Shown here one piece after another: positions 1 to 64,000 of a stretch of DNA of 64,000 bases (positions within the stretch are counted from its first letter, which is position 1; each line of letters starts with the position of its first letter). Made by a program: the position numbers and the translations under genes. Location of the stretch: positions 124,001 through 188,000 of the forward strand of contig WHUZ01000087.1 in NCBI GenBank assembly GCA_015179045.1, in the 5' to 3' direction. The notes beneath the pieces are model-generated. The model was not told where the DNA came from and ran no database searches. It saw nothing but the letters and a program-made list of their open reading frames with translations. Origin of the DNA: Kalaharituber pfeilii (taxonomy: Eukaryota; Ascomycota; Pezizomycetes; Pezizales; Pezizaceae).

Positions 1-233
1 TTGAAGATGACCTTAGTGCCGGTCCATAGTCCAGTCAAGTCGAGGGTTTGACCCGCAGGGACTGCCAGGTTGCCGATGCTGATGGTGCTGCGGCTCTTCT
101 TGGCCGCAGAAACATAACTAACGCTGGTGATTATTCAGGAGGTACCACGCTCCTTGATGCTCGACTTGACGGAAGCGGCGTGGATGGAAGTGAACTGCAG
201 GACAGCAGCGAAAAGAGCGGTGGTGACACGCAT
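1..233 (-). pseudogene. GH28 endopolygalacturonase 5' part, in-frame stop, runs off the window
   Basis: Reading down from the ATG at 233 gives MRVTTALFAAVLQF, a hydrophobic signal peptide ending near HAA, then KERGTS. After a TGA codon (135-137) the same frame continues with [14 protein letters not shown] and [20 protein letters not shown]. In fungal GH28 endopolygalacturonases (secreted, hydrolyse pectate) this N-terminal region normally reads RGTSC...KKSC.. then the VPAGTTLDL block. The stop sits where the first conserved Cys is expected, and the second expected Cys is Arg. No GT/AG pair around the stop gives a better reading. The simplest view is a recently inactivated gene. A misassembled base or a missed intron is possible. 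The catalytic half lies outside the window. Confidence 0.7.
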
Positions 234-749
234 GATGAAATTTAGCGAAAGTATATAACTTAATGAATGTATATCACGAGTGTATAGTAGTTCGTTTCGA
301 ACGAGAGAATGAATGTGGTGGAATGAGTGTTGAAAGAGTGAATGGAACACCGAGGCTGATCTGAACAGGGTATAAGAATGAATGGTCAACTGAGGAAATC
401 GACCTCCTTATGAGCTTTTGGTCCATAGTACGCTGTGGGCAACTGAACTTCTTGCAGCACCCAGCTTACTGTGTGAGAACAGAGTGTACTAGTAGTGCCA
501 ACTGTAGCTACATACAGTATATCACATGACTTCACCTTACAAGCTGACTTGAACTCTATCTCGAAACTGCAGAACTGGCGACCAGATATTCTACTACGTG
601 CAGCACCATGGGAGGCCTGCTACCGAAATCCCTAGGTCTAAGTATCCCTAAAAAATCAGAACAATCGGAGTAGGAATATGCGCCAAGAATTCATCTCATC
701 CTGCGTACCCCGCTTTGTTGTGTAGAGCCGCAACTCCCCTCGAGTCCCC
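234..749. other. non-coding 5' flank of the GH28 gene
   Basis: I see no convincing coding region. Positions 417-442 hold a 26-bp sequence (core GTCCATAGTACGCTGTGGGC) that recurs identically at 8733-8758, probably a shared transposon fragment. The first copy of a target-site duplication lies at 738-749. Confidence 0.4.
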
Positions 750-1233
750 CCTTTTTTTTAACACGTAACCCATGGCAGGGTGCCTGGCAAGCCTTCAAAG
801 CCCGGAGACAGGCTTAACAAAGAAAGTTCTACATACATATCCCCGTTCCATCCCCCCTCTCCCCTTCTAGAACCTGATTCCGGAAAAGAAATTTTCTAAC
901 ACGTCCTCCCTCTTCCAATTCTTTTCCATGTCGCTCCAGTTCTCAAAACCTTCTTGACTGTTCTGCTGGTGGAAAGCGAGGTGCTCCCCCGTTTGCACCT
1001 CCCCGCACCTGCACTTATCCGAATTCGGCCACCCTCAGCCTTTTCAACCGCATCGCACATCTCCCTCTCTCCAAGCGCAAGGCAGTGAAATTGGACACCG
1101 CCACCAGATTCCACTCCACGACCTTCCCTTTCCCATATCCCTCCACCTCTCTCTTCTCCTTCCTCCACACCTTAACTCTCTGCCGCACCCCACTCCCGGT
1201 GGCCACTTCTCTCCCGTTCTGCGCCGTCCCCTT
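750..1233 (-). mobile_element. 5'-truncated Tad-like LINE, F2 tail, with TSD
   Basis: A minus-strand LINE 3' end. Its poly-A tail appears as T's at 752-759, followed by the F2 tail (CCATGGCAGGG, hairpin at 786-793). Coding remains of the RNase H/C-terminal region include GSGVRQRVKVWRKEKREVEG and NFTALRLERGRC, now in several frames. A 12-bp TSD (CCTCGAGTCCCC) flanks it at 738-749 and 1234-1245. It is closely related to the copies at 9822-10697 and 20815-22199. Confidence 0.85.
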
Positions 1234-1411
1234 CCTCGAGTCCCCTTACTCGCTCATAGTCTGAACCGCTCTATACATCTACGAATCTGCATTCATTCCA
1301 AAAGTCCAAACTTGCCCCTGGCGCCGAGTCTCCAACGGAATTGACATATCTTATCAGTATACCTTCACGATACATTTTCCGAATCTGATTGCATATTCTT
1401 AGCATCGGGAA

Positions 1412-4400
1412 ATGGATCCCTTTTCCATTTCGACTGGAGTTGCTGGCTTCCTCTCCTTAGCGCTTGAGCTTGGGAAGATCCTAAGCAATTATACGAGCCA
1501 GGTCAATTCTGCTCCAAAGGATGCTCATGACTTACTCACTGAGATTACTGCACTGAGTCACACTCTCAAACAGCTGATTACCTTCCTGACAGAGCAAGAT
1601 GTCAAAGGGAATTTTCACCAAACTTCTGCTCTTTGTATCGTGATTGAGATCTGTAAGAGCAAGATTGAAAGGCTTCACCCAAAATTAGTCAAGTTTCGAG
1701 TATCAGGGGGGTTTAGTGACCGCTTGAAATGGCCATTCAAGAGAGAAGAGTGTGTAGAGATAGTCCAAACATTGTATCGCTGCACTCAAACAATCGAATT
1801 TTCGTTGACTATTGCGAACTAGTATTTCCAATTCCCTTGACATTTGCATTTCCAAATACTAAACGATCATAGTGAACTTCTATCGAAGACATCCGGAGAG
1901 GTCATGACTGGCTTATCACAGCAAAAGCAGCAAATAGACTCCGTTATGTCATTGTTTCCTGTTATCCCAAATCAAATGTCAAAGATGAGCACAACCCTTG
2001 GTGAGGTCTTGGGTTTCGTCTCAACGCTTGATCAACTAGCTATCGATATGCAGCAAATCAAGCTTGGTGTACAGAACTTGCAGCTGAATATGGATGGTGC
2101 GTGTACTTACTACTATTTTCCTTTGATTTTTGGTGTGGCTTATATATATACTTACTGCCTTTTTCAGTGGAGAACACCGAAAAACTCCTGGCATGGTTGT
2201 CACCACTTGAGCCACAGAAACGACATCAAGATGTCAAATCTAGCCGACTTAAAAATACGGGAACTTGGATTCTTCAGACAGACCAATTCAAGTCTTGGCT
2301 GTCAAGCAGTATTGAAAGGCCAAGTGAACGCATTCTAGGTTGTTATGGGATGCCTGGGGCTGGGAAAACAGTCATTGCGTATATATCCCTAGCTGCTGTT
2401 TTGAATTTATTGCTGCCCATATGGCATTACAGCTTTGCTAACAGTTCTTGAAGGTCTGTTGTCATTGATCACCTATCTCTCGAAGTCGAGCAACCAAGAG
2501 CAGCTATCGTCTACATCTACTGTGGCTATCGGGACCAGAAAGACCAAGTTACTCTACATCTTGTTGGAAGCCTCATAAAGCAATTGGTACTCAAATTCTC
2601 ATTATCTTCTCAACAATTACCTGAGATGATCACCAAGAAGTTCGAAGCTGCCAGGAAATCAAGTAAAACGCTGCAACTCGATGATGCCAGAGCTATGCTG
2701 AAGGATCTTGTACAAAAGCTTGACATCACCTTTATCTGCATTGACGCAATGGATGAGTTGGAAGACCAAACAAGAATAGAGTTCCTCACATTGATCAAGG
2801 ATATTGTGCACATGGAGCGTTCCAGTTCTGAAACCCAATCTAACAGCATGGTACGGTTATTGTTCACTGGGCGGCCAAATGTTAAGGACCAAGTGTGTCA
2901 AGTTCTGGGGAGACAATTGGGGTCGTTAGAGATTGTGGCTAAGGATGACGACATCCGGAGATACCTTACGCATAAGATTGACAGCGATCCGTCGCCTGAC
3001 GCTATGAATAGCAAGCTCAAGGATGAAGTATTACAGGTGTTATTGGAAAAGTCTCAAGGAATGTAAGTTTTAAATGTGCCATATTTATCAAGTCGATATT
3101 AATCCTTTTTATCAGGTTTCTACTCCCTGCGTTACACATAAACATGATTCTGCAAAAACCAACAATTAGGAAGCGACGAGATGCACTACACAATCTACCA
3201 ACTGGTCTCTATGCTGCCTATGGGATAACTATATCCAGAATTCAACAATCAACCCGTAGAGCAGAGCTAGGTATGAAAGTGCTCATGTGGGTATGCCTGG
3301 CTGAGAGACCATTAAGAGTAATAGAACTCCGCCATGCATTAGCCGTAGAGGACGAAGATACAGCCCTCGATGAGGAAAACATTCCTTCAGAAAAGACACT
3401 CCTGGACTGTTGCTATGGCTTAGTCATTGTTGATGACGAGAGCTCCTCTGTGCGTCTAGTGCATTATACACTCCAAGAATATTTTAAGTCACACAGCGAA
3501 AATCACTTTCCAACTGGCCATATTTCCCTCGCGAGGACGTGTTTAACGTACCTCAGTTTCAGTCCTTTAGCTTGTCCTTGTCGGTCAGAGAATGAGCTCG
3601 ATCAACTTGAAGCAGACTTCCCGTTACTGAACTATGCTTCTTGTCAGTGGGGCCACCACGCGCGAAAGCGGTGTGACGAGACAATAGAGGCACTGGCTAC
3701 CAAGCTGCTTCGGCTACATCATCCTGCAGGAGTTCAGCAGTTGAGCCGAGTTCTTGACCGTAACCGTGACTACTATATCAGTATCTACGATGACGGGTGG
3801 GATAGTACCTTTTGCGGGATACATGCCGTTGCATACTTTGGAGTTGAGAGTATCCTGCAAGTGTTACCACAAGCTCCACACCCAGATTCAACTGCCCAAC
3901 GCCGCGGCAGGCGTGGTGTCAGTCCGTTAGTTTATGCGATCTGGTACTTCCGCAACGAGGCTGTAGTGCGCTTGCTCCTTGAGCGAGCTGATATCGAAGC
4001 CGACGGAAAGGATCAAGACGGCAGGACTCCGCTTTCATATGCTTCTGAGGAAGGCCATGAGGCTGTAGTGCGCTTGCTTCTTGAACGAGCCGATGTCGAA
4101 GCCGATTTACGAGATAAAATAGACAGGACTCCGCTTTCATATGCTTCTGAGGAAGGCCATGAGGCTGTAGTGCGCTTGCTTCTTGAACGAGCCGATGTCG
4201 AAGCCGACGCAAAGGATAGAGAGGGCAGGACTCCGCTTTCATATGCTGCTGGGGAAGGCCATGAGGCTGTAGTGCGTTTGCTGCTTAAACGAGCCGATAT
4301 TAATGTGAATGCAAGGGATAACACTGCATCGACAATGAGATACGGTGGGTGGAGATCCACTTCAAAGTCTCCAAACAGCAGAGCTCCACTTTCATATGCT

Positions 4401-5543
4401 GCTATGAACGGCCATGAGGCTGTAGTGCGCTTGCTGCTTGAACGAGCTGATGTCGAAGCCGATTTACGAGATAAAATGGACAGGACTCCGCTTTCATACG
4501 CCGCTGAGGGAGGCCATGAGGCTGTAGTGCGCTCGCTTCTTGAACGAGCCGATGTCGAAGCCGATCCACAGGATGACAATAGCAGGACTCCGCTTTCATA
4601 TGCTGCTATGAAAGGCAATGAGGCTGTAGTGCGCTTGCTGCTTGAACGAGCCGATGTCGAAGCCGATGCAAAGAATCATGAGGGCAGGACTCCGCTTTCA
4701 TATGCTGCTGAGAAAGGCCATGAAGCTGTAGTGCGTTTGCTGCTTAAACGAGCCGATATTAATTTGAATGCAAGGGATAACACTGCATCGATGATGAGAT
4801 ACGGTGGGTGGAGTGTATCGAGATCCACTTCAAAGTCTCCAAACAGCAGAGCTCCACTTTCATATGCTGCTGAGAAAGGCCATGAGGCTGTAGTGCGCTT
4901 GCTGCTTGAGCGAGCCGATGTCGAAGCCAATGCACAGGATGACGATAGCAGGAGTCCACTTTCATATGCTGCTGAAGGAGGTCATGAGGCTGTAGTGCGC
5001 TTGCTGCTTGAGCGAGCCGATGTCGAAGCCAATGCACAGGATGACGATAGCAGGAGTCCACTTTCATATGCTGCTGAAGGAGGTCATGAGGCTGTAGTGC
5101 GCTTGCTGCTTGAACGAGCCGATGTCGAAGCCAATGCAAAGGATGGAGAGGGCAGGACTCCGCTTTCATATGCTGCTGAGAGAGGCCATGAGGCTGTAGT
5201 GCGCTTGCTTCTTGAACGAGCCGATGTCGAAGCCAATGCAAAGGATGGAGAGGGCAGGACTCCGCTTTCATATGCTGCTGAGAGAGGCCATGAGGCTGTA
5301 GTGCGCTTGCTTCTTGAACGAGCCGATGTCGAAGCCAATTCACAGGATGACAAAAGCAGGACTCCGCTTTCACATGCTGCTGAGAGAGGCAATTGGGCTG
5401 TTGTAGCCTTGCTTATTGTGCGAGCCGAAGTGGATGTAAATGCAAGGGACCGCAATGGCAAGAGTCCACTTTTATTTGCTGTTGAGGTTTTCCAATGTGA
5501 GACTACACTGAGTTACTCCTTGAGCGAACAGATATTGACGTAA
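1412..5543 (+). CDS. NACHT-ankyrin STAND (NLR-like) protein, five exons
   Basis: Exons 1412-1821, 1873-2096, 2168-2378, 2454-3062 and 3116-5543 keep one frame and give 1293 aa. Introns are 51-75 nt with GT/AG ends, and the first has a TACTAAC-like branch site. Residues 1-210 match the fungal helical N-terminal domain of STAND proteins (start MDPFSISTGVAGFLSLALEL). NACHT follows: Walker A GMPGAGKT near residue 272 and a Walker B-like ITFICIDAMDEL near 372. A helical stretch with SQGMFLL and TIRKRRDALHNLP leads to about 15 ankyrin repeats from residue ~750 to the end. Family role: nucleotide-controlled oligomerising sensors in fungal non-self recognition. A 1-nt deletion relative to the repeat unit near 5485-5510 shifts the frame. 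The alternative frame continues ankyrin-like to a TAG at 5774-5776, so about 90 residues are lost or recoded. Confidence 0.85.
3920..5480 (+). repeat. near-identical 102-bp ankyrin repeat array
   Basis: Units of about 34 codons read (G/S)RTPLSYAA-(E)-GHEAVVRLLLERADVEA. Units around 4925-5130 are almost identical at DNA level, far more alike than functional constraint needs. Two longer units (around 4300-4380 and 4750-4850) share an insert with MRYGGW and STSKSPN, suggesting block duplication of several units. Such homogeneity is known in fungal NLR recognition repeats. Confidence 0.85.
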
Positions 5544-5776
5544 CTGCAGATCCCACAAAATTCCGCAGAGGTGCTTTTTATGCTCTGCTCAGACTGTGCA
5601 CTGAGTTTGTGATACGCAACCTCCTTGAGCGAGCTGATATCGACGTACACGCAAAAGATAACTCTGGCAATACTCCGCTTTCATACGCCAATGAGAAATG
5701 TAATAATAAGACTATCGCGCGGCTACTTGCTGAGCGAGCAGCATTGAATGCAGAGGTAAAGTCATGCGGTGAATAG

Positions 5777-7610
5777 CAGCGAAAGTCGCTGCCATATAGT
5801 AAGTAGCAGGAGAAGGACACTGTGGGTGCTATATTGCGCCACTTGCTCAATAGTATCCAGGGATGCAAATCAAAGTCTACATATATAGGATAGTACGGGA
5901 AACATCCTCTTAGGAATCCTATTCCTATCGAAGTGCGTTTGCGGAATGCGGGGTCAATGTCTTGTTTTGCACGCGATCACTGATATCAACAAAAAAAAAA
6001 AAAAAAAAAGGCTTGTTTATTTATTTGTCTGCTTTTCCTATACCTGTTGTTTTCTTATACAATGTGCTATTCAATCTTGATTGCCAATGATCGCTGTTTC
6101 TGCATTCTTGTGTTTTTAGTAATACTTCGAAGTGAATTTTCTTGAGTATGGCATACTTGGATTACAGTAGAAGCGAGGGGCGTTTCAGGAGGTACAGTAT
6201 GCAAAGGCCAGCCACTTGTTCAACGTCGTAAGATGGTCGGGTAGCGGTGCGTGACTTCGCCCTGGATCTCCATTGTAAGAGTGGAGTCTTTGAGAAGCCC
6301 CTCTTTCATTCTCCCCGGAGCCCTCCTTAAATACCTCTCCTTGCATGGCCCTTTTCAAGCTACTGTACATAACCACTTCGGTGTAGGAGGAGCACCTTAC
6401 ATCAGTGTACTTCCGGGTCCAGCTTACCTCAATAGGAAGGCATCTCCTTGCAGGACCCTTCCCAAGCTACTGTACATCCACCCGCCGCCTCACAGTACAC
6501 CGCTACCACTCCAGCACGTCACCATGAGTAGCTTAGTCCAGGCTGTGGCGAGTCCCCAGTGTATGTCCGGGCAGCAGCTCGATGGGACGGGTACAGTACT
6601 GTCGCAAACGCGTCTGGGTGCGGTGGGGGATCTTGGCATTTCCCGTGCCATGGTGAGGGAAGGCCGGAGAGGGAGGTAACTACTAGAAGGGGAAGGGGGT
6701 ACCGGGAAGGGAAGGGTATTTAATGAGGGGAGAAGAGGGGAGGCCTCAGAGGAGGATCATCATCGTTACAAGGTTGAAGGAAGTGAGATCCATAGACCTC
6801 GATCAATTCCAGCTTCTTGCTCCTTCTTCCCTCTAGTCCACTTTCCTCCCCTACAGTACCAGAGCCCACCGTGACACAGCACTCGTCCCGCGAGAAGCAG
6901 CGGGACGAGCATCCACCAGGTACCGTGTGGCGGCCACACGAAGCCCCTTCCCAAACTAGCCGCGCAGTGTACGCCCGCAAGTGCTAGCATGAGACTAGCA
7001 CCCTTGCTCCTAATCTAGTAGTCATGACCCCCGACCGAAGGGAGGGCTCCCTCTGCGCGGCCATGAGGGCCACACGGAGCCGCAACGTCCCCAGGACCAT
7101 CCACATGGGTTCTCGTGCGACACGTCTCCGCTGCCATGCTGTCCCATTCCAGACCGCCGCTTTCACGCACAGTACAAACAGTCAAGTGTATTTGCCAGCC
7201 TGAGGGATCCACACCCTCAGCGCGCTCAAAATCACTGCTCAGGCGCTGTCCAGCATCGACGCCTCCGCCATAAATCCTCCCTCCGCGTCTGCCACCATGC
7301 GCGCCAGCCAGCGGCACCAGGACCTCCCGCATCGGCTGCCGTCTCCCGCCAGCAGTCTGCACCAGCTACATCCCCATTCCGCTTTGCAAAGATATCTAGC
7401 TCAACAACCCTGTTGCGAAGCAGTCCCATGGGCGAAGTGGAAAGATGCTGTATGGATTCAAGATACTTTTGTCACAGGGTAGAGAGTCACCGTTCACAGC
7501 TAATGACGGTTTCCAATCCTGCCTTCTAACTCCCTTCGGGCGAGGAAGAACAAGGCATCGCCGCACATAGTAGTCAACATTGGTTGTATTACCAAGCGCC
7601 TTCTTCACCG
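5777..7610. other. 1.8 kb with no recognised gene
   Basis: A run of A's (5992-6010) may be an old retroelement tail. Two imperfect direct repeats (6340-6373 and 6444-6479, sharing CAAGCTACTGTACAT) lie about 105 bp apart. A perfect 10-bp hairpin (CTCGTCCCGC/GCGGGACGAG) lies at about 6882-6910. Reading frames here are short and resemble nothing I know. Confidence 0.3.
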
Positions 7611-7623
7611 GAGAGTGTGACAA

Positions 7624-7727
7624 TTTTTTTTTTTTTTTTTTTTTATATCATTTATCGCATGCCGCCCTATGGGCTATGGCGATGTTTAGCTAAAATAAAA
7701 GAAGCATTCCCGCCAGAAGTCACCAAT
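7624..7727 (-). mobile_element. F1 short retroelement copy
   Basis: Poly-T then CATTTATCGCATGCCGCCC, the F1 tail on the minus strand, with about 40 bp of its upstream part. TSD GAGAGTGTG(A/G)CAA at 7611-7623 and 7728-7740. The outer hairpin pairs are of the ATCGC/GCGAT type. Confidence 0.85.
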
Positions 7728-7785
7728 GAGAGTGTGGCAATGGTCGGTATCATGGTACCTACGTCCATCACATACTTTTGCTGAC

Positions 7786-8052
7786 CTAATTCCGCCAACA
7801 AGGGAAAAGTTTCAGAAATATCCTTTTATCTGCTAACGTGAAGTCAAACCACTCAATTTCCCAGGATTCAGCAAACTCGTACGGTAAGTTGATGCTATAA
7901 ATGCCGAACATGGAGTTATAGACACTGGGTCTTGGATGGTTACAATCCCTCTTAGCCCATTCGCAGAATTCCAAAACAGTTACTTTCCTGATTCTTGTGT
8001 CATAAGAGGTGTCGGAATGTTTATACACATGCGGCGTCTCTGCAGCGCGCAA
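7786..8052 (-). other. open frame of 88 codons, unidentified
   Basis: It reads KVTVLEFCEWAKRDCN and later WEIEWFDFTLADKRIFLKLF. The phrase VTVLEFCEWA is faintly like the helix after the BTB core in the BTB genes further on (VTLQKFLQWAY), but the rest does not follow. It may be a decayed BTB fragment or a chance frame. Confidence 0.15.
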
Positions 8053-8059
8053 TTAAGGG

Positions 8060-8950
8060 TAAACGTTGACCAGTGGTTCAGTGGATTGCATGCAAGGAAT
8101 TTCCGATTCGGATCCCCCATTGTAGCGAATTGGAGCTCGCGAGATTCGGATGTTGCAGAAGTGAGATTTGGAATGTGAAAGTAACAAGGTAGAACGAGCG
8201 CAAACTGCTATATAGTGCTTGCTGTAAGAATACGATGGTGTGTATTTACCCCTGAGGCACAGAAGCGGGTAGGTTGGTACGTGAGTACGTTGTCACTTGT
8301 GGGACATGGATACTGACAGCCAATGAAAACACGCCATCGACTACTTCACTCGTGTAGTCCACAACCGGTGGTTTAGTCACCGGGGCAGACAGCGAATGGT
8401 TCTGACCTGTGGTAAGCAGCATATGCAACACTTAGCAAGAGTTTAATACTACGCAAGTCAAACAATTCAGACGTGGTCACCTTGACTTGCATATGATACT
8501 TGGAACAAAAATGAAAAGGAAAGCTTCCTAGCGGTACTCAAAATTACGTAGGGTATTTTCGACCCGGATATTCCGAATTTCGTAAAATTGAAATTTTGGG
8601 AAAATCCGAACGAAATCGTAATGTCCACACAAATATATTCCGATTTCACATATGAACGTAAGTACTTTATTTGTAATCTGGACTACGGTACTTTATCCGA
8701 ATTTTATCCGTGGAGAACGCAACCAGAGAAAATTTGGTCCATAGTACGCTGTGGGCAATGGATTGAGGACATATAACTTTAGCATTCAATGGCGAGTTCT
8801 CCCAAGAATGTTTGACATGTCACCCTAAACCCAATCCTTGCAATTACTCTGCAGGGACAAGCTCATCTTGCAGCAAAAGGAAACACAGTGACAAGACCAC
8901 GGCCTGAGCACACATATTTTTCTTTTGGATAGGCCTTGACACTCTCTAGT
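8060..8950. other. non-coding, no recognised gene
   Basis: AT-leaning sequence with no convincing frame. It contains the second copy of the 26-bp repeat at 8733-8758. Confidence 0.3.
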
Positions 8951-8955
8951 ACATA

Positions 8956-9801
8956 CTGTGTTTCACCACATCTCGACGCACACCACAATTCGACGCACTT
9001 TCCCACCAAAACTGAGCGAATGAGAACCTGTATATCCCCACGCACAGAACCTACTTTTCCATGCGCCTTTCAGGAGGCTTAAAGCAAGCATCATTCTTCA
9101 GATCCTGCATCTCTACTTTTTAAAATAGGTAGTTGTGAATGAATTATATCTCTGCACATTTTCACATAAGTCTTGGCATATATTTTTGCGGTAAAATTGC
9201 AGATATGGAAATCTACCCACTGCACCTGCAATTAATTCATTAAAAATATTTAAACATTTCATTTGGATAACCTATCACTATGGAGATATACATGAATGGC
9301 ATCAACATAATCCTTGAAGTAATTGTTGAGCTGTTCAAAATATTTTCATTACCATAGAAATATTGCATATGAATAGTATCGGAAGAGCACCTGAAAATAT
9401 ATATCAGCATGCCAACTATGCAATATATTAAAATGGACTGAATAAAATCAAGTGAATCAATCTACAACTAGGGGGGGCTCTTTGGTCACAAGACAATCGC
9501 CATTGGTGTGATAGTGCTAACAAAGAATAGTATGTTCAGTCCGCTGAAATATTGTATGAGAATCCCATACAAATAGATGCCAAGACATTGTTACAAATTT
9601 CGCGGTGGCATAATTCCTTGAGAATGCTTGCTTTGAGCAGGCAGAGGTGCTAAACATGAAGAACAAGTATTTATTTAGTGTCTCTATATAGCGCTTACAA
9701 AATTCTGCCCTAGTGGTTGAGGTACACGCTCTTCTGCGTGGCTAGTTTTGGTGGGAAAGTGCGTCGAATTGTGGTGTGCGTCGAGATGTGGTGAAACACA
9801 G
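8956..9801. mobile_element. TIR DNA element with TA target site, non-autonomous
   Basis: Perfect inverted repeats of about 58 bp (left from CTGTGTTTCACCACATC at 8956 to about 9013, right about 9744-9801) enclose about 730 bp without a coding frame. TA dinucleotides flank both ends (8954-8955 and 9802-9803). The TIR carries internal CGACGCAC repeats. TA duplication suggests a Tc1/mariner-type source. Confidence 0.7.
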
Positions 9802-9821
9802 TAGTGCACATCCGATTTTCC

Positions 9822-10697
9822 TTTTTTTTTTTTTTTTTTTTTTTATAATCACATAACCCCGCTTGTAGCACTTGGCCATGGCAGGGTCCCTGGGCAAGCC
9901 CTCATAGCCCGGAGACAGGCTAAACTAACTCTCTACGTACATGGCCCCCACGCGCCGTCGCCCCCGCTCTCCTAGCTTCTAGAACTTGACCCCAGCGAAG
10001 AAATTCTCCAAAACGTCATACTCCTCCCCATTCTCCGCCTTTCTCTTCCAATTCTTTTCCATGTCGCCCCACCTCTCAAAGCCTTCTGGACGGTTCTTCT
10101 GGTTTCTGCATCGGAAAGCGAGGTGCTCCCCGGTTTGCACCTCCCTGCACCTGCACTTATCCGACTCAGCCGCCCCTATCCTCTTCAACCACACTGCACA
10201 CCTCCCTCTCTCCAGGCGCAAGGCAGTGAAATTGGATACTGCTATCCTATTCCACTCCATGACCTTTCCTCCTCCAAAGCCCTCCACTTCTCTCTTCTCC
10301 TTCCTCCACGCCTTCACCCTCTGGCGCACCCCACTTCCGGTGGCCACCTCCTTCCCCTGCATCACCGTCCCCTTCTTCGCCCACTCATCCGCCTTCTCAT
10401 TGCCTGCGATTCCGATGTGAGCTTTTACCCACAACAGTTTCGCATCCCCCCCTTCCTCTTTCTTCTCGCCACTGCATTCACCACCCTTCTCACATCCTCT
10501 GTCTTTCCCTTTCCCTCCTTGCCTGCCTTCTGAATCGCCATGACAGCAGCTTCAGAGTCTAAGCAAACCAGGACCGGTACCTCCTACGGTACACCCTCCA
10601 GCGCCCTTCTCACCCCCCTCACCTCCCCGTCAAAAACCGTCGCCGTTCTCCCTACTACCTCCGCCACCACCGCTGATCTCCCCCATACACCCGCCCG
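9822..10697 (-). mobile_element. 5'-truncated Tad-like LINE (RNase H end), F2 tail
   Basis: The poly-T at about 9822-9844 is the 3' end. It is followed by the F2 tail (CCCCGCTTGTAGCAC...CCATGGCAGGG) and a C-terminal LINE frame ending at 9979. Residues seen: WVKAHIGIAGNEKADEWAKK (RNase H HxxGNxxAD block), then NFTALRLERGRC and a Cys/His motif CRCREVQTGEHLAFRC. Upstream, GVWGRSAVVAEVVGRTAT and EGVP lie in other frames, so at least one frameshift is present. I cannot fix the TSD. Confidence 0.8.
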
Positions 10698-11539
10698 AGT
10701 AGTATTACTTACTGTACCAATACACGCTTCCATGTCACAACAAGCTTGGACTATTGTTTGAATTGCAGACACCAATTCCAATCACTTTAATTCATCCTAG
10801 ATGGCTATTAACTACATCAACCGAACCTACAGCGTCAATTCTCAAGCTGCCGGATTGTGATCATTGAATATTGACTCATGGCCAAACGGCGCCAGCTGGA
10901 TTCTCAACTTCACATATTGTAGTGAGGTAACCTATTTTTTTTTTTTGTCTCTGCGATAGGATTGTAGCTTGTATGCGGAACAAAATTATCTAAACAGAGC
11001 AATGTCATGCCAATCTTTCTAGCGAAGAATTCAAACCTGTAAAGCAGCGTAGCTCATCCAGCAGTTTCAAAATTGTCAGGCTTTGCAGGATATCCTGGAC
11101 CTTTACTACATACACCTGCACCTCAATTGCACACCCTCAAAATGCTCTGCACTGCAAATGAATAAGCTCTTGTGCATCTGGAGTAGTGTACTCCAAATGT
11201 AACATCCTACGAGCATGAGACAGCGCAAGACGAAGCCTACCAGCAGTGACCGGAACTGATGAGCAAGTAATATGACAGGGTGAGGTACTACAGGAAACCC
11301 AAAATTTCATTTTTGTTTCTTCATCTGCTCATTAATTCAGATCTATTTTTCCATTTTTCATTTTTTACTTAATTGAGTAATCATGCATTCAAACTAGTAG
11401 ATCACAGCATGGGCCGACATTTGGTAGCCAGTGGGCACGGTACGCACTTACGTCACTAGTCCACTTTAAAACTTGTCTTGCCATATGCCTGTACCAACAA
11501 GTGATCATACCTACCCCACAATGTTGGTACCTGTGTCAC
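10698..11539. other. non-coding gap
   Basis: Low-complexity AT-rich sequence. I see no gene, TIR or satellite here. Confidence 0.3.
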
Positions 11540-11759
11540 AGTGTCATGGCGTAAAGTTTATCGTCTGATGAGGTCCGGGAGCGGCAGGCAGAATCTGCCT
11601 GTCCGGAGAGGTTCCGGGTATGGCAGATCCGATCCATTGGCATAAGATGTAGGAGAATGAGCTGAGGTAGAATGAGCTGAATTTGACAGGTATGGCGGCT
11701 CCGACCTGCCGGCGTGAGATGAGGTGAAGTCGACAGGTATGGCCGGCCTGACCTGAGGC

Positions 11760-12120
11760 ACTCAGTAGCCATTTTAGCAGCCATTTCGGCAGCCATTTCA
11801 AGAGTCGTTTTGGTAGTCATTTCCATAGCCATTTCATTATCCCTTTTAGTAGCCATTTTAGTACCCATTTCGGTAGCCATTTTAGTACCCATTTCGGTAG
11901 CCATTTCAGCAGCAATCTCAGCAGCAATTTCAGTAGCTATTGAAGTAGCTATTGCAGCGGCCATTTCAGCGGCCATTTCAACAGCCATTGCAATAGCCAT
12001 TTCGGCAGCCATTTCAGCAGCCATTTCAGCAGCCATTTCAGTAGCCATTTGAGCAGCCATTTCAGCAGCCATTTCAGTAGCCATTTCGATAGCCATTTCG
12101 GTTGCCATTTCATCATCTAT
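11760..12120. repeat. 12-bp minisatellite, about 30 units
   Basis: Tandem GCCATTTCAGCA-like units with variants GCCATTTCGGTA. Open frames across it (Met-Ala-Glu or Ala-Ile rich) follow from the repeat period and are not evidence of a gene. Confidence 0.9.
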
Positions 12121-13108
12121 ATGCTGGCAGGTTGGGCCCTCTATTCCTGTCAAGTTCACCTCATCTCATGCCGTTAGGTCGGGCCGGCCATACGTGTCAA
12201 ATGTCACCTCATTATGCACTGTCGGTTCGGGCTAGCTCTACAGGTCAAATTCAGCTCATTCTACCTCAGCTTCTTCTGCCACATATTACGCCGGCAGGTC
12301 AGATCTGCCATACCTGTCAAATTCAGCTCATTCTACGCCATCACGTTGGGCCTACAATACCTGTCAAATTGAGCTTATTCTTTTTCATCTCATGCCATCT
12401 CATCCCATCTCGTACCTTGGGCATGCCATACGTCTCAAACTTATCTCATATTTGCATTGTAGGCTCGGGGCGGCCATACCTGTCAAATTTAGCTCATTCT
12501 ACCACATCTTGCACCGTCATGTCGGGCCAGCTATATGTGTCAACTTCAGCTCATTCTGCATCATCTCGTGCCGACAGCCCGGGCCTGCAATTCGTATGAA
12601 AATTCAGCTCGTTCTGGTTCACCTCACACCGTTGAATAGGGCCTGCATTCCGTGTGAAATTCACCTCATTCTGGCTCACCTCACGCCGTTGAATAGGGCC
12701 TGCAATACGTGTGAAATTCAGCTCATTCTGACTTATCTCACGTCGTCGAATAGGGCCTGCCAAACCTGTCGAGTTTAGCTCATTCTACAGCATCTCGTGC
12801 CGGCAGGTTAGGCCCGTCATACCTGTCAAATTCAGCTCATGGTGCCTGATCTCGCGCTGTTATGTCAGGCCGGCTATACATGCCAAGTTTAGCTTATTCT
12901 GCTTCATCTCGTGGGCCGGCCATACCTGTCAACTTTCTCACGCCGTTGTTAGGTTGGGCCTTCTATGCCTGTCAAATTCAGCTCACTCTACCTCATCTCA
13001 TAGCGACAGGTGGGGCCTGCTATACCTGTAAAATTGAGTTCATTCTTCTTCACCTGAGGCCGTGGGGCCAGACCTACCATATCTCTTAAATTCAACTCAT
13101 TCTGCCAC

Positions 13109-13165
13109 CCTGCCATGGCGAACAGCTGTAAGCGGGGTTATGTGAGATAAAAAAAAAAAAAAAAA
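13109..13165 (+). mobile_element. F2 short copy with 14-bp TSD
   Basis: Begins CCTGCCATGGCGAACAGC and ends GGGGTTATGTGAGAT plus poly-A. TSD AACTCATTCTGCCAC at about 13094-13108, repeated after the tail at 13165-13179. The body is only about 45 nt. Confidence 0.9.
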
Positions 13166-13369
13166 ACTCATTCTGCCACATCTCATGCTATCAGGCCGGA
13201 CCTGTCATATCTATGTAATAAATCGGTCTGGATCAGGTCAGGGTAGAGGATCCAGGTACAGGACGGGCGGCAGGCCGCAGGCGCCGGGGCCATTTCACAG
13301 CAGAGGCAGAGGCAGAGGCAGAGGCAGAGGCGGTCGGAGCTATGTGATACCGAGAGGTAGATGTATTTG

Positions 13370-13605
13370 AAAGTTAAATACACATACAAGTTGTTGCGTG
13401 GAGAGGCAAGAGGGAGGAGGGGGGAGGGCCTCTTTATAGAAAGCCCTCGGTGGCAAATCCAAGCAAACAAGCAAACGAGCAAACAAACAAAAGAAGTACA
13501 TGGAAAACCAAGGAAACGACTGGAAGTACATGGAAGGCCAAGGATATGACTGGAAGCAGGTAGAACCATCAGGAATATCCGGGAATAAGCTCGGCGATAC
13601 CTCTG
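13370..13605 (-). repeat. copy of a TATA-containing repeat also at 52605-52840
   Basis: On the minus strand this reads GGTATCGCCGAGC, CCCGGATATTCCTGA, CTTCCAGTCATATCCTTGG, a TTTG-rich tract and CTATAAAGAGGC. The same order occurs on the plus strand at 52605-52840, upstream of LINE ORF1 remains. It may be a LINE 5' UTR/promoter fragment. A (GGCAGA)n tract precedes it at about 13300-13330. Confidence 0.65.
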
Positions 13606-13647
13606 GTGGATTCCGGAGTCTTCTAGCAGGTTCTAGGGCTTTCCGGC

Positions 13648-13750
13648 GTTAAGCCTGCCTCCGGGCTTTGAGGGTCTAGACCCAGGGGCCCTGCCATGGC
13701 GAACAGCTACAAGCGGGGTCACGTGAAATAAAAAAAAAAAAAAAAAAAAA
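13648..13750 (+). mobile_element. F2 copy, long tail form, with 12-bp TSD
   Basis: Starts GTTAAGCCTGCCTCCGGGC, contains the palindromic hairpin GGGTCTAGACCC (13672-13683), then CCCTGCCATGGCGAACAGC and poly-A. TSD GGGCTTTCCGGC at 13636-13647 and 13751-13762. Confidence 0.92.
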
Positions 13751-13799
13751 GGGCTTTCCGGCAGGTTCTACGGCTTTCCGGCAGGTTCTGGGGATCCGG

Positions 13800-14010
13800 G
13801 TTCTTCTAGCAGATTCTGGCAGGTTCTCGGGTTCGGGTTGTTAAGCGATGACCGGGATGCTGGCGGCCATGTTATGACGAGTTGCGAGGGAGTCAGGGTC
13901 AGCTGCACGTGTAAGAGTACTGGCATGTAGTATGTTGATTGCCAGTATAGGACCGGGGCTGGGGGGTCTTGAGCGAGGGTCCAGGTTGGATTATTACAAT
14001 CTATCAAATT
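13800..14010. repeat. dispersed repeat shared with 50430-50560
   Basis: AGGACCGGGGCTGGGGGGTC and neighbouring blocks recur in inverse orientation around 50440-50540 (CCCCCCAGCCCCGGTTC, ACACGTGCGGCTGACCCTGA). No coding content was recognised. Probably a decayed transposon shared by both loci. Confidence 0.5.
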
Positions 14011-14197
14011 CAATGCTGGCGAGAGAGACTTGTCATAATTGTTAAGTTGAGCTCAGGTTGCTGGACTACTTGGCACTTCAGCCCTTTAGCTTAGGCGCAA
14101 GCTATGTCAAATGCAACTGGGTTCAATCCGGCGCGAGGCGTAACCAGCAGTACTTACGACGAGTAGCCGCGATTCCTGTAACTATAGTACTATAATA

Positions 14198-14298
14198 GCC
14201 GACAGTAGGTCTGAGCCGATGGCAGGTCTGAGCCGACAGCAGGTCTGAGCCGACAGCAGGTCTGAGCCGACGGCAGGTCTGAGCCGACGTCAGGTCTT
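14198..14298 (+). repeat. 17-bp tandem repeat, 5-6 units
   Basis: Units of GGTCTGAGCCGACAGCA with single changes, followed by a degenerate end (GTCAGGTCTTGG). Confidence 0.9.
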
Positions 14299-14361
14299 GG
14301 CATTTTGACCGAATTTCTTGGCAATATGACCGAATTGGGACGAAAAACACTGGGCAGGTTG

Positions 14362-14423
14362 TTTTTTTTTGTTTTTTTTTTTAATTCACGTGACCCCGCT
14401 CGTAGCTGTTCGCCATGGCAGGG
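14362..14423 (-). mobile_element. F2 short copy with 14-bp TSD
   Basis: Poly-T, then CACGTGACCCCGCTCGTAGC and GTTCGCCATGGCAGGG. TSD CACTGGGCAG(G/C)TTG at 14348-14361 and 14424-14437. On the minus strand the copy begins at CCCTGCC. Confidence 0.9.
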
Positions 14424-14479
14424 CACTGGGCAGCTTGTAACCAACCCATACACTCCTCAGCAAGCTGAGTTCGCTCCTG

Positions 14480-14642
14480 GGTATATTAAGTATTTACAGT
14501 TTATGAAACCTTGCACTGGCTAAGCATTTTAGCGAGCTGTCAAGAAAAACACTAGCATGATCTTGGCTCGTTTGAGCTCGAGCTAGCTCGTACAAGCTCG
14601 GGCTCGAGCTGGCTCGAGCTGGCTCGGCTCGTGCCGCTCACT
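14480..14642. mobile_element. end fragment of a hAT-like MITE
   Basis: It contains GTTTATGAAACCTTGCACTG, AAACACTAGCATGATCTTGG and a terminal GCTCGTGCCGCTCACTA. It matches the right half of the MITE at 49608-49937. The left TIR is absent here. It interrupts the LINE fragment that follows. Confidence 0.7.
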
Positions 14643-14644
14643 AT

Positions 14645-14776
14645 AATGTGAGCCTTCACCCACATCAGCTTGACGTCTCCTCCCTTCCTTTTTCTTTCTG
14701 CAATGGCATCCACTACCTTCTTCAAGTCCCCGGTTCGTGCTTTTCCTAGCCTTTCCACCTTTCTCATCACCGCAAT
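14645..14776 (-). mobile_element. LINE RNase H fragment between two DNA transposons
   Basis: The minus strand reads RKVERLGKARTGDLKKVVDA and KGGDVKLMWVKAHI, the RNase H segment of the Tad-like LINE (compare the 21350-21510 region). It is cut on one side by the hAT-like MITE and on the other by the CAATGAATCC element, so both inserted into an already present LINE. Confidence 0.75.
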
Positions 14777-14875
14777 CAATGAATCCAACAGGCCAGGCCA
14801 GGCCCAGAATTTCACGGTCCAGGCCAGTCCAGGCCTTCTGTTGGCCTGGCCTGGCCTGGCCTGTTGGATTCATTG
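14777..14875. mobile_element. 99-bp MITE with CAATGAATCCAACAGGCC ends
   Basis: The left end CAATGAATCCAACAGGCC and its inverse at the right end (to 14875) enclose GGCCTGGCC repeats. The same TIR bounds the 1.2-kb element at 49034-50240. I cannot define the TSD. Confidence 0.7.
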
Positions 14876-14968
14876 GTCAATAGGCGAAGGACGAAGAGGT
14901 TTTCCATACACTACTACAATCACTCATATTCACTACTTCAAGTTAATTTTCATTTTTCATTTTCTCAT

Positions 14969-15041
14969 ATGTACTTAACAACGCCATAGCCCTCAGGGCG
15001 GCAAGCGTGTAATGAAATTAAAAAAGAAAAAAAAAAAAAAA
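14969..15041 (+). mobile_element. F1 copy with variant hairpin
   Basis: TACTTAACAACGCCATAGCCC, then GGGCGGCAAGCGTGTAATG and an A-rich tail. The outer stem is ACGC/GCGT instead of TCGC/GCGA, a paired change. The TSD is unclear. Confidence 0.75.
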
Positions 15042-15839
15042 CAACCGACGAACCTAAGCAAATGGAAATCGCTGAAAAGGCTTCGAGAACGCTCTCGATT
15101 CCTATGCAACTTCCGCCAGATATCCCAGAGTAACACGATATTTTACAAGAAAGCTTCACAAGCTCCATAAAACAATGAGAATTGTCGCAAAGGAAATATA
15201 CCCTCACTTAACCCACCAAATCCCCCACAATTCCTAGCAATTAGACTATCGCTCCTAAGAAGCCTATGCTAAAAAACCGATTTCGGGATTGGTTTGTTCC
15301 CAAAAATGCACAACTAACAGCTGATCAAAATAAAATGTCGGCGTCAAAACTCGTCCCTTCCGTCAAACCAGTTTTCCGGAAATGTCACTCGGAGCTTCTC
15401 GTTCAAAGGCCGCACCGTCGATACGCAGTACAGCGCGGACAATGTGGTTCATGCCATCAACTCACGTATGAATAATTGCATGGTTTCAGATTCTTCGCAA
15501 GTCTTTCTCGGCGTGCTGAAGGCTCAGCAGCATCCACACTTTCGCACGGGGTACCGGTATCTAGAGCTGGCGGAACGAAGTCTCAAGCGCAGTCTCAATC
15601 AATGGTCAAATATCAAGGGAAGGGTCTTCAATTGTCTTGCTTCAGTGCGAGTCCTCCATACAGTCCTATCTACATACAATTTATAGACCACCTTCGCCTT
15701 CCATTCAAACATCCACATCTCGCTTCTTAAATGTAACTCTCTTCCTCATCCTACGCATGTATCATCATGTGGCCTTACCGATGAGTACCGCTCCGGGCCG
15801 CATTTGGCCTTATTCTTTCCATCGGTACCGTGGTTACCA
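15042..15839. other. unassigned region
   Basis: One plus-strand frame around 15375-15540 reads GNVTRSFSFKGRTVDTQYSA then DNVVHAINSRMNNC. It looks more protein-like than its surroundings, but I cannot match it to a family or find clear splice sites. Treat as unknown. Confidence 0.2.
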
Positions 15840-15852
15840 CCACATCGGGTTC

Positions 15853-15957
15853 TTTTTTTTTTTTTTTTTTTTTTTTTATTTCACGTGACCCCGCTCGCAG
15901 CTGTTCGCCATGGCAGGGCCCCTGGGTCTAGACCCTCAAAGCCCGGAGGCAGGCTTG
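15853..15957 (-). mobile_element. F2 copy, long tail form, with 13-bp TSD
   Basis: Poly-T, CACGTGACCCCGCTCGCAGC, the GGGTCTAGACCC hairpin and GCCCGGAGGCAGGCTTG. TSD CCACATCGGGTTC at 15840-15852 and 15958-15970. It inserted about 30 bp from the same kind of start as the 13648 copy. Confidence 0.92.
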
Positions 15958-16111
15958 CCACATCGGGTTCAACGCCAGACGGACGGCTGTGACGAATTGC
16001 CATCAAAGGCAGGGACTCGATACGGCAACTGAAGAAGAATGTACCAAATGTGTACCATATATGAAACAGCAGTATATGATCCGGATGGCAGGATTAGGAA
16101 AGATTTGAGAT

Positions 16112-16167
16112 TTTTTTTTTTTTTTTTTTTTATTTCATTAATCGCATGCCGCCTATGGCTATGGCGA
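16112..16167 (-). mobile_element. F1 copy with 13-bp TSD
   Basis: Poly-T, CATTAATCGCATGCCGCC. TSD AAAGATTTGAGAT at 16099-16111 and 16168-16180. One pair has been lost from the inner stem on both sides (GCC/GGC instead of GCCC/GGGC). Confidence 0.9.
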
Positions 16168-16663
16168 AAAGATTTGAGATACGGCCGGAGAATACATTAT
16201 TGCTAGTCAAGAAAATGCGTTTACACGCAAAAACACAGGTATCCAGCGAGGAGAAAACTTGGACTTGTTAAGTGTTTCGATATTGATAAGGAGGTATGGC
16301 GCAAGGTGGAAGAGAGATGAGAGGGCGCATTGGAGCGAGTGGTCAAGAATGGATGACCGGGAGGTGCCGCAGCGAATAATAGTATATTATGCAATTCTTG
16401 CTTGCTGAAGGTGTTTTCTATGGAAAAAAGCAATTGTTTCACCGTGTGATACACGTGATACTCATTCTCCGCTAGCTAAAGCATAAACGAACGAAATAAT
16501 AATGTGCATCATGTGGCAAGTCATCATCATTTTCCAAACTACGAACAGAATCATAAAATGAATACCCAGACATCCGCATCGCTCACACATATTCCACTAA
16601 CCCTATTCTAATACTCCAATCATTTCCAAAGTGAAGCCCTTAGCCCACTTTCAGCCAGCTCTG
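16168..16663. other. non-coding, 3' flank of the BTB/H-lectin gene
   Basis: I see no gene. This AT-rich stretch probably includes the 3' UTR of the minus-strand gene starting beyond it. Confidence 0.3.
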
Positions 16664-18394
16664 CTATACAGGTGTTCCTGCACTCGGGTCCTCTTCAAGA
16701 TTGGAATCAAAAGCCAGATATCCCAGCCCTGTTGAGTACATTTTTGTACCATACCAAGTGTTTGCACGCCACATGAACCTGTATTGATTGGTCTCCGAGC
16801 CCTCGACAACCTCTGTCCGAAGCCTGAAGGTTTGGCCACACGGGAAAGCACATGCATGAAGACTAAGGAAGATCTTGGGTGTGGTTCTGAAAACTGCCTA
16901 ATAGGATTCGAAATTATTTTAGTATCCGAGTAGCCTTATAGCTCTAGGAGAAATTGAATGTGGAGGACAATGCGTTTCTAGAAACTTACCTCTCCAACAA
17001 ATGACTTGTACCATGCATTATTTTGCTGAGGATTCTCCCAAGACCTGAACTGCATTGTGTTCACTACTCCACTGGTGATGGCTGGAGTGCCCTCCGGATA
17101 TGCAACCCATGTTACTCCCAAACCCAATACAATAGTGTCTGCCCATGTCGACAACTTCAGTGTGAACCCCTTCTCAGTTGCATTAATTGCTTCAGTTTGA
17201 ACATTCCAATCATAATTCTTATCAAAATGAATCCCATTCACAAATGTCACTATTTTCGCATTTCGGACAAATGGTTGCGGGAACTGGATTGGGATGAGCT
17301 TGGGCCCACCTGCTTTAGTAAGTTGTTCAGTCATGTTGTAAGTGCCAGTGCGGAGGACTTGGTGGTCTGCAGGAATCTCTAGCCAGCTACACCAGGCACC
17401 ATGGGTAATAGTAGTACCGGAGTCAAAAATGGTATTGTAAGTTGGGTTGAGGTGTTTTTCAACCCATTGGTAGGAAGTATAAAGTTTGAGGTCATCAGCA
17501 GGGTCGGCATCGATGCCGGTAAGTGCCAAGGCAAGGGAGGGTAGCGGAAGCTGTGCTGTGTTGAGTTTGGTCCAGTAGATGGAGCCACGAGGGGTTTTGG
17601 GGTTCCCCTGTGCCCAGGTATGGATGTTAATTGTTGACATTCTTGGAGCAGGTAGTGTATGTGGTGTGAGCCTTAATAAAACAATTGCTACATCTGGATA
17701 TTCTCTAATCAAAGAGGCGAACTCTGGGAGATGGCGAATACTGGGCAGCGTTGAAGTCATGTATTGTAAAAGGTAATCTGCAAGGTCTTCATTCAAACTC
17801 GGAAGGTTTCCTATGGCATATCTTGCAGCTTCCATCAACATTGTCGGTGTAAAACTGGTCTCGGATACCTGTCTTTGCTTAAGGAGTGTCTTGAGTTTGC
17901 CAAAATAAAACGTTTTAAGCTCCTGAACATCGAATCGGTCCGCTAGGACATAGAGCTTCGTATATATCAGGAGGGCACTGCCTGGGTTCTCAAACTCATC
18001 TCTAGTGAAGCACATTGCAGGCGTTCATGCAATCAATGGAAATGTTAGCCTTAGACGTCAGAAGATATACTAATGTTGAGCCGTCTTGTAAGCTACAGCG
18101 GGTGATTGCATTCTATGCAAAGAATCAAGGAGAACGTTACATGGTGTGTTCCTTCAAATATGCCCATTGCAGGAATTTCTGTAACGTAACTGTATCAACT
18201 TCCCTAAGTAACATCTCTCCCATCACCTGGTTGTCCGTGTGCTGCCGCCACTTTGGTGACAACCCAGCCAATAATTCCTTGTGAATGTAATATGCAGAGC
18301 CATCATCTAGAATAATTTTAAAAAGCGGGCTTTGAAGTACATTCCGGTTTAACGAGGCATATGCATTCATAGCTGCAGTATTATATCCTGACAT
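16664..18394 (-). CDS. BTB/POZ protein with H-type-lectin-like domains, copy 1
   Basis: Exons 18141-18394, 18001-16990 and 16897-16664 (introns 139 and 92 nt) give 499 aa in frame. The N-terminus is a BTB/POZ domain (SPLFKIILDDGSAYYIHKEL; VDTVTLQKFLQWAY; then IYTKLYVLADRFDVQELKTF). After a middle segment come two H-type-lectin-like stretches: FVRNAKIVTFVNGIHFDKNY with GFTLKLSTWADTIVLGLGVT, and the last-exon VFRTTPKIFLSLHAC with RFMWRANTW..YSTGLGYLAF. BTB domains dimerise or recruit cullin-3 ligases; H-type lectins bind GalNAc-type glycans. Finding both in one non-secreted protein is unusual. The paralogue's extra first exon exists here too (18560-18589, MEEQSASTSK), but a 1-nt deletion near 18401-18411 breaks that reading. 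I therefore start at the internal ATG at 18394. Confidence 0.75.
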
Positions 18395-18473
18395 CGAGCT
18401 AGTTTCTCGTCCTGTAATTATTTAGTTTCTTGATTTAACTCACTATTTTTATTGTTACAAGCAATCAATAAAA

Positions 18474-18530
18474 TGAATCGCCATAGCCCGTGGGCAGCAT
18501 GCGATCAATAAAACATAAAAGGAAAAAAAA
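18474..18530 (+). mobile_element. F1 copy
   Basis: AATCGCCATAGCCCGTGGGC, GCATGCGATCAATAAAA and an A-rich tail. The ATCGC/GCGAT stem is kept. It lies between the first two exons proposed for BTB/H-lectin copy 1. No clear TSD. Confidence 0.65.
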
Positions 18531-18589
18531 CATCCATAAAATAAACAATCCCACCTCACCTTTGACGTTGATGCTGATTGTTCCTCCAT

Positions 18590-19194
18590 TTCTGCCCCGC
18601 AATGTAGGTGCTGATGCTTTCTTGTCAACTTTTGAGGTGACAGTGAGACTGATATTTTCCCGAAGCTTAGGGCAGAGCCTTCAGAGGATACTCGCGAAAG
18701 GTACGTGCGGAGATATGCAAGGGGCAGTCAGGCCTTCAGCCTTGGCATTCGAATCCCTTCTCTTACTACAGTGAATGCGGTAATGATGTGACAAGCCCTC
18801 TTGGCACTCTTCCCCATGCACCCTGCCATCATATTACTTGCTGGTGGTATGACAATTATTCAAATCGTATGCTATTAGGTCAATTTGATGTCAGTACATC
18901 AGATTCTACAGTTTTAATTACGAAAAAGTCAAATCTGAGATTCATGATCAAATCCATTTTTCTCCACACTTAGAAAAGACCTTATTAATATACTCATTCT
19001 GACCTCTTGTCTCCGAAAAACATGAAAATACTATAGAAAGTCAAAAGCATCATTCGCTCAGCCCTGGCCTACTCAGGTGTAGTCAGTCTTTTCCTGTAGC
19101 AATTGTTGTTGAAACATTACCTTCCTAGCACCCATGTTGCAGTTACGCATATATAGTTCTTACCTATGACGGTTTCTATGTTTCGTTACATTTA
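18590..19194. other. non-coding, upstream of BTB/H-lectin copy 1
   Basis: Probably the promoter side of the minus-strand gene. I see no other gene or repeat. Confidence 0.3.
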
Positions 19195-19199
19195 TATGC

Positions 19200-19469
19200 T
19201 GTTGAAGATTATGCGACACACAAGAACCGAGACTATGAACCGAGATTATGAACCGAGATTATGGTATAAGGTTATTTCATGAGATGAGGAATCTACGTTG
19301 TGGATACGTGTTGTAATAATGAGCAACCTTAATACTCGCACAATTTTCTAGCAGCTCATGTCTATAAATAGGTGGATGTTAGGAGCACATATCGCACATC
19401 TAATACACAAGTTATAAGAGTGAACAATACTATACGAAGTCTACTACATAAATCTAGATATTTTCTTCA
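19200..19469 (+). mobile_element. solo LTR (Copia-like), 270 bp
   Basis: Begins TGTTGAAGATTATGCGACAC and ends ATATTTTCTTCA (TG...CA). It is flanked by a 5-bp TSD TATGC at 19195-19199 and 19470-19474. An LTR promoter-like TATAAATA lies at about 19362. It contains a short ATGAACCGAGATT tandem repeat. No internal retroelement sequence is nearby, so LTR-LTR recombination is likely. Confidence 0.8.
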
Positions 19470-19734
19470 TATGCATGCTTATTACGTCGTATATGATTCA
19501 AGTCTCAATAACTACTTTGCGGCTCTGGTACAGATTTATTGTTTATTTTTTAATATATCAGTATATTACTCGCATGCTGCCTTTCTGCCACAGATGATTC
19601 CTACATCTTTCTGACTCGTCATGGTTTTATGGTCATTCTGTAGTGCGACGCCTCTCATATATTTCGGCATTGCTTGTGAGGCGGCATACGAATTAAAAAA
19701 AAAGTAAAATTACTCAGCAAAAGTCATGGTGATC

Positions 19735-20100
19735 GTTGATTTCTTGGCATCACAAAATGCTTGTTGCGGAACTTCGTATTCCATAGAGCTTTGAGGCTGC
19801 GGGCATTAGGTTCAATTACTGCCTGGAATTGGAAGAATAACGAAAGGCTGCCGAGGAGCGGAAATATGCTGCGGAACAAGCGATAGATTCTGGGGAGGGT
19901 AAATACAGAGGAAAAGAGAAGCACGAACAGAAGGAACATGTAGGTTCCAGAGAGAGCCATAGGGAAGTTGTACATGGAACCGGAGGGAGGGAAAGCTGTG
20001 GTTGACACCGGGAGGAGTGTTTGCGAGAAGGGGGATGCAGTGGGGGTATTATTAGAAAATTCTGAGCCGGAGAGCCCGTCATGTGTACCTGACGCCACAA
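19735..20100 (-). pseudogene. relic resembling a pogo transposase C-terminal region
   Basis: The minus strand reads AVIEPNARSLKALWNTKFRN, close to MVIEPNATTFKALRNGKM in the pogo pseudogene at 62000. The following sequence is not alignable by eye. Low confidence beyond that motif. Confidence 0.35.
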
Positions 20101-20468
20101 AAATGCCGTTGCCATCCTTTCTAGTTCTTCAACCCCCATAATGTTAAGTCCCTCCACTCCTGGGTCACCTGGAGACCTCAAGAAAATGGACGATGATATC
20201 GAAGTGTAGAGATTGACTTAAGAACATGATTTATGTATTTAGAGCTATGCCGCATCCCACATGATCTCTGCATGCAATTTCAGACATTGCTAAATAGAGT
20301 GGTAGAAGATGAATAAGTATTGATAGTTTTCCAGAAGTAGTTCTCTGATTTCGAGAGGTATTGAGTATGTTGAGGAGGAGAGGGAATTTGTCTTGGTGGA
20401 GGATGATAGATTTAGTCAGAAATTTCTGGTTTTGGACTTTTTGTAACTATGATAGTATACTCGGATTC

Positions 20469-20530
20469 CTTTTTATTTTTTATTTTTTTCTAATATCATT
20501 ACTCGCGTGCCGCCCTGGGGCTATGGCGAG
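20469..20530 (-). mobile_element. F1 copy with 12-bp TSD
   Basis: T-rich tail, CATTACTCGCGTGCCGCCC and GGGCTATGGCGAG. TSD ATACT(C/T)GGATTC at 20457-20468 and 20531-20542. The stem is of CTCGC/GCGAG type. Confidence 0.88.
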
Positions 20531-20814
20531 ATACTTGGATTCAGCGATATTGAATTAGCCTTGTAGTATTCAAGATTAACATGTCATATCTGCATCTAGT
20601 GGAGAACGTAACAATATGAAAGCACCAAGACCATAAAGGAAATAAATTTTCCCATTCTGTACAAGTTGGTGATCTGCTTCACAGTCGTATACAGTACTAG
20701 ACGGTGGGGATGTGTTCGGGAACAAGACATACAGTACATGAGCGGCGATATGGGCAATGAAATAATGCCTGTAAGCACTATTGCTATTGGCACTATGACC
20801 TCAAAGCCTGTATG

Positions 20815-22199
20815 TTCTCGCCTGGACGGGGCGCAGGCGAGGGCGATCGTCCGGGAAGTGGAAGCACCGTCGGAGCTAGCGGAGCTATGCACGACGGACT
20901 TCAGGCCGGGGAATGAGGAGAGGGAAGAGGAAGCGAGGGACTGGAAGGACTGGGGGGTGCAGTGGGCACTGGGGAAAGAAGACGGGTATGAGGCGGTGTT
21001 GGACCGCTGGCAGAGCCAGTGGTCTAGGTTCTCAGAAGAGGGGGAGGAGATCTCGTGGGGGGGGAAGTGTGAGAAGGGGCAGGTGGAAGTGGTGGAGAGG
21101 CGGAAAGGAGAAGTGGAGACGAGGGGGGAGTGGGAAGTCGCGATCGGGGAAGCTGGAAGAGAAAGGGCGGTCCTTTTCTCCGACGGCAGCAAGATCGAGG
21201 ACAGCAAGGTGGGAGCAGGAGTGTGGGGGAGGTCGGCAGCGGTGGCGGAGGTGGTGGGGAGAACGGCGACGGTTTTCGATGGGGAGGTGAGGGGAGTGAG
21301 AAAGGCGCTGGAGAGTGTAGAGGAGGAGGTCCCTGTACTGATCTGTTTAGACTCTGAGGCTGCCATCATGGCGATCCAGAAGGCAGGCAGGGAGGGAAAG
21401 GGAAAAACCGAGGATGTGAGAAGAGTGGTGGATGCCGTGGCGAGGAGAAAGAAGAAGGGAGGGGACGCGAAACTGATGTGGGTCAAGGCTCATATCGGAA
21501 TTGCAGGGAATGAGAAGGCTGATGAGTGGGCAAAGAAGGGGACGGCGGTGGAAGGGAAAGAGGTGGCCACCGGGAGCGGGGTGCGCCAGAGGATTAAGGC
21601 GTGCAGGAAGGAGAGGAGGGAGGTGGAAGGTTTCGGGAGGGGGAAAGTAATGGAGTGGAATAGGACAGCGCTGTCCAACTTCACAGCATTGCGACCGGAG
21701 AGAGGAAGATGCAGGGTGTGGTTAAAGAGGATGGGAGTGGCGGAATCGGAGAAGTGCAGCTGCGGGGAGGCCCAGACGGGGGCGCACCTAGCCTTCCAGT
21801 GCAGTCAGCAGAGGTTTCGCCCAGAAGGCTTTAGAGAATGGGGGATATGGAGAAGAACTGGAAAAGGACAGCAGAGAATGGGCAGGAGTGGGATGAGTTG
21901 GAAAGGTTCTTCTCCGGGATCAGGTTCTAGGGCGCCGTGCGGTTTGCTGTCGGGGAAGTTTGCTTGCCGGGGTGCGAAAGTGTGGAGAAGAGGGGAGGGG
22001 GGAGAGGGGGAGATATATAGTGGAACCTCCCTGAGGCAGAAACCGGAAGGTCCGTCCGGAGGTTTCTGGAATCAGGTGGTAGAAGTAGATAGAAATTTCT
22101 TTGTTTGTTAAGCCTGTCTCCGGGCTTCGAGGGCTTGCCCAGGGACCCTGCCATGGCCACGTGCTACAAGCGGGGTTATGTGATTTAAAAAAAAAAAAA
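20815..22199 (+). mobile_element. 5'-truncated Tad-like LINE with RNase H domain and F2 tail
   Basis: The coding region runs from 20815 to about 21930. It covers the end of ORF2: a Trp/Glu-rich spacer, RNase H (LFSDGSKIEDSKVGAGVWGR, CLDSEAAIMAIQ, WVKAHIGIAGNEKADEW) and a Cys/His motif CSCGEAQTGAHLAFQC. A missing G near 21840 shifts the frame just before the expected end (ERFFSGIRF, stop about 21930). The 3' UTR carries the F2 tail (GGGCTTGCCC hairpin at 22131-22140, CCCTGCCATGGCCACGTGC) and poly-A. The 9-bp TSD GCCTGTATG lies at 20806-20814 and 22266-22274, outside an F1 tail that follows the LINE tail. This copy links the F2 tail to a LINE. Confidence 0.88.
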
Positions 22200-22265
22200 A
22201 AAAAAAAAATAGCCCATAGGGCGGCACGCGAGTAATGATATATTTAAAAAAAAAAAAAAAAAAAG
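22200..22265 (+). mobile_element. F1 tail following the LINE poly-A
   Basis: ATAGCCCATAGGGCGGCACG, GCGAGTAATGATAT and poly-A, joined directly to the LINE's own poly-A run. The LINE's right-hand TSD comes after this second tail. Confidence 0.85.
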
Positions 22266-22274
22266 GCCTGTATG

Positions 22275-22927
22275 CAAAAAGGAAAGAAAAAAGAAAGTAT
22301 GGATGACAGAAGAGAATTAAAGGCAACAACGCCGTTTGACGATTCCGTTATCATAGAAAACCTTCCACCTGCGAGCGCGCAAATTTCTATTCGCGAGCGG
22401 ACCGGATTTGCGAGCGGGCCAGAATATCTTTCAATAGCATTTTTGCTATTAATTCAAGTACAGTAGTTTTCAAAGTTGAAATTGTTAATATTGTAATGCT
22501 TCCCATTGGGAGACGTTTTTTTACATTCAATGCTTCAATGTAAAGGAATGACCTGGAAGAATTCGGATGTATACTGTACATGGTCAGCCGATTTATGAAG
22601 TACTCACGCTTTCGAGCGGAAGGAATTGATTGCTCGATTGAAGAAGATAATCCCAAGTACATACAGGACCAATGACTTATATGCCCCTTGCAGCGGCCTC
22701 ACGATTCTCTGAAACATAGACAACGCCACAGAAAGATTTTAGACAACGCCACAGTTAATCCGTCAGTCAAACAGTCGGCCCATAATTCCTCCATGCATTG
22801 GTGCCAGGATTCACCCGTCGGTTCAATAGTTTATAAAAGTAGCTAGTTGAAGTAGCTACTACGACTACAAGGTTCATGAAGGTGCTTGTTATTCACCTCC
22901 AACACATATCATCGTGGCGACCATATT
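22275..22927. other. non-coding
   Basis: GACAACGCCACAG is repeated directly around 22720 and 22743. Otherwise I see nothing. Confidence 0.3.
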
Positions 22928-23013
22928 CCGTCTCACAGTGGTCTTTCTTTTTTTTTATTTTCTATCATTACTCGCATGCCGCCCTGTGCCTACGGCGAGG
23001 TATTAAGTACATA
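22928..23013 (-). mobile_element. F1 copy with upstream segment
   Basis: T-rich tail, CATTACTCGCATGCCGCCC, then GGCGAGGTATTAAGTACATA, the F1 segment upstream of the hairpin. The TSD is not clear. Confidence 0.7.
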
Positions 23014-23515
23014 TGGGTTAAATGAAATAACGGAAATGACATAAAATGAGTCAGTTCCGCATTCTCCTCCCTCGCCTTACAAAGCTGTGGGTATTGATTA
23101 TATGAATCAACAAATCCAGCTTCCTACTTCGCACATACCTCTGCAATACTACGACATCATCCTATACTCACCGTCCTTTTCTATTCTCACTGGCCTCGAT
23201 GATTCCTGAGATATGATGCTGTAGCGAGGGATAGCGCGTGGAAGCTGCGTAAGATGGAGGAGTTTATTTTAAAAAGGCGAACGCTTCGCTAAGCCCGTGT
23301 TACAGGTTATGCTCATAGCTTGCGCACCTAAAGCATAAAACAACAATAACAATTGTGCATCATGTTGAAAACATGGCTATCTTGCCTCCGAACAGAATGA
23401 TCACATGAAGACACAGACATTCCATCCCATCCCTCACACATATTCAACCAACCCTAGTTAAAAAACCCAAATCTTCTCCGCTTCTATGCTCTTGGTCCAC
23501 TTCCAGTTAGCCCTA
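23014..23515. other. non-coding, 3' flank of BTB/H-lectin copy 2
   Basis: No gene seen. Parts resemble the 3' flank of copy 1 (around 16500-16650), so the duplication includes flanking DNA. Confidence 0.4.
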
Positions 23516-25586
23516 CTATACTGGTGTTCCCGCACTAAGGTCGTCATCCTCTCCGAGATTGGGATCAAAAGCCAGATATGCCAACCCTGTTGAGTACATT
23601 TTTGTATCACTCCAAGTATTTGCACGCCACATGAACCCATACTGGTTGGTCTCTGAGCCCTCGACAATCTCTGTCCAAAGCCTGAAGGAAGTGCCAGCCC
23701 CAATATCACAGTTGTGGAGACCGATGAAGATTTTGGGCGTGCTTCTGAAAACTGCCTAATATGATTCAAAGTTATGTTATGATTAGTTTCAAGTAGCCTT
23801 ATAATTTTATGGGAAGCTGACCGTGGAGGACAATGCATCTGTAGAAACTTACCTCTCCGACAAATGACTTGTACCATGCATTCTTTTGCTGAGGATTCTT
23901 CTGAGACCTGAACTGGCCTGTATTGACAACTCCACTGGTAATACCTGGAGTGCCCTCCGGATATGCAACCCATGTCACGCCCAACCCTAATACAATGGTG
24001 TCTTCCCATGTTGACAGCTTCAGTGTAAACCCTTTCTCAGTTGCATCAACCACTTCGACGTTAATTCTCCGATTATAATTCTTATCAAAATGCATCCCAT
24101 TTATAAACAATACCACTTTTGCATTTCTTACAAATGGTTGAGAAAACTGGATTGGAATGAGCTTCGGCCCACCTGCATTAGTGAGTGGTTCAGTCATGTT
24201 ATAAGTCCCAGTGCGGAGGATTGAGTGTTCTGCAGGAATCTCAAGCCAGCGGCACCAGGCCCCATAAATGATAGTAGTACCAGAGTCAAGGATAGTATTG
24301 TAAATTGGGTTGAGATGTTTTTCAACCCATTGGTAGGAAGCATAAAGTTTGATGTTATCGGTGGAGGAGGCATCGATGCTACTAAGGGCAAAGGCGAGGG
24401 AGGGGAGAGGAAGCTGTCCTTGATTGGGTTTGGTCCAGTAAATGGGGCCTTTAGGAGTTTGGGGGTTCCATTGGCCCCAGGCCCTGATATTAACTGTTGA
24501 CAATCTTGAGGTAGAGGGTGCGTTTGGTGTGAGCCTCAGTAATACAAGTGCTGCATCTGGATATTCTCTAATTAAAGAGGCAAACTCTGGAAGGTGGTGA
24601 ATACTGGACAGCATTGAAGCCATAAACTGTAAAAGGTAATCTGCAAGGTCTTCATTCAAATTTGGAAGATTACCTATGGCGTATCTTGCAGCTACCACCA
24701 CCATCACCGGTGTAAGGCTGGTCTGGTCTCCTTGTCGCTTCTTGAGTAATGTCTTCACTTTGCCAAAATTAAAAGTTTTGAATTCCTGAACGTTGAATCG
24801 GTCTGCTAGGACGTAGAGCTTCGTATATATCAGGAGGGCACTGCCTGGATCGTTGAACTCACTGCTACTGAAGTGAATTGCAATGCTCATTCGAGCGAAG
24901 AAATGTCAGCTATCAGACGTTCGAAAATTATACTTGCATTGAGTAGGTGGGTAACTGCGTCTATGCGAACAGTCAGGAGAACATTACATAGTGTATTCCT
25001 TCAAATACGCCCATTGCAGGAATTTCTGTAACGTAACCTGATCAACCTCCCGAAGTAACATCTCTCCCTTCAAGCCTTCCTTCATCTGGTTGTCGGTGTG
25101 CTGTCGCCACTCTGGCGACAGCCTAGCCAATAATTCCTTGTGAACATAACACGCAGAGCCATCGTCCAGAATGATTTTAAAAAGCGGACTTTGGAGGACG
25201 CTCAGGTCTAATGATTCAGTTGCGGTTATGGATGTAGTATTATTTCCTGAGCTCGAGCTAGCTTTTTGCTCCTGTAATTATTTAGCTTTTTTCTTGCGAC
25301 TAAAATAAACAACTTTAGGCGGAACAATTCCTGGTTAGAAGAAAAATAGCATCAACAGGTATAACGGACGATGGGGCACCAAAATCCATGCAGCATGAAG
25401 TTCTAGTCCTAGCTTAAGAAATATCTAAAATCACTAGCGACGACAGGCTGTCCGGAACATGTAAAGCATAGGAACGACTATCTATTTAGTCGTAGATTCT
25501 AATAGCTAGCTCATACTGCAGTGTGCAATGAACAATAAATGGTTCCACCTCACCTCCGACGTTGATGAAGGGGATTTGCTATCCAT
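23516..25586 (-). CDS. BTB/POZ protein with H-type-lectin-like domains, copy 2
   Basis: Exons 25586-25554, 25271-24988, 24867-23853 and 23755-23516 (introns 282, 120 and 97 nt) join in frame to 523 aa. The start is MDSKSPSSTSE. BTB core: SPLFKIILDDGSACYVHKEL, EVDQVTLQKFLQWAY, KLYVLADRFNVQEFKTF. H-lectin-like stretch 1: FVRNAKVVLFINGMHFDKNY and GFTLKLSTWEDTIVLGLGVT. Stretch 2, in the last exon: VFRSTPKIFIGLHNCDIG, FMWRANTWSDTKMYSTGLAY. No signal peptide or membrane segment is present, so a cytoplasmic or nuclear protein is expected. It is highly similar to copy 1 (same orientation, about 5 kb apart), with the same exon structure and an intact first exon. Function is inferred from domains only. 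A ubiquitin-ligase adaptor that reads glycans is one idea; an unrelated beta-sandwich role is equally open. Confidence 0.82.
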
Positions 25587-26062
25587 TTCTGCCATCCCGT
25601 ATAGGTACCGATACCTGCTTGTAATGGCCTTCGTGACAACAATAAGACAGCTAATTTTTCTTTCAAATCGAACGGTAGAGTTGTTCCGAATCTTCAAACC
25701 GTACTGACACAGGATACTCATTACCCAGTCAGCTTTCGATATATTGCGGGGTCGATGTACTAGGAAGTCAGGCCTTCAGCCTTGGCATTTGGATCACGCC
25801 GATCCCTTCCGTATGTACAAGTATGTAATGGTTATCTTATTCACCGCAATATTTGTGGCACAGCATGCATGACGAACAACCCTTTCAGAACATGGTTTGT
25901 GGGTATCCCGCCGTCAAGTGGAGTGATTCTTGCTCATGACTCGGCGGTGGGTTTCGCTTTAACAACTACTGTAATACAGGGACAGCAGGACAGTAGGAAA
26001 CAGTCGAGAGTTCTGAAGTTTATTTCATTTTACTTTTTGCTTACTTCCCACTTACTATCTCC
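25587..26062. other. intergenic, promoter side of BTB/H-lectin copy 2
   Basis: I see no gene or repeat. The region must hold the copy 2 promoter, but no clear TATA box stands out. Confidence 0.3.
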
Positions 26063-26132
26063 TATGTAACTAAATCGCCATAGCCCCCAGGGCGGCACGC
26101 GATCAATGATAAAAAGAAAAAGCAAAAAAAAA
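26063..26132 (+). mobile_element. F1 copy
   Basis: TAAATCGCCATAGCCCCCAG, GGCGGCACGCGATCAATGAT and an A-rich tail. Stem ATCGC/GCGAT. Only a weak AACTAA duplication. Confidence 0.75.
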
Positions 26133-26281
26133 ACAACTAATACAGATTCGCATAGCTTGAATACGAGCTTCTATGGTAGGGCATCGACGCAGCTTGCCAA
26201 GCAGTGCGCGTAGGTTACTCAAAAGCAGCGCTCGTAGTGCTCTCTAACGTCGTCATGTTATTCGTCCTCCTCCATGGTCCT

Positions 26282-27692
26282 CTATAAATCGAATAGAAGC
26301 GAGCTTCTGTCCACTTCTTCCATAGAAACCTCCTCATCAACATCCCCCCACAACTCACTTCCACAAATGCACCTTAAATCTCCCTCATAAACCTGTCCCC
26401 ATTGCCTATAGTTCTGGCAACGATAATATATACGCTTGCGGCCCTCCTCCTGTATGAATGCAATTCGCGTGCGAGCATTTGCCTGGACCGTGTCCGTAAG
26501 GAAATCCGGATAGAGAGCCAATCGGAGATCGAGTTTATCGCAGTCATCGCAACGTAAAAGTGGATACACCATCTCTTCACAGCGGGGGCACCACCGCTGA
26601 AAGGGCTTCATATAGCGCAAGTGGTAGTATCTGTTGATGTCTGTATTTGGCCGAGGGGTAAGGTTGGCAAAAACCTCGGTGCGGAATTCCGAAGGGGCAT
26701 CATAGAGCAAGAAATTCATTAATGCCTCATTTTGCCGAAACGATTCCCAAGCCCATGCCGTAAATCTCACGAGGTAAGCAAGTAGGTGTCCCATTGGGTC
26801 AACGGACGGTCTCCTGACTGAGAATGAACTCTTCGTCGGCTGCTCCTCGGGAGTCAGATCCTCATTCCAGGGGTCATACGAGCAAGACTCTTGAAGTGTT
26901 GTTAGAGGTAGGTTCGCCAGCGCGTACGCGGAAGCCTGGATGAAGTCTGTCACCACACGATCGGAAAACCCATCGTCGCTCCTTCCTATTTTTCCAAGAA
27001 TGCCTGCGACAAGACAAAGGGCCAAGTCCTGCAGTTCCAGTATATTGAATCTATCCCCAAAGACATACAGCTTTACATGCGCCATGAGCTCAGCATCAGT
27101 AGTGTCGTAATCGGGGATCTGAATTTCGCATTGTCCTTTATAGGAGCCAGGTTCTCTGTCGACACAATATTAGCCTATCAGACATCACTCGAACCAGCAG
27201 TCAATTCGTTGCCTTCAGCAGGCCTTACCGAGGGCTAGAAGAATATATGTCCCAAGCAACTGGCTGATATATCATTTTACCTAACATGATTCTGTGTAAT
27301 ACACTTTCAGGTAGATCGGTTCCTGGGTCGCTAAAACGGTCCCTTGGTTCGCCAGAAGTTTCAGAGGCGACTGCAGGTAAGTATCGTTGTGCGGGAGTGG
27401 TATATAACCGAGTATATGCCCACTCCAGAAATCTGTCCAAGGTCATTCTATCTACATCCTGCAGGATCATCGTGCTTTCCGTGCCTTCACGCATCTCGTT
27501 ATTAACATGGCTGTCTAGTTCCCGAGAAAGAGTGGACAGAAGCGCTTTGTGGATGTAATGGTATGTATATGTTGCTGCATCTAGAGTCGTAGAAACCTGA
27601 TCAGTCGCTGTATTATGTGTATTGGGCTCGCCAGGAATAATAATCTTGAATAGGTTTTGGGATCGCAGCCGGTTCCTGTAATCGGCCCTCAT
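26282..27692 (-). CDS. BTB/POZ protein with C-terminal Cys pairs (zinc-ribbon-like)
   Basis: Two exons, 27692-27229 and 27155-26282, separated by a 73-nt intron, give about 445 aa. The first exon holds the BTB fold (RSQNLFKIIIPGE, YHYIHKALLSTLSRELDSHV, ILQDVDRMTLDRFLEWAY). The second opens with ELMAHVKLYVFGDRFNILEL, the usual post-BTB helices of fungal BTB proteins. The tail has CPRCEEMVYPLLRCDDC and later YYRCQNY with LRCICGSELW, four Cys-x2-Cys-like pairs that could bind zinc. It lies next to, and in the same orientation as, the two BTB/H-lectin genes, but its C-terminus is different. An additional upstream exon cannot be excluded. Confidence 0.72.
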
Positions 27693-28319
27693 TGAAACCG
27701 GTCAGTTTAACTGTCCGAAGAGTGATCTCCGAAAAGAGACAAACAGCTCGGCAGGAATGAAAAGATGACATTACGTGGACAACGAGGTCGATGTAGGAAT
27801 TTCAGGCCGAGAGAAACCATGATGTGGGATGATATCCGGCACCGGCAGCTCTCTAGGTACCTCCGAATCTGTCAACATTGTTGTGTCTAGATAAGCTTGA
27901 GCGGTGGATGCGATGATACAGGTTTGCATAGCCTGGAACCAGGTGTTGCTACTACTAGGAGGCGCTCAGGGTCTTGGCAGATGTATTACTTAAGCAATGG
28001 CTTAAGCTATGTATCTATTGTTGGCACTAGTCTCGTAACCAGACTAAGGATCGCAGATCAACGAGCGAGGATGGACACGCTGTCGACAAGGTGCGGGGCT
28101 CCAAGGAAGACGGGAATTGTGTAATCGTGATTGATTTGGCGGTTCAGCCGCAAGCTAATGGGAGGCTCGAGAGCAGCCACCAGAACCCTCGAGACCACGG
28201 AAGAGAGGGCAAGCCACTAGTGGGCGCCACGAAGCCACAGCACAGTCCCTCTCTAGTTGGTTTCCCGTTTGGGTGATCCCTTTGTGGTAGTCATGGGCAG
28301 GCAGCGAAGGGATGCTCAG
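27693..28319. other. intergenic, upstream part of the DIRS-like element
   Basis: No gene seen. The 5' boundary of the DIRS-like element must lie in or near this interval, but I could not find a repeat matching its 3' end. Confidence 0.3.
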
Positions 28320-28326
28320 TATATAG
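28320..28326 (+). promoter_or_regulatory. TATA-like box upstream of the DIRS gag frame
   Basis: TATATAG about 90 bp before the first ATG of the gag-like frame (28414). Position and sequence fit a core promoter. No other evidence. Confidence 0.4.
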
Positions 28327-28413
28327 AAGGGGAGAGGGAGACGCTGGTCCTCCCTCTCCAAGCCGCGTGAGTTGCGAAATCACCCCCCATACCTTTGTTT
28401 TTTCTACACATAT

Positions 28414-29487
28414 ATGCCCCGGTGCCTTATGACCAGTCGCAACTACAGAACTCGCTCACAAACCTCTCGCTCACAAACACCAAACGCTATATCGACATCC
28501 ACCATGCACGCTGGGCCATCTGCTGGGCAAATGGGTTTGTTCGACGAACAAGTCCCAGAAACCCCACCAGCAAACCAGAACGCAGCACCCGCCACAGCAC
28601 CCTCCGCAGCACCCTCCGCGGCTATAGACGAGGATAGAATCGTACAACGGGTGCTACAGGGCCTCCTGGCTGCACAGCAACGGGCAACCCCAGCAGGACC
28701 GATAATACCAGCCTCGGAGGTATCACAGAATGAGGGTAATGACCCCCGCACCCTCCCCCTTCACACAGAATACCCAGCGGTAGACCCGGCTATCTGGCGG
28801 GAGATACTGGAGGGCCGTTTCAAGGCGGAGAACCTCTTAAAGATCAATGCCTCCTTCTACCCCCTTACCGCGGCAAGGAAGCGGAAACAAGAAACCTTGA
28901 CATTGGGACCATACGAAATCCCAACAACCACCCGCGATGTGGAGATCGAGGAATACCGCTCAATTCACACGCTCATGCAGCCTTTCGAGGTATATTGCCA
29001 GGCCCTGGTCCAATTCGCCCCGCAGGGCGTCAAGCTCCGCCTGAGCGCAGCTCTAGCCTTCTATAGGCACCGCTTATACGACCTCTACCATCTGCACACA
29101 TGGGAAAGCATCCGGGTTTTCCACGTGGCGTTTCATCAAAAAAGGATCCTCCTCGACGTCTATGACCCTCAAGGCTGGCGGGAACAGGATCCCACACTGC
29201 AACATCTGTTAATGAGACGCCTACCACGAATGTCGACAGAGCACCTACCGGCAAGCGACGCAAAACGCCAGAAATCATGGGGAGCACCAGCAGCACCGTC
29301 ACAGGGCCCAAGCCCCACCCCATGCTTCCGCTTCAATCAGGGCACATGCAGAAGCCAAAACTGCCGATACGCACACATCTGTATTTCGTGCGCCAAACCC
29401 CACCCAAATTGCCAACAAGGTGCCAATGCACCGGCTACGGGGGCAAATGCAACATCATTTGCGGATCGCATCCAAGCCTCGAGGTAG
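28414..29487 (+). CDS. DIRS-like gag protein with CCCH zinc finger
   Basis: From ATG 28414 (MPRCLMTSRNYRTRS) the frame gives 357 aa. The N-terminus is Ala/Pro-rich and low complexity. A helical centre follows (DPAIWREILEGRFKAENLLK; HTLMQPFEVYCQALVQFAPQ). Near the end a finger CFRFNQGTCRSQNCRYAH (C-x7-C-x4-C-x3-H) is followed by a second Cys/His cluster ICISCAKPHPNC. Gag proteins of DIRS-type elements often carry such fingers and bind the element RNA. The frame is intact. It is followed by a gap of about 60 nt before RT-like sequence begins. Confidence 0.72.
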   Translation: MPRCLMTSRNYRTRSQTSRSQTPNAISTSTMHAGPSAGQMGLFDEQVPETPPANQNAAPATAPSAAPSAAIDEDRIVQRVLQGLLAAQQRATPAGPIIPASEVSQNEGNDPRTLPLHTEYPAVDPAIWREILEGRFKAENLLKINASFYPLTAARKRKQETLTLGPYEIPTTTRDVEIEEYRSIHTLMQPFEVYCQALVQFAPQGVKLRLSAALAFYRHRLYDLYHLHTWESIRVFHVAFHQKRILLDVYDPQGWREQDPTLQHLLMRRLPRMSTEHLPASDAKRQKSWGAPAAPSQGPSPTPCFRFNQGTCRSQNCRYAHICISCAKPHPNCQQGANAPATGANATSFADRIQASR

Positions 29488-29549
29488 CAATTAGAGGGAG
29501 GATCACTAGGGGTAGTAATTAAATCAAATGATTATCCTAGCTCTGAATC

Positions 29550-31539
29550 CTCCGTATATTTTCCATATCACGTGACGTCCCGCAGTGACCATCCCGCAGA
29601 ATTGACCCAGGCCCGCTTCAGGCCGAAGGTTGGGCCCGCTGGCTAAAGAACCACCCAGACCGCTATTATGTTAATACACTCATAAGAATAATCCAATATG
29701 GGGCCAAGATAGGCTACACCGGGCCAGCCCAGCAGATCTTAATCAAAAACCTCCCATCCGCAAACGACGCCCCACAGGTCCTTACGAAAGACCTCCAAGA
29801 GCAGATTTCCCATGGACGGGTTGGTCAGGTCGCAGTACTACCAGAGAATTTTATCTCCTTCCCTAGGCCTTGTCCCAAAAGCTGATGGACGTACGAGGCA
29901 GAAAGAGGACGGAGATGATTGGACCCACTGACCCTTTCCCCCCGCAATACCATGTTAACCGCGGGCATCATGTACTTAAGACGTTTTTTTTTTTTCTTTC
30001 CTTTCAAATAAAACCCTCGCCATAGCCCACAGGGCGGCATGCGAGTAATGAAATAAAAAAAAAAAAAAAAAAAAAGCTGATGGAGGCTGGCGGAGGATAC
30101 ACCACCTATCACACCCACATGGCAACTCAGTCAACGACCACATACCACCCTCGTGGGGCACCCTCGTATATGTCAAGTTCGACGAAGCACTTGCGGCAGT
30201 GGCAAAAAAAGGGAAGGGTGCCATTCTGGTAAAACGAGATTTAGCCAATGCATTCCGCCACATCCCAGTGTCCCCCGAGGACTGGTGGCTACTAGGCTTC
30301 TCCTGGGAAGGAAGCTGGTGGTATGACAAGTACCTACCATTCGGCCTCCGGACCTCGCCCTTCATTTTTGATCTATTCGCAAAAGGGCTACGATGGATCC
30401 TGGAAACCGAGAAAGGCTGGGAGGACATACTCCAATACCTAGACGACTTCTTAAAGGTGCTACATCCACATGCGGATGCAAGTCAGTATGAGCAAGATTT
30501 CGCACAAATCTGCCGGGATCTCGGATTCGAAATCAAGGAGTCCAAAAGCCTACGGTCGACAGTAGCCGAATTCCTAGGAATTCTAATAGACACGAATGCC
30601 ATGCAAGCACGCCTGCCATCAGATAAGCACGCAAAGGCACTCCTACTCCTGAGGCTCTACCTCAAACGCCGGTCACTAACCCTACTCGAACTTCAATCGT
30701 TAACGGGTTTCCTATCGTTCGCGGCAAAAGTGGTACCTATGGGCCGTACCTTCCTGAGACGCCTATATAATGCGCTTTCATCTTACTCCGCACTTAATCG
30801 AAGGTGCCATATCACCGCCGACATGCGAGCAGATCTGCACTGGTGGCTAAATTTCCTCCCATCCTGGGACGGAGTGTCAATTATTCACGCCAATCGGCGA
30901 GAATTCGCTCTTTGGACCGACGCCTCAGGACGTAAAGGAATTGGGGGGTATTACCTACCAAAAGAGGGAGACTCAATGTATGACCTCACGACTATTCCAC
31001 TGGAAAACGCCTTTTCCACGAGAGTGCCTCGCAGGCATCGGGACAAGCACATAAACTTCAAGGAGATGGCCGCAGTCCTCCACTCCCTCCGGCGTTGGGG
31101 AAAAATATGGCATGGTGCTCGCGTGCACATCCACAATGACAACACCGCAGTGGTAAATGGCCTCGCTAGGCGAACAATGAAAGGGGCCGCAATGGACCCC
31201 CTCCGGAAAATCACTCTTCTGAGTGCAAAGGAGGATATTGAGTTGATTGTTCATTGGATACCCACAGGGGAAAACACACTAGCAGATGCTTTATCCCGGT
31301 TCGAGTTCAAGAAAGTAGCTAACCTTGCACCACAGCTGTCCAGGTTACAGACGCCCAAGTCACATATGACCCACCAGAGTCATGGTACAACGACGTTCCA
31401 GACCTCCCGCGACGAGCAGCCAGATACCTCTGGTGGGGACTCTCAGCAACCACCAGACGAACATACCATACCGCGAGACGGGAATATGCACTCTTTTGCG
31501 CCCTCTCCGGTGCCAACCCCTTCCCCGCAACTGCAGTGA
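29550..31539 (+). pseudogene. DIRS-like reverse transcriptase/RNase H, interrupted by an F1 insertion
   Basis: Sequence before the insertion reads QAEGWARWLKNHPDRYYVNT and, in another frame, SLGLVPKADG. After the 182-bp insertion it resumes GWRRIHHLSHPHGNSVNDHI. The RT then runs openly to 31539: KRDLANAFRHIPV, YLPFGLRTSPFIFDLFAKGL, catalytic YLDD in ILQYLDDFLKVL. RNase H follows: FALWTDASGRKGIGGYYLP, HINFKEMAAVLHSL, VHIHNDNTAVVNGL, LADALSRF. An upstream frameshift plus the insertion make this copy non-functional, though the catalytic core after 30199 is intact. Confidence 0.8.
29890..30071 (+). mobile_element. full-length F1 SINE-like unit (182 bp) inside the DIRS RT
   Basis: Begins CGTACGAGGCAGAAAGAGGA, contains CCGCGGGCATCATGTACTTA, the F1 hairpin (CTCGCC...GCGAG) and poly-A. 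TSD AAAAGCTGATGGA at 29877-29889 and 30072-30084. It has the same length and the same 5' sequence as the unit at 55785-55966. Confidence 0.92.
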
Positions 31540-32339
31540 TGCTCTGTGAGTGGGTCGCCTCTCTAGCAGGAAAAGTCAAAACAGAGACTATGAAGCTATA
31601 CCTCACTAGACTGCGGTCCCTGCATGTGGACCTAGGCCACTCAGTCGAAGCCTTCCAGGACCTGAGGCTCCAAAGGATATTAAGGGGTATCAAACGTTTT
31701 CATGGGGAAACCCCGGCACGTCGAGAGAGACTACCCATTACGAGGGACCTCCTCCTCCGGATAGTGGACCAGTTCGGCCGATCACTGGACGATATAGCAT
31801 TACATGCTGCCTTTTGCTTAGCCTTCGCAGGGTTCTTACGAGTTGGAGAATTCACCTGGTCAACCTGGGAGCAGGACGCCCCACAATGGCACCTCACCCG
31901 CAGGTCCATCCAATTCGCGGAGTCACGGGTATACGTGACTCTGCCGGCAAGTAAGACTGACCCCTTCCGGCGCGGAATAACCCTCACAGTCGCAGCAGCT
32001 GGAGATGCGGCATGCCCGGTAACCTCCCTCCAACGGCTGTACCAGCTGGCACCAGCAGCACCAGAAGCCCCACTCTTTTCTCGTCAAAACGGGCTTCCAT
32101 TTACACGGGATCATGTGGTGAATACACTCCGCCGTATACTGGGTCAGCTAGGCATAGGTGGCCAGTACTCAGGCCACTCCTTCCGTAGAGGGGCTGCAAC
32201 CTCAGCGCAGAGGGCAGGGCTATCGAAGGAAGAGATTCAGCTGCTAGGAAGATGGAAATCAGAGGCATACCAGCGGTATATCGAGGTCCATCCGGAGCAC
32301 GTTTTCCAACTCGCACGGCGACTGCATCACCCTCAGTAG
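31323..32339 (+). CDS. DIRS-like tyrosine recombinase
   Basis: The frame is open from 31323 and has an ATG at 31539 that overlaps the RT stop (TGATG). Conserved residues: Arg in LAFAGFLRVGEFTW; HSFRRGAATSAQRAGL (H-x-x-R); LLGRWKSEAYQRYIEVHPE with the Tyr nucleophile. The N-terminal core-binding part ARYLWWGLSATTRRTYHTAR lies upstream of the ATG in this frame and overlaps the RT frame, which is open at the same time. Full-length protein therefore probably needs a -1 shift out of the RT frame within 31323-31539, or a non-ATG start. Such enzymes insert the circular cDNA without target duplication. The frame is intact to 32339. Confidence 0.82.
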   Translation, partial: PCTTAVQVTDAQVTYDPPESWYNDVPDLPRRAARYLWWGLSATTRRTYHTARREYALFCALSGANPFPATAVMLCEWVASLAGKVKTETMKLYLTRLRSLHVDLGHSVEAFQDLRLQRILRGIKRFHGETPARRERLPITRDLLLRIVDQFGRSLDDIALHAAFCLAFAGFLRVGEFTWSTWEQDAPQWHLTRRSIQFAESRVYVTLPASKTDPFRRGITLTVAAAGDAACPVTSLQRLYQLAPAAPEAPLFSRQNGLPFTRDHVVNTLRRILGQLGIGGQYSGHSFRRGAATSAQRAGLSKEEIQLLGRWKSEAYQRYIEVHPEHVFQLARRLHHPQ

Positions 32340-32403
32340 CTCCCTGCCACCGCACAGCGGCAGTGAGCACCTTTGGGGTCCGGTTTGGGGGTCCTTCGGT
32401 TTG

Positions 32404-32439
32404 CCCTGCTTAGTCAGCGAAACGACTGACTAAGCAGGG
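32404..32439. repeat. perfect 14-bp hairpin after the recombinase
   Basis: CCCTGCTTAGTCAG and CTGACTAAGCAGGG are separated by 8 nt, about 65 bp after the recombinase stop. It may be part of the element's 3' terminal repeat or a transcript-end signal. Confidence 0.8.
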
Positions 32440-32450
32440 GCATTAGGGGC

Positions 32451-32749
32451 TACAAACCCCTTGAGCCGATTTCCGCAACCTAAAGAGCATGGATAGGACG
32501 CCTCCTCATTTGTTTTCCTTGTCTTTTTCTGTCATGTATTCCACATAGCAATTCATGTTTGTTTCGAATCGAAGTAGCCGAGGACCATTAGTAGCTGTAT
32601 AACAGACTGAGTGTCGTTTTCACGTAGCTACGAACAATTCTCACCGGTATAATGTAATAGGGGTGTTCTAAATTAAGTCAGAATTATCCCCCGGATATTC
32701 CGGTATCATGACACCACAACAAACGCGGTTTGTTACATGTAAAAAGATT
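32451..32749. other. non-coding
   Basis: 3' flank of the DIRS-like element. No gene recognised. Confidence 0.3.
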
Positions 32750-32815
32750 CCCTGCCATGGCGAACAGCTGCACGCGGGGTTTCGTGATATTAAAGAAAAA
32801 AAAAAAAAAAAAAAC
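32750..32815 (+). mobile_element. F2 short copy with 12-bp TSD
   Basis: Starts CCCTGCCATGGCGAACAGC, ends GGGGTTTCGTGATATTAAAG plus poly-A. TSD TGTAAAAAGATT at 32738-32749 and 32816-32827. Confidence 0.92.
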
Positions 32816-33068
32816 TGTAAAAAGATTGCGATTTTACCATGCCCATTGCCATCTATTCAACTCGCCAACTTCTGGGTGCGATTCACAATCCTAGTGCCCA
32901 GATGCCAAGCCACCCAACACATTGATACTCCCAGACTTGTAAAAAAGCAGTCCGCTTTTACACTGCACCAGTCCACCTCTCCTCATCCATTCCTCACGCC
33001 CACCACTCGGAGCCTCTCCGGGCAGGCAAATTTAGCCGGCCTGATATTCTCTTTCCCATAGAATGATA

Positions 33069-33328
33069 TGGTTGGGGACATCTGTACGCAGAGTGGGGCG
33101 GACATTTGGCTTGATGACTAAGCACTAGTTATGTAGTAATTATATGCACTGTTCGACCCCCACTTTCAAACTGTCGCATCGATTTGGTTTCCTTCCACTT
33201 GCTCACCCCACCGCCCTGCTACTCTCACTGCTGCTCCCCCTATACCAGTTGGACCTCCACTGCATACTGCTCCTCATATACTTGCATATACCTGCATCGG
33301 TCGCAAATATCAGTTGCACATATCGGTC

Positions 33329-33359
<31 letters not shown>

Positions 33360-33942
33360 CATTACTCACATGCCGCCTCACATATCGGTCGCTCAATCGG
33401 TCGCTCAATCCGTCGCTCAATCGGTCGCTAAAATCGGTCCTGCAACCTGTTCACCCACCCTGTCGCTTGAATTAAAGAATTCATAAGATCGTTTTTATTA
33501 TCGTTGTTTGCGTACTATTGATGCATATAGTGAAGGGTTAACTTATGGTACTAAGGAGTTTCATTCACATATATATAAAGGTTATAGACAGGTACCAGAT
33601 AAAACGAAGTGGTAAAAGGGGGTATGCATAGGAAAATGTATATATTCTATTCTATTTTGGGTTAGCTATTTTCTTTTTTTGGTTAGTTTAACATGTACTA
33701 TACCATATTTAGCAGTTACGAAAAGTTGACATTTTTACCCATTCCCATATAAAACTTCTTATCTTTGATTTTCAAATCACGATGACAAAAAAGTAAATAA
33801 ATAGATATCACTTCAAATTATTATTTTTCATTCACTAGTCTATCATTTTTTGATTCAAAATCAATTTTATTATTTATTTTGGTTGTGACTTGAGTGTTGA
33901 AGTTGATGCGAAATTCACTCCGTGTACAGATGTCCCCAACCA
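33069..33942. mobile_element. 874-bp TIR element with TA target site
   Basis: TGGTTGGGGACATCTGTAC at 33069 and its inverse ending at 33942, each next to TA (33067-33068, 33943-33944). The interior has no transposase. Part is AT-rich (about 33640-33900), and an F1 copy has inserted. Probably a mariner-type MITE. Confidence 0.75.
33329..33378 (-). mobile_element. ultra-short F1 copy with 12-bp TSD
   Basis: Poly-T plus TATGTCATTACTCACATGCC: only about 23 nt of body. TSD CACATATCGGTC at 33317-33328 and 33379-33390. It is followed by CGGTCGCTCAAT repeats. Confidence 0.92.
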
Positions 33943-35892
33943 TACTACTGATACGACATTGTGGGCAAAATTGTAGCGGTAAGGAAATAGCTTAGCCTTT
34001 TATATAGTACTTGGTACTGAATCTATCGAGATCTCATATTTCAAACTTCATCGGCAATGCGCCACATTGATGCATCGTTCAACCCATCTACCGATGACTT
34101 CATCAGGAAAGAAAAAAGTGCGTCAGGAAGCCATATAGGCGCGTCCCAGGACCGTCTTGTCTTTTTTGCGTCATGCGCGTCCTGACGTTGGTGCTATGAG
34201 TTCAATGCCAGGCTACAACTATTGATATTATGTGTCCAGACGCACATCTAAACTACTATTGTCAGGACGCAACACCACCACTATACTGCCAGGACGCAAT
34301 TGCATTACTGTGCTGTCAAGGCGCAATTGTATTTCTATACTTTCAGGACACAATTTCACCTGTATACTGCCAGGACGCAATTGCAATAATGTAAAATCGG
34401 GACGCAATTGCATTACTGTGCTGTCAAGGCGCCATTGTAGTTCTATACTGTCAGGACAATTTTACCTCTATACTGCCAGGACACAATTACAATAACTGTA
34501 TAATAGGGATGCAATTGTATTACTATACTGTCAGGATACAATTACAATACTATGTGGTTGGGGCTCTGCGCCTTTCTAGGTCCTGACCCAATTTAATTTA
34601 TCTTTTAGAGAATATATTCATTCTATATACATGCCAATATCAATAAATCTATATCAAAGGGCCTGCTATGCTACGCCATTGTGCAATGCCACGCAAATGG
34701 CACCATACTGCGTCGAATGCTGCCAGGCTGAGCGGATGCTGTCAAGCTGCGCGTATATTGCCATGCTGCGCGAATGCTGCCACACGCGAGAGGTTAGCCT
34801 TGCCACGACGCGATGAGCATAATACCGCAACTCACCTTGCTGGCATGCTGCTTAAATGCTGCCATGCTGCGTAAATGCTGCTATGCTGCGTGAATGCTAC
34901 CATACTGCGTGAATGCTGCCATACCGCGTGAATGCTGCCACACGCGAGAGGTTAGCCTTGCCACGGCTGGATGAGCATGATACCACAACTCACCTTGTGC
35001 GTGAATGCTGCCATGCTGCGTGGGTCCTGCCACACGCGAGAGGTTAGTCTTGCCACGACGCGATGAGCATGATACCCGAACTCACCTTACTGCCATGCTG
35101 CTAAAATGCTGCGATGCTGCGTGAATGCTACCATGATGCGTAAATGCTGCCATGCTGCGTGAATGCTGCCACACGCGAGAGGTTAGCCTTGCCACAACGT
35201 GATGAGCATGATGGCACAACTCACCTTACTGCCGTGCTGCGTGAATGCCGCCATGTGGGATGTATTCTGCCATACATGAGAGGTTAACTTTGCCACTACG
35301 CGACGAACATCACACCGAACTCACCTTGCTACCATGCTGCGCCAATGCTGCCATAGTGTCGAGCTCTCATGCTGTTGGGTGTCTAGTCTCGCAAGCTGTG
35401 GAGGTGTCAAGTTGTCGAGCTGCTATCCACGAGAAGTTAGCAATCAGCGGCGCACGTCGCGTGAGCGAATGGACTCAAGTGCACCTACCTGCCGAATCTC
35501 CTTTTTTGCTTTGGACAGTGATTTCTGTTATTTATTCCTGTTAGCCATGAAAAGAGATGAAAGGCTAACTGCTTACCTGTTATCCAGTCATTTTATTATC
35601 AAGTAGTTTGCTGTTTTGCAATACCTCTGTTGTAGCGGTAGTTGTCTTCAAAAGCAGGAGACAAGAAAGGGAGAGCATAACAGTGATACTATAGAAGTCC
35701 TTCCTACCTGTCGACCTCCTACTGCGCACGGCTGAGGCGGGTAATGTCGGAAATACAAGAGGCCTGTGCACAATGGCAACTGTAGATCATGCATATCCCG
35801 TTTTGCAGCAGCTCTCCAAGCTCGCATAGGTCTAACACAGCCTTGAACCAGACAACGGCCTAACAAGCCTTTCAAGCAACTTCACATATAGT

Positions 35893-35954
35893 TTTTTTTT
35901 TTTTTTTACTTGCATGTCGCCCTGTGGGCTATGGCGAGACTAGGTACAAAAGAA
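35893..35954 (-). mobile_element. F1 copy in the foldback centre
   Basis: Poly-T, ACTTGCATGTCGCCCTGTGG, GCTATGGCGAGACTAGGTAC. Imperfect TSD CACATA(TA/G)GTT. The stem has a G:U-type change (CTTGC/GCGAG). Confidence 0.75.
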
Positions 35955-36053
35955 CACATAGGTTCCACTACTACGTTGCTCATTCCAGGTCTATGTATGT
36001 TTGAAGCCTTGCATTTACATGATAGAAATTATACAAGCTTTACCACCGTATGA

Positions 36054-36374
36054 CTACTAGACAGAAAAATAAGTATTTGGACAGGGGATAAATGCATATT
36101 CATGCGCCATGCAGTATTCGGCAGAAACTAGCATATTTTCGTATGCTTGGCTGGTGATAGCGTCCATATTTCGTGATAGGGTGTCCATTCATTATGTAAG
36201 AAAGTATTTGGACAGCTGACGTGATGAAATTTGGACAGCTGACATAATGAATTTGGACTTTCACACCTATTCTTTCTTGCCAAGCATACAAAAATATGCT
36301 AGTTTCCGCCAAATACCGCATAGCGCATAATATGCATTATCCCCTGTCCAAATACTTATTTTTCTGTCTAGTAG
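36054..36374. mobile_element. Tc1-like MITE with ~95-bp inverted repeats
   Basis: Starts CTACTAGACAGAAAAATAAG then TATTTGGACAGGGG and ends with the inverse at 36374. GTATTTGGACA is a typical Tc1/mariner terminal phrase. There is no coding frame. It sits in the centre of the foldback element. Confidence 0.75.
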
Positions 36375-38659
36375 AAGTGAGATAGATTACTATAACAAGT
36401 AATTTCCCACTCCACAACACATGCACTCACATGTGAGTGGCTGTACTCGCTACCAGTCGCAGAAGCGCGACTGTTGGAGCGGTCTGTGGAGAAAGGATTT
36501 TCTGCAGCCGGACGGACCCTTGCACGGTCCTTACAACCATGCACTTGAGGGAAACTTTATGCTGATAGCGAGTACTACTTGGCATGGTGCACAGACCGGG
36601 TGCTGGTAAAAGTAACTCCAACCGAGCCTTCTGGGCTTGCTAGTAGCAGATTGACACTGAGGAGAAATCAGAGAGACTCCTCTAGTATCACTGTTATCTA
36701 CTCCCTCTTTCGGTCTCCTGCTCATAACAACGCCTACCACTACAACAGAGGTATTGCAAAACACCAAACTACTTGACAACAAAATGACTGGGTGATGGGT
36801 AAGCAGATAGCCTCTCATCTCTTTGCACAGCTGACAGAGAATGAATAAAAGAAATCGCTGTCCATAGCGAAAAAGAGACTTCGCAGGTGAGTGTATCTGA
36901 GTCCATTCGCTCACGCGTCGCTGCTGATTGCTAACTTCTCGTGGATGGCAGGTAAACAGCTCGATGCTCAACAGTATGGCAGCACATGAGTACCATAGCA
37001 GCGCAGTAGCAAGGTGAGTCCTAGCATCATACCTATCATGCCTGTGGTAATTCTAACTTCTCGAATACGGCAGCAGTCGCACAGTATGGTAGTATTCACG
37101 TAGTATGGCAGCAAGGTGAGGTTTGCCATTATGCTTATCGGGTGGTGGTAAGACTAACCTCTCGCGTGTTGTAGAATATATTTCCGTATGGTAACATTCA
37201 CGCAGCATGACAGCAAGGTGAGTTGTGGTATCATGCTCATCGCGTCGTGGCAAGGCTAACCTCTCGCGTGTGGCAGCATTCACGCGGCATGGCAGCATTC
37301 ACGCGGTATGGTAGCATCCACGCAGCATAGCAGCATTTACGCAGCATGGTAGCATTCACGTAGCATAGCAGCATTTACGCAGCAGGGTAGCATTCACACG
37401 GTATGGCAGCATTCACGCACTGTGGTAGCATTCACGCAGCATAGCAGCATTTGCGCAGCGTGGCAGTAAGGTGAGTTGTAGTATCATTCTCATCGCGTCG
37501 TGGCAAGGCTAACCTCTCGCATGTGGCAGAAGACATCCCACATGGCAGCATTCGCGCAGCATGGCAGCATTCACATAGCACGGCAGCATTTACGCAGCAT
37601 GGCAGCAAGGTGAGTTGTGGTGTCATGCTCATCACGTCGTGGCAAGGCTAACCTCTCGCATGTGGCAGCATTCACGCAGCATGGTAGTATTTACGCAGTA
37701 CAACATGACAGCATTCACGCAGCATGGCACCAAGGTGAGTTGTGGTTTCATGCTCATCGCGCCGTGGCAAGGCTAACCTCTCGTATGTGGCAGAACATTC
37801 GCGCAGCATGGCAGCATTCGACGGAGTACAGCAGCATTCGCGTACCACGGCAGCATTCGCGCACCATGGCAGCATTCACGCAGCATGACAGCGAGGTGAG
37901 TTGTGGTATCATGCTCATCGCGTCGTGGCAAGGGTAACCTCTCACGTGTGGCAGAATACACCCCTTATGGCAGCATTTACGCAGCACGGCAGCAAGGTGG
38001 GTTGTGGCATCATGCTCGTCGCGTCGTGGCAAGGCTAACCTCTCGCGTGTGGCAGCATTTACGCAGCATGGCAGCATTCGCGCAGCATGGCAGCATTCAA
38101 CGCAGTACAGCAGCATTCGCGCAGCACGGCAGCATTCACGCAGCACGGCAGCATTCACGCAGCATGGCAGCATTCGCGTGCTATGGCAGCCTACGCGTAG
38201 GATGCATGACAGCATCGACGTAGCATAGCAGGCCCTTCAGTGTAGAAGCCTTTGATACTTTAGCATGTATATAGAATGAATATACTATTTTGATGAGTGG
38301 ATACATTGGATGTGGATGTAGACATATAGAAGGCACTGCCTCCCAACTATACAGGATTACAATTGCGTCCTGACCGTACAGCTATGCAATTGCGTCCTGA
38401 CCGTACAGCTGTGCAATTGCCTCCTGAAAGAGTACAGCAATACAATGGCGTCCTGACAGTACAGTTCTACAATTGCGTCCCGACAGTACAGTTCTACAAT
38501 TGCGTCCTGACTATACAGCTGCGCAATTGCCTCCTGACAGTACAGCAATACAATGGCGTCCTGACAGTACAGTTCTACAATTGCGTCCTGACAATGGAAT
38601 GCCAGATATGTGTCTGGAAGTGAACAGCAAAGGTCTGCATCTAGACACCACATTTTAAC

Positions 38660-39175
38660 TCTAGCTTCCGGGTATTGACAGCAGCAATTCGGTACCCAGG
38701 CATAGCAGTCAGAGGGCTGCGCACCCCGGGTGGCAAGTCTGCGTCAGAGGCGCTAGTGGCGTCTGACGCACAGGACCGCAAAAATTTTCCGTTCCTGATG
38801 TGTTGGTGAACGGTTCGGGTCCGCGCCACATTAGTGAATGGATTGAACCAAGCAGCAGCTTGAACCATTCGGCAAGGTTGGTGGATAGGCTTACACATTG
38901 GCCAATGCTATCCATCGGCGTTGCAAAAGCAAAAGATAGCATCCATTACTGTGGTAGCGAGAGTACCGGAGCGATGAAAGAGCTGGTAGAACAGTATACG
39001 AGTACAAAAGCGTACAGAGGAGGTCTGTCAAAGACAACAGTATCAATTGAGCTTACCTGCCACTCGAGCCACCGACCGATGAGAAGATCTCTCTTAGCGA
39101 ATACGAATGCGAAAGCCAGTGCGATAGACTGAATCATTCTGCTTGACGCAAGGGCAACATATACGTAGAAGTGGC
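38660..39175. other. non-coding
   Basis: Right flank of the foldback element. GCGTCAGAGGCGC and GCGTCTGACGCAC form a short imperfect palindrome near 38735-38772. No gene recognised. Confidence 0.3.
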
Positions 39176-39189
39176 GTTCAAGTCCTGTA

Positions 39190-39248
39190 ATCGCCATAGC
39201 CCCTAGGGCGGCACGCGATTAATGATATATATAAAAAAAAAAAAAAAA
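39190..39248 (+). mobile_element. F1 copy with 14-bp TSD
   Basis: ATCGCCATAGCCCCTAGGGC, GGCACGCGATTAATGATAT and poly-A. TSD GTTCAAGTCCTGTA at 39176-39189 and 39249-39262. The copy begins exactly at the first base of the outer stem. Confidence 0.95.
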
Positions 39249-39312
39249 GTTCAAGTCCTGTATGTTGGTGCGTGAACTAAGTATATATGTGGCGGTTCAA
39301 TGGACACGTGAC

Positions 39313-40557
39313 ATCTTCCTGGACAACAACCACCTCAGGACGAGCGTTTGGAAGCGACTCCACAACCACAACGTCCCCCCCGCTGAAACCCACATAGATC
39401 GAAAGCTCTCGGCGAGCCGAGTACTTTGATCTAATTTTTATTCCCAAATACGGTTTTCCCCCGAGGGGTTAAATCGCGAGGAATTCTCAGCTCAACACCT
39501 CGTTGCCAACACATCAACCACGCTAAGCCGGCGCCAAGCACCAATCAGCCCACACGGATTAGAGAAAACAGCCAACCAAATGCCAAAGGGAAAGAAGACA
39601 AAATCGACGGCTCCGCCCCCCCCTCCCCCGGTAGCGGAGACAGACAAAAAGACATGGCAAGAGGCATGGGGGGACGCCCTCATAGACATATGGCAGTTTG
39701 AAACCAAAGACGAGAACCTCCCAAAGGAGGGAGCGAGGCTGATTGTCACGTTTGTGCCTGGATCGATCATCGTACGGGCACTCCAGCCCAACGAGCCCAT
39801 ACCACGGCCACCACAGCCACTGGGGCTCAGCCCCATCACGACCGCAGAAACCGAGCCGGTCGAGCCACCACCACCACCACCACCACCACCGCCACCACCG
39901 CCACCAGCCCCACAGTTCAGCCCCATCACGTGGGTTGAATCCCAACCGGAGGCCCCCCAAGGAGGAAGAGGAAGGGCAAGAAGCCATCGCCCCAGACAAC
40001 ACAAGCTTCCTCTCCGGCGGCTCCCGCAGCCCCACCCACAACGCCGATCACGACCCCGGCCCTGACGACCAACACAAACCTCCCCCGCAATAGCCCACGC
40101 CCCCGCCCCCGCCCCCAACGACTCCAGACAAACCAAAAGGCACAATACGGCCTCGTCATACACGGCGTCGCCTTGAGAAAAGACCTCCACAAGGTAAGAA
40201 AGTGGATGGAATCAGACAACAAGGAGTTGGGCGAGACAACGGGCATCAGGTGGCTCCGAAAAAAGACTACCCTGTTAGACGAAGGAAAGAAGACAAGCTC
40301 GGTGGTCCTGTACCTGAAGACACAAAGGGAGGTTGGGAAGATCAGGCTTGGAGGAAGGTGGTTGCGCGCGGAGACGTACGAGCAGGACAGAGGGAAGAAA
40401 TAGGCTCGAGGCATCTCCCCACCCCACCCGAAACACTCTGAATACCTCGGGAAACACATGTAGTTAAGGATTTCTTTTGTTCTGAATTTTGTACCTAAAC
40501 ATCGTCATAGCCCATAGGGCGGCATACGATCAATGAAATAAAAAAAAAAAAAAAAAA
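39313..40557 (+). mobile_element. ORF1-only retroelement (element A) with F1 3' end
   Basis: It starts ATCTTCCTGGACAACAACCA, carries about 270 bp of leader, a gag-like ORF1 region (39580-40403), then ACATGTAGTTAAGG, the F1 hairpin (ATCGT...ACGAT) and poly-A. A perfect 13-bp TSD ATGGACACGTGAC lies at 39300-39312 and 40558-40570. No reverse transcriptase or endonuclease sequence is present. It is therefore a non-autonomous 'half-LINE', or a LINE that lost ORF2 before moving. Confidence 0.85.
39580..40403 (+). pseudogene. LINE ORF1/gag-like protein of element A, frames shifted
   Basis: ATG 39580 opens MPKGKKTKSTAPPPPPP, then WQEAWGDALIDIWQFETKD and GARLIVTFVPGSIIVRA, followed by long Pro runs. 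After frame changes in the Pro/GC-rich part, the conserved C-terminal domain appears: QYGLVIHGVALRKDLHKVRK, KTSSVVLYLKTQREVGKIRL, GGRWLRAETYEQDRGKK, stop at 40403. The same domain is found in element B (SSVVIYLEGEVE) and at the end of the ORF1 at 58266-58925, so it is the ORF1 nucleic-acid-binding domain of this LINE group (inference from position and similarity). Confidence 0.65.
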
Positions 40558-40570
40558 ATGGACACGTGAC

Positions 40571-40583
40571 GGCAAGCGAGTAT

Positions 40584-40620
<37 letters not shown>
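40571..40620 (+). mobile_element. ultra-short F1 copy at the same target as element A
   Basis: Only GGCAAGCGAGTATTGATTT plus poly-A, followed by a third ATGGACACGTGAC at 40621-40633. The body is about 19 nt. Confidence 0.92.
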
Positions 40621-40624
<4 letters not shown>

Positions 40625-40633
40625 ACACGTGAC

Positions 40634-41579
40634 TAATAATACCAATTTCCTTTGATGTCGGTCTAAGGTTTCACGATACAAATATGTCCTCAACCAATGA
40701 AAAAAGTGTAAACAGCCGTTAGATCGTAGAGAACGCGAGGTAGCTGTAACAGTTCATGATCTTAACACCATATTACCTGAAACAATCATTTGGCCTGTTC
40801 AGGTCGAGAAAACGTTTTCAAAGCCAGCAAACTCCTGTTCAATGCCATTAGTGTTTTTAATGTTTAACCTTGCGATAACGAAAAACAAAAATCGGGCTCT
40901 GTTTTTTTGTTATAGCAAGGTTTTCGCTATAACGAGTTTCGTTACAGCAAGGTTGGACTGAGTTACGTAACCCCGCATACAGGCTACCATCCTATGCCAG
41001 GGACACTAGTAGTTGTCACTGAACAACGGAGAATGGCTACCAGAAAGTACCACTACTAATGAGGCGCTTTTAGTGCCTTGGCCCCTTAGCTCATTGGTCT
41101 GTTGACCCGGTACCAACGTAACGCCTGTTACCGGTCTAACGCTAGTAACCTAGACTACTTTGCTGCAGACACCCCGCATTATCTCGCGCAGCACCTGCGC
41201 ATTCACATCCAGTGCGTATCTACAAACACAAATAACGTACACATATCCTATTCATATTTATGTCTTCATCTATTTTCTTCAAATCTAAATTAGAGTCTGA
41301 ATCTGAATTAAAAATCATAAGTGTCATGATAGCATTTACGTCACTCGTAAGCGCCTGTTGTATTACTGCTCGTTGACTTAGAGAGGGCATGTTGCACGTA
41401 AAGTTGATATGCGTATGCAATGTTGTGGGACATATTCGTGGTAATTCAGATTACTTACCAATAAATTTCGCGAGGGTAAAAGGGGTACCTCACGACACCT
41501 GCCTAGTTTGGTTGGCGTATTTTCTCTGGTAGTCATTCTCAGTTGTTCAGTGACAACCACTAGGTACTGTAGTTGCGTA
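40634..41579. other. non-coding with a pogo/Tigger-like terminus
   Basis: Read from 40961 leftward on the minus strand: CAGTCCAACCTTGCTGTAAC, then AACTCGTTATAGCGAAAACC and an inverse-repeated CTTGC(T)ATAAC motif down to about 40868. This is the style of pogo/Tigger termini (CAGT..., TATAACGA motifs). The partner end was not found. The rest is non-coding. Confidence 0.4.
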
Positions 41580-41660
41580 ACTAAACACCTCGCCATAGCC
41601 CATAGGGCGGCATGCGAGTACTGATATATTAAAAAAAAGAAAAAAAAAAGAGAAAAAAAA
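41580..41660 (+). mobile_element. F1 copy
   Basis: ACCTCGCCATAGCCCATAGG, GCGGCATGCGAGTACTGAT and an A-rich tail with G's. Stem CTCGC/GCGAG. TSD not clear. Confidence 0.78.
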
Positions 41661-41882
41661 ATTTGACGGTACTGAAAACGCCTCGATTTCGAGACTGCCT
41701 CAATTTGGGGGTGAACGCGCTTCTTTAACTAGAGTAGTTTACGGACCTATAGTATCAGACACTGTGGCTAAATTAAGAACTGATGGCGTTGTGAAGAAGG
41801 CGACAGAATGGCAGCTTGGGACTGGAACGCACGTGGAGATAAGGACGGCACGTGAGACGTTTCATCAATATCATAATGTTTT

Positions 41883-41965
41883 ACATGTACCTAAACATCG
41901 CCATAGCCCCTAGGGCGGCAAGCGATTAATGATAGATAAAAATAAAAAAAATAAATAAAAAAAAA
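41883..41965 (+). mobile_element. F1 copy with upstream segment
   Basis: ACATGTACCTAAACATCGCC, CGGCAAGCGATTAATGATAG and an A-rich tail with T interruptions. A weak ATGTA duplication. Confidence 0.78.
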
Positions 41966-42475
41966 ATGTATATAGACCTTCGGTACTGTAGGGTTTGTTC
42001 AATGAACAAACCTCTTCTCCTTTCTTTTGATTAGTGGATACTACCTGTTTTATCTTACAGCGTTCAACAGGAGTCTGTGAGTTTTCTGTTAGCATCGAAA
42101 GATTTTCTTTCTCATTCTGGTCGGCTCGCGAATCCGGTGCAATCGTGAATTAAACTTTTTTACGCCCCTAGATGAAAGGGTTTTCTACACCAATAATGGA
42201 ATTTTTCACACAGCGTCGTTGATTTTAATTCTCTTCTATCATGCTGCTAGGATCTATGCAATGTATATCCTCCGTAGTCCTCAGTAGACAAAGTAGCCAG
42301 AATACCCTAACCATGTACATAGGGCATGAGGTTGCCCTGCGACCCGTTGACGTCCATTGACGACCTCCACAGATATCCGACATACAAGCTAGCTCTGAAC
42401 TGTCATATCCGATCAGACATTACCACACGATACCAACACATCCATACATACAGTGATCCGTAAAAAGTCTTGGAG
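41966..42475. other. non-coding
   Basis: Nothing recognised. Confidence 0.3.
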
Positions 42476-42563
42476 ATAGTGAGCGGCACGAGCCGAGCCA
42501 GCTCGAGCTCGACTGATCTTGAGCTCGAGCTTGAGACAGCCAAAATCACGCTAGTGTTTCTCT

Positions 42564-42602
42564 TTTTTTTTTTTTTTTTTTTTACCATTACTCGCATGCC
42601 GC
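42564..42602 (-). mobile_element. ultra-short F1 copy with TSD
   Basis: Poly-T plus ACCATTACTCGCATGCCGC, a 19-nt body. TSD AGTGTTTCTCT at 42553-42563 and 42603-42613. Confidence 0.92.
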
Positions 42603-42694
42603 AGTGTTTCTCTTGACAGCTCGCTAAAATGCTTAGCTAGTGCAGGGTTTCATAAACTGTAAATACCTAACATGGTAATAAATTAGAGACTCGG

Positions 42695-42750
42695 TTCATC
42701 TATGTACTTAAACATCGCCATAGCCCACAGGGCGGCACGCGATTAATGAA

Positions 42751-42785
<35 letters not shown>
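42695..42785 (+). mobile_element. F1 copy with 10-bp TSD
   Basis: TTCATCTATGTACTTAAACA, the hairpin ATCGC...GCGAT, then about 45 A's. TSD AGAGACTCGG at 42685-42694 and 42786-42795. Confidence 0.92.
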
Positions 42786-42789
<4 letters not shown>

Positions 42790-42827
42790 ACTCGGAGCTC
42801 ATTCCGACCTGCCAACAACTTCTATAA

Positions 42828-43854
42828 ATATCAAAAGTGGTTCAATTACATAGACCTATATCAAGTCTTTTATGTTTAATATCTCTCAAGGTCTTTAGAA
42901 GGTAAGTTGCATATTGAAAGAGTGTATATTAGGCCTCTCTATTCTCTCTATCCTCTTGAAATTCTTTTCTCTTTACTACTACCCAATATCAAGACTTCGA
43001 GACTCATACTATGCTTCGAGACCCTTAATCCTCATACTACACTTCAAGATTCTTGTTCCTTATACTACATTAGCAATTTATCAATATGAGAACCAATTCT
43101 ATATCAATTTACAATGCCTTTCTTGCCAGCCTAACTGGCCAATATTCTTTAGTTAAAGATTAGCATACTGTTTTGAACTTTTATCATCATAGTTACCTGT
43201 ATGAAAGATGTATGATTTTGCGGTGAAAAATATCAGATAATGAGCACGAAATTTTATATGTGTGTATTGTTTCAAGACTTGGCACGTCAAAAGCTGTACA
43301 ACAACCAGATCCATATTACTTTACTATTTTCGGAAGTCACATGCATCAGTTCCACTTTCGCGTCAGCTAGTAAACACCACAGAATTAAAGTAACGAATAC
43401 TATTTGAGATGATGGTTCCAACAAAGCGAGCTAAACCAGAGGGCTTTTCCGAAACACGTATCGTGAACTCCTTTGCCGCTTTCTTATCTCAACAAATTCA
43501 CCAATCAAACTAGCAGAAAAGGCATCATTTCTAGAGCTCCTCCATCCCAAAGTTCGAGCTGGGATGTCGCCAAATCTAGACCGCATGGCATGAGAGTATT
43601 TAGCAATACCTGCCTCCTCTGTCCCCTCCGATTAGATATTCTCGCAGGTAAGTATTTCAACATAATACTATCTCTAGCTAAGCTGACAATTTACTACAGG
43701 CAGGCGAAGTTCTCAACACACGCTGAAACAGAATGGAAGGTAAGACTATGAGCGCTATCATGTGCTACTGAATTTAGCAGATAGCAGTGATGAGGATGAA
43801 GCTGTAGAATAGTTTAGATTAGTTATTAATATCATGTAATCAAGGCTCGCTGGC
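42828..43854. other. AT-leaning non-coding region
   Basis: Short pyrimidine-rich repeats (CTTCGAGAC, CATACTACACTTCAAGA) lie around 42990-43070. No gene could be supported on either strand. Confidence 0.3.
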
Positions 43855-43966
43855 TCGAGCCCACCTTCCATTTGACGAGCTCGGCTCGAGCCGAGCTCAC
43901 TTACTCACGAGCTGGCTCGAGCTCACCCTCCAGCTCGGCTCGAGCTAGCTCGTGCCGCTCACTACT
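43855..43966. mobile_element. hAT-like MITE fragment
   Basis: GAGCTCGGCTCGAGCCGAGC repeats and a terminal AGCTCGTGCCGCTCACTA, matching the ends of the MITE at 49608-49937. Confidence 0.6.
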
Positions 43967-43974
43967 TGGAGATT

Positions 43975-44724
43975 TTTTTATTTTTTTTTTATTTTCACAT
44001 AACCCGCTTGCAGCTGTTCGCCATGGCAGGGTCCCTGGACCGAGGTCCTTATGGCCCGGAGACAGGCACCTAAAACAAACAACAACTCACTATATACACC
44101 GACATTCAAAAGGGAATAGAGGAAATAAAACCCATGAGACAACCCGCTATGCCGTCAAGTCCATTTCCTCCACCTCCCTCCCCTTCCCCTTTCTGTCCAC
44201 CTTTGAATTTCTATCCCAGTCATACAGGCACGAATCGTACCACTTGCCTGACAACCTTACCTTCGCTGGTGTTTGGCTATCCGATTCCACCTCCCCCTCC
44301 AGGTAGATGACAACCGAGCTAGCCTTCTTTCCCTCCCTCCTCTCTTTCTTCACCAACCATCTTGCCAATCTTTCCCATCCATGGGTTCGCATTCTCCATC
44401 CAATCTCTTACTTTCCCGAGTTTCTTTGTCACCGCAATTCCACATACTACGATCGCACGACGGGATTGCGGGAGTGTCCTTTCCTTTGGGATTGGCTTCG
44501 GAGATGGTGCTGGAGATGGTTTCTTGGACATTTTCTGCTTGGGGGGACTGGTACTCTGTCCCCCTTTCACTTTTTTGGACTGGAAAGCAGTGGACTTTGT
44601 TCGGCTTTTGGGTGGTGCCACCGGAGGTCGGTCAGAATTGTCCCCTTCCGGGGGTGTGCTTGGCGGGATGTTCTGGGAGACAACTGCTGCATATGACAGC
44701 TTTGGTGGTTTCTCCGGGTCAGTT
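43975..44724 (-). mobile_element. ORF1-only retroelement (element B) with F2 3' end
   Basis: Flanked by a perfect 14-bp TSD ACTACTTGGAGATT (43961-43974 and 44725-44738). From its 5' end on the minus strand: DPEKPPKLSYAAVVSQNIPP, Pro/Ser/Lys-rich linker, RRAIVVCGIAVTKKLGKVRD, then after one frameshift SSVVIYLEGEVE and RLSGKWYDSCLYDWDRN, stop about 44147. The F2 tail follows directly (GGACC/GGTCC hairpin at 44037-44048, CCATGGCAGGG) and poly-A. No ORF2 sequence is present. Its 5' end lies inside ORF1. Confidence 0.85.
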
Positions 44725-44739
44725 ACTACTTGGAGATTA

Positions 44740-45232
44740 GGCAATATCGGAGCAAGTGTATCATGCAAGCCTAATCCCCAAGACTGTTTACGGGTCACTA
44801 TATTTTATTCCTTTTTTCTCTTCCTCTCTCTCTCTTCAGTCACGTAACCATACAAGTTGTGAGCCCATGATGCCAGTGGTACTGTAATAATCACTTTAGA
44901 GTCAATGTTGCCATTTTCAATTTCGCCACTCATGTATCTATAGTTTCTGAACACATTAACACTGTTTAGTATCTCGCGGTCCTGTGCAAAACAAAATATT
45001 AAACATTGCCTAATAATGTATATCACCGGTGGGCATAACAGGCAGTAGGTCGTATTGGCAAGTATATGCATTGACTTTGTAATCGACCTCTTAGAACCGA
45101 TGGGGTAGTTTTTGATTTTTATGTCTCATTTCCCAAAGTGGTGAGATCGCCTAAATAGTTTATATCAATGGTTAGCCTTACAAAAGTAGTGGCATGCGTA
45201 TGTGCATCAGCATATGGCCTGCGTTTGCCATT
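44740..45232. other. non-coding
   Basis: No gene recognised. Confidence 0.3.
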
Positions 45233-45246
45233 GACTCGTGGCAAGT

Positions 45247-45312
45247 TGCCCTGCTATGGCGAACAGCTGCATGCGGGGTCACGTGACAAAAACAAAAAAA
45301 AACAAAAAAAAA
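45247..45312 (+). mobile_element. F2 short copy with 14-bp TSD
   Basis: TGCCCTGCTATGGCGAACAG, GCATGCGGGGTCACGTGAC and a tail of A's with C's. TSD GACTCGTGGCAAGT at 45233-45246 and 45313-45326. Confidence 0.93.
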
Positions 45313-45410
45313 GACTCGTGGCAAGTGTGACTGTGCCAGTTTACTACGGTAGTACATACAGTTCAACTCTAGCCAAAAAGTCTTCCGGAACTATGCGATA
45401 TAAGTAAAAT

Positions 45411-45538
45411 CGAGACATGCATCCGAGTGGATCCCTGCTTCCAGTACTGTTCGTAAAATAGTAAAAAGCGAATCTAAACTCTTGCGACAAGGTCGAGTTA
45501 TGTTTTCGCAAGGGAGATCCGCTCGGATGCATGTCTCG
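45411..45538. mobile_element. 128-bp inverted-repeat element (MITE-like)
   Basis: CGAGACATGCATCCGAGTGG at the left and CCGCTCGGATGCATGTCTCG at the right, with about 75 bp between the arms. No TSD was established. Confidence 0.6.
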
Positions 45539-45539
45539 C

Positions 45540-47890
45540 AATTTCGAGACAGCGAAGTCGCTGTTCCTTATACTGCATAGTGCCGAACACCTTTGTAGAA
45601 CCACTACAACGGCAAGTACCTGAGCCAAGACATAGCGGTACGATAGTACTGCGGCTGAAGTTCAGCTACGAGTACGACAACTCAGTTTATGTCTTGCTTC
45701 AGCTTATATTTTGCAATTCTAAAGAGTTCAATGCTGAGCAACCGGGATGTCGCTAGCAATTGTTGAGGAACTCAGATCATTGGAAGTGAAGAGAATACAT
45801 AAAAAAAGTATATGCAACGAGTAGTCCACAAGACCGCCATACAGAGACGGGCCAGAGCTTGCGGAAGATCCCGATCGAGCTTGGGTGGATGACTGAGGGT
45901 AGGGTTATTTATAAATTCAGTGAGAAGAAACCATGAAGGGCACCCTGATGTCTGCCACCGGATATGGGAAGTCGTCGCCGGAGGAGACAAAATGCCAGGA
46001 AACAGTCCCGAACAGAACGGTTCATCGAGCCTTACAATACTGATGAAGACAGCTTGAAGCGGTAGTTAACGGTGTGACGCATAAAGATATTAGCTGGATA
46101 GGTGGATAGAAAGTCATTTTTTCAATCAATGAGTAATTGTTGCGGGCCCTTTCGTCATACGGAAAAATATATCATGCCACTGGGTCATTCGCCATTCCGC
46201 TAACTGATTCATCTGCAATTCCACCCCCGTAGCGTCCTTATTCAATTATCATGATGACAAGGGGCACAAACAGTTTTGGACTGGAATTGTCAACATTGTT
46301 GATTCAGCGAGGTCTTCTGATGAGATCTACGTGAATAGGAAAGCATGCAGAATCTGGCTGTTGCAGGGTATACACATGCATTGCCTTACATATATCAATC
46401 GAGAGAAGGCAGAAGAGTTCGAGATTTAAAGTATGTAAAGTCAGTATAACACGGGACGGTATTGATTCGCTAACAAGAATGCTGTCTTATACCTACCGAA
46501 CGTACACTCCGGTAAGTAGCTCTCTAAAGTTTACTGTCTTGATTGGGGTGCTTTCTTATGTGTGAATTTTCTTTATTTCAGAAACTACATTACATGCTTC
46601 GCCTTTCTACCATCTTGCATATATAAGGTACTCAGCTGGTGACCGGCTGACATCACATCACTGTCTTACATATTGATACTGGCCTACCGTACAGTACTGT
46701 CTTATTAGAGAATCAATATGGCACATGTGCTATTTCCTTATGTCCAAATCGGCTAAACAGCCAAGATCCACTAATGCAACTTGAGTCGATCCTGGCATAG
46801 TTACAAAGTTATCTCTCCTCAACCCCTTCCAAATTATTCTTTGACGCCGTAATTCAATTCTGCGTATCTTGTGCCTGAAGAGGGTATATTTGGTTTCTCA
46901 CCTTTGTACTTGTGGCGGGTTAAATGCTGTTGAAGCTCTAGACCTGAAAAGCAGGTCTCCGCTCTATGCAGGAGCGAAATCTAGATAAGATAGTGTTCCA
47001 CAAGCGCAGGGATTCAGACAACTCTACGTGCAGCTGATTGCAAAAGGTCTAACGTGCAAATGTCGGCTGTCCAAATTCTTAGAGTACAATTTCAGCTGGT
47101 ATTTGACACGCGCTTTTGGTACTTTGTGTTACAAGGGATACCACTTATCATGAATATCTCTTTCAATAAGTAGTTCAAACCTGCATGTGGAATAGATGGT
47201 CTACTTCTGCGTCGGTAAGTGCAATGTTGGATTCCCAAGATCAGGCAGAGTTGACAACGTAAGCAAGCGCTAGACACACTATGTGGACGTATAAAAGAAC
47301 GTGATAACAGGAGCTCTTGTCTTACTGATGGCAGCTTCCGTGCAACTGTCTACATCCTTGCTCAACCCGTCAGTGAGGTGTATTTGGACCAACTGCGTTT
47401 GATAAGCGCCCACGTTTCTTTTCATAGATTACGGGAATTAAAGAGAAAGGGGACACCCATAAGTAAATATTAATCTCATGGGTGTAAATGGGCGCTCAGC
47501 TGTACAGCGTGCGCGTAATTTCGCCCATCAATTGGTTCAGGATGGTTCAGGAATATTGGAATGCAATATTTGCGTTACTGTACCGTTTGCAGTGCTCTAT
47601 ATGGGCGAATTCAGTGATATTGAGCGGCGACCTCAATTTGATAGCTCAGCACTGTAGGCACGCCTTGGCCATCTGGAGGAACCCTTGCGCTAAACTGAAA
47701 AATCTCGCCGATCAATGCACAAAATCTCAAGCACACCTGTGTCTAGCTTAGCTTTGCTCTCCCTGGTCCAAATTACTACAAAGCGTGAGTCTCGAAAGCT
47801 TTTTTGTTGCCAATGTGTCCCTGTGTGGCTGTTACACAAAATCAAGGGGATTGGATTGACCGTAGGTTAGGCCAACCATAGGTACAGTCA
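45540..47890. other. 2.3 kb without a recognisable gene
   Basis: Single-copy-looking sequence. I found no frame longer than about 90 codons with protein-like composition and no terminal repeats. A small hairpin (AGACCTG/CAGGTCT) lies near 46945. Confidence 0.3.
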
Positions 47891-47903
47891 TGAGGTTACT
47901 GTC

Positions 47904-47910
47904 TATATAA
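47904..47910 (+). promoter_or_regulatory. TATA box of the hydrophobin-like gene
   Basis: TATATAA about 125 bp upstream of the ATG at 48034. A pyrimidine-rich leader and AAAATG context precede the start. Confidence 0.55.
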
Positions 47911-48033
47911 GGTTCCATCAGCGCCCTGCCTGGACTGTTTCTTTTCCACAAAGCATCCTCCAAAGGCAATATATCCACACCAAACCGCGTAACCCCACTC
48001 CAATTCGCTCACCATTCTTACTATCCTGCAAAA

Positions 48034-48370
48034 ATGCAACTCTCCGCTCTTATAGTTACTGCCACTACCTTTGCGGTCGCCGTAGCCAACCCAGTTGAGC
48101 TTCGCAAAAGAGGAAACTGCAATGGGGGGAGGAAATCGTACTGCTGCAACCTCGACGAGAACACAGGCAATGTCGACGGATGTCTTCCTGTCGGTGATAG
48201 TAAGTTAAATGCCGTCAATAGGTCATGATGTGCTTTCTGCGCATGAGCATCTGCTAATAGGGTACATACAATCTACAGCTTGCGCTCAGCCCAATTATTG
48301 CTGCGGGGATGTTAAGTCGGGCAAGGACTCAACTGTTTACTACGTCTGCGTCCCTATGCCCACTCCATGA
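48034..48370 (+). CDS. small secreted hydrophobin-like protein, two exons
   Basis: Exon 1 is 48034-48199 and exon 2 is 48279-48370. The 79-nt intron starts GTAAGT, has a CTAAT branch site and ends ACAG. They join in frame to 85 aa. The signal peptide is MQLSALIVTATTFAVAVAN, followed by a possible KR processing site. The mature part has exactly eight Cys in the hydrophobin order C-CC-C-C-CC-C, with spacings 7, 11, 6, 5 and 14 (CNGGRKSYCC; DGCLPVGDTC; NYCCGDV; YYVCVP). Hydrophobins coat aerial hyphae and spores with an amphipathic film. The loops are shorter than in typical class I or II proteins, so a related small cysteine-rich secreted protein is the alternative. Confidence 0.75.
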
Positions 48371-48736
48371 ATACCGTTCCGGCGTGCCACCAACTCCCTT
48401 TCACTTCCCCTCTGAGGGATGGGCCATGAACTTGGGGAGAAGTAGTACAAATAGGGAGAGAAGCGATGTTGATGGGAAATGCGTTTGGCACAGTCTCGAG
48501 TGAGCTGCAGGAGCCGAGCTCTCCAATCGGTTGACCGGTAATTAACTACTGCAATCGGATATTTTGTTACAGTCGTTTCCTTCTTTCTTTGCTGGGATAT
48601 GGCTCATGCCCTTCAACACTTTTTGTCCCTTAGTTCCTTTTCATTTTACATCCTATTACGTGTACTTTTGATGTCTCTGAATTTGCGCTTGATAACACTC
48701 AATATAAGGCTTGTTCTCTGTATAATTGCACACTTT
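48371..48736. other. 3' flank of the hydrophobin-like gene
   Basis: No further gene seen. Confidence 0.3.
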
Positions 48737-48800
48737 TGTTTTTTTTTAAAATTTTCAGTAATCGCTTGCCGCCCTAAGGGCTATGGCGACGTTTAGTTAC
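48737..48800 (-). mobile_element. F1 copy
   Basis: T-rich tail, AGTAATCGCTTGCCGCCC, GGGCTATGGCGACGTTTAG. The outermost pair is mismatched (A/C). TSD not clear. Confidence 0.75.
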
Positions 48801-48906
48801 ATTGAGATATGACAGAAAATAAGAGTAAACTATAACTATAACTATGAAACGTGGGACCATCATCCTTCCAGTTCTTCCATCAATTTTGCAATGGGGTCGT
48901 ATTTTG

Positions 48907-48910
<4 letters not shown>

Positions 48911-48942
<32 letters not shown>

Positions 48943-48991
48943 CATTACTCGCGTGCCGCCCTAGGGGCTATGGCGAGGTTTTAGTTACATG
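48911..48991 (-). mobile_element. F1 copy
   Basis: Poly-T, CATTACTCGCGTGCCGCCC, GGCGAGGTTTTAGTTACAT. A second, truncated F1 piece (about 48996-49033, CATTACTCGTATGCCGCC) abuts it. Confidence 0.82.
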
Positions 48992-49033
48992 AGAGTTTTT
49001 TTTTTTAAATAATATCATTACTCGTATGCCGCC

Positions 49034-50240
49034 CAATGAATCCAACAGGCCGTGATCTGCATTGGACTGAAACCGCCTGGACCGGCCTGATCCACATGAA
49101 TCAGGCCAATTAAACGAATCACTCCACAGCTATCCAGGTGAATTGAGGCCAATATTTACCAGATTGTTTGAGTATTTAAATGAGTAGAATCTCCCATATG
49201 TCTAGAATTTTAAACAGCAGCGGTCTACGACTTTTGTCAAGTATGTATCACACTTTGTATTCAAGTAAATATACTCAGAAATATTTAGAAATGATGGGCC
49301 TTCCAGATAATACAACAGACTGGACTCAATTCTTCGATGATGATACCTGATGCGCAACTGTCAATTACTGATAGTGGAAATATCCAGGACTATTAAAATC
49401 TAATTCACCTGGGTTAAATTCCAAAATCGATTGAATTTACGTAAATGGCCTGGTCGGCCTGGACTGGCCTGGTTGGCCTGGACCGGCCTGGTTGGCCTGG
49501 GCAAGCCTGAATGGTCTGGGCCAGCCTGAATGGCCTGATTGTTTCAGGCCGCCTGGGCCGGTCCAGGCGGCCCTCACGGCCTGGCCTGAACAATCAGGCC
49601 AGGCCAGTAGTGAGCGGCACGAGCTAGCTCGAGCCGAGCTGGAGGGTGAGCTCGAGCTGGCCTGGCATGAGCTCGAGCCTAGATTGATTATATATATAAT
49701 ATTGACAAACTAAACTAAACTAAGCTAAATTTTCATCTTTCTCACTACTATCAGCTAAATTGAGCATTTGGAAGTTGTTGGTAGGTCAGAATGAGCTCCA
49801 AGTCTCTAATTATTACTATGATATATTAGGTATTTACAGTTTATGAAACCTTGCACTGGCTAAGCATTTTAGCGAGCTGGCAAGAAAAACACTAGCATGA
49901 TCTTGGCTCGAGCTGGCTCGGCTCGTGCCGCTCACTACAGGCTATGTTACGGGTTCACCGCGACCGTAGTGTGGGCGGCCGGTGGAGCGCGTGAAAAGCG
50001 AAAAATGCAAGCGCATACGAAATGCGCATATGCGACGTAAGCGACATGCGACAGCCGGAAAGGCGCCGCAGTCGCATAATGAGTACTATATGAGCTACGC
50101 AGAGGACTAGCGAGTATCGCTAGTCAAGTGTCTTTTTGACCTGGCGGACGGTAACTTTCTGCGTTTACCACCTCCGTAACAGGCCAGGCCCAGAGTTTCA
50201 CGGTCCAGGCCAGTCCAGGCCTGGCCTGTTGGATTCATTG
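49034..50240. mobile_element. 1.2-kb TIR element with CAATGAATCCAACAGGCC ends
   Basis: CAATGAATCCAACAGGCC at 49034 and its inverse at the right, ending 50240. GGCCTGGACCGGCCTGG tandem repeats occupy 49446-49616. A hAT-like MITE (49608-49937) is nested in it. No transposase was seen. The same ends bound the 99-bp MITE at 14777. Confidence 0.65.
49608..49937. mobile_element. 330-bp hAT-like MITE, complete
   Basis: Inverted ends TAGTGAGCGGCACGAGC / GCTCGTGCCGCTCACTA. Flanking 8-mers CAGGCCAG and CAGGCTAT agree at 6 of 8 positions, as in an aged 8-bp hAT duplication. Related pieces lie at 14480, 42476 and 43855. Confidence 0.72.
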
Positions 50241-50367
50241 AGTGGCATTCCCTGATTGAAGAGTCCATCTATGATCTCTTGTTTCTATACAGCTAGGTAG
50301 CTTCGTATCTGGCGCATTGTGATGAACCAATTCCCATACCCCCGAACTCCCAACGTCCCACCTTACC

Positions 50368-50426
50368 TCGCCATAGCCCCTAGGGCGGTATGCGAGTAAT
50401 GATATAAAAAAAAACAAAAAAAAAAA
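50368..50426 (+). mobile_element. F1 copy with 14-bp TSD
   Basis: TCGCCATAGCCCCTAGGGC, GGTATGCGAGTAATGATAT and an A-rich tail. TSD CG(T/C)CCCACCTTACC at 50354-50367 and 50427-50440. Confidence 0.92.
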
Positions 50427-50585
50427 CGCCCCACCTTACCCGAGACCCCCCAGCCCCGGTTCTGTATTGGCAACCGACCTACGATATGCCAATACTCATA
50501 CACGTGCGGCTGACCCTGACTTACCTGTGAGCTCGCTTAAGCAACATGGCCCGGTCATTGCCTAAAGAAGCATTGAGAACCTGCT

Positions 50586-50617
<32 letters not shown>

Positions 50618-50651
50618 CACGTCAGTCATATATGGCTCATCAGTTTCCGGG

Positions 50652-52136
50652 TCAGGTTTGCCATATGCGGCCCCGATGCGCGCTTTGATGTCGTTTTTTG
50701 ATGGCTATTAGGAGCGCTCCCTTCACCTCCGGTTTATACTTCTTCCAGGTACGCCATATCCTCCTGTGCATATCTGTTGTGTGTTAGTGCTTAGGCAAAC
50801 ATGTCTTCATGGAGACTCATACTGGCGCAGTTTGCATAGTTAAAATCCGTGCGGCTCTCCTTCGGTGTCAATTCCCCTGTAGCCCAGAATGTCAAGCAGT
50901 GCCGCATTGTACTTGCTACAAGGCAGAGGAATTTCCCATTTATTTTGTCCAAAAAAATAGGATCTCGCTTTCCCTTCATTCGCGGTCCAGAAAAATAATA
51001 CTGCCAGATGATCGTTACCAGCTCCAGGGCGTTAAAATAGCGCTTTGGTATCTAAGGATTGTTAGCGTCTATCCGGGGACACTATCAGTCTACACACCTT
51101 TGTTTTCGGTCTATACTGCTCAGGACACAGGAACCTGTCCTTATCCAGGAGTTCAGCCACTTTTGTCCTTCTGTCTTCTATTGTTTCTCCTTCGAGGCCG
51201 TAGACCTCCATTATGGAAGAAGCGCATGCGGAGACCAGGTGTGACCGCGTTCGCGAGTGGATACTCTTCAGCTGTTCATCGAGGTTAGAAACAGACTCAG
51301 TAGCTCCCTGAGGGGACTCACATAGCGCGTACTCTCGCGAGTCGGCTCAGCGGTTTTCCCCGCCTTTTCATCCCCTTCGGCCCACGCTTCGTTGACTAAT
51401 GCTGTAAGATAGACAGATAGTATCAACTACTGCCTTGCGATGGACCGGAGCGGTGAGAACTGGCGGAACGAACGTACGACCACATGCGAGTGTGAGTGCG
51501 AAAGCGTGAGAGCGAAAAAGAAGAGAAGAGAAGGTTGTTCCTTGTATGTGCTAGAGTACAGGAAATCTATATATATGATACGCCTCACGTGCTGCCCTTA
51601 TCTCTACGTGCTACCTTATCCATGCCAAGCTTGCATTAACCCATTCCGTCGTCGTCACCACAATGCATGCAATTGTTCCGGGTCCAGAAGAGCCTTTCGA
51701 AACAATATATAATCCCTGATAGTTGCTTCTGCATGCATAGCTATTGCTTGCAAATTGAGGTCCAAGGACGAGAATGACCTTGACATTGCACTTTGCACCG
51801 TATTTCTTGTCTCTGTTTGTGTCCTCACTGTGACTGCATCACCATCCTCCCCATTCTTCTCAATTTTTAGCACCCCATCTGCACAATTTGACTTGGAGCA
51901 CTTACATTTTCTGTGTATGTGATGAACACTTTCTGAGATGAGGGTGGTGCCTCTCGTGACACAGGACGTTTGGTTCCACGTTTGTGTGGGGCCTCTGGAA
52001 GGTCGGTTTCGTCTATGTCTTGATAGTTCGGACTTGTTTCCCGTTCAGATTGAGGAATACTTGATTGAGAGATACTTTCAGCCCTTCTTGCCCCTCGTTG
52101 TGGCCTCCTGGTAGGTTTCTGTCCTAATTGCTGCAT
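50652..52136 (-). CDS. split gene for a conserved fungal protein, tentatively DUF6532-like
   Basis: Exons inferred from frame and splice sites (minus): 52136-51906, ~51858-51659, 51401-51322, 51271-51098, 51051-50823, 50773-50652; introns 46-50 nt with CTAAC branch sites where best defined. Protein pieces in order: basic disordered N-terminus (MQQLGQKPTRRPQRGARR); IRDYILFRKALLDPEQLHA; LVNEAWAEGDEKAGK; VYGLEGETIEDRRTKVAELL; DKDRFLCPEQYRPKTK; IPKRYFNALELVTIIWQYYF; FLCLVASTMRHCLTFWATGE; IWRTWKKYKPEVKGALLIAI. The Ile/Leu-rich block followed by FWATGE resembles the central part of DUF6532 proteins of unknown function. The last four exons join cleanly. The second-to-third exon junction is off by one base, so either that exon end is wrong or the gene is damaged there. 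Confidence 0.5.
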
Positions 52137-52139
52137 CTT

Positions 52140-52482
52140 TATGTTAGAGTGGATGGTCCTACGAGAGTTTAGATATAAGTGGAAGGAGACGGGTAGTCGG
52201 TTTATATGGATCTTTGAGAAGGAAAGGCGGGCTGGAGCAGACAGCTGGGTAATGAACGTCTCTTTAATGTTGGATTGAGGCTTGCTTGGACCTCTGATAT
52301 GACCCTTGAGTTTCTTTGGTGACCTACTCGTTCATTCACAATGCACATAACTAGTCAGCCGTTCCAACACTTTGTGAACGAGCGGATTTTATCAGGACCT
52401 GTCAAAAGTAGAAATCTCAAGCGGTTGTACCCGCTATCAGATCCGAGTTCAAAGAACCACGCTTACAGCGCTAAGCCATGGC
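52140..52482. other. non-coding
   Basis: Upstream of the split gene. No repeat recognised. Confidence 0.3.
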
Positions 52483-52587
52483 AGGGTCCCTGGGCAAGCC
52501 CTCAAAGCCCGGAGACAGGCTTAACAAAGAAAGTTCTACAGTACATACACATCCCTGTTCCACCCCCTTCTCTCCCCTTCTAGAACC
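52483..52587 (-). mobile_element. F2 LINE 3' UTR piece without poly-A
   Basis: CCATGGCAGGGTCCCTGGGC, GCCCGGAGACAGGCTTAAC and TAACAAAGAAAGTTCTACA, the same order as in the LINE at 750-1233. Both ends are truncated. Confidence 0.75.
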
Positions 52588-52604
52588 AGTGACAACGACC
52601 ACAC

Positions 52605-52890
52605 GCGATAGTTGGTATCGTTGAGCTCGTTCCTGAACACTCCCGGATATTCCTGACATTTCTACCTGGTTCCAGTCATTTCCTTGGTCTTCTATGTACT
52701 TTGTTTGTTTGTTTGTTTGTTTGTTTGTTTGTTTGTTTGCTCGTTTGCTCGGAATTTGGCAATGAGGGCTCTCTATAAAAGAGGCCTCCCTCCCCGCTCT
52801 CTTGACTCCCCACGCAATGTGGTAGATCCCAGCGAAGGAGAGATTCACACACCTCTACAACCTCCTCGGGCCACGTCCAGCATCACGTGA
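52605..52890 (+). promoter_or_regulatory. TATA-containing leader of an F1-group LINE (repeat of 13370-13605)
   Basis: GGTATCGTTGAGCTCG, CCCGGATATTCCTGAC, a (TTTG)n tract, CTCTATAAAAGAGGCCTCC (TATA at 52774), then CACGCAATG. LINE ORF1-like frames follow from about 53000. Its repetition at 13370-13605 supports a mobile-element leader rather than a host promoter. Confidence 0.5.
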
Positions 52891-52949
52891 CCGAGGCCGT
52901 ATCTCGACCACCAGACACCGCAGCGATACGCAGACAACAGGAAACGACG

Positions 52950-53634
52950 CCCCTCAGCCCGACGGTCGCGGGGACCCCAAAAGCCCACTCGAAATCGACG
53001 AAATAAACACCTTCCTCCACGAAATAGGATCCAGACAGCTCAAAACCAGATCAGACCGGAGACTCAAACAGCACGCCCGACCACCACACCGAACAATCTC
53101 ACAACCCACGGGGGGCCCGCGAGACCCCATCAACGGCGACCCACACCTAGGAAATCACCATTGACGTGGACCAAGGACATCAGTGCGATCCCAGCACCCC
53201 TGAGAGCTCAGGAGCCAAAATGGCCTGCCCATCGACCCAATAACGAGGATAGGCTGATCACATATCACATCTACAAAGAACGACAGGCCACACCCCAGCA
53301 CGAACCACACATCCCACTTGCCACGCGGACAGCCATACACACACACCACTCGCCACCCGCACCACTCGCCACCCGCCACCCGCATACAGACCGACGGATC
53401 ACCACCACCCACTAGCCACCGAGAAAAATGGCAGGAAAGACCAAACGAGGACGCACCAGCAACAAGAACGACCCACGCCGCGTCCAGAGCGCATCACGGG
53501 GCGATCGACGACAGGAGAGAAGACCCAGGGTAAACAACCTGGAATTCTGCCATATCCAGAACTGGAAAGCCCGAGAAAACGTCACATTCATCCAGAAAGA
53601 CCAACAATATATTATAATAGAGGGATTTTGCTGA
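52950..53634 (+). pseudogene. LINE ORF1 N-terminal remains
   Basis: Basic, Pro/Arg/Thr-rich frames: KSPLEIDEINTFLHEIGSRQ and, from 53428, MAGKTKRGRTSNKNDPRRVQ ending NVTFIQKDQQYIIIEGFC. The composition (A-rich, basic) matches the other ORF1 regions here. It is cut at about 53630 by a sequence rich in CCAGGGAT/ATCCCTGG motifs. Confidence 0.45.
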
Positions 53635-54166
53635 TACCAGGGATTTATCAGGGATAAAGCCCTAAACATGTGGCACAACCCTGGGAATAGCAAAAAATGC
53701 AATTGAGTTTTTGCTGCATCAGGGATACTCCAGGTTTTCTCCCTTTCGTGCCCAGCCGCTAACCTACTTACCTTACTGAACTTCGAGATGGCAACTCAAT
53801 CCAAAGCTTACTAAGTCATAACTGCGGGTGTGCTATGACTACTACTACCAATTTGGACTGGTAACTATAGGCAGTACAGGCCGTAGTGTAGGCCTTTGCT
53901 CCCATGAAAATGGAACACCTTTGAACTACGTGTATCACAACTCAACATTCTCAGACAATCCCTGATTTTTGGTTTACCGTGTGAATCAGTTCACTGGATC
54001 GATCTCAGCTTTCAGAATGAAAATTGAGTACAAACTGGTGAAGATAGATGGGAGTCAAAAGCAGTGGTTTCCAGGGATCCAGCCCTGGAAATCCAATCCC
54101 AGGGATGAAATTCCTCCCGTAGGATTCTCTAGCGCGTGGCGCAGTCATCCCTGGAAATCCCACAAG
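53630..54166. other. probable insertion with CCAGGGAT-type inverted motifs
   Basis: GGGATTTTGCTGATACCAGG at the left and CAGTCATCCCTGGAAATCCC at the right, with several CCAGGGAT/ATCCCTGG motifs in between. ORF1-like coding resumes directly after it (KFQDIIEHTRDRKPDEAKKL). This suggests a DNA element inside ORF1. TIRs are not perfect. Confidence 0.4.
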
Positions 54167-54779
54167 TTCCAAGACATTATCGAACACACCAGGGACAGGA
54201 AACCTGACGAAGCCAAGAAGCTAGAGGACGCCACCACCAGGGCGGTAGGCAAAGGGAGGTTCCCGGAGAAGGACGAGTACAACGGTCCAACACGAGTCAT
54301 TACGATAGAAGACATCCAAGAAGGGAGGGTAGACACACAGGAGATCATTGCATTATCGAGAAAAGCGAGGCCATGGACCCCTGCCCCCCGGAGGACCAGA
54401 TAGAAGACTCAATCACGGTCAAACAAATTCAAGTGCCGGGCACTTACGACGACGGAGACTATGCCCCGGACTCATACGAGGGATACACGGGATCCTGGGA
54501 AAGGACAGCGACGGAGGGGATAGCGACTCCTCCACCGGGACGGTAATATTCGTGGCCGACACACAGGGAGGACCGGCACAGCCCACCCCAAACAGATCGG
54601 ACGACGCTCTTGGGACGGCAAAACTCCCGGCGAGCACCCAAGACACCCACGAGCCCGGATACACCCCCCCGCCCGACGACATCAGGGAAAGATTCTTCGC
54701 GCTGCAGAAGCAGGGCATGGATAGACCAGCAACACCCGACCAAGACGACAGCCTGTACGCAGACATAGAGAATGAGCTG
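54167..54779 (+). pseudogene. LINE ORF1 N-terminal region, first copy
   Basis: KLEDATTRAVGKGRFPEKDE, then in shifting frames SITVKQIQVPGTYDDGDYAP and STGTVIFVADTQGG, PGYTPPPDD. These match the second copy starting at 56015 (TIVVRQLIPNTYDDESYVAD; ETVLYVAETQPG; GYTPPP). Frames change at least twice. At 54780 it is joined directly to ORF2 endonuclease sequence, so a large deletion removed the end of ORF1 and the start of ORF2. Confidence 0.6.
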
Positions 54780-55784
54780 GAGGAGGTAGCAGACTCGGAC
54801 GTGATAATTGGAGATTGCAACAGCCATCATCAGGACTGGAGCGACAAAGAAGACCGGAGGGGAGCGGCGTTGAGGGACACCCTTCGAGCCCATGGACTGA
54901 TCCAACAGATAGACAAGGGCACGGTGACGTGGACACGCATAGTCGAAAGGTCAGCGAGGAGGGCATTGCTAGACTTGGTTTTCACAAGACGAGGGGAATG
55001 GAGGACGAGGGGAATAACCTGGATAGCAGGAGCAGATCACGCGATGATACACAGTGGGCTAAGGATAGGAAGCACAGGCACGAAGACGATCAAGGTCACC
55101 GACTGGGATAGATGGGAGGACTTCGTGAGAGAGGCGGGAGAGAAGCCGTTGAGGGATGGAGTAAATGCATACGACTTGTTGACCAGACTGAGCGGAACAT
55201 TCACCAAAGAGGTGCGCATCACAGACAGGTCGAAGAGGTGGTTTGACAAGGAGGTAAAGGCGGCACGCAAGTTGACGAAATATATACTAAGGAACGGAGG
55301 CACACGAGAAGAGAAGACAAAGGCCAGGAGACTACTGAGAGACATCATACGGGAAAAGAAGATGTACTGGGAGGAGTACATGGAAGAAGATCTTTTTTTA
55401 TATGTTTTTTTTTTTAATTTCATTACTCGCATGCCGCCCTATGGGCTATGGCGAGGTATTTATTAACTAACAAAACGGAACAACAAAAAACTAAGCGCTA
55501 AATACATGTATTGCCCGCGTGTCCTTCGTGATGGAAGAAGATCGGATAACATCGCCATGGGACATATTTAGGCTAGCACGGGACCCGTTTAGACAACGCG
55601 ACATGATGGACATCCCAGGAACGGAACAGGAGATCACGGAAGCCATCATCGAGCAGAATTTCATCACGACAGGGGAATGCAACCCGCAGAACCCCCGAAG
55701 GCCGACAGGACCGATCACCGACCGAGAGGACGCCAGACGAGCCATAGAAAGAGCACTGACAAAGACGAAGTCGAAATCGGCACC
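54780..55784 (+). pseudogene. LINE ORF2 endonuclease and RT start, split by F1 insertions
   Basis: The APE-type endonuclease C-terminal half reads DVIIGDCNSHHQDWSDKEDR (GDxNSHH), KGTVTWTRIVERSARRALLD and ITWIAGADHAMIHSGL (D-H pair). A linker leads to EEYMEEDLF, where an F1 unit (55393-55530) has inserted. Coding resumes MEEDRITSPWDIFRLARDPF to AIERALTKTKSKSAP. A second F1 unit (55785-55966) splits the RT entry motif: after it comes KSAPGSDGIQYGVLKLLK (the APGPDGI-type RT motif). Then the frame passes into ORF1-like sequence, so the RT itself is deleted. Confidence 0.75.
55393..55530 (-). mobile_element. F1 unit (138 bp) with 13-bp TSD
   Basis: T-rich tail, CATTACTCGCATGCCGCCC, GGCGAGGTATTTATTAAC and an upstream part with AAATACATGTATTGCCCGCG. 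TSD ATGGAAGAAGATC at 55380-55392 and 55531-55543. Confidence 0.93.
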
Positions 55785-55966
55785 CCAGTACGAGGCGGAG
55801 AGAGGAAGGAGATAAGACAGACTGCTGGCTGTTTTCCCCGCAACACACATACAGACCCGCGGGCCCCATGTATTTAAGTTTAGTTAGTTACTTTCCTTTT
55901 AAATAAAACCTCGCCATAGCCCGTAGGGCGGCATGCGAGTAATGAAATAAAAAAAAAAAAAAAAAA
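55785..55966 (+). mobile_element. full-length F1 SINE-like unit (182 bp) with 12-bp TSD
   Basis: CCAGTACGAGGCGGAGAGAG start, GACCCGCGGGCCCCATGTAT, the hairpin CTCGCC...GCGAG and poly-A. TSD GAAATCGGCACC at 55773-55784 and 55967-55978. Confidence 0.93.
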
Positions 55967-56014
55967 GAAATCGGCACCGGGATCGGACGGCATACAGTAC
56001 GGAGTGCTGAAGTT

Positions 56015-57004
56015 GCTGAAAGGGAAAACGATAGTCGTCAGACAACTTATCCCGAACACCTATGACGACGAGTCCTATGTCGCGGACACGATTCAAGGGT
56101 ACACCCACACATGGGATCAGGAGGAGGACGACGAAAGTAACTCATCCGTGGAGACCGTACTATACGTGGCAGAGACCCAACCGGGGACGGAAAGCCCGCA
56201 GTTCAGAGATAGCGAAGGACCACAGTTCAGAGATAGCGAAGGATATACCCCCCCGCCGCAAGCAAGGCCACCATCTCCAGATCGACCATGCACACCAGAC
56301 GCAGACGAGAGCCAATATGAGGAACACTTCCTGATAGAAACCACAAACGCTGCAGCAAGACAGGCTAGGGCCTGGGAGGAGAAACTGAGTCAAGGTCGCG
56401 TAAAGAAGGAAACAGGAAGATATATGGGTGCATCAGCCGCGGAAGCCCTAAAGGGGCTAGAGAAGCGCTTCGGTCTGGAACGCTGGAGACGAGAGACGGA
56501 CGAGGAGCTCAGGACCTGGACCGAAAATATGGCCCGGAGCTACTGGGAAGAGAAAGACAAGGAAGACAAGGAAGACATGGAGAGCCGGATTAAGGACTTG
56601 GAACACTCTATTCACGCACAACTAACGATCACGTATGAAAGATTCCAACACACGATGGTCAACAAACTCGCGGAGGCGAGAAACAGAATCAAGAAGGAAC
56701 TAGTGGAAGAAACCTTCAACAGAGACATACCACTGGACTACGAGGGCGGACGGGTGAGAACCATCCTAGACGCGCTGGTTGACCACAGCCGGATTTTGGA
56801 CAACATACGAGCTACAATGAGCAAAGCCGCCAACGCGGCCACAAGATCAAGCGCGACCACAGAAAGCGAGACATCGACACCCAGCACAACATCCAGCACG
56901 ACCACAGAAAGCGAGACATCGACACCCAGCACGACTACAGAAAGCACGGTGACAGTCGCAACAAAGAACCAGGACAAGATGGATTCAGAACTCACGGACA
57001 CATC
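56015..57004 (+). pseudogene. LINE ORF1 N-terminal and central region, second copy
   Basis: One long open frame of about 330 codons: NTYDDESYVADTIQGYTHTW, acidic and Pro-rich stretches with a duplicated FRDSEGPQ unit, helical LKGLEKRFGLERWRRETDEE, KLAEARNRIKKELVEETFNR, DYEGGRVRTILDALVDHSRI, then Thr/Ser repeats (two copies of TTESETSTPSTT) and QDKMDSELTDTSL. The long charged helices are typical of coiled-coil ORF1 proteins. It ends abruptly at about 57004, where gamma-glutamylcyclotransferase-like coding starts in another frame. Confidence 0.6.
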
Positions 57005-57481
57005 CCTGACACCGATGGGACTTATGGCGCCATCTACAGCCTCTCTCCGACTGACCTCGCCACCCTCGACCTTTATGAGGGCGTCGATGTCACCCCCGTA
57101 CCAAGCTATCTCAAGGTTACAATGCCGATTCGGCTCCTTTCGGCGCCGGGCCCTGAAAAGGGGGTCGACGTCATCCCGTGTCTTGTGTATGTAGATCCGA
57201 GGACGCAGGAAGGCGTCGTGAGGGAGGAGTACATACGGAGGATTAATTTGGGGTTGAGGGACGCGGGGTTGCCGAAGGAATGGGTGAGGAAGGTCGTCAG
57301 GAGATGGATTCCAAAGGAGGAGGGCGACGAAAGTGAATCAGAGGAGGAAGAGAAGTGCGATGAGGAGGAGAAAGGAGGGGTGCTAGAAGAGGTCGATGAT
57401 GAGGTGGGGTGGGGTGGGAGGAAGGTGATAGCGAAGAGGGAAGACGACGGGGTCTTGCATTGGGTGCCGACGGGAGAGTAG
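57002..57481 (+). pseudogene. gamma-glutamylcyclotransferase-like gene, 3' half only
   Basis: In frame with the ATG at 57122 and upstream of it: DTDGTYGAIYSLSPTDLATL, DLYEGVDVTPVPSYLKVTMP, DVIPCLVYVDPRTQEGVVRE, EYIRRINLGLRDAGLPKEWV, RKVVRRWIP, then an acidic tail to the stop at 57479-57481. This is the C-terminal half of fungal gamma-glutamylcyclotransferase-like proteins (5-oxoproline formation from gamma-glutamyl dipeptides; glutathione turnover). The N-terminal half with the FxYGSN glycine loop is missing. ORF1 sequence takes its place, so the fragment cannot be active. It may have been carried in or cut by LINE insertions. Confidence 0.65.
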
Positions 57482-57663
57482 TGGTGTGTGTATGTGTGTT
57501 GCCAGAGAAAACTACAGGATACCTATGGAAGTCCCTATATACCTGCAAACAGTGGTTTTCACCCAAAACACCCACCACAAATCAAGTAGAGAACCAATAG
57601 GATAGAAAATTCCAATTTAGATTTCACGTTTCAGAACAATACCTTGTAAGCTCTCAAACCGCA

Positions 57664-58925
57664 ATGAACGGAAGTCGGTACGCCTATGAGGCAAAACAAG
57701 CATGGAAGGAGAAGGGAAAGGTACTGATGAGATGCTGCAGCTCAGCACTACCAGAGGACGATAGGCGAACAATAGAAGAGGGCGGGGACAAGATGGATGT
57801 GACCTTCACCAACACCTCCCTATGGGACAGCGAACATGCCGTAGAAGCTAAACGGCAGCGCGCGGAAAAGGACACCCCGATGAAAGACGCAGACTAGCCA
57901 GAGGACCCGGCAAGCCTACCCAAAACCGGAACAGAAGGCCAGGGAAGAGGCACACCCAGGACACACAGGGGTGGGAGGGGCAGCCACAAAACACGAGGCC
58001 GGGACGGAGGATGGACCACAAGAACTACAAACCAGAACGGCAAGGTTGACACCGAGCCCTCGCCAGACACAACGGGGCAACAGGACAAGGAGAAGATAGG
58101 AGACACAGGACAGCTACAGGACACCGAGATAGCTAAGAGACGGGGCACCGAGACGACAACGGAACGGACCAGCCTGCAGCGAGTACAAGAGGCGAGAGCA
58201 ACAAGGGAAAGAGGTCGTATGCAACAGCAGCAAAAGAAGCAAAGCCAAGTACCCCTACAGGTATAGTGCAAAAGACCCCCCCCGAAGCTACAAAACCAGA
58301 AACACGCAATCCTGACCCGGCAGAGAAGACGGACGCACCAAAAGAAAAATTGTGGCAGGCAAGAGTATTGGGAGCCCAAAACTGGCACGGAATAAGCGAG
58401 GATCCGGAGTCAAGAACCATATTCGAACACAAGAAGGCAATGAGAGACAGGATAAACAGCAACCTAGGTCCAGACGCCTCATACCAGGTGAGGTTCACAG
58501 TAATAGACCCAGAGTACCCGAGCGAGAGGATTCTTATCTTAGCGGACACCAAACACAAGAAAGGACTCAGAACCCTGGGACGCTTGGAACAGGCCGTAAG
58601 GGAGGGACACCAACATCTAAAAGTGGACTGGGATCACAGAATGGTAGAGCTCGTGACGTTCGACATAGACACTAACGAAGGAATCGGGAGAGTCGAGAGA
58701 GAACTAAGAGCAGCCAACCCGGGAGTAATGGCTAACCGACCATCAAGAAGACTCACGGACAAACAGATCCCAATCAAGAAGAAAAACCAGGCAATCTCCC
58801 TGTTCGTGACCGACCAGGTAGTCGAAATACTTAGGCCTGGGTTGAGTTTCAGGGGAGAAACAACCAAGGTACAACTGAGACAAGACCTAGGAAAGGATAC
58901 GAGAAAGGCACGACGATACAGATAA
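57664..58925 (+). pseudogene. LINE ORF1, C-terminal part
   Basis: 57664-57897 reads MNGSRYAYEAKQAWKEKGKV and GGDKMDVTFTNTSLWDSEHA, overlapping the end of the previous ORF1 piece (QDKMDSELTDTSL). A Gln/Thr-rich basic linker follows with stops. 58266-58925 is open: WQARVLGAQNWHGISEDPES, YQVRFTVIDPEYPSERILIL, VDWDHRMVELVTFDIDTNEG and the end domain AISLFVTDQVVEILRPGLSF RGET, which resembles the C-terminal domain of element A. No ORF2 or tail follows. Confidence 0.6.
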
Positions 58926-59750
58926 TCTCCATATCATAGAGCGCCGACCGCCTTTGCCTGCTGTGAACCTTCCCGACCCGTGCCGCCTACCCTGTACCCT
59001 GAACCCCTAGGACCTTGAACCCAGACCCCGACCCCGACCAGTTTATTACACGCATCTCACCTGCTATCTGATTGACTATTGCCCAGGTCACCCTTTCCCG
59101 TATGATCTCTATGGTCATCTGCTGTGTTCGCTCCACCAGTGTTTGGGGCAATTCACGTCGGACCCTTTGAAGGGCCCGAAAGCTGTATCATTGATCTGTC
59201 AGGGACGTTCACTCAGATCGAGTTGCGAGCGTTCGGCCCTTTTCCCTGCGTGGCTTGGTTCTGGTCATCTAGGTTCTTGCGCGCGAGAGCGCCCTTTGCC
59301 TAGTATTCGAGCGGAGCTTTAGACATCCTCGGACTTGGGAGCCGTTTGCCCCCTTCTTGCTCCCTGCGTGTTTTTGGGTCTCCTGGAAACACCCTCGGCG
59401 CTTTCCCACTCCCCGTCTGCGCGCTTTGCATCACTTTGCCCCCTTCGGGGCTCTTTGGGAAGGGTCTGACTTTGGACGAAGCATCACAGCCACATACATG
59501 CCATAAAAAATGAGACACACATCGCATTTTTCGGGAACGTCGGTAATGTCATCCACGGCAATGTCATCAACGGCAATGTCATCCAAGGGCATGCGATTCA
59601 GGGTGACTTTGTCCAAAGCAACATCAATCTGCCAGCTCCTCATAAACCTGAGATTAGTGTGCTTGGCCTATCCAGTCGGTGGCCTGTGTGTGAGGTGTCA
59701 AAAAGTGATATGTGATGGGCCTAGATTTGCTCGTGTGTGATCCGTGGTCT
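58926..59750. other. region with a short NVI-repeat frame, otherwise unassigned
   Basis: C-rich and T-rich sequence follows the ORF1 stop. At 59534-59600 a GGCAATGTCATCAAC-like 15-bp unit is repeated three times. The plus frame reads GNVIHGNVINGNVIQG then HAIQGDFVQSNIN. I found no gene model that includes it. Confidence 0.3.
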
Positions 59751-59778
59751 TTTTTTTTTTTTTTTTTTTTTATATATA

Positions 59779-59780
<2 letters not shown>

Positions 59781-59814
<34 letters not shown>

Positions 59815-59935
59815 CATTACTCGCGTGCCGCTCTATGGGCTATGGCGAGTTTTTTATATATCATAGAGTAATGCACCGTCCTTTTTTTTTTAATTACTCG
59901 CATGCCGCCCTATGGGCTATGAGGAGATTATATAC
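59781..59935 (-). mobile_element. two adjacent F1 copies
   Basis: The first (about 59781-59855) has a long poly-T, CATTACTCGCGTGCCGC and GGCTATGGCGAG, with TATATATC on both sides. The second (about 59882-59935) has AATTACTCGCATGCCGCCC and GGGCTATGAGGAG. An extra poly-T block precedes them at 59751-59771. Confidence 0.78.
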
Positions 59936-60039
59936 AAAGAAGGGATTGGAAAATTGATAGAGCAGATATAAAGTAATATAAAGCAAAGGCAAAAACTAAA
60001 CATTAACGTCTTACCCATAACATGAGTTCAAAGCACTAT

Positions 60040-60680
60040 TCTTATAATTTATAAACTATATATATTTTATTATTACTTTTCAAACAAATAGAAATTGTTT
60101 AATAATTAAAAAATTAAATTTATTATTATATATATATATTATAGTTTATAATAGTTAATAATTTATTTAAAATATATATATAATTTAATATTTATTTATA
60201 TAAATTTATTATATTTTTCTAATTTAATAAATTATTATTGTTAATTAAATTTTATTTAGTATCTATTTAAAATTAATAGATATATATATTTTAAATATAT
60301 ATTTTAATTATTATATTTATATAAAATTATAAATATATCTTATATATTTAAATTTCTTATTTCTTTAATATTAAGATAAATTTATAATTAAATCTTTATA
60401 TATTTTATATAAAACTAATTATAAAGAAATAATATATTTTTTTTTTTTTTATTATATTAATTAAACTTTAAACGAAAAAGTAATTTATTATAATTATAAA
60501 ATAAATATTTTACTTTTAAATTAAAAAAATATAGCCTTTGTATCTTTTAAAGTAAAATTTTAATAATATTTATATAGTATATATACTATTTATTATCCAT
60601 AACTATATACTACTACATATTTATTACAACTAAACGAGTAGCTTTCTATATATTTATTCAAAAAAAAACAAAAAAAAAGA
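60040..60680. repeat. extremely AT-rich block
   Basis: About 640 bp made almost only of A and T (runs such as TTTATTATATATATATATTA). GC appears below roughly 10% by eye. No coding frame and no clear tandem period. Confidence 0.85.
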
Positions 60681-61368
60681 TTAAAGAAGAACAAAGAGAT
60701 TCTGTGCTTAACTTAAACTTGGTTAAAGTCAGGTTTGGGATAATACTACTCTATGAAGAGCAGTAGGAGTTTTTTTTTTTCATGAAACGTATTCCTACTT
60801 TCAGCTGTTCGCCATGGCAGGGCTAGATCTGTAGTCTAATTGCATTGTATAGGGCAGCTTATATTGCTTTCCATGGCTCCTAATAACGCCTTAGCATAGG
60901 CACAAAGTACTCACATTCAGATTTTTTTTTTTTCTAATATCATTACTCGCATGCCGCCCTGAGGGCTATGGCGAGATACTAAGTACAAAGGAGAAAATGG
61001 AAGTAAAGTGAAGTAAACAGGCACCAAACACAATGTTTGCAGCTACTAACTCGCGTGCTACTGATCTACCCACCTCAAGAGTTCTACCAATGGGTCCTCT
61101 CTCCTTCTCTTGTTTCCGGTGGTCTGTGCATCGCTTCCAGCCTGCCAGGCCACCTCCTCCTCCAAAACCTGCACCTCTCCCATAGGTGTGAAGTCGTTTC
61201 CTCCTCGTTCCCGCACCACCTGCATTCCGGTCCGTTTATAGAAAATGAGTAATAATCATTCGCCTAGCACTAGTCTTTTCAGTTAAAGTTAATAAATGTA
61301 TATAGGAATTATATAGAATACACGCACCTTCAAATATATAGAAGAAATTCATATTCTCGAGCTAATCT
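60681..61368. other. flank with F1 and F2 remnants
   Basis: An F2 piece CAGCTGTTCGCCATGGCAGG lies at 60802-60823. An F1 copy (CATTACTCGCATGCCGCCC, GGGCTATGGCGAG) lies at about 60921-60985 on the minus strand. No gene seen. Confidence 0.6.
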
Positions 61369-63538
61369 CTATACCTCAATATCATCATCAGTGTCCTCAG
61401 AGTCCTCAGGTAATCCAGGAATACTAGGACTTGAAGTAGTAGTAGATGAAGCACTAGAGATAGTAGCAGTAACTTCGTCTGAGGCATCAGGTATGATAGA
61501 AGAGGACTGCGGCTCGAGATTTACTACTGGAACCTCCTTCACCCCCCCTCCTAGCAGGTATTCGGACTCTCCCACCTCCTGAACCAAAGGCCTTCCTCGG
61601 CCCCGGCCTCACCCGCGAGCTCCCCCACGACCTCTCTTTACGGCCCGCTCAGCTGCAGCTATTTCTCTCTATTCTTGTTTCTCTTTTGCCTTTCTTTCTC
61701 GCTCCTCCGCTGCTAGCTGCTTTTTCACTTCAGCAGCTTCTTTCTTATCCTCAGCTATTTTTCGTCGCTCCTCTGCCTTCTGAATTTTCTCTTCCTCTTT
61801 TCTTATCTTCTCTACTGCTTTCTGTTCCTTTTCCAGCCTCTTCTGCTCTTTCTTTTCCTCTGCTTCCAGTGCTGCTTTAACTTCGGCTTGTCGAAAGGAT
61901 TCAATATACGCTCGATTAAGAGTCCGAGGGCCTTTAATATGCTTCAAACTACCAGCCGGAGCTTTTTTGACCATCTTACCATTCCGTAGAGCTTTGAAGG
62001 TTGTAGCATTAGGCTCAATCACCATATATTTTGTTAGCTTTTTCTCCAGAAACAATACATGATCCATCACAGTCTTGTGTGTATGTGGAGTCAAAATTGC
62101 CTTATCCAGAGCAGTTCGCAGTACTATTTGCTTTGATGGAGTATCTAATATAGAGAGATCTGAATTGGCCGTCATTGTCGCTTGAACTTGAGGAGGAATA
62201 ACTTTGTCGGGATCAATAGGCTAGCATCCAGACCCCCGCCATGTACCCAAAATAGTATCGGTAGTAAAAGTAGATTGTCTGGCACCACAAAGAATTTCTC
62301 AGAAGTCAGGTTTGTGCAAAATATCACGAGGTTTTTGATATATCTAATCTTGTAAGCTATTGCAGTAGTGTCTTTGGAGAGGAGAGAAACATCCAACATC
62401 AAGAGGTTGCATTAAATGAGTTGAATATGGGGGAAGACAAAGCATTTGAATCCGGTGATTGAGTGCATATTCAACGACTTGGTAAGCGACATGGGAAGAG
62501 TGACCATCAACAATTAAAAGGCGCCAAGGATATTCGGATATATTAGAGGGAGGTAAGGTCAGTGAATCGCTCGAAATAATTATACTGCGTTTGTCATGTA
62601 TAGTGCTTGTAGGAAGGCCGGTTGCTATGGGGGTGCCGGCGGTAGAGGCGGTGGAGGCGGTGGAGGTAGTGGAGGCGGTGGAGGCAGGGGCGGTGGAGGC
62701 AGTGGAGGCAGTGGAGGTAGTGGTAGAGTTCACGGGGCGAGTATATGGCTCAAAGTGATATTTTATAAACTCAACACCTAGTTCATCATCCATGTATCCA
62801 CTAGGCGAGCGTCCAAAAATTGCAGGAAGTTTATGGACACCCTCAGTACCGTAGTAGCCTTCTCTATGGGTTTTCGCCTGCCAGACAAGGTATGGAGGAA
62901 TGATGTGACTAGCAGCATTTACTGTCTCTATGACAGTAACAAATTCTCGATTGCCATCAGTAATTGCAATTTTTTGCCTTGGACCTGCTCGAACAATACA
63001 TTTCTGCCTGCCAGTTGCAATGCCCATAATAATACCCTTTTCATTATAGTTGCAGAGGTTGTCAGGGGTGATCTTAAGTTGGCGCATTGTAGTTCGGAGT
63101 GACCGATAAAATGCCTTCTGCGCTGGAATATTTGTCCCTTGCGAATACCGAATGCGCTCAAGATATTGTACATATTTGCTGTTAACTATGGGATGTCGAA
63201 GTAAAAACCTCTCATGCCACCGATCTCCTGGAACTGCATTGCTAAACCTTCGCTGCAGAATTAAAACAGATAGATCTCAGCATTCGCAAATGAACTGGAA
63301 AGCCCATATCACTCATTGTAAGTGCCCAGGCCTCTAATGCATTCTCTTCACCTCTAGTAAGCAATTGCTGCTTTTCGCGAGCCTCCTTCCTTCCTTTCTG
63401 TACCCCATCGAGTCGTCTACGTAATGTAATAGCTTTTACATCAAAGTAGGAAGCAATTTTTGGTATTGACTCTTCCCGATGTTTGTATGCATAAGCGATT
63501 GCTCGGTTAATGTTTTCAGGCTTACTTTCCTGTCGCAT
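61369..63538 (-). pseudogene. pogo-like (Fot/Tigger-type) transposase, decayed
   Basis: Start MRQESKPENINRAIAYAYKH (63538): psq-type HTH, then a CENP-B-like HTH with LTRGEENALEAWALTMSDMG. One extra T near 63255 shifts the frame before ILQRRFSNAVPGDRWHERFL. The DDE domain reads NYNEKGIIMGIATGRQKC, LLIVDGHSSHVAYQVVEYAL, LPPYSTHLMQPLDVGCFSPL. A Thr/Ser/Ala repeat (62637-62727) is inserted in it. After SLQD come stops (TAG, TGA, TAG) in DILHKPDF*EIL and GSGC*PIDPDKVIPP, all explainable by C-to-T/G-to-A changes. The C-terminal coiled coil (VIEPNATTFKALRNGKMVKK; Lys/Glu-rich) ends at 61369. The copy is dead. Confidence 0.85.
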
Positions 63539-63639
63539 AGCTATTAACTGCGGGTAAAACGAGTTCAAAATATGTAGAATTCGCTGAGATATGCAGGATA
63601 ATCGTGGTTGAAAGATGAGGAGCAGGTTGCCGAAGCGGG

Positions 63640-63693
63640 GGTGAAAATGTAGGATCGTTACAGGGGGGCGGATCGTTACCACATCGGGCACGT
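63640..63693. repeat. putative terminal region of the pogo-like element
   Basis: Minus-strand ACGTGCCCGATGTGGTAACG after a TA, with a subterminal GTAACGATCC motif repeated twice, about 100-150 bp upstream of the transposase start. I could not find a matching inverse end on the left side, so the assignment is tentative. Confidence 0.35.
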
Positions 63694-63854
63694 TAATTGG
63701 CTTTCAGTGCGGGGTTGATGGGTTGGCAACTTGAGGCTCTTTGTAAGTAATGATCCCAACACGACCGTGGTACCACTGCATATTATCAACATTGTTGTTG
63801 CAATATTCCACTCGTCGTGTCGCAGGTCTATTAAATCAGTTTAGTATTACATTG
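63694..63854. promoter_or_regulatory. upstream region of the second NLR gene
   Basis: 160 bp between the transposon terminus and the ATG at 63855. No clear TATA box. Confidence 0.3.
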
Positions 63855-64000
63855 ATGGACGCCTTCACAATCTCGACCGGAATTGCCGGCTTGCTCTCAT
63901 TTGCTCTCGAGATCACAAAGATTCTAACCGAATACACCAACCAAGTCCAATCTGCCCCGAAGGATGCTCAAACATTGCTAGTGGAGATCAATGCTTTGAG
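63855..64000 (+). CDS. second STAND/NLR gene, N-terminal domain, cut by the window end
   Basis: ATG 63855 opens MDAFTISTGIAGLLSFALEI, TKILTEYTNQVQSAPKDAQT, LLVEINAL. It aligns residue by residue with the first NLR (MDPFSISTGVAGFLSLALEL; NYTSQVNSAPKDAHDLLTEI). It is therefore the fungal helical N-terminal domain of a STAND protein. NACHT and repeat domains would lie beyond the window. Confidence 0.85.
   Translation, partial: MDAFTISTGIAGLLSFALEITKILTEYTNQVQSAPKDAQTLLVEINAL

What the first reader, a model, noticed from the sequence alone, without database searches (positions are those of the whole stretch)
39190..42785. F1 retroelement tail carries a hairpin with compensatory base changes
All F1 copies end with a stem N-TCGC ... 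inner GCCC-nnn-GGGC ... GCGA-N'. Between copies paired positions change together: ATCGC/GCGAT (39190, 42695), CTCGC/GCGAG (30015, 55910), ATCGT/ACGAT (40505) and ACGC/GCGT (14979). The inner stem loses one pair on both sides at 16112. Several independent double changes are strong evidence for a selected RNA structure, likely the recognition site of the LINE reverse transcriptase.
Basis: partly seen in the sequence, partly recalled or inferred. Interest (0 to 1): 0.82.

Follow-up and report, generated by a model that had tools for sequence, protein, structure and literature searches.

The report
Covarying 3' hairpin of fungal LINEs
Thousands of jumping-gene copies in this truffle genome end in one small RNA hairpin whose paired bases change together, most likely the handle their copying enzyme grips, and about a third of the insertions that could be delimited in a sample consist of little more than that hairpin.

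Summary
The host is Kalaharituber pfeilii. The hairpin pattern has 8,315 hits (up to 3 mismatches) in its 78-Mb assembly, the reversed control none. Three stem pairs show genome-wide double changes: outermost C-G 2162, A-T 1225, mixed 30 and 20; inner closing T-A 727, mixed 26 and 55; a third T-A 91, mixed 36 and 41. On the best coding-sequence trees the outermost pair switches at least 5 and 6 times (4 and 3 well-supported contrasts). The tail ends both LINE ORF2 elements and ORF1-only elements; a second such set shares another hairpin tail, F2.

These F1 inserts are 45-80 bp with tail. I read the hairpin as the 3' recognition signal of a stringent-type LINE, and foot-starts as RNA trimmed to the protected hairpin. 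Enzyme binding and the cause of foot-starts are untested. Such tails are a known kind; my searches found no report of foot-starts.

The parts
39190..39219 (+). F1 hairpin (outer pair A-T), hairpin-only insertion 39190-39248 between TSDs
39176..39189 (+). target site duplication GTTCAAGTCCTGTA, 5' copy of the hairpin-only insertion
39249..39262 (+). target site duplication, 3' copy
39313..40557 (+). ORF1-only element (class A) ending in an F1 hairpin and A-tail, between TSDs 39300-39312 and 40558-40570
   Evidence: the reading frame is shifted in this copy
40149..40400 (+). conserved C-terminal domain of the ORF1-only protein (RRM-like in the model of a homologue, not significant)
40501..40530 (+). 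F1 hairpin with double change ATCGT/ACGAT
40571..40620 (+). F1 insertion truncated inside the hairpin (starts at GGCAAGCGAG), sharing the TSD of the ORF1-only element; third TSD copy 40621-40633
41589..41618 (+). F1 hairpin (outer C-G)
41897..41926 (+). F1 hairpin (outer A-T)
42591..42620 (-). nominal hairpin place of an F1 insertion that starts inside it (+16), TSD AAGAGAAACACT
42714..42743 (+). F1 hairpin (outer A-T)
7654..7683 (-). F1 hairpin
14980..15009 (+). F1 hairpin, A-T at the second pair (ACGC/GCGT)
16141..16170 (-). F1 hairpin with inner stem one pair shorter; hairpin-only insertion, TSD ATCTCAAATCTTT
18476..18505 (+). F1 hairpin
20502..20531 (-). F1 hairpin
22203..22232 (+). F1 hairpin lacking its 5' stem bases (ATAGCCC onwards), directly after an F2 A-tail; no TSD found
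22971..23000 (-). F1 hairpin (diverged)
26074..26103 (+). F1 hairpin (outer A-T)
30016..30045 (+). F1 hairpin (outer C-G), 5'-truncated insertion 29890-30071 between TSDs
33365..33394 (-). nominal hairpin place of an F1 insertion that starts inside it (+14), TSD GACCGATATGTG
35909..35938 (-). F1 hairpin (diverged)
48761..48790 (-). F1 hairpin
48948..48977 (-). F1 hairpin
50367..50396 (+). F1 hairpin
55426..55455 (-). F1 hairpin inside a LINE ORF, TSD GATCTTCTTCCAT
55910..55939 (+). F1 hairpin (outer C-G), 5'-truncated insertion, TSD GAAATCGGCACC at 55773 and 55967
59820..59849 (-). F1 hairpin
59897..59926 (-). F1 hairpin (diverged)
60946..60975 (-). F1 hairpin
44150..44474 (-). ORF1-only element of the second clade (A2), F2 tail 118 nt downstream
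20666..22111 (+). C-terminal part of an F2 LINE ORF2 (RNase H), F2 tail following

Best explanation
The hairpin is the 3' recognition signal of a family of stringent-type non-LTR retrotransposons (APE-type endonuclease, RT, RNase H; by recalled knowledge of fungal LINEs most likely Tad1 clade) in Kalaharituber pfeilii. The RNA forms a 5-bp outer stem (NTCGC/GCGAN'), an asymmetric CATA/GGCAN internal loop, a 4-bp inner stem (GCCC/GGGC) and a 3-nt loop, followed by a short spacer and poly(A). SHOWN here: the fold (by covariation and energy), its sharing by divergent LINE ORF2 elements and by ORF1-only elements, and insertion with 10-20 bp target duplications (10 was my minimum). INFERRED: the LINE ORF2 protein binds it and starts target-primed reverse transcription at the adjacent poly(A), and ORF1-only elements use the same enzyme in trans. 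SHOWN: about a third (F1) and half (F2) of TSD-bounded insertions in the sample begin at the 5' foot of the hairpin. INFERRED: many templates are 3' fragments of element RNA trimmed back to the protein-protected hairpin, so the hairpin plus A-tail is the minimal mobile unit.
For: 8315 hits genome-wide, reversed control 0. Genome-wide exact counts: outer C-G 2162, A-T 1225, A.G 30, C.T 20; inner closing T-A 727, C.A 26, T.G 55 against at least 3437 C-G (sum); pair 3:24 T-A 91, T.G 36, C.A 41 where independence predicts about 0.4. In 158 held copies weighted over 137 clusters, predicted pairs -2:28, 11:15 and -1:27 rank 1, 2 and 5 of the column pairs compared. Shuffle and slide controls. Four F1 sequences (three real, one composed) fold to this structure at -10.1 to -13.9 kcal/mol, 3.9-4.7 below the bulged alternative. 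Pair states switch at least 5 and 6 times on the best trees made without the tail. Tails follow 21 of 25 class A ORFs within 320 nt (a 22nd, L051, seen) and 18 of 29 F1-type LINE C-termini. Foot-starts: F1 29 of 98, F2 21 of 42; TSD median 12 for foot and long inserts alike, 21 hairpin types among 29 foot-starts.
Against: RNAalifold's own consensus on A1 gave a different 3-pair structure at -1.1 kcal/mol and did not recover this one. Copy counts are not independent events. The 5 and 6 switches include poorly supported branches (7 of 26 and 12 of 33 inner branches strongly supported); on supported branches there are 4 and 3 independent contrasts, none against the pairing but in some random pairings one without a difference, and neither test is significant alone (p 0.125 and 0.25). 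Pairs 1:26, 8:18, 9:17 and 10:16 show no double change in the 137 rows. Ranks 3 and 4 are not predicted pairs (-2:29, -6:-3). Tail exchange between elements could mimic repeated switching. Of the 29 foot-starts two repeat another copy's TSD, one (L031) has a 10-nt TSD that resembles the element's own spacer, and 9 have TSDs under 12 nt; the reversed-TSD control has two hits close by, at -8 and -7.
Confidence: 0.8

Rival explanations
1. Foot-starts arise at the cDNA stage: the first-strand cDNA folds its own complementary hairpin, which stops 3'-end resection at the hairpin base (and occasionally is opened at the loop), before second-strand synthesis.
For: Starts lie at the stem foot in two tail families; a small second group of starts lies at +14 to +18, loop and inner-stem 3' strand, 6 of the 7 starts inside +2..+18.
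Against: In F2 the commonest start (12 of 21) is the base just before CCCTGC, G in 9, A in 2, T in 1 (my count of the rows); in the copy folded it is a G paired with U, a pair that RNA has and cDNA would lack. One base, so weak evidence.
Confidence: 0.25
2. Foot-starts are reverse-transcriptase termination: the enzyme holds the hairpin as its anchor, copies it, and often falls off once the anchor is consumed.
For: The position coincides with the end of the recognition element in two families. In Magnaporthe MGL, template switching stops at GCC*A/U sites near predicted hairpins (PMC2104539, section 9 read).
Against: The stop lies after the hairpin has been copied, not before it, and the upstream sequence differs between families, so no shared obstacle lies ahead. 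An MGL-like stop GCC*A would lie inside the F1 hairpin; the only copy I saw that begins there is at window 22203, without a TSD.
Confidence: 0.25
3. The double changes are a mutational by-product (hairpin-templated correction during copying), not selection on the RNA.
For: Stem-loop templates can in principle be copied from their own arm; mixed forms are rare at the pairs counted.
Against: The internal loop CATA/GGCAN keeps its unpaired bases in 150-157 of 158 copies at each fixed position, which arm-templated correction would tend to repair; the apical loop and position 23 vary freely.
Confidence: 0.05
4. Two old tail lineages (A-T and C-G) explain the outer covariation by descent, without repeated compensation.
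For: One lineage difference could give large counts; position 29, next to the partner base, is partly linked to the outer pair (-2:29 ranks third).
Against: The state switches at least 5 and 6 times on the best coding trees and in 4 and 3 supported contrasts; in the rows printed, both states occur with many of the same loops; a G-C type and four other pairs with double changes exist.
Confidence: 0.07

Closest known systems
Stringent-type LINE 3' tails of the L2 clade (UnaL2, ZfL2-1, ZfL2-2)
   Same: A 3'-terminal stem-loop near the end of the element, needed for retrotransposition and bound by the ORF2 protein (PMC4176376, passages).
   Different: Different clade, different fold (internal loop CATA/GGCAN, variable 3-nt apical loop; in ZfL2 the loop carries specificity), poly(A) end; binding untested here.
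Plant L1 lineage and maize/sorghum SINEs with a conserved 3' hairpin
   Same: 3' hairpin with compensatory mutations shared by LINEs and non-autonomous partners (PMC3747384, section 4.3 read).
   Different: There the stem varies and loop UCU and flank CGAG are conserved; here the apical loop varies and stem and internal loop are conserved.
Fungal Tad1 LINE/SINE pairs: Mg-SINE/MGL, SINE2-1_BG/Tad1-24_BG (HaTad1-3, 1-5), AfuSINE2-1a/I-4_AO
   Same: Fungal LINE whose 3' end is shared by non-autonomous partners (PMC3747384 table, passage; PMC2104539 passages; PMC5063351 passages). HaTad1 is recalled as 'half Tad1', possibly the same kind as the ORF1-only elements here.
   Different: Partners here are coding ORF1-only elements; the SINEs named are tabulated or described as tRNA-related. 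No structure or covariation for those tails was in the passages read.
HAL1 (half-L1)
   Same: ORF1-only derivative mobilised by the LINE machinery (recalled, not read).
   Different: Here two ORF1-only clades each match the tail of a different LINE group.

Membership tests
Stringent-type LINE 3' tail | conserved, structured 3' tail just before the terminal repeat | tested here: met
   covariation and position before poly(A)
Stringent-type LINE 3' tail | same tail on a non-autonomous partner | tested here: met
   ORF1-only elements with F1 tails (21 of 25 class A rows) and F2 tails (5 of 6 A2 copies)
Stringent-type LINE 3' tail | ORF2 protein binds the tail and needs it for retrotransposition | not testable with these tools
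   no experiment
APE-type non-LTR retrotransposon (LINE) | endonuclease, RT and RNase H in ORF2 | tested here: inconclusive
   met for the F2 LINE L051, which has all three. For F1-tailed elements RNase H passes Pfam's cut-off in L034 (zf-RVT is below its cut-off) and RT similarity lies upstream of an F1-tailed RNase H in L032 and L033 by tblastn; no whole F1 ORF2 with endonuclease was held
APE-type non-LTR retrotransposon (LINE) | variable-length target site duplications, A-tail, 5' truncation | tested here: met
   98 of 195 F1 3' ends with 10-20 nt duplications (minimum set at 10); reversed control 13 of 195
Tad1 clade | RT phylogenetic placement in Tad1 | not tested
   no reference RT set at hand; clade recalled from fungal host and domain order
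ORF1-only (half-LINE) element | ORF1 kept under purifying selection, no ORF2, LINE tail | tested here: met
   dN/dS median 0.12 over 53 unsaturated of 91 pairs of an 84-codon domain; one of the 14 rows, L048b, is out of register; tails; TSD-bounded inserts of this class reach about 1.1-1.65 kb, too short for an ORF2
LINE ORF1p with RRM | RRM fold | tested here: inconclusive

The most novel reading that the evidence does not exclude
The 3' recognition hairpin plus A-tail is a mobile unit in its own right: element RNA is trimmed from its 5' end back to the enzyme-protected hairpin, and these roughly 60-nt ribonucleoproteins are integrated again and again from many LINE and ORF1-only lineages. 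That would make the hairpin foot a record of RNA decay or processing written into the genome, and the inserts among the smallest retroposons known.
Probability: 0.4. Interest if true: 0.75.

Novelty: new variant of a known kind. Interest (0 to 1): 0.55.

Why it matters
It gives a natural data set of thousands of copies for the 3' recognition signal of fungal LINEs, a group where tail sharing is known but no structure was shown in the passages I read. The foot-start pattern makes an old question, what decides where a LINE insertion is cut short, testable at a fixed position.

Tried and rejected
Bulged alternative (GCC/GGC pairing with an ATA bulge): 3.9-4.7 kcal/mol worse in four sequences and its extra helix shows no change on both sides; pair 3:24 covaries instead. 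RNAalifold consensus failed to find the fold. Rfam has no match in the window at the gathering threshold; no tRNA. hhalign of the ORF1-only domain with the F2 LINE ORF1: probability 1.4%, not counted. Relatives of the hairpin elsewhere: one pattern scan of viral contigs, 0; other eukaryotic genomes were not searchable here. 13 of 13 homologues of the ORF1-only protein and 11 of 13 of the F1 LINE C-terminus are from K. pfeilii; the other two are weak and unnamed or named ribonuclease HI. My first matcher missed inexact copies and was replaced. A GCC*A stop as in MGL does not explain the main start cluster. Notes 2 says 'top 3' for the mutual-information ranks; one search shows ranks 1, 2 and 5, as given here. 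Prior art searched; I saw their listings and, of four papers, passages or single sections; none of that describes starts at a LINE hairpin foot. Most subscription journals and preprints are not held.
Full report
What was checked. The window is G000:C347:124001-188000 of a 78.03-Mb assembly in 360 contigs. The 13 homologues found for an element protein from it are all labelled Kalaharituber pfeilii, and two lie on a contig of exactly the length of C2, so the host is this fungus (Pezizales). Position 1 below is the first C of CGCC; the full stem starts at -2.

How common. The pattern CGCCATAGCCCNNNGGGCGGCANGCG with up to 3 mismatches occurs 4214 + 4101 times; the reversed pattern 0 times. I could hold 355 kb of this (window, L001-L050), with 170 distinct copies at up to 6 mismatches, of which 158 with at most 4 mismatches and an A-rich tail were analysed; L051 (6.5 kb) came later. 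L001-L030 were taken from contig 1 by exact match and L031-L050 from copy-rich parts of contigs 2 and 3, so the sample is not random.

Structure. Column pairs at least 3 apart in 44 columns were ranked by corrected mutual information, each of 137 upstream-similarity clusters weighted as one. The predicted pairs -2:28, 11:15 and -1:27 rank 1, 2 and 5; ranks 3 and 4 are -2:29 (next to the partner) and -6:-3 (upstream of the hairpin). On 118 distinct rows, 95.9% of 1062 cells pair, 56 cells carry a change on both sides against 18.0 in shuffles, and slid structures score 0.009-0.047 against 0.172; five pairs have at least one double change, four (1:26, 8:18, 9:17, 10:16) have none. The alternative with a bulge has no double change in its distinctive helix and is 3.9-4.7 kcal/mol worse in the four F1 sequences folded, three real and one composed; the main structure is the minimum-energy fold of each. 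RNAalifold did not find it, a result against me.

Genome-wide double changes. Exact patterns counted over the whole assembly: outer pair C-G 2162, A-T 1225 (34), A.G 30 (35), C.T 20 (36). Inner closing pair T-A 727 (37), C.A 26 (38), T.G 55 (39); C-G is at least 3437, the sum. The 73 of the 91 that are printed with letters have many different loops. These are copies, not events. On the best trees built from coding sequence without the tail, the outer state changes at least 5 times among ORF1-only elements and 6 times among LINE C-termini, and inner T-A once and twice; many branches are weakly supported. On supported branches there are 4 and 3 independent contrasts of the outer pair: none goes against pairing, in some random pairings one shows no difference, and the sign tests (p 0.125 and 0.25) are not significant alone (which repeats part).

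Which elements carry it. Two kinds end in the F1 hairpin. LINE C-termini (RNase H E 1.6e-15 in L034; a zf-RVT match below its cut-off) are followed by it within 320 nt in 18 of 29 rows of the F1 group; RT-like stretches precede the RNase H in L032 and L033. ORF1-only elements, with open frames of 311-391 codons in the longest copies and a conserved C-terminal domain, are followed by it in 21 of 25 rows, plus L051 seen by eye. By eye the two kinds have unlike 3' UTRs. The ORF1-only domain is under purifying selection (median dN/dS 0.12 in 53 unsaturated of 91 pairs; one of 14 rows out of register), and its model resembles RRMs without reaching significance. A second tail, F2, ends a LINE with ORF1 (CCHC, seen) and EN-RT-RNase H ORF2 and also 5 of 6 copies of a second ORF1-only clade, A2, 34-55% identical to the first. 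So each tail has a LINE and an ORF1-only bearer.

Where insertions begin. I located target duplications of at least 10 nt after each A-tail. Of 195 F1 3' ends, 98 have one; reversed duplications give 13, none in -5..+1 but two near it, at -8 and -7. Starts: 54 more than 60 nt upstream, 6 in -60..-6, 29 in -5..+1, 1 in +2..+13, 6 in +14..+18, 2 at +22 and +23. Within -60..+18 the share at the foot has binomial p 2.4e-21 against uniform. Restricting to duplications of 12 nt or more leaves 20 at the foot and 6 in -60..-6. Two of the 29 repeat another copy's TSD and one (L031) is doubtful because its TSD resembles the element's spacer. Foot-start copies show 21 hairpin types, the same TSD median (12) as long copies, and total lengths of 45-80 bp, which suggests recurrent origin from many lineages by the same machinery. 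F2 repeats the pattern: 42 of 77 bounded, 21 in -2..+2, 12 of them at the base just before CCCTGC; the reversed control has 6, two of them within -5..+2. The F2 set of 42 includes two of a rarer tail and one F1 copy, none of them among the 21.

Mechanism. The anatomy fits a stringent-type LINE signal: in zebrafish L2 elements the 3' stem-loop is needed and is bound by the ORF2 protein between EN and RT (PMC4176376, passages). In a plant L1 lineage the 3' hairpin shows compensatory changes (PMC3747384, section read). Fungal LINE/SINE pairs are tabulated there, with HaTad1 names that I recall as half-Tad1 (passage). For the foot-starts I favour RNA trimmed to the protected hairpin, because the start lies at the outer edge of the structure, mostly 0-2 nt beyond the stem in F1 and at its outermost base in F2; cDNA resection to a DNA hairpin and enzyme termination remain open. 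Magnaporthe MGL chimaeras switch template at GCC*A/U near predicted hairpins (PMC2104539, section read), a related but different position.

Verdict. The hairpin is real, selected and probably the reverse transcriptase's recognition signal: a new variant of a known kind. The foot-start, hairpin-only insertions are the unexpected part.

Noticed in passing
window 44150-44474 (-), L032 6881-7210, L033 5379-5708, L047 9419-9565 (-), L048 6968-7141: Second ORF1-only clade (A2) carrying F2 tails, with a further upstream hairpin GGAC-TTCG-GTCC or GGAC-CTCG-GTCC; other F2 copies have GGGC-TT-GCCC or GGGTC-TA-GACCC at that place, which looks like another covarying stem (by eye).
   Followed up: partly
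rows L050 + 575, L017 - 676, L036 + 5589, L014 - 847 (strand coordinates); window about 40970-41006: Rarer 3' ends that share parts of CCCTGCCATA and TTAYGTGA with F2 but have other stems; possibly further members of one tail superfamily.
   Followed up: no
window 28372-32339 (+): RT followed by a phage-integrase-type tyrosine recombinase, a DIRS-like retroelement by recalled architecture, interrupted by an F1 insertion at 29890-30071.
   Followed up: partly
window 39300-40633: The same 13-nt target ATGGACACGTGAC occurs three times around two F1 insertions, so one site was used twice.
   Followed up: partly
L031 around 7499-7541 (-): Two F1 hairpins in tandem before one A-tail, a possible template jump or nested insertion.
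   Followed up: no
F1 hairpin position 23 and apical loop: Position 23 is A, C or T and never G in 158 copies; in the rows printed, loops with a T-A closing pair look different from those with C-G.
   Followed up: no
window 3144-5543 (+): Long ORF with 102-bp repeats, 84-89% matches per array; looks ankyrin-like by recalled motif, not tested.
   Followed up: no
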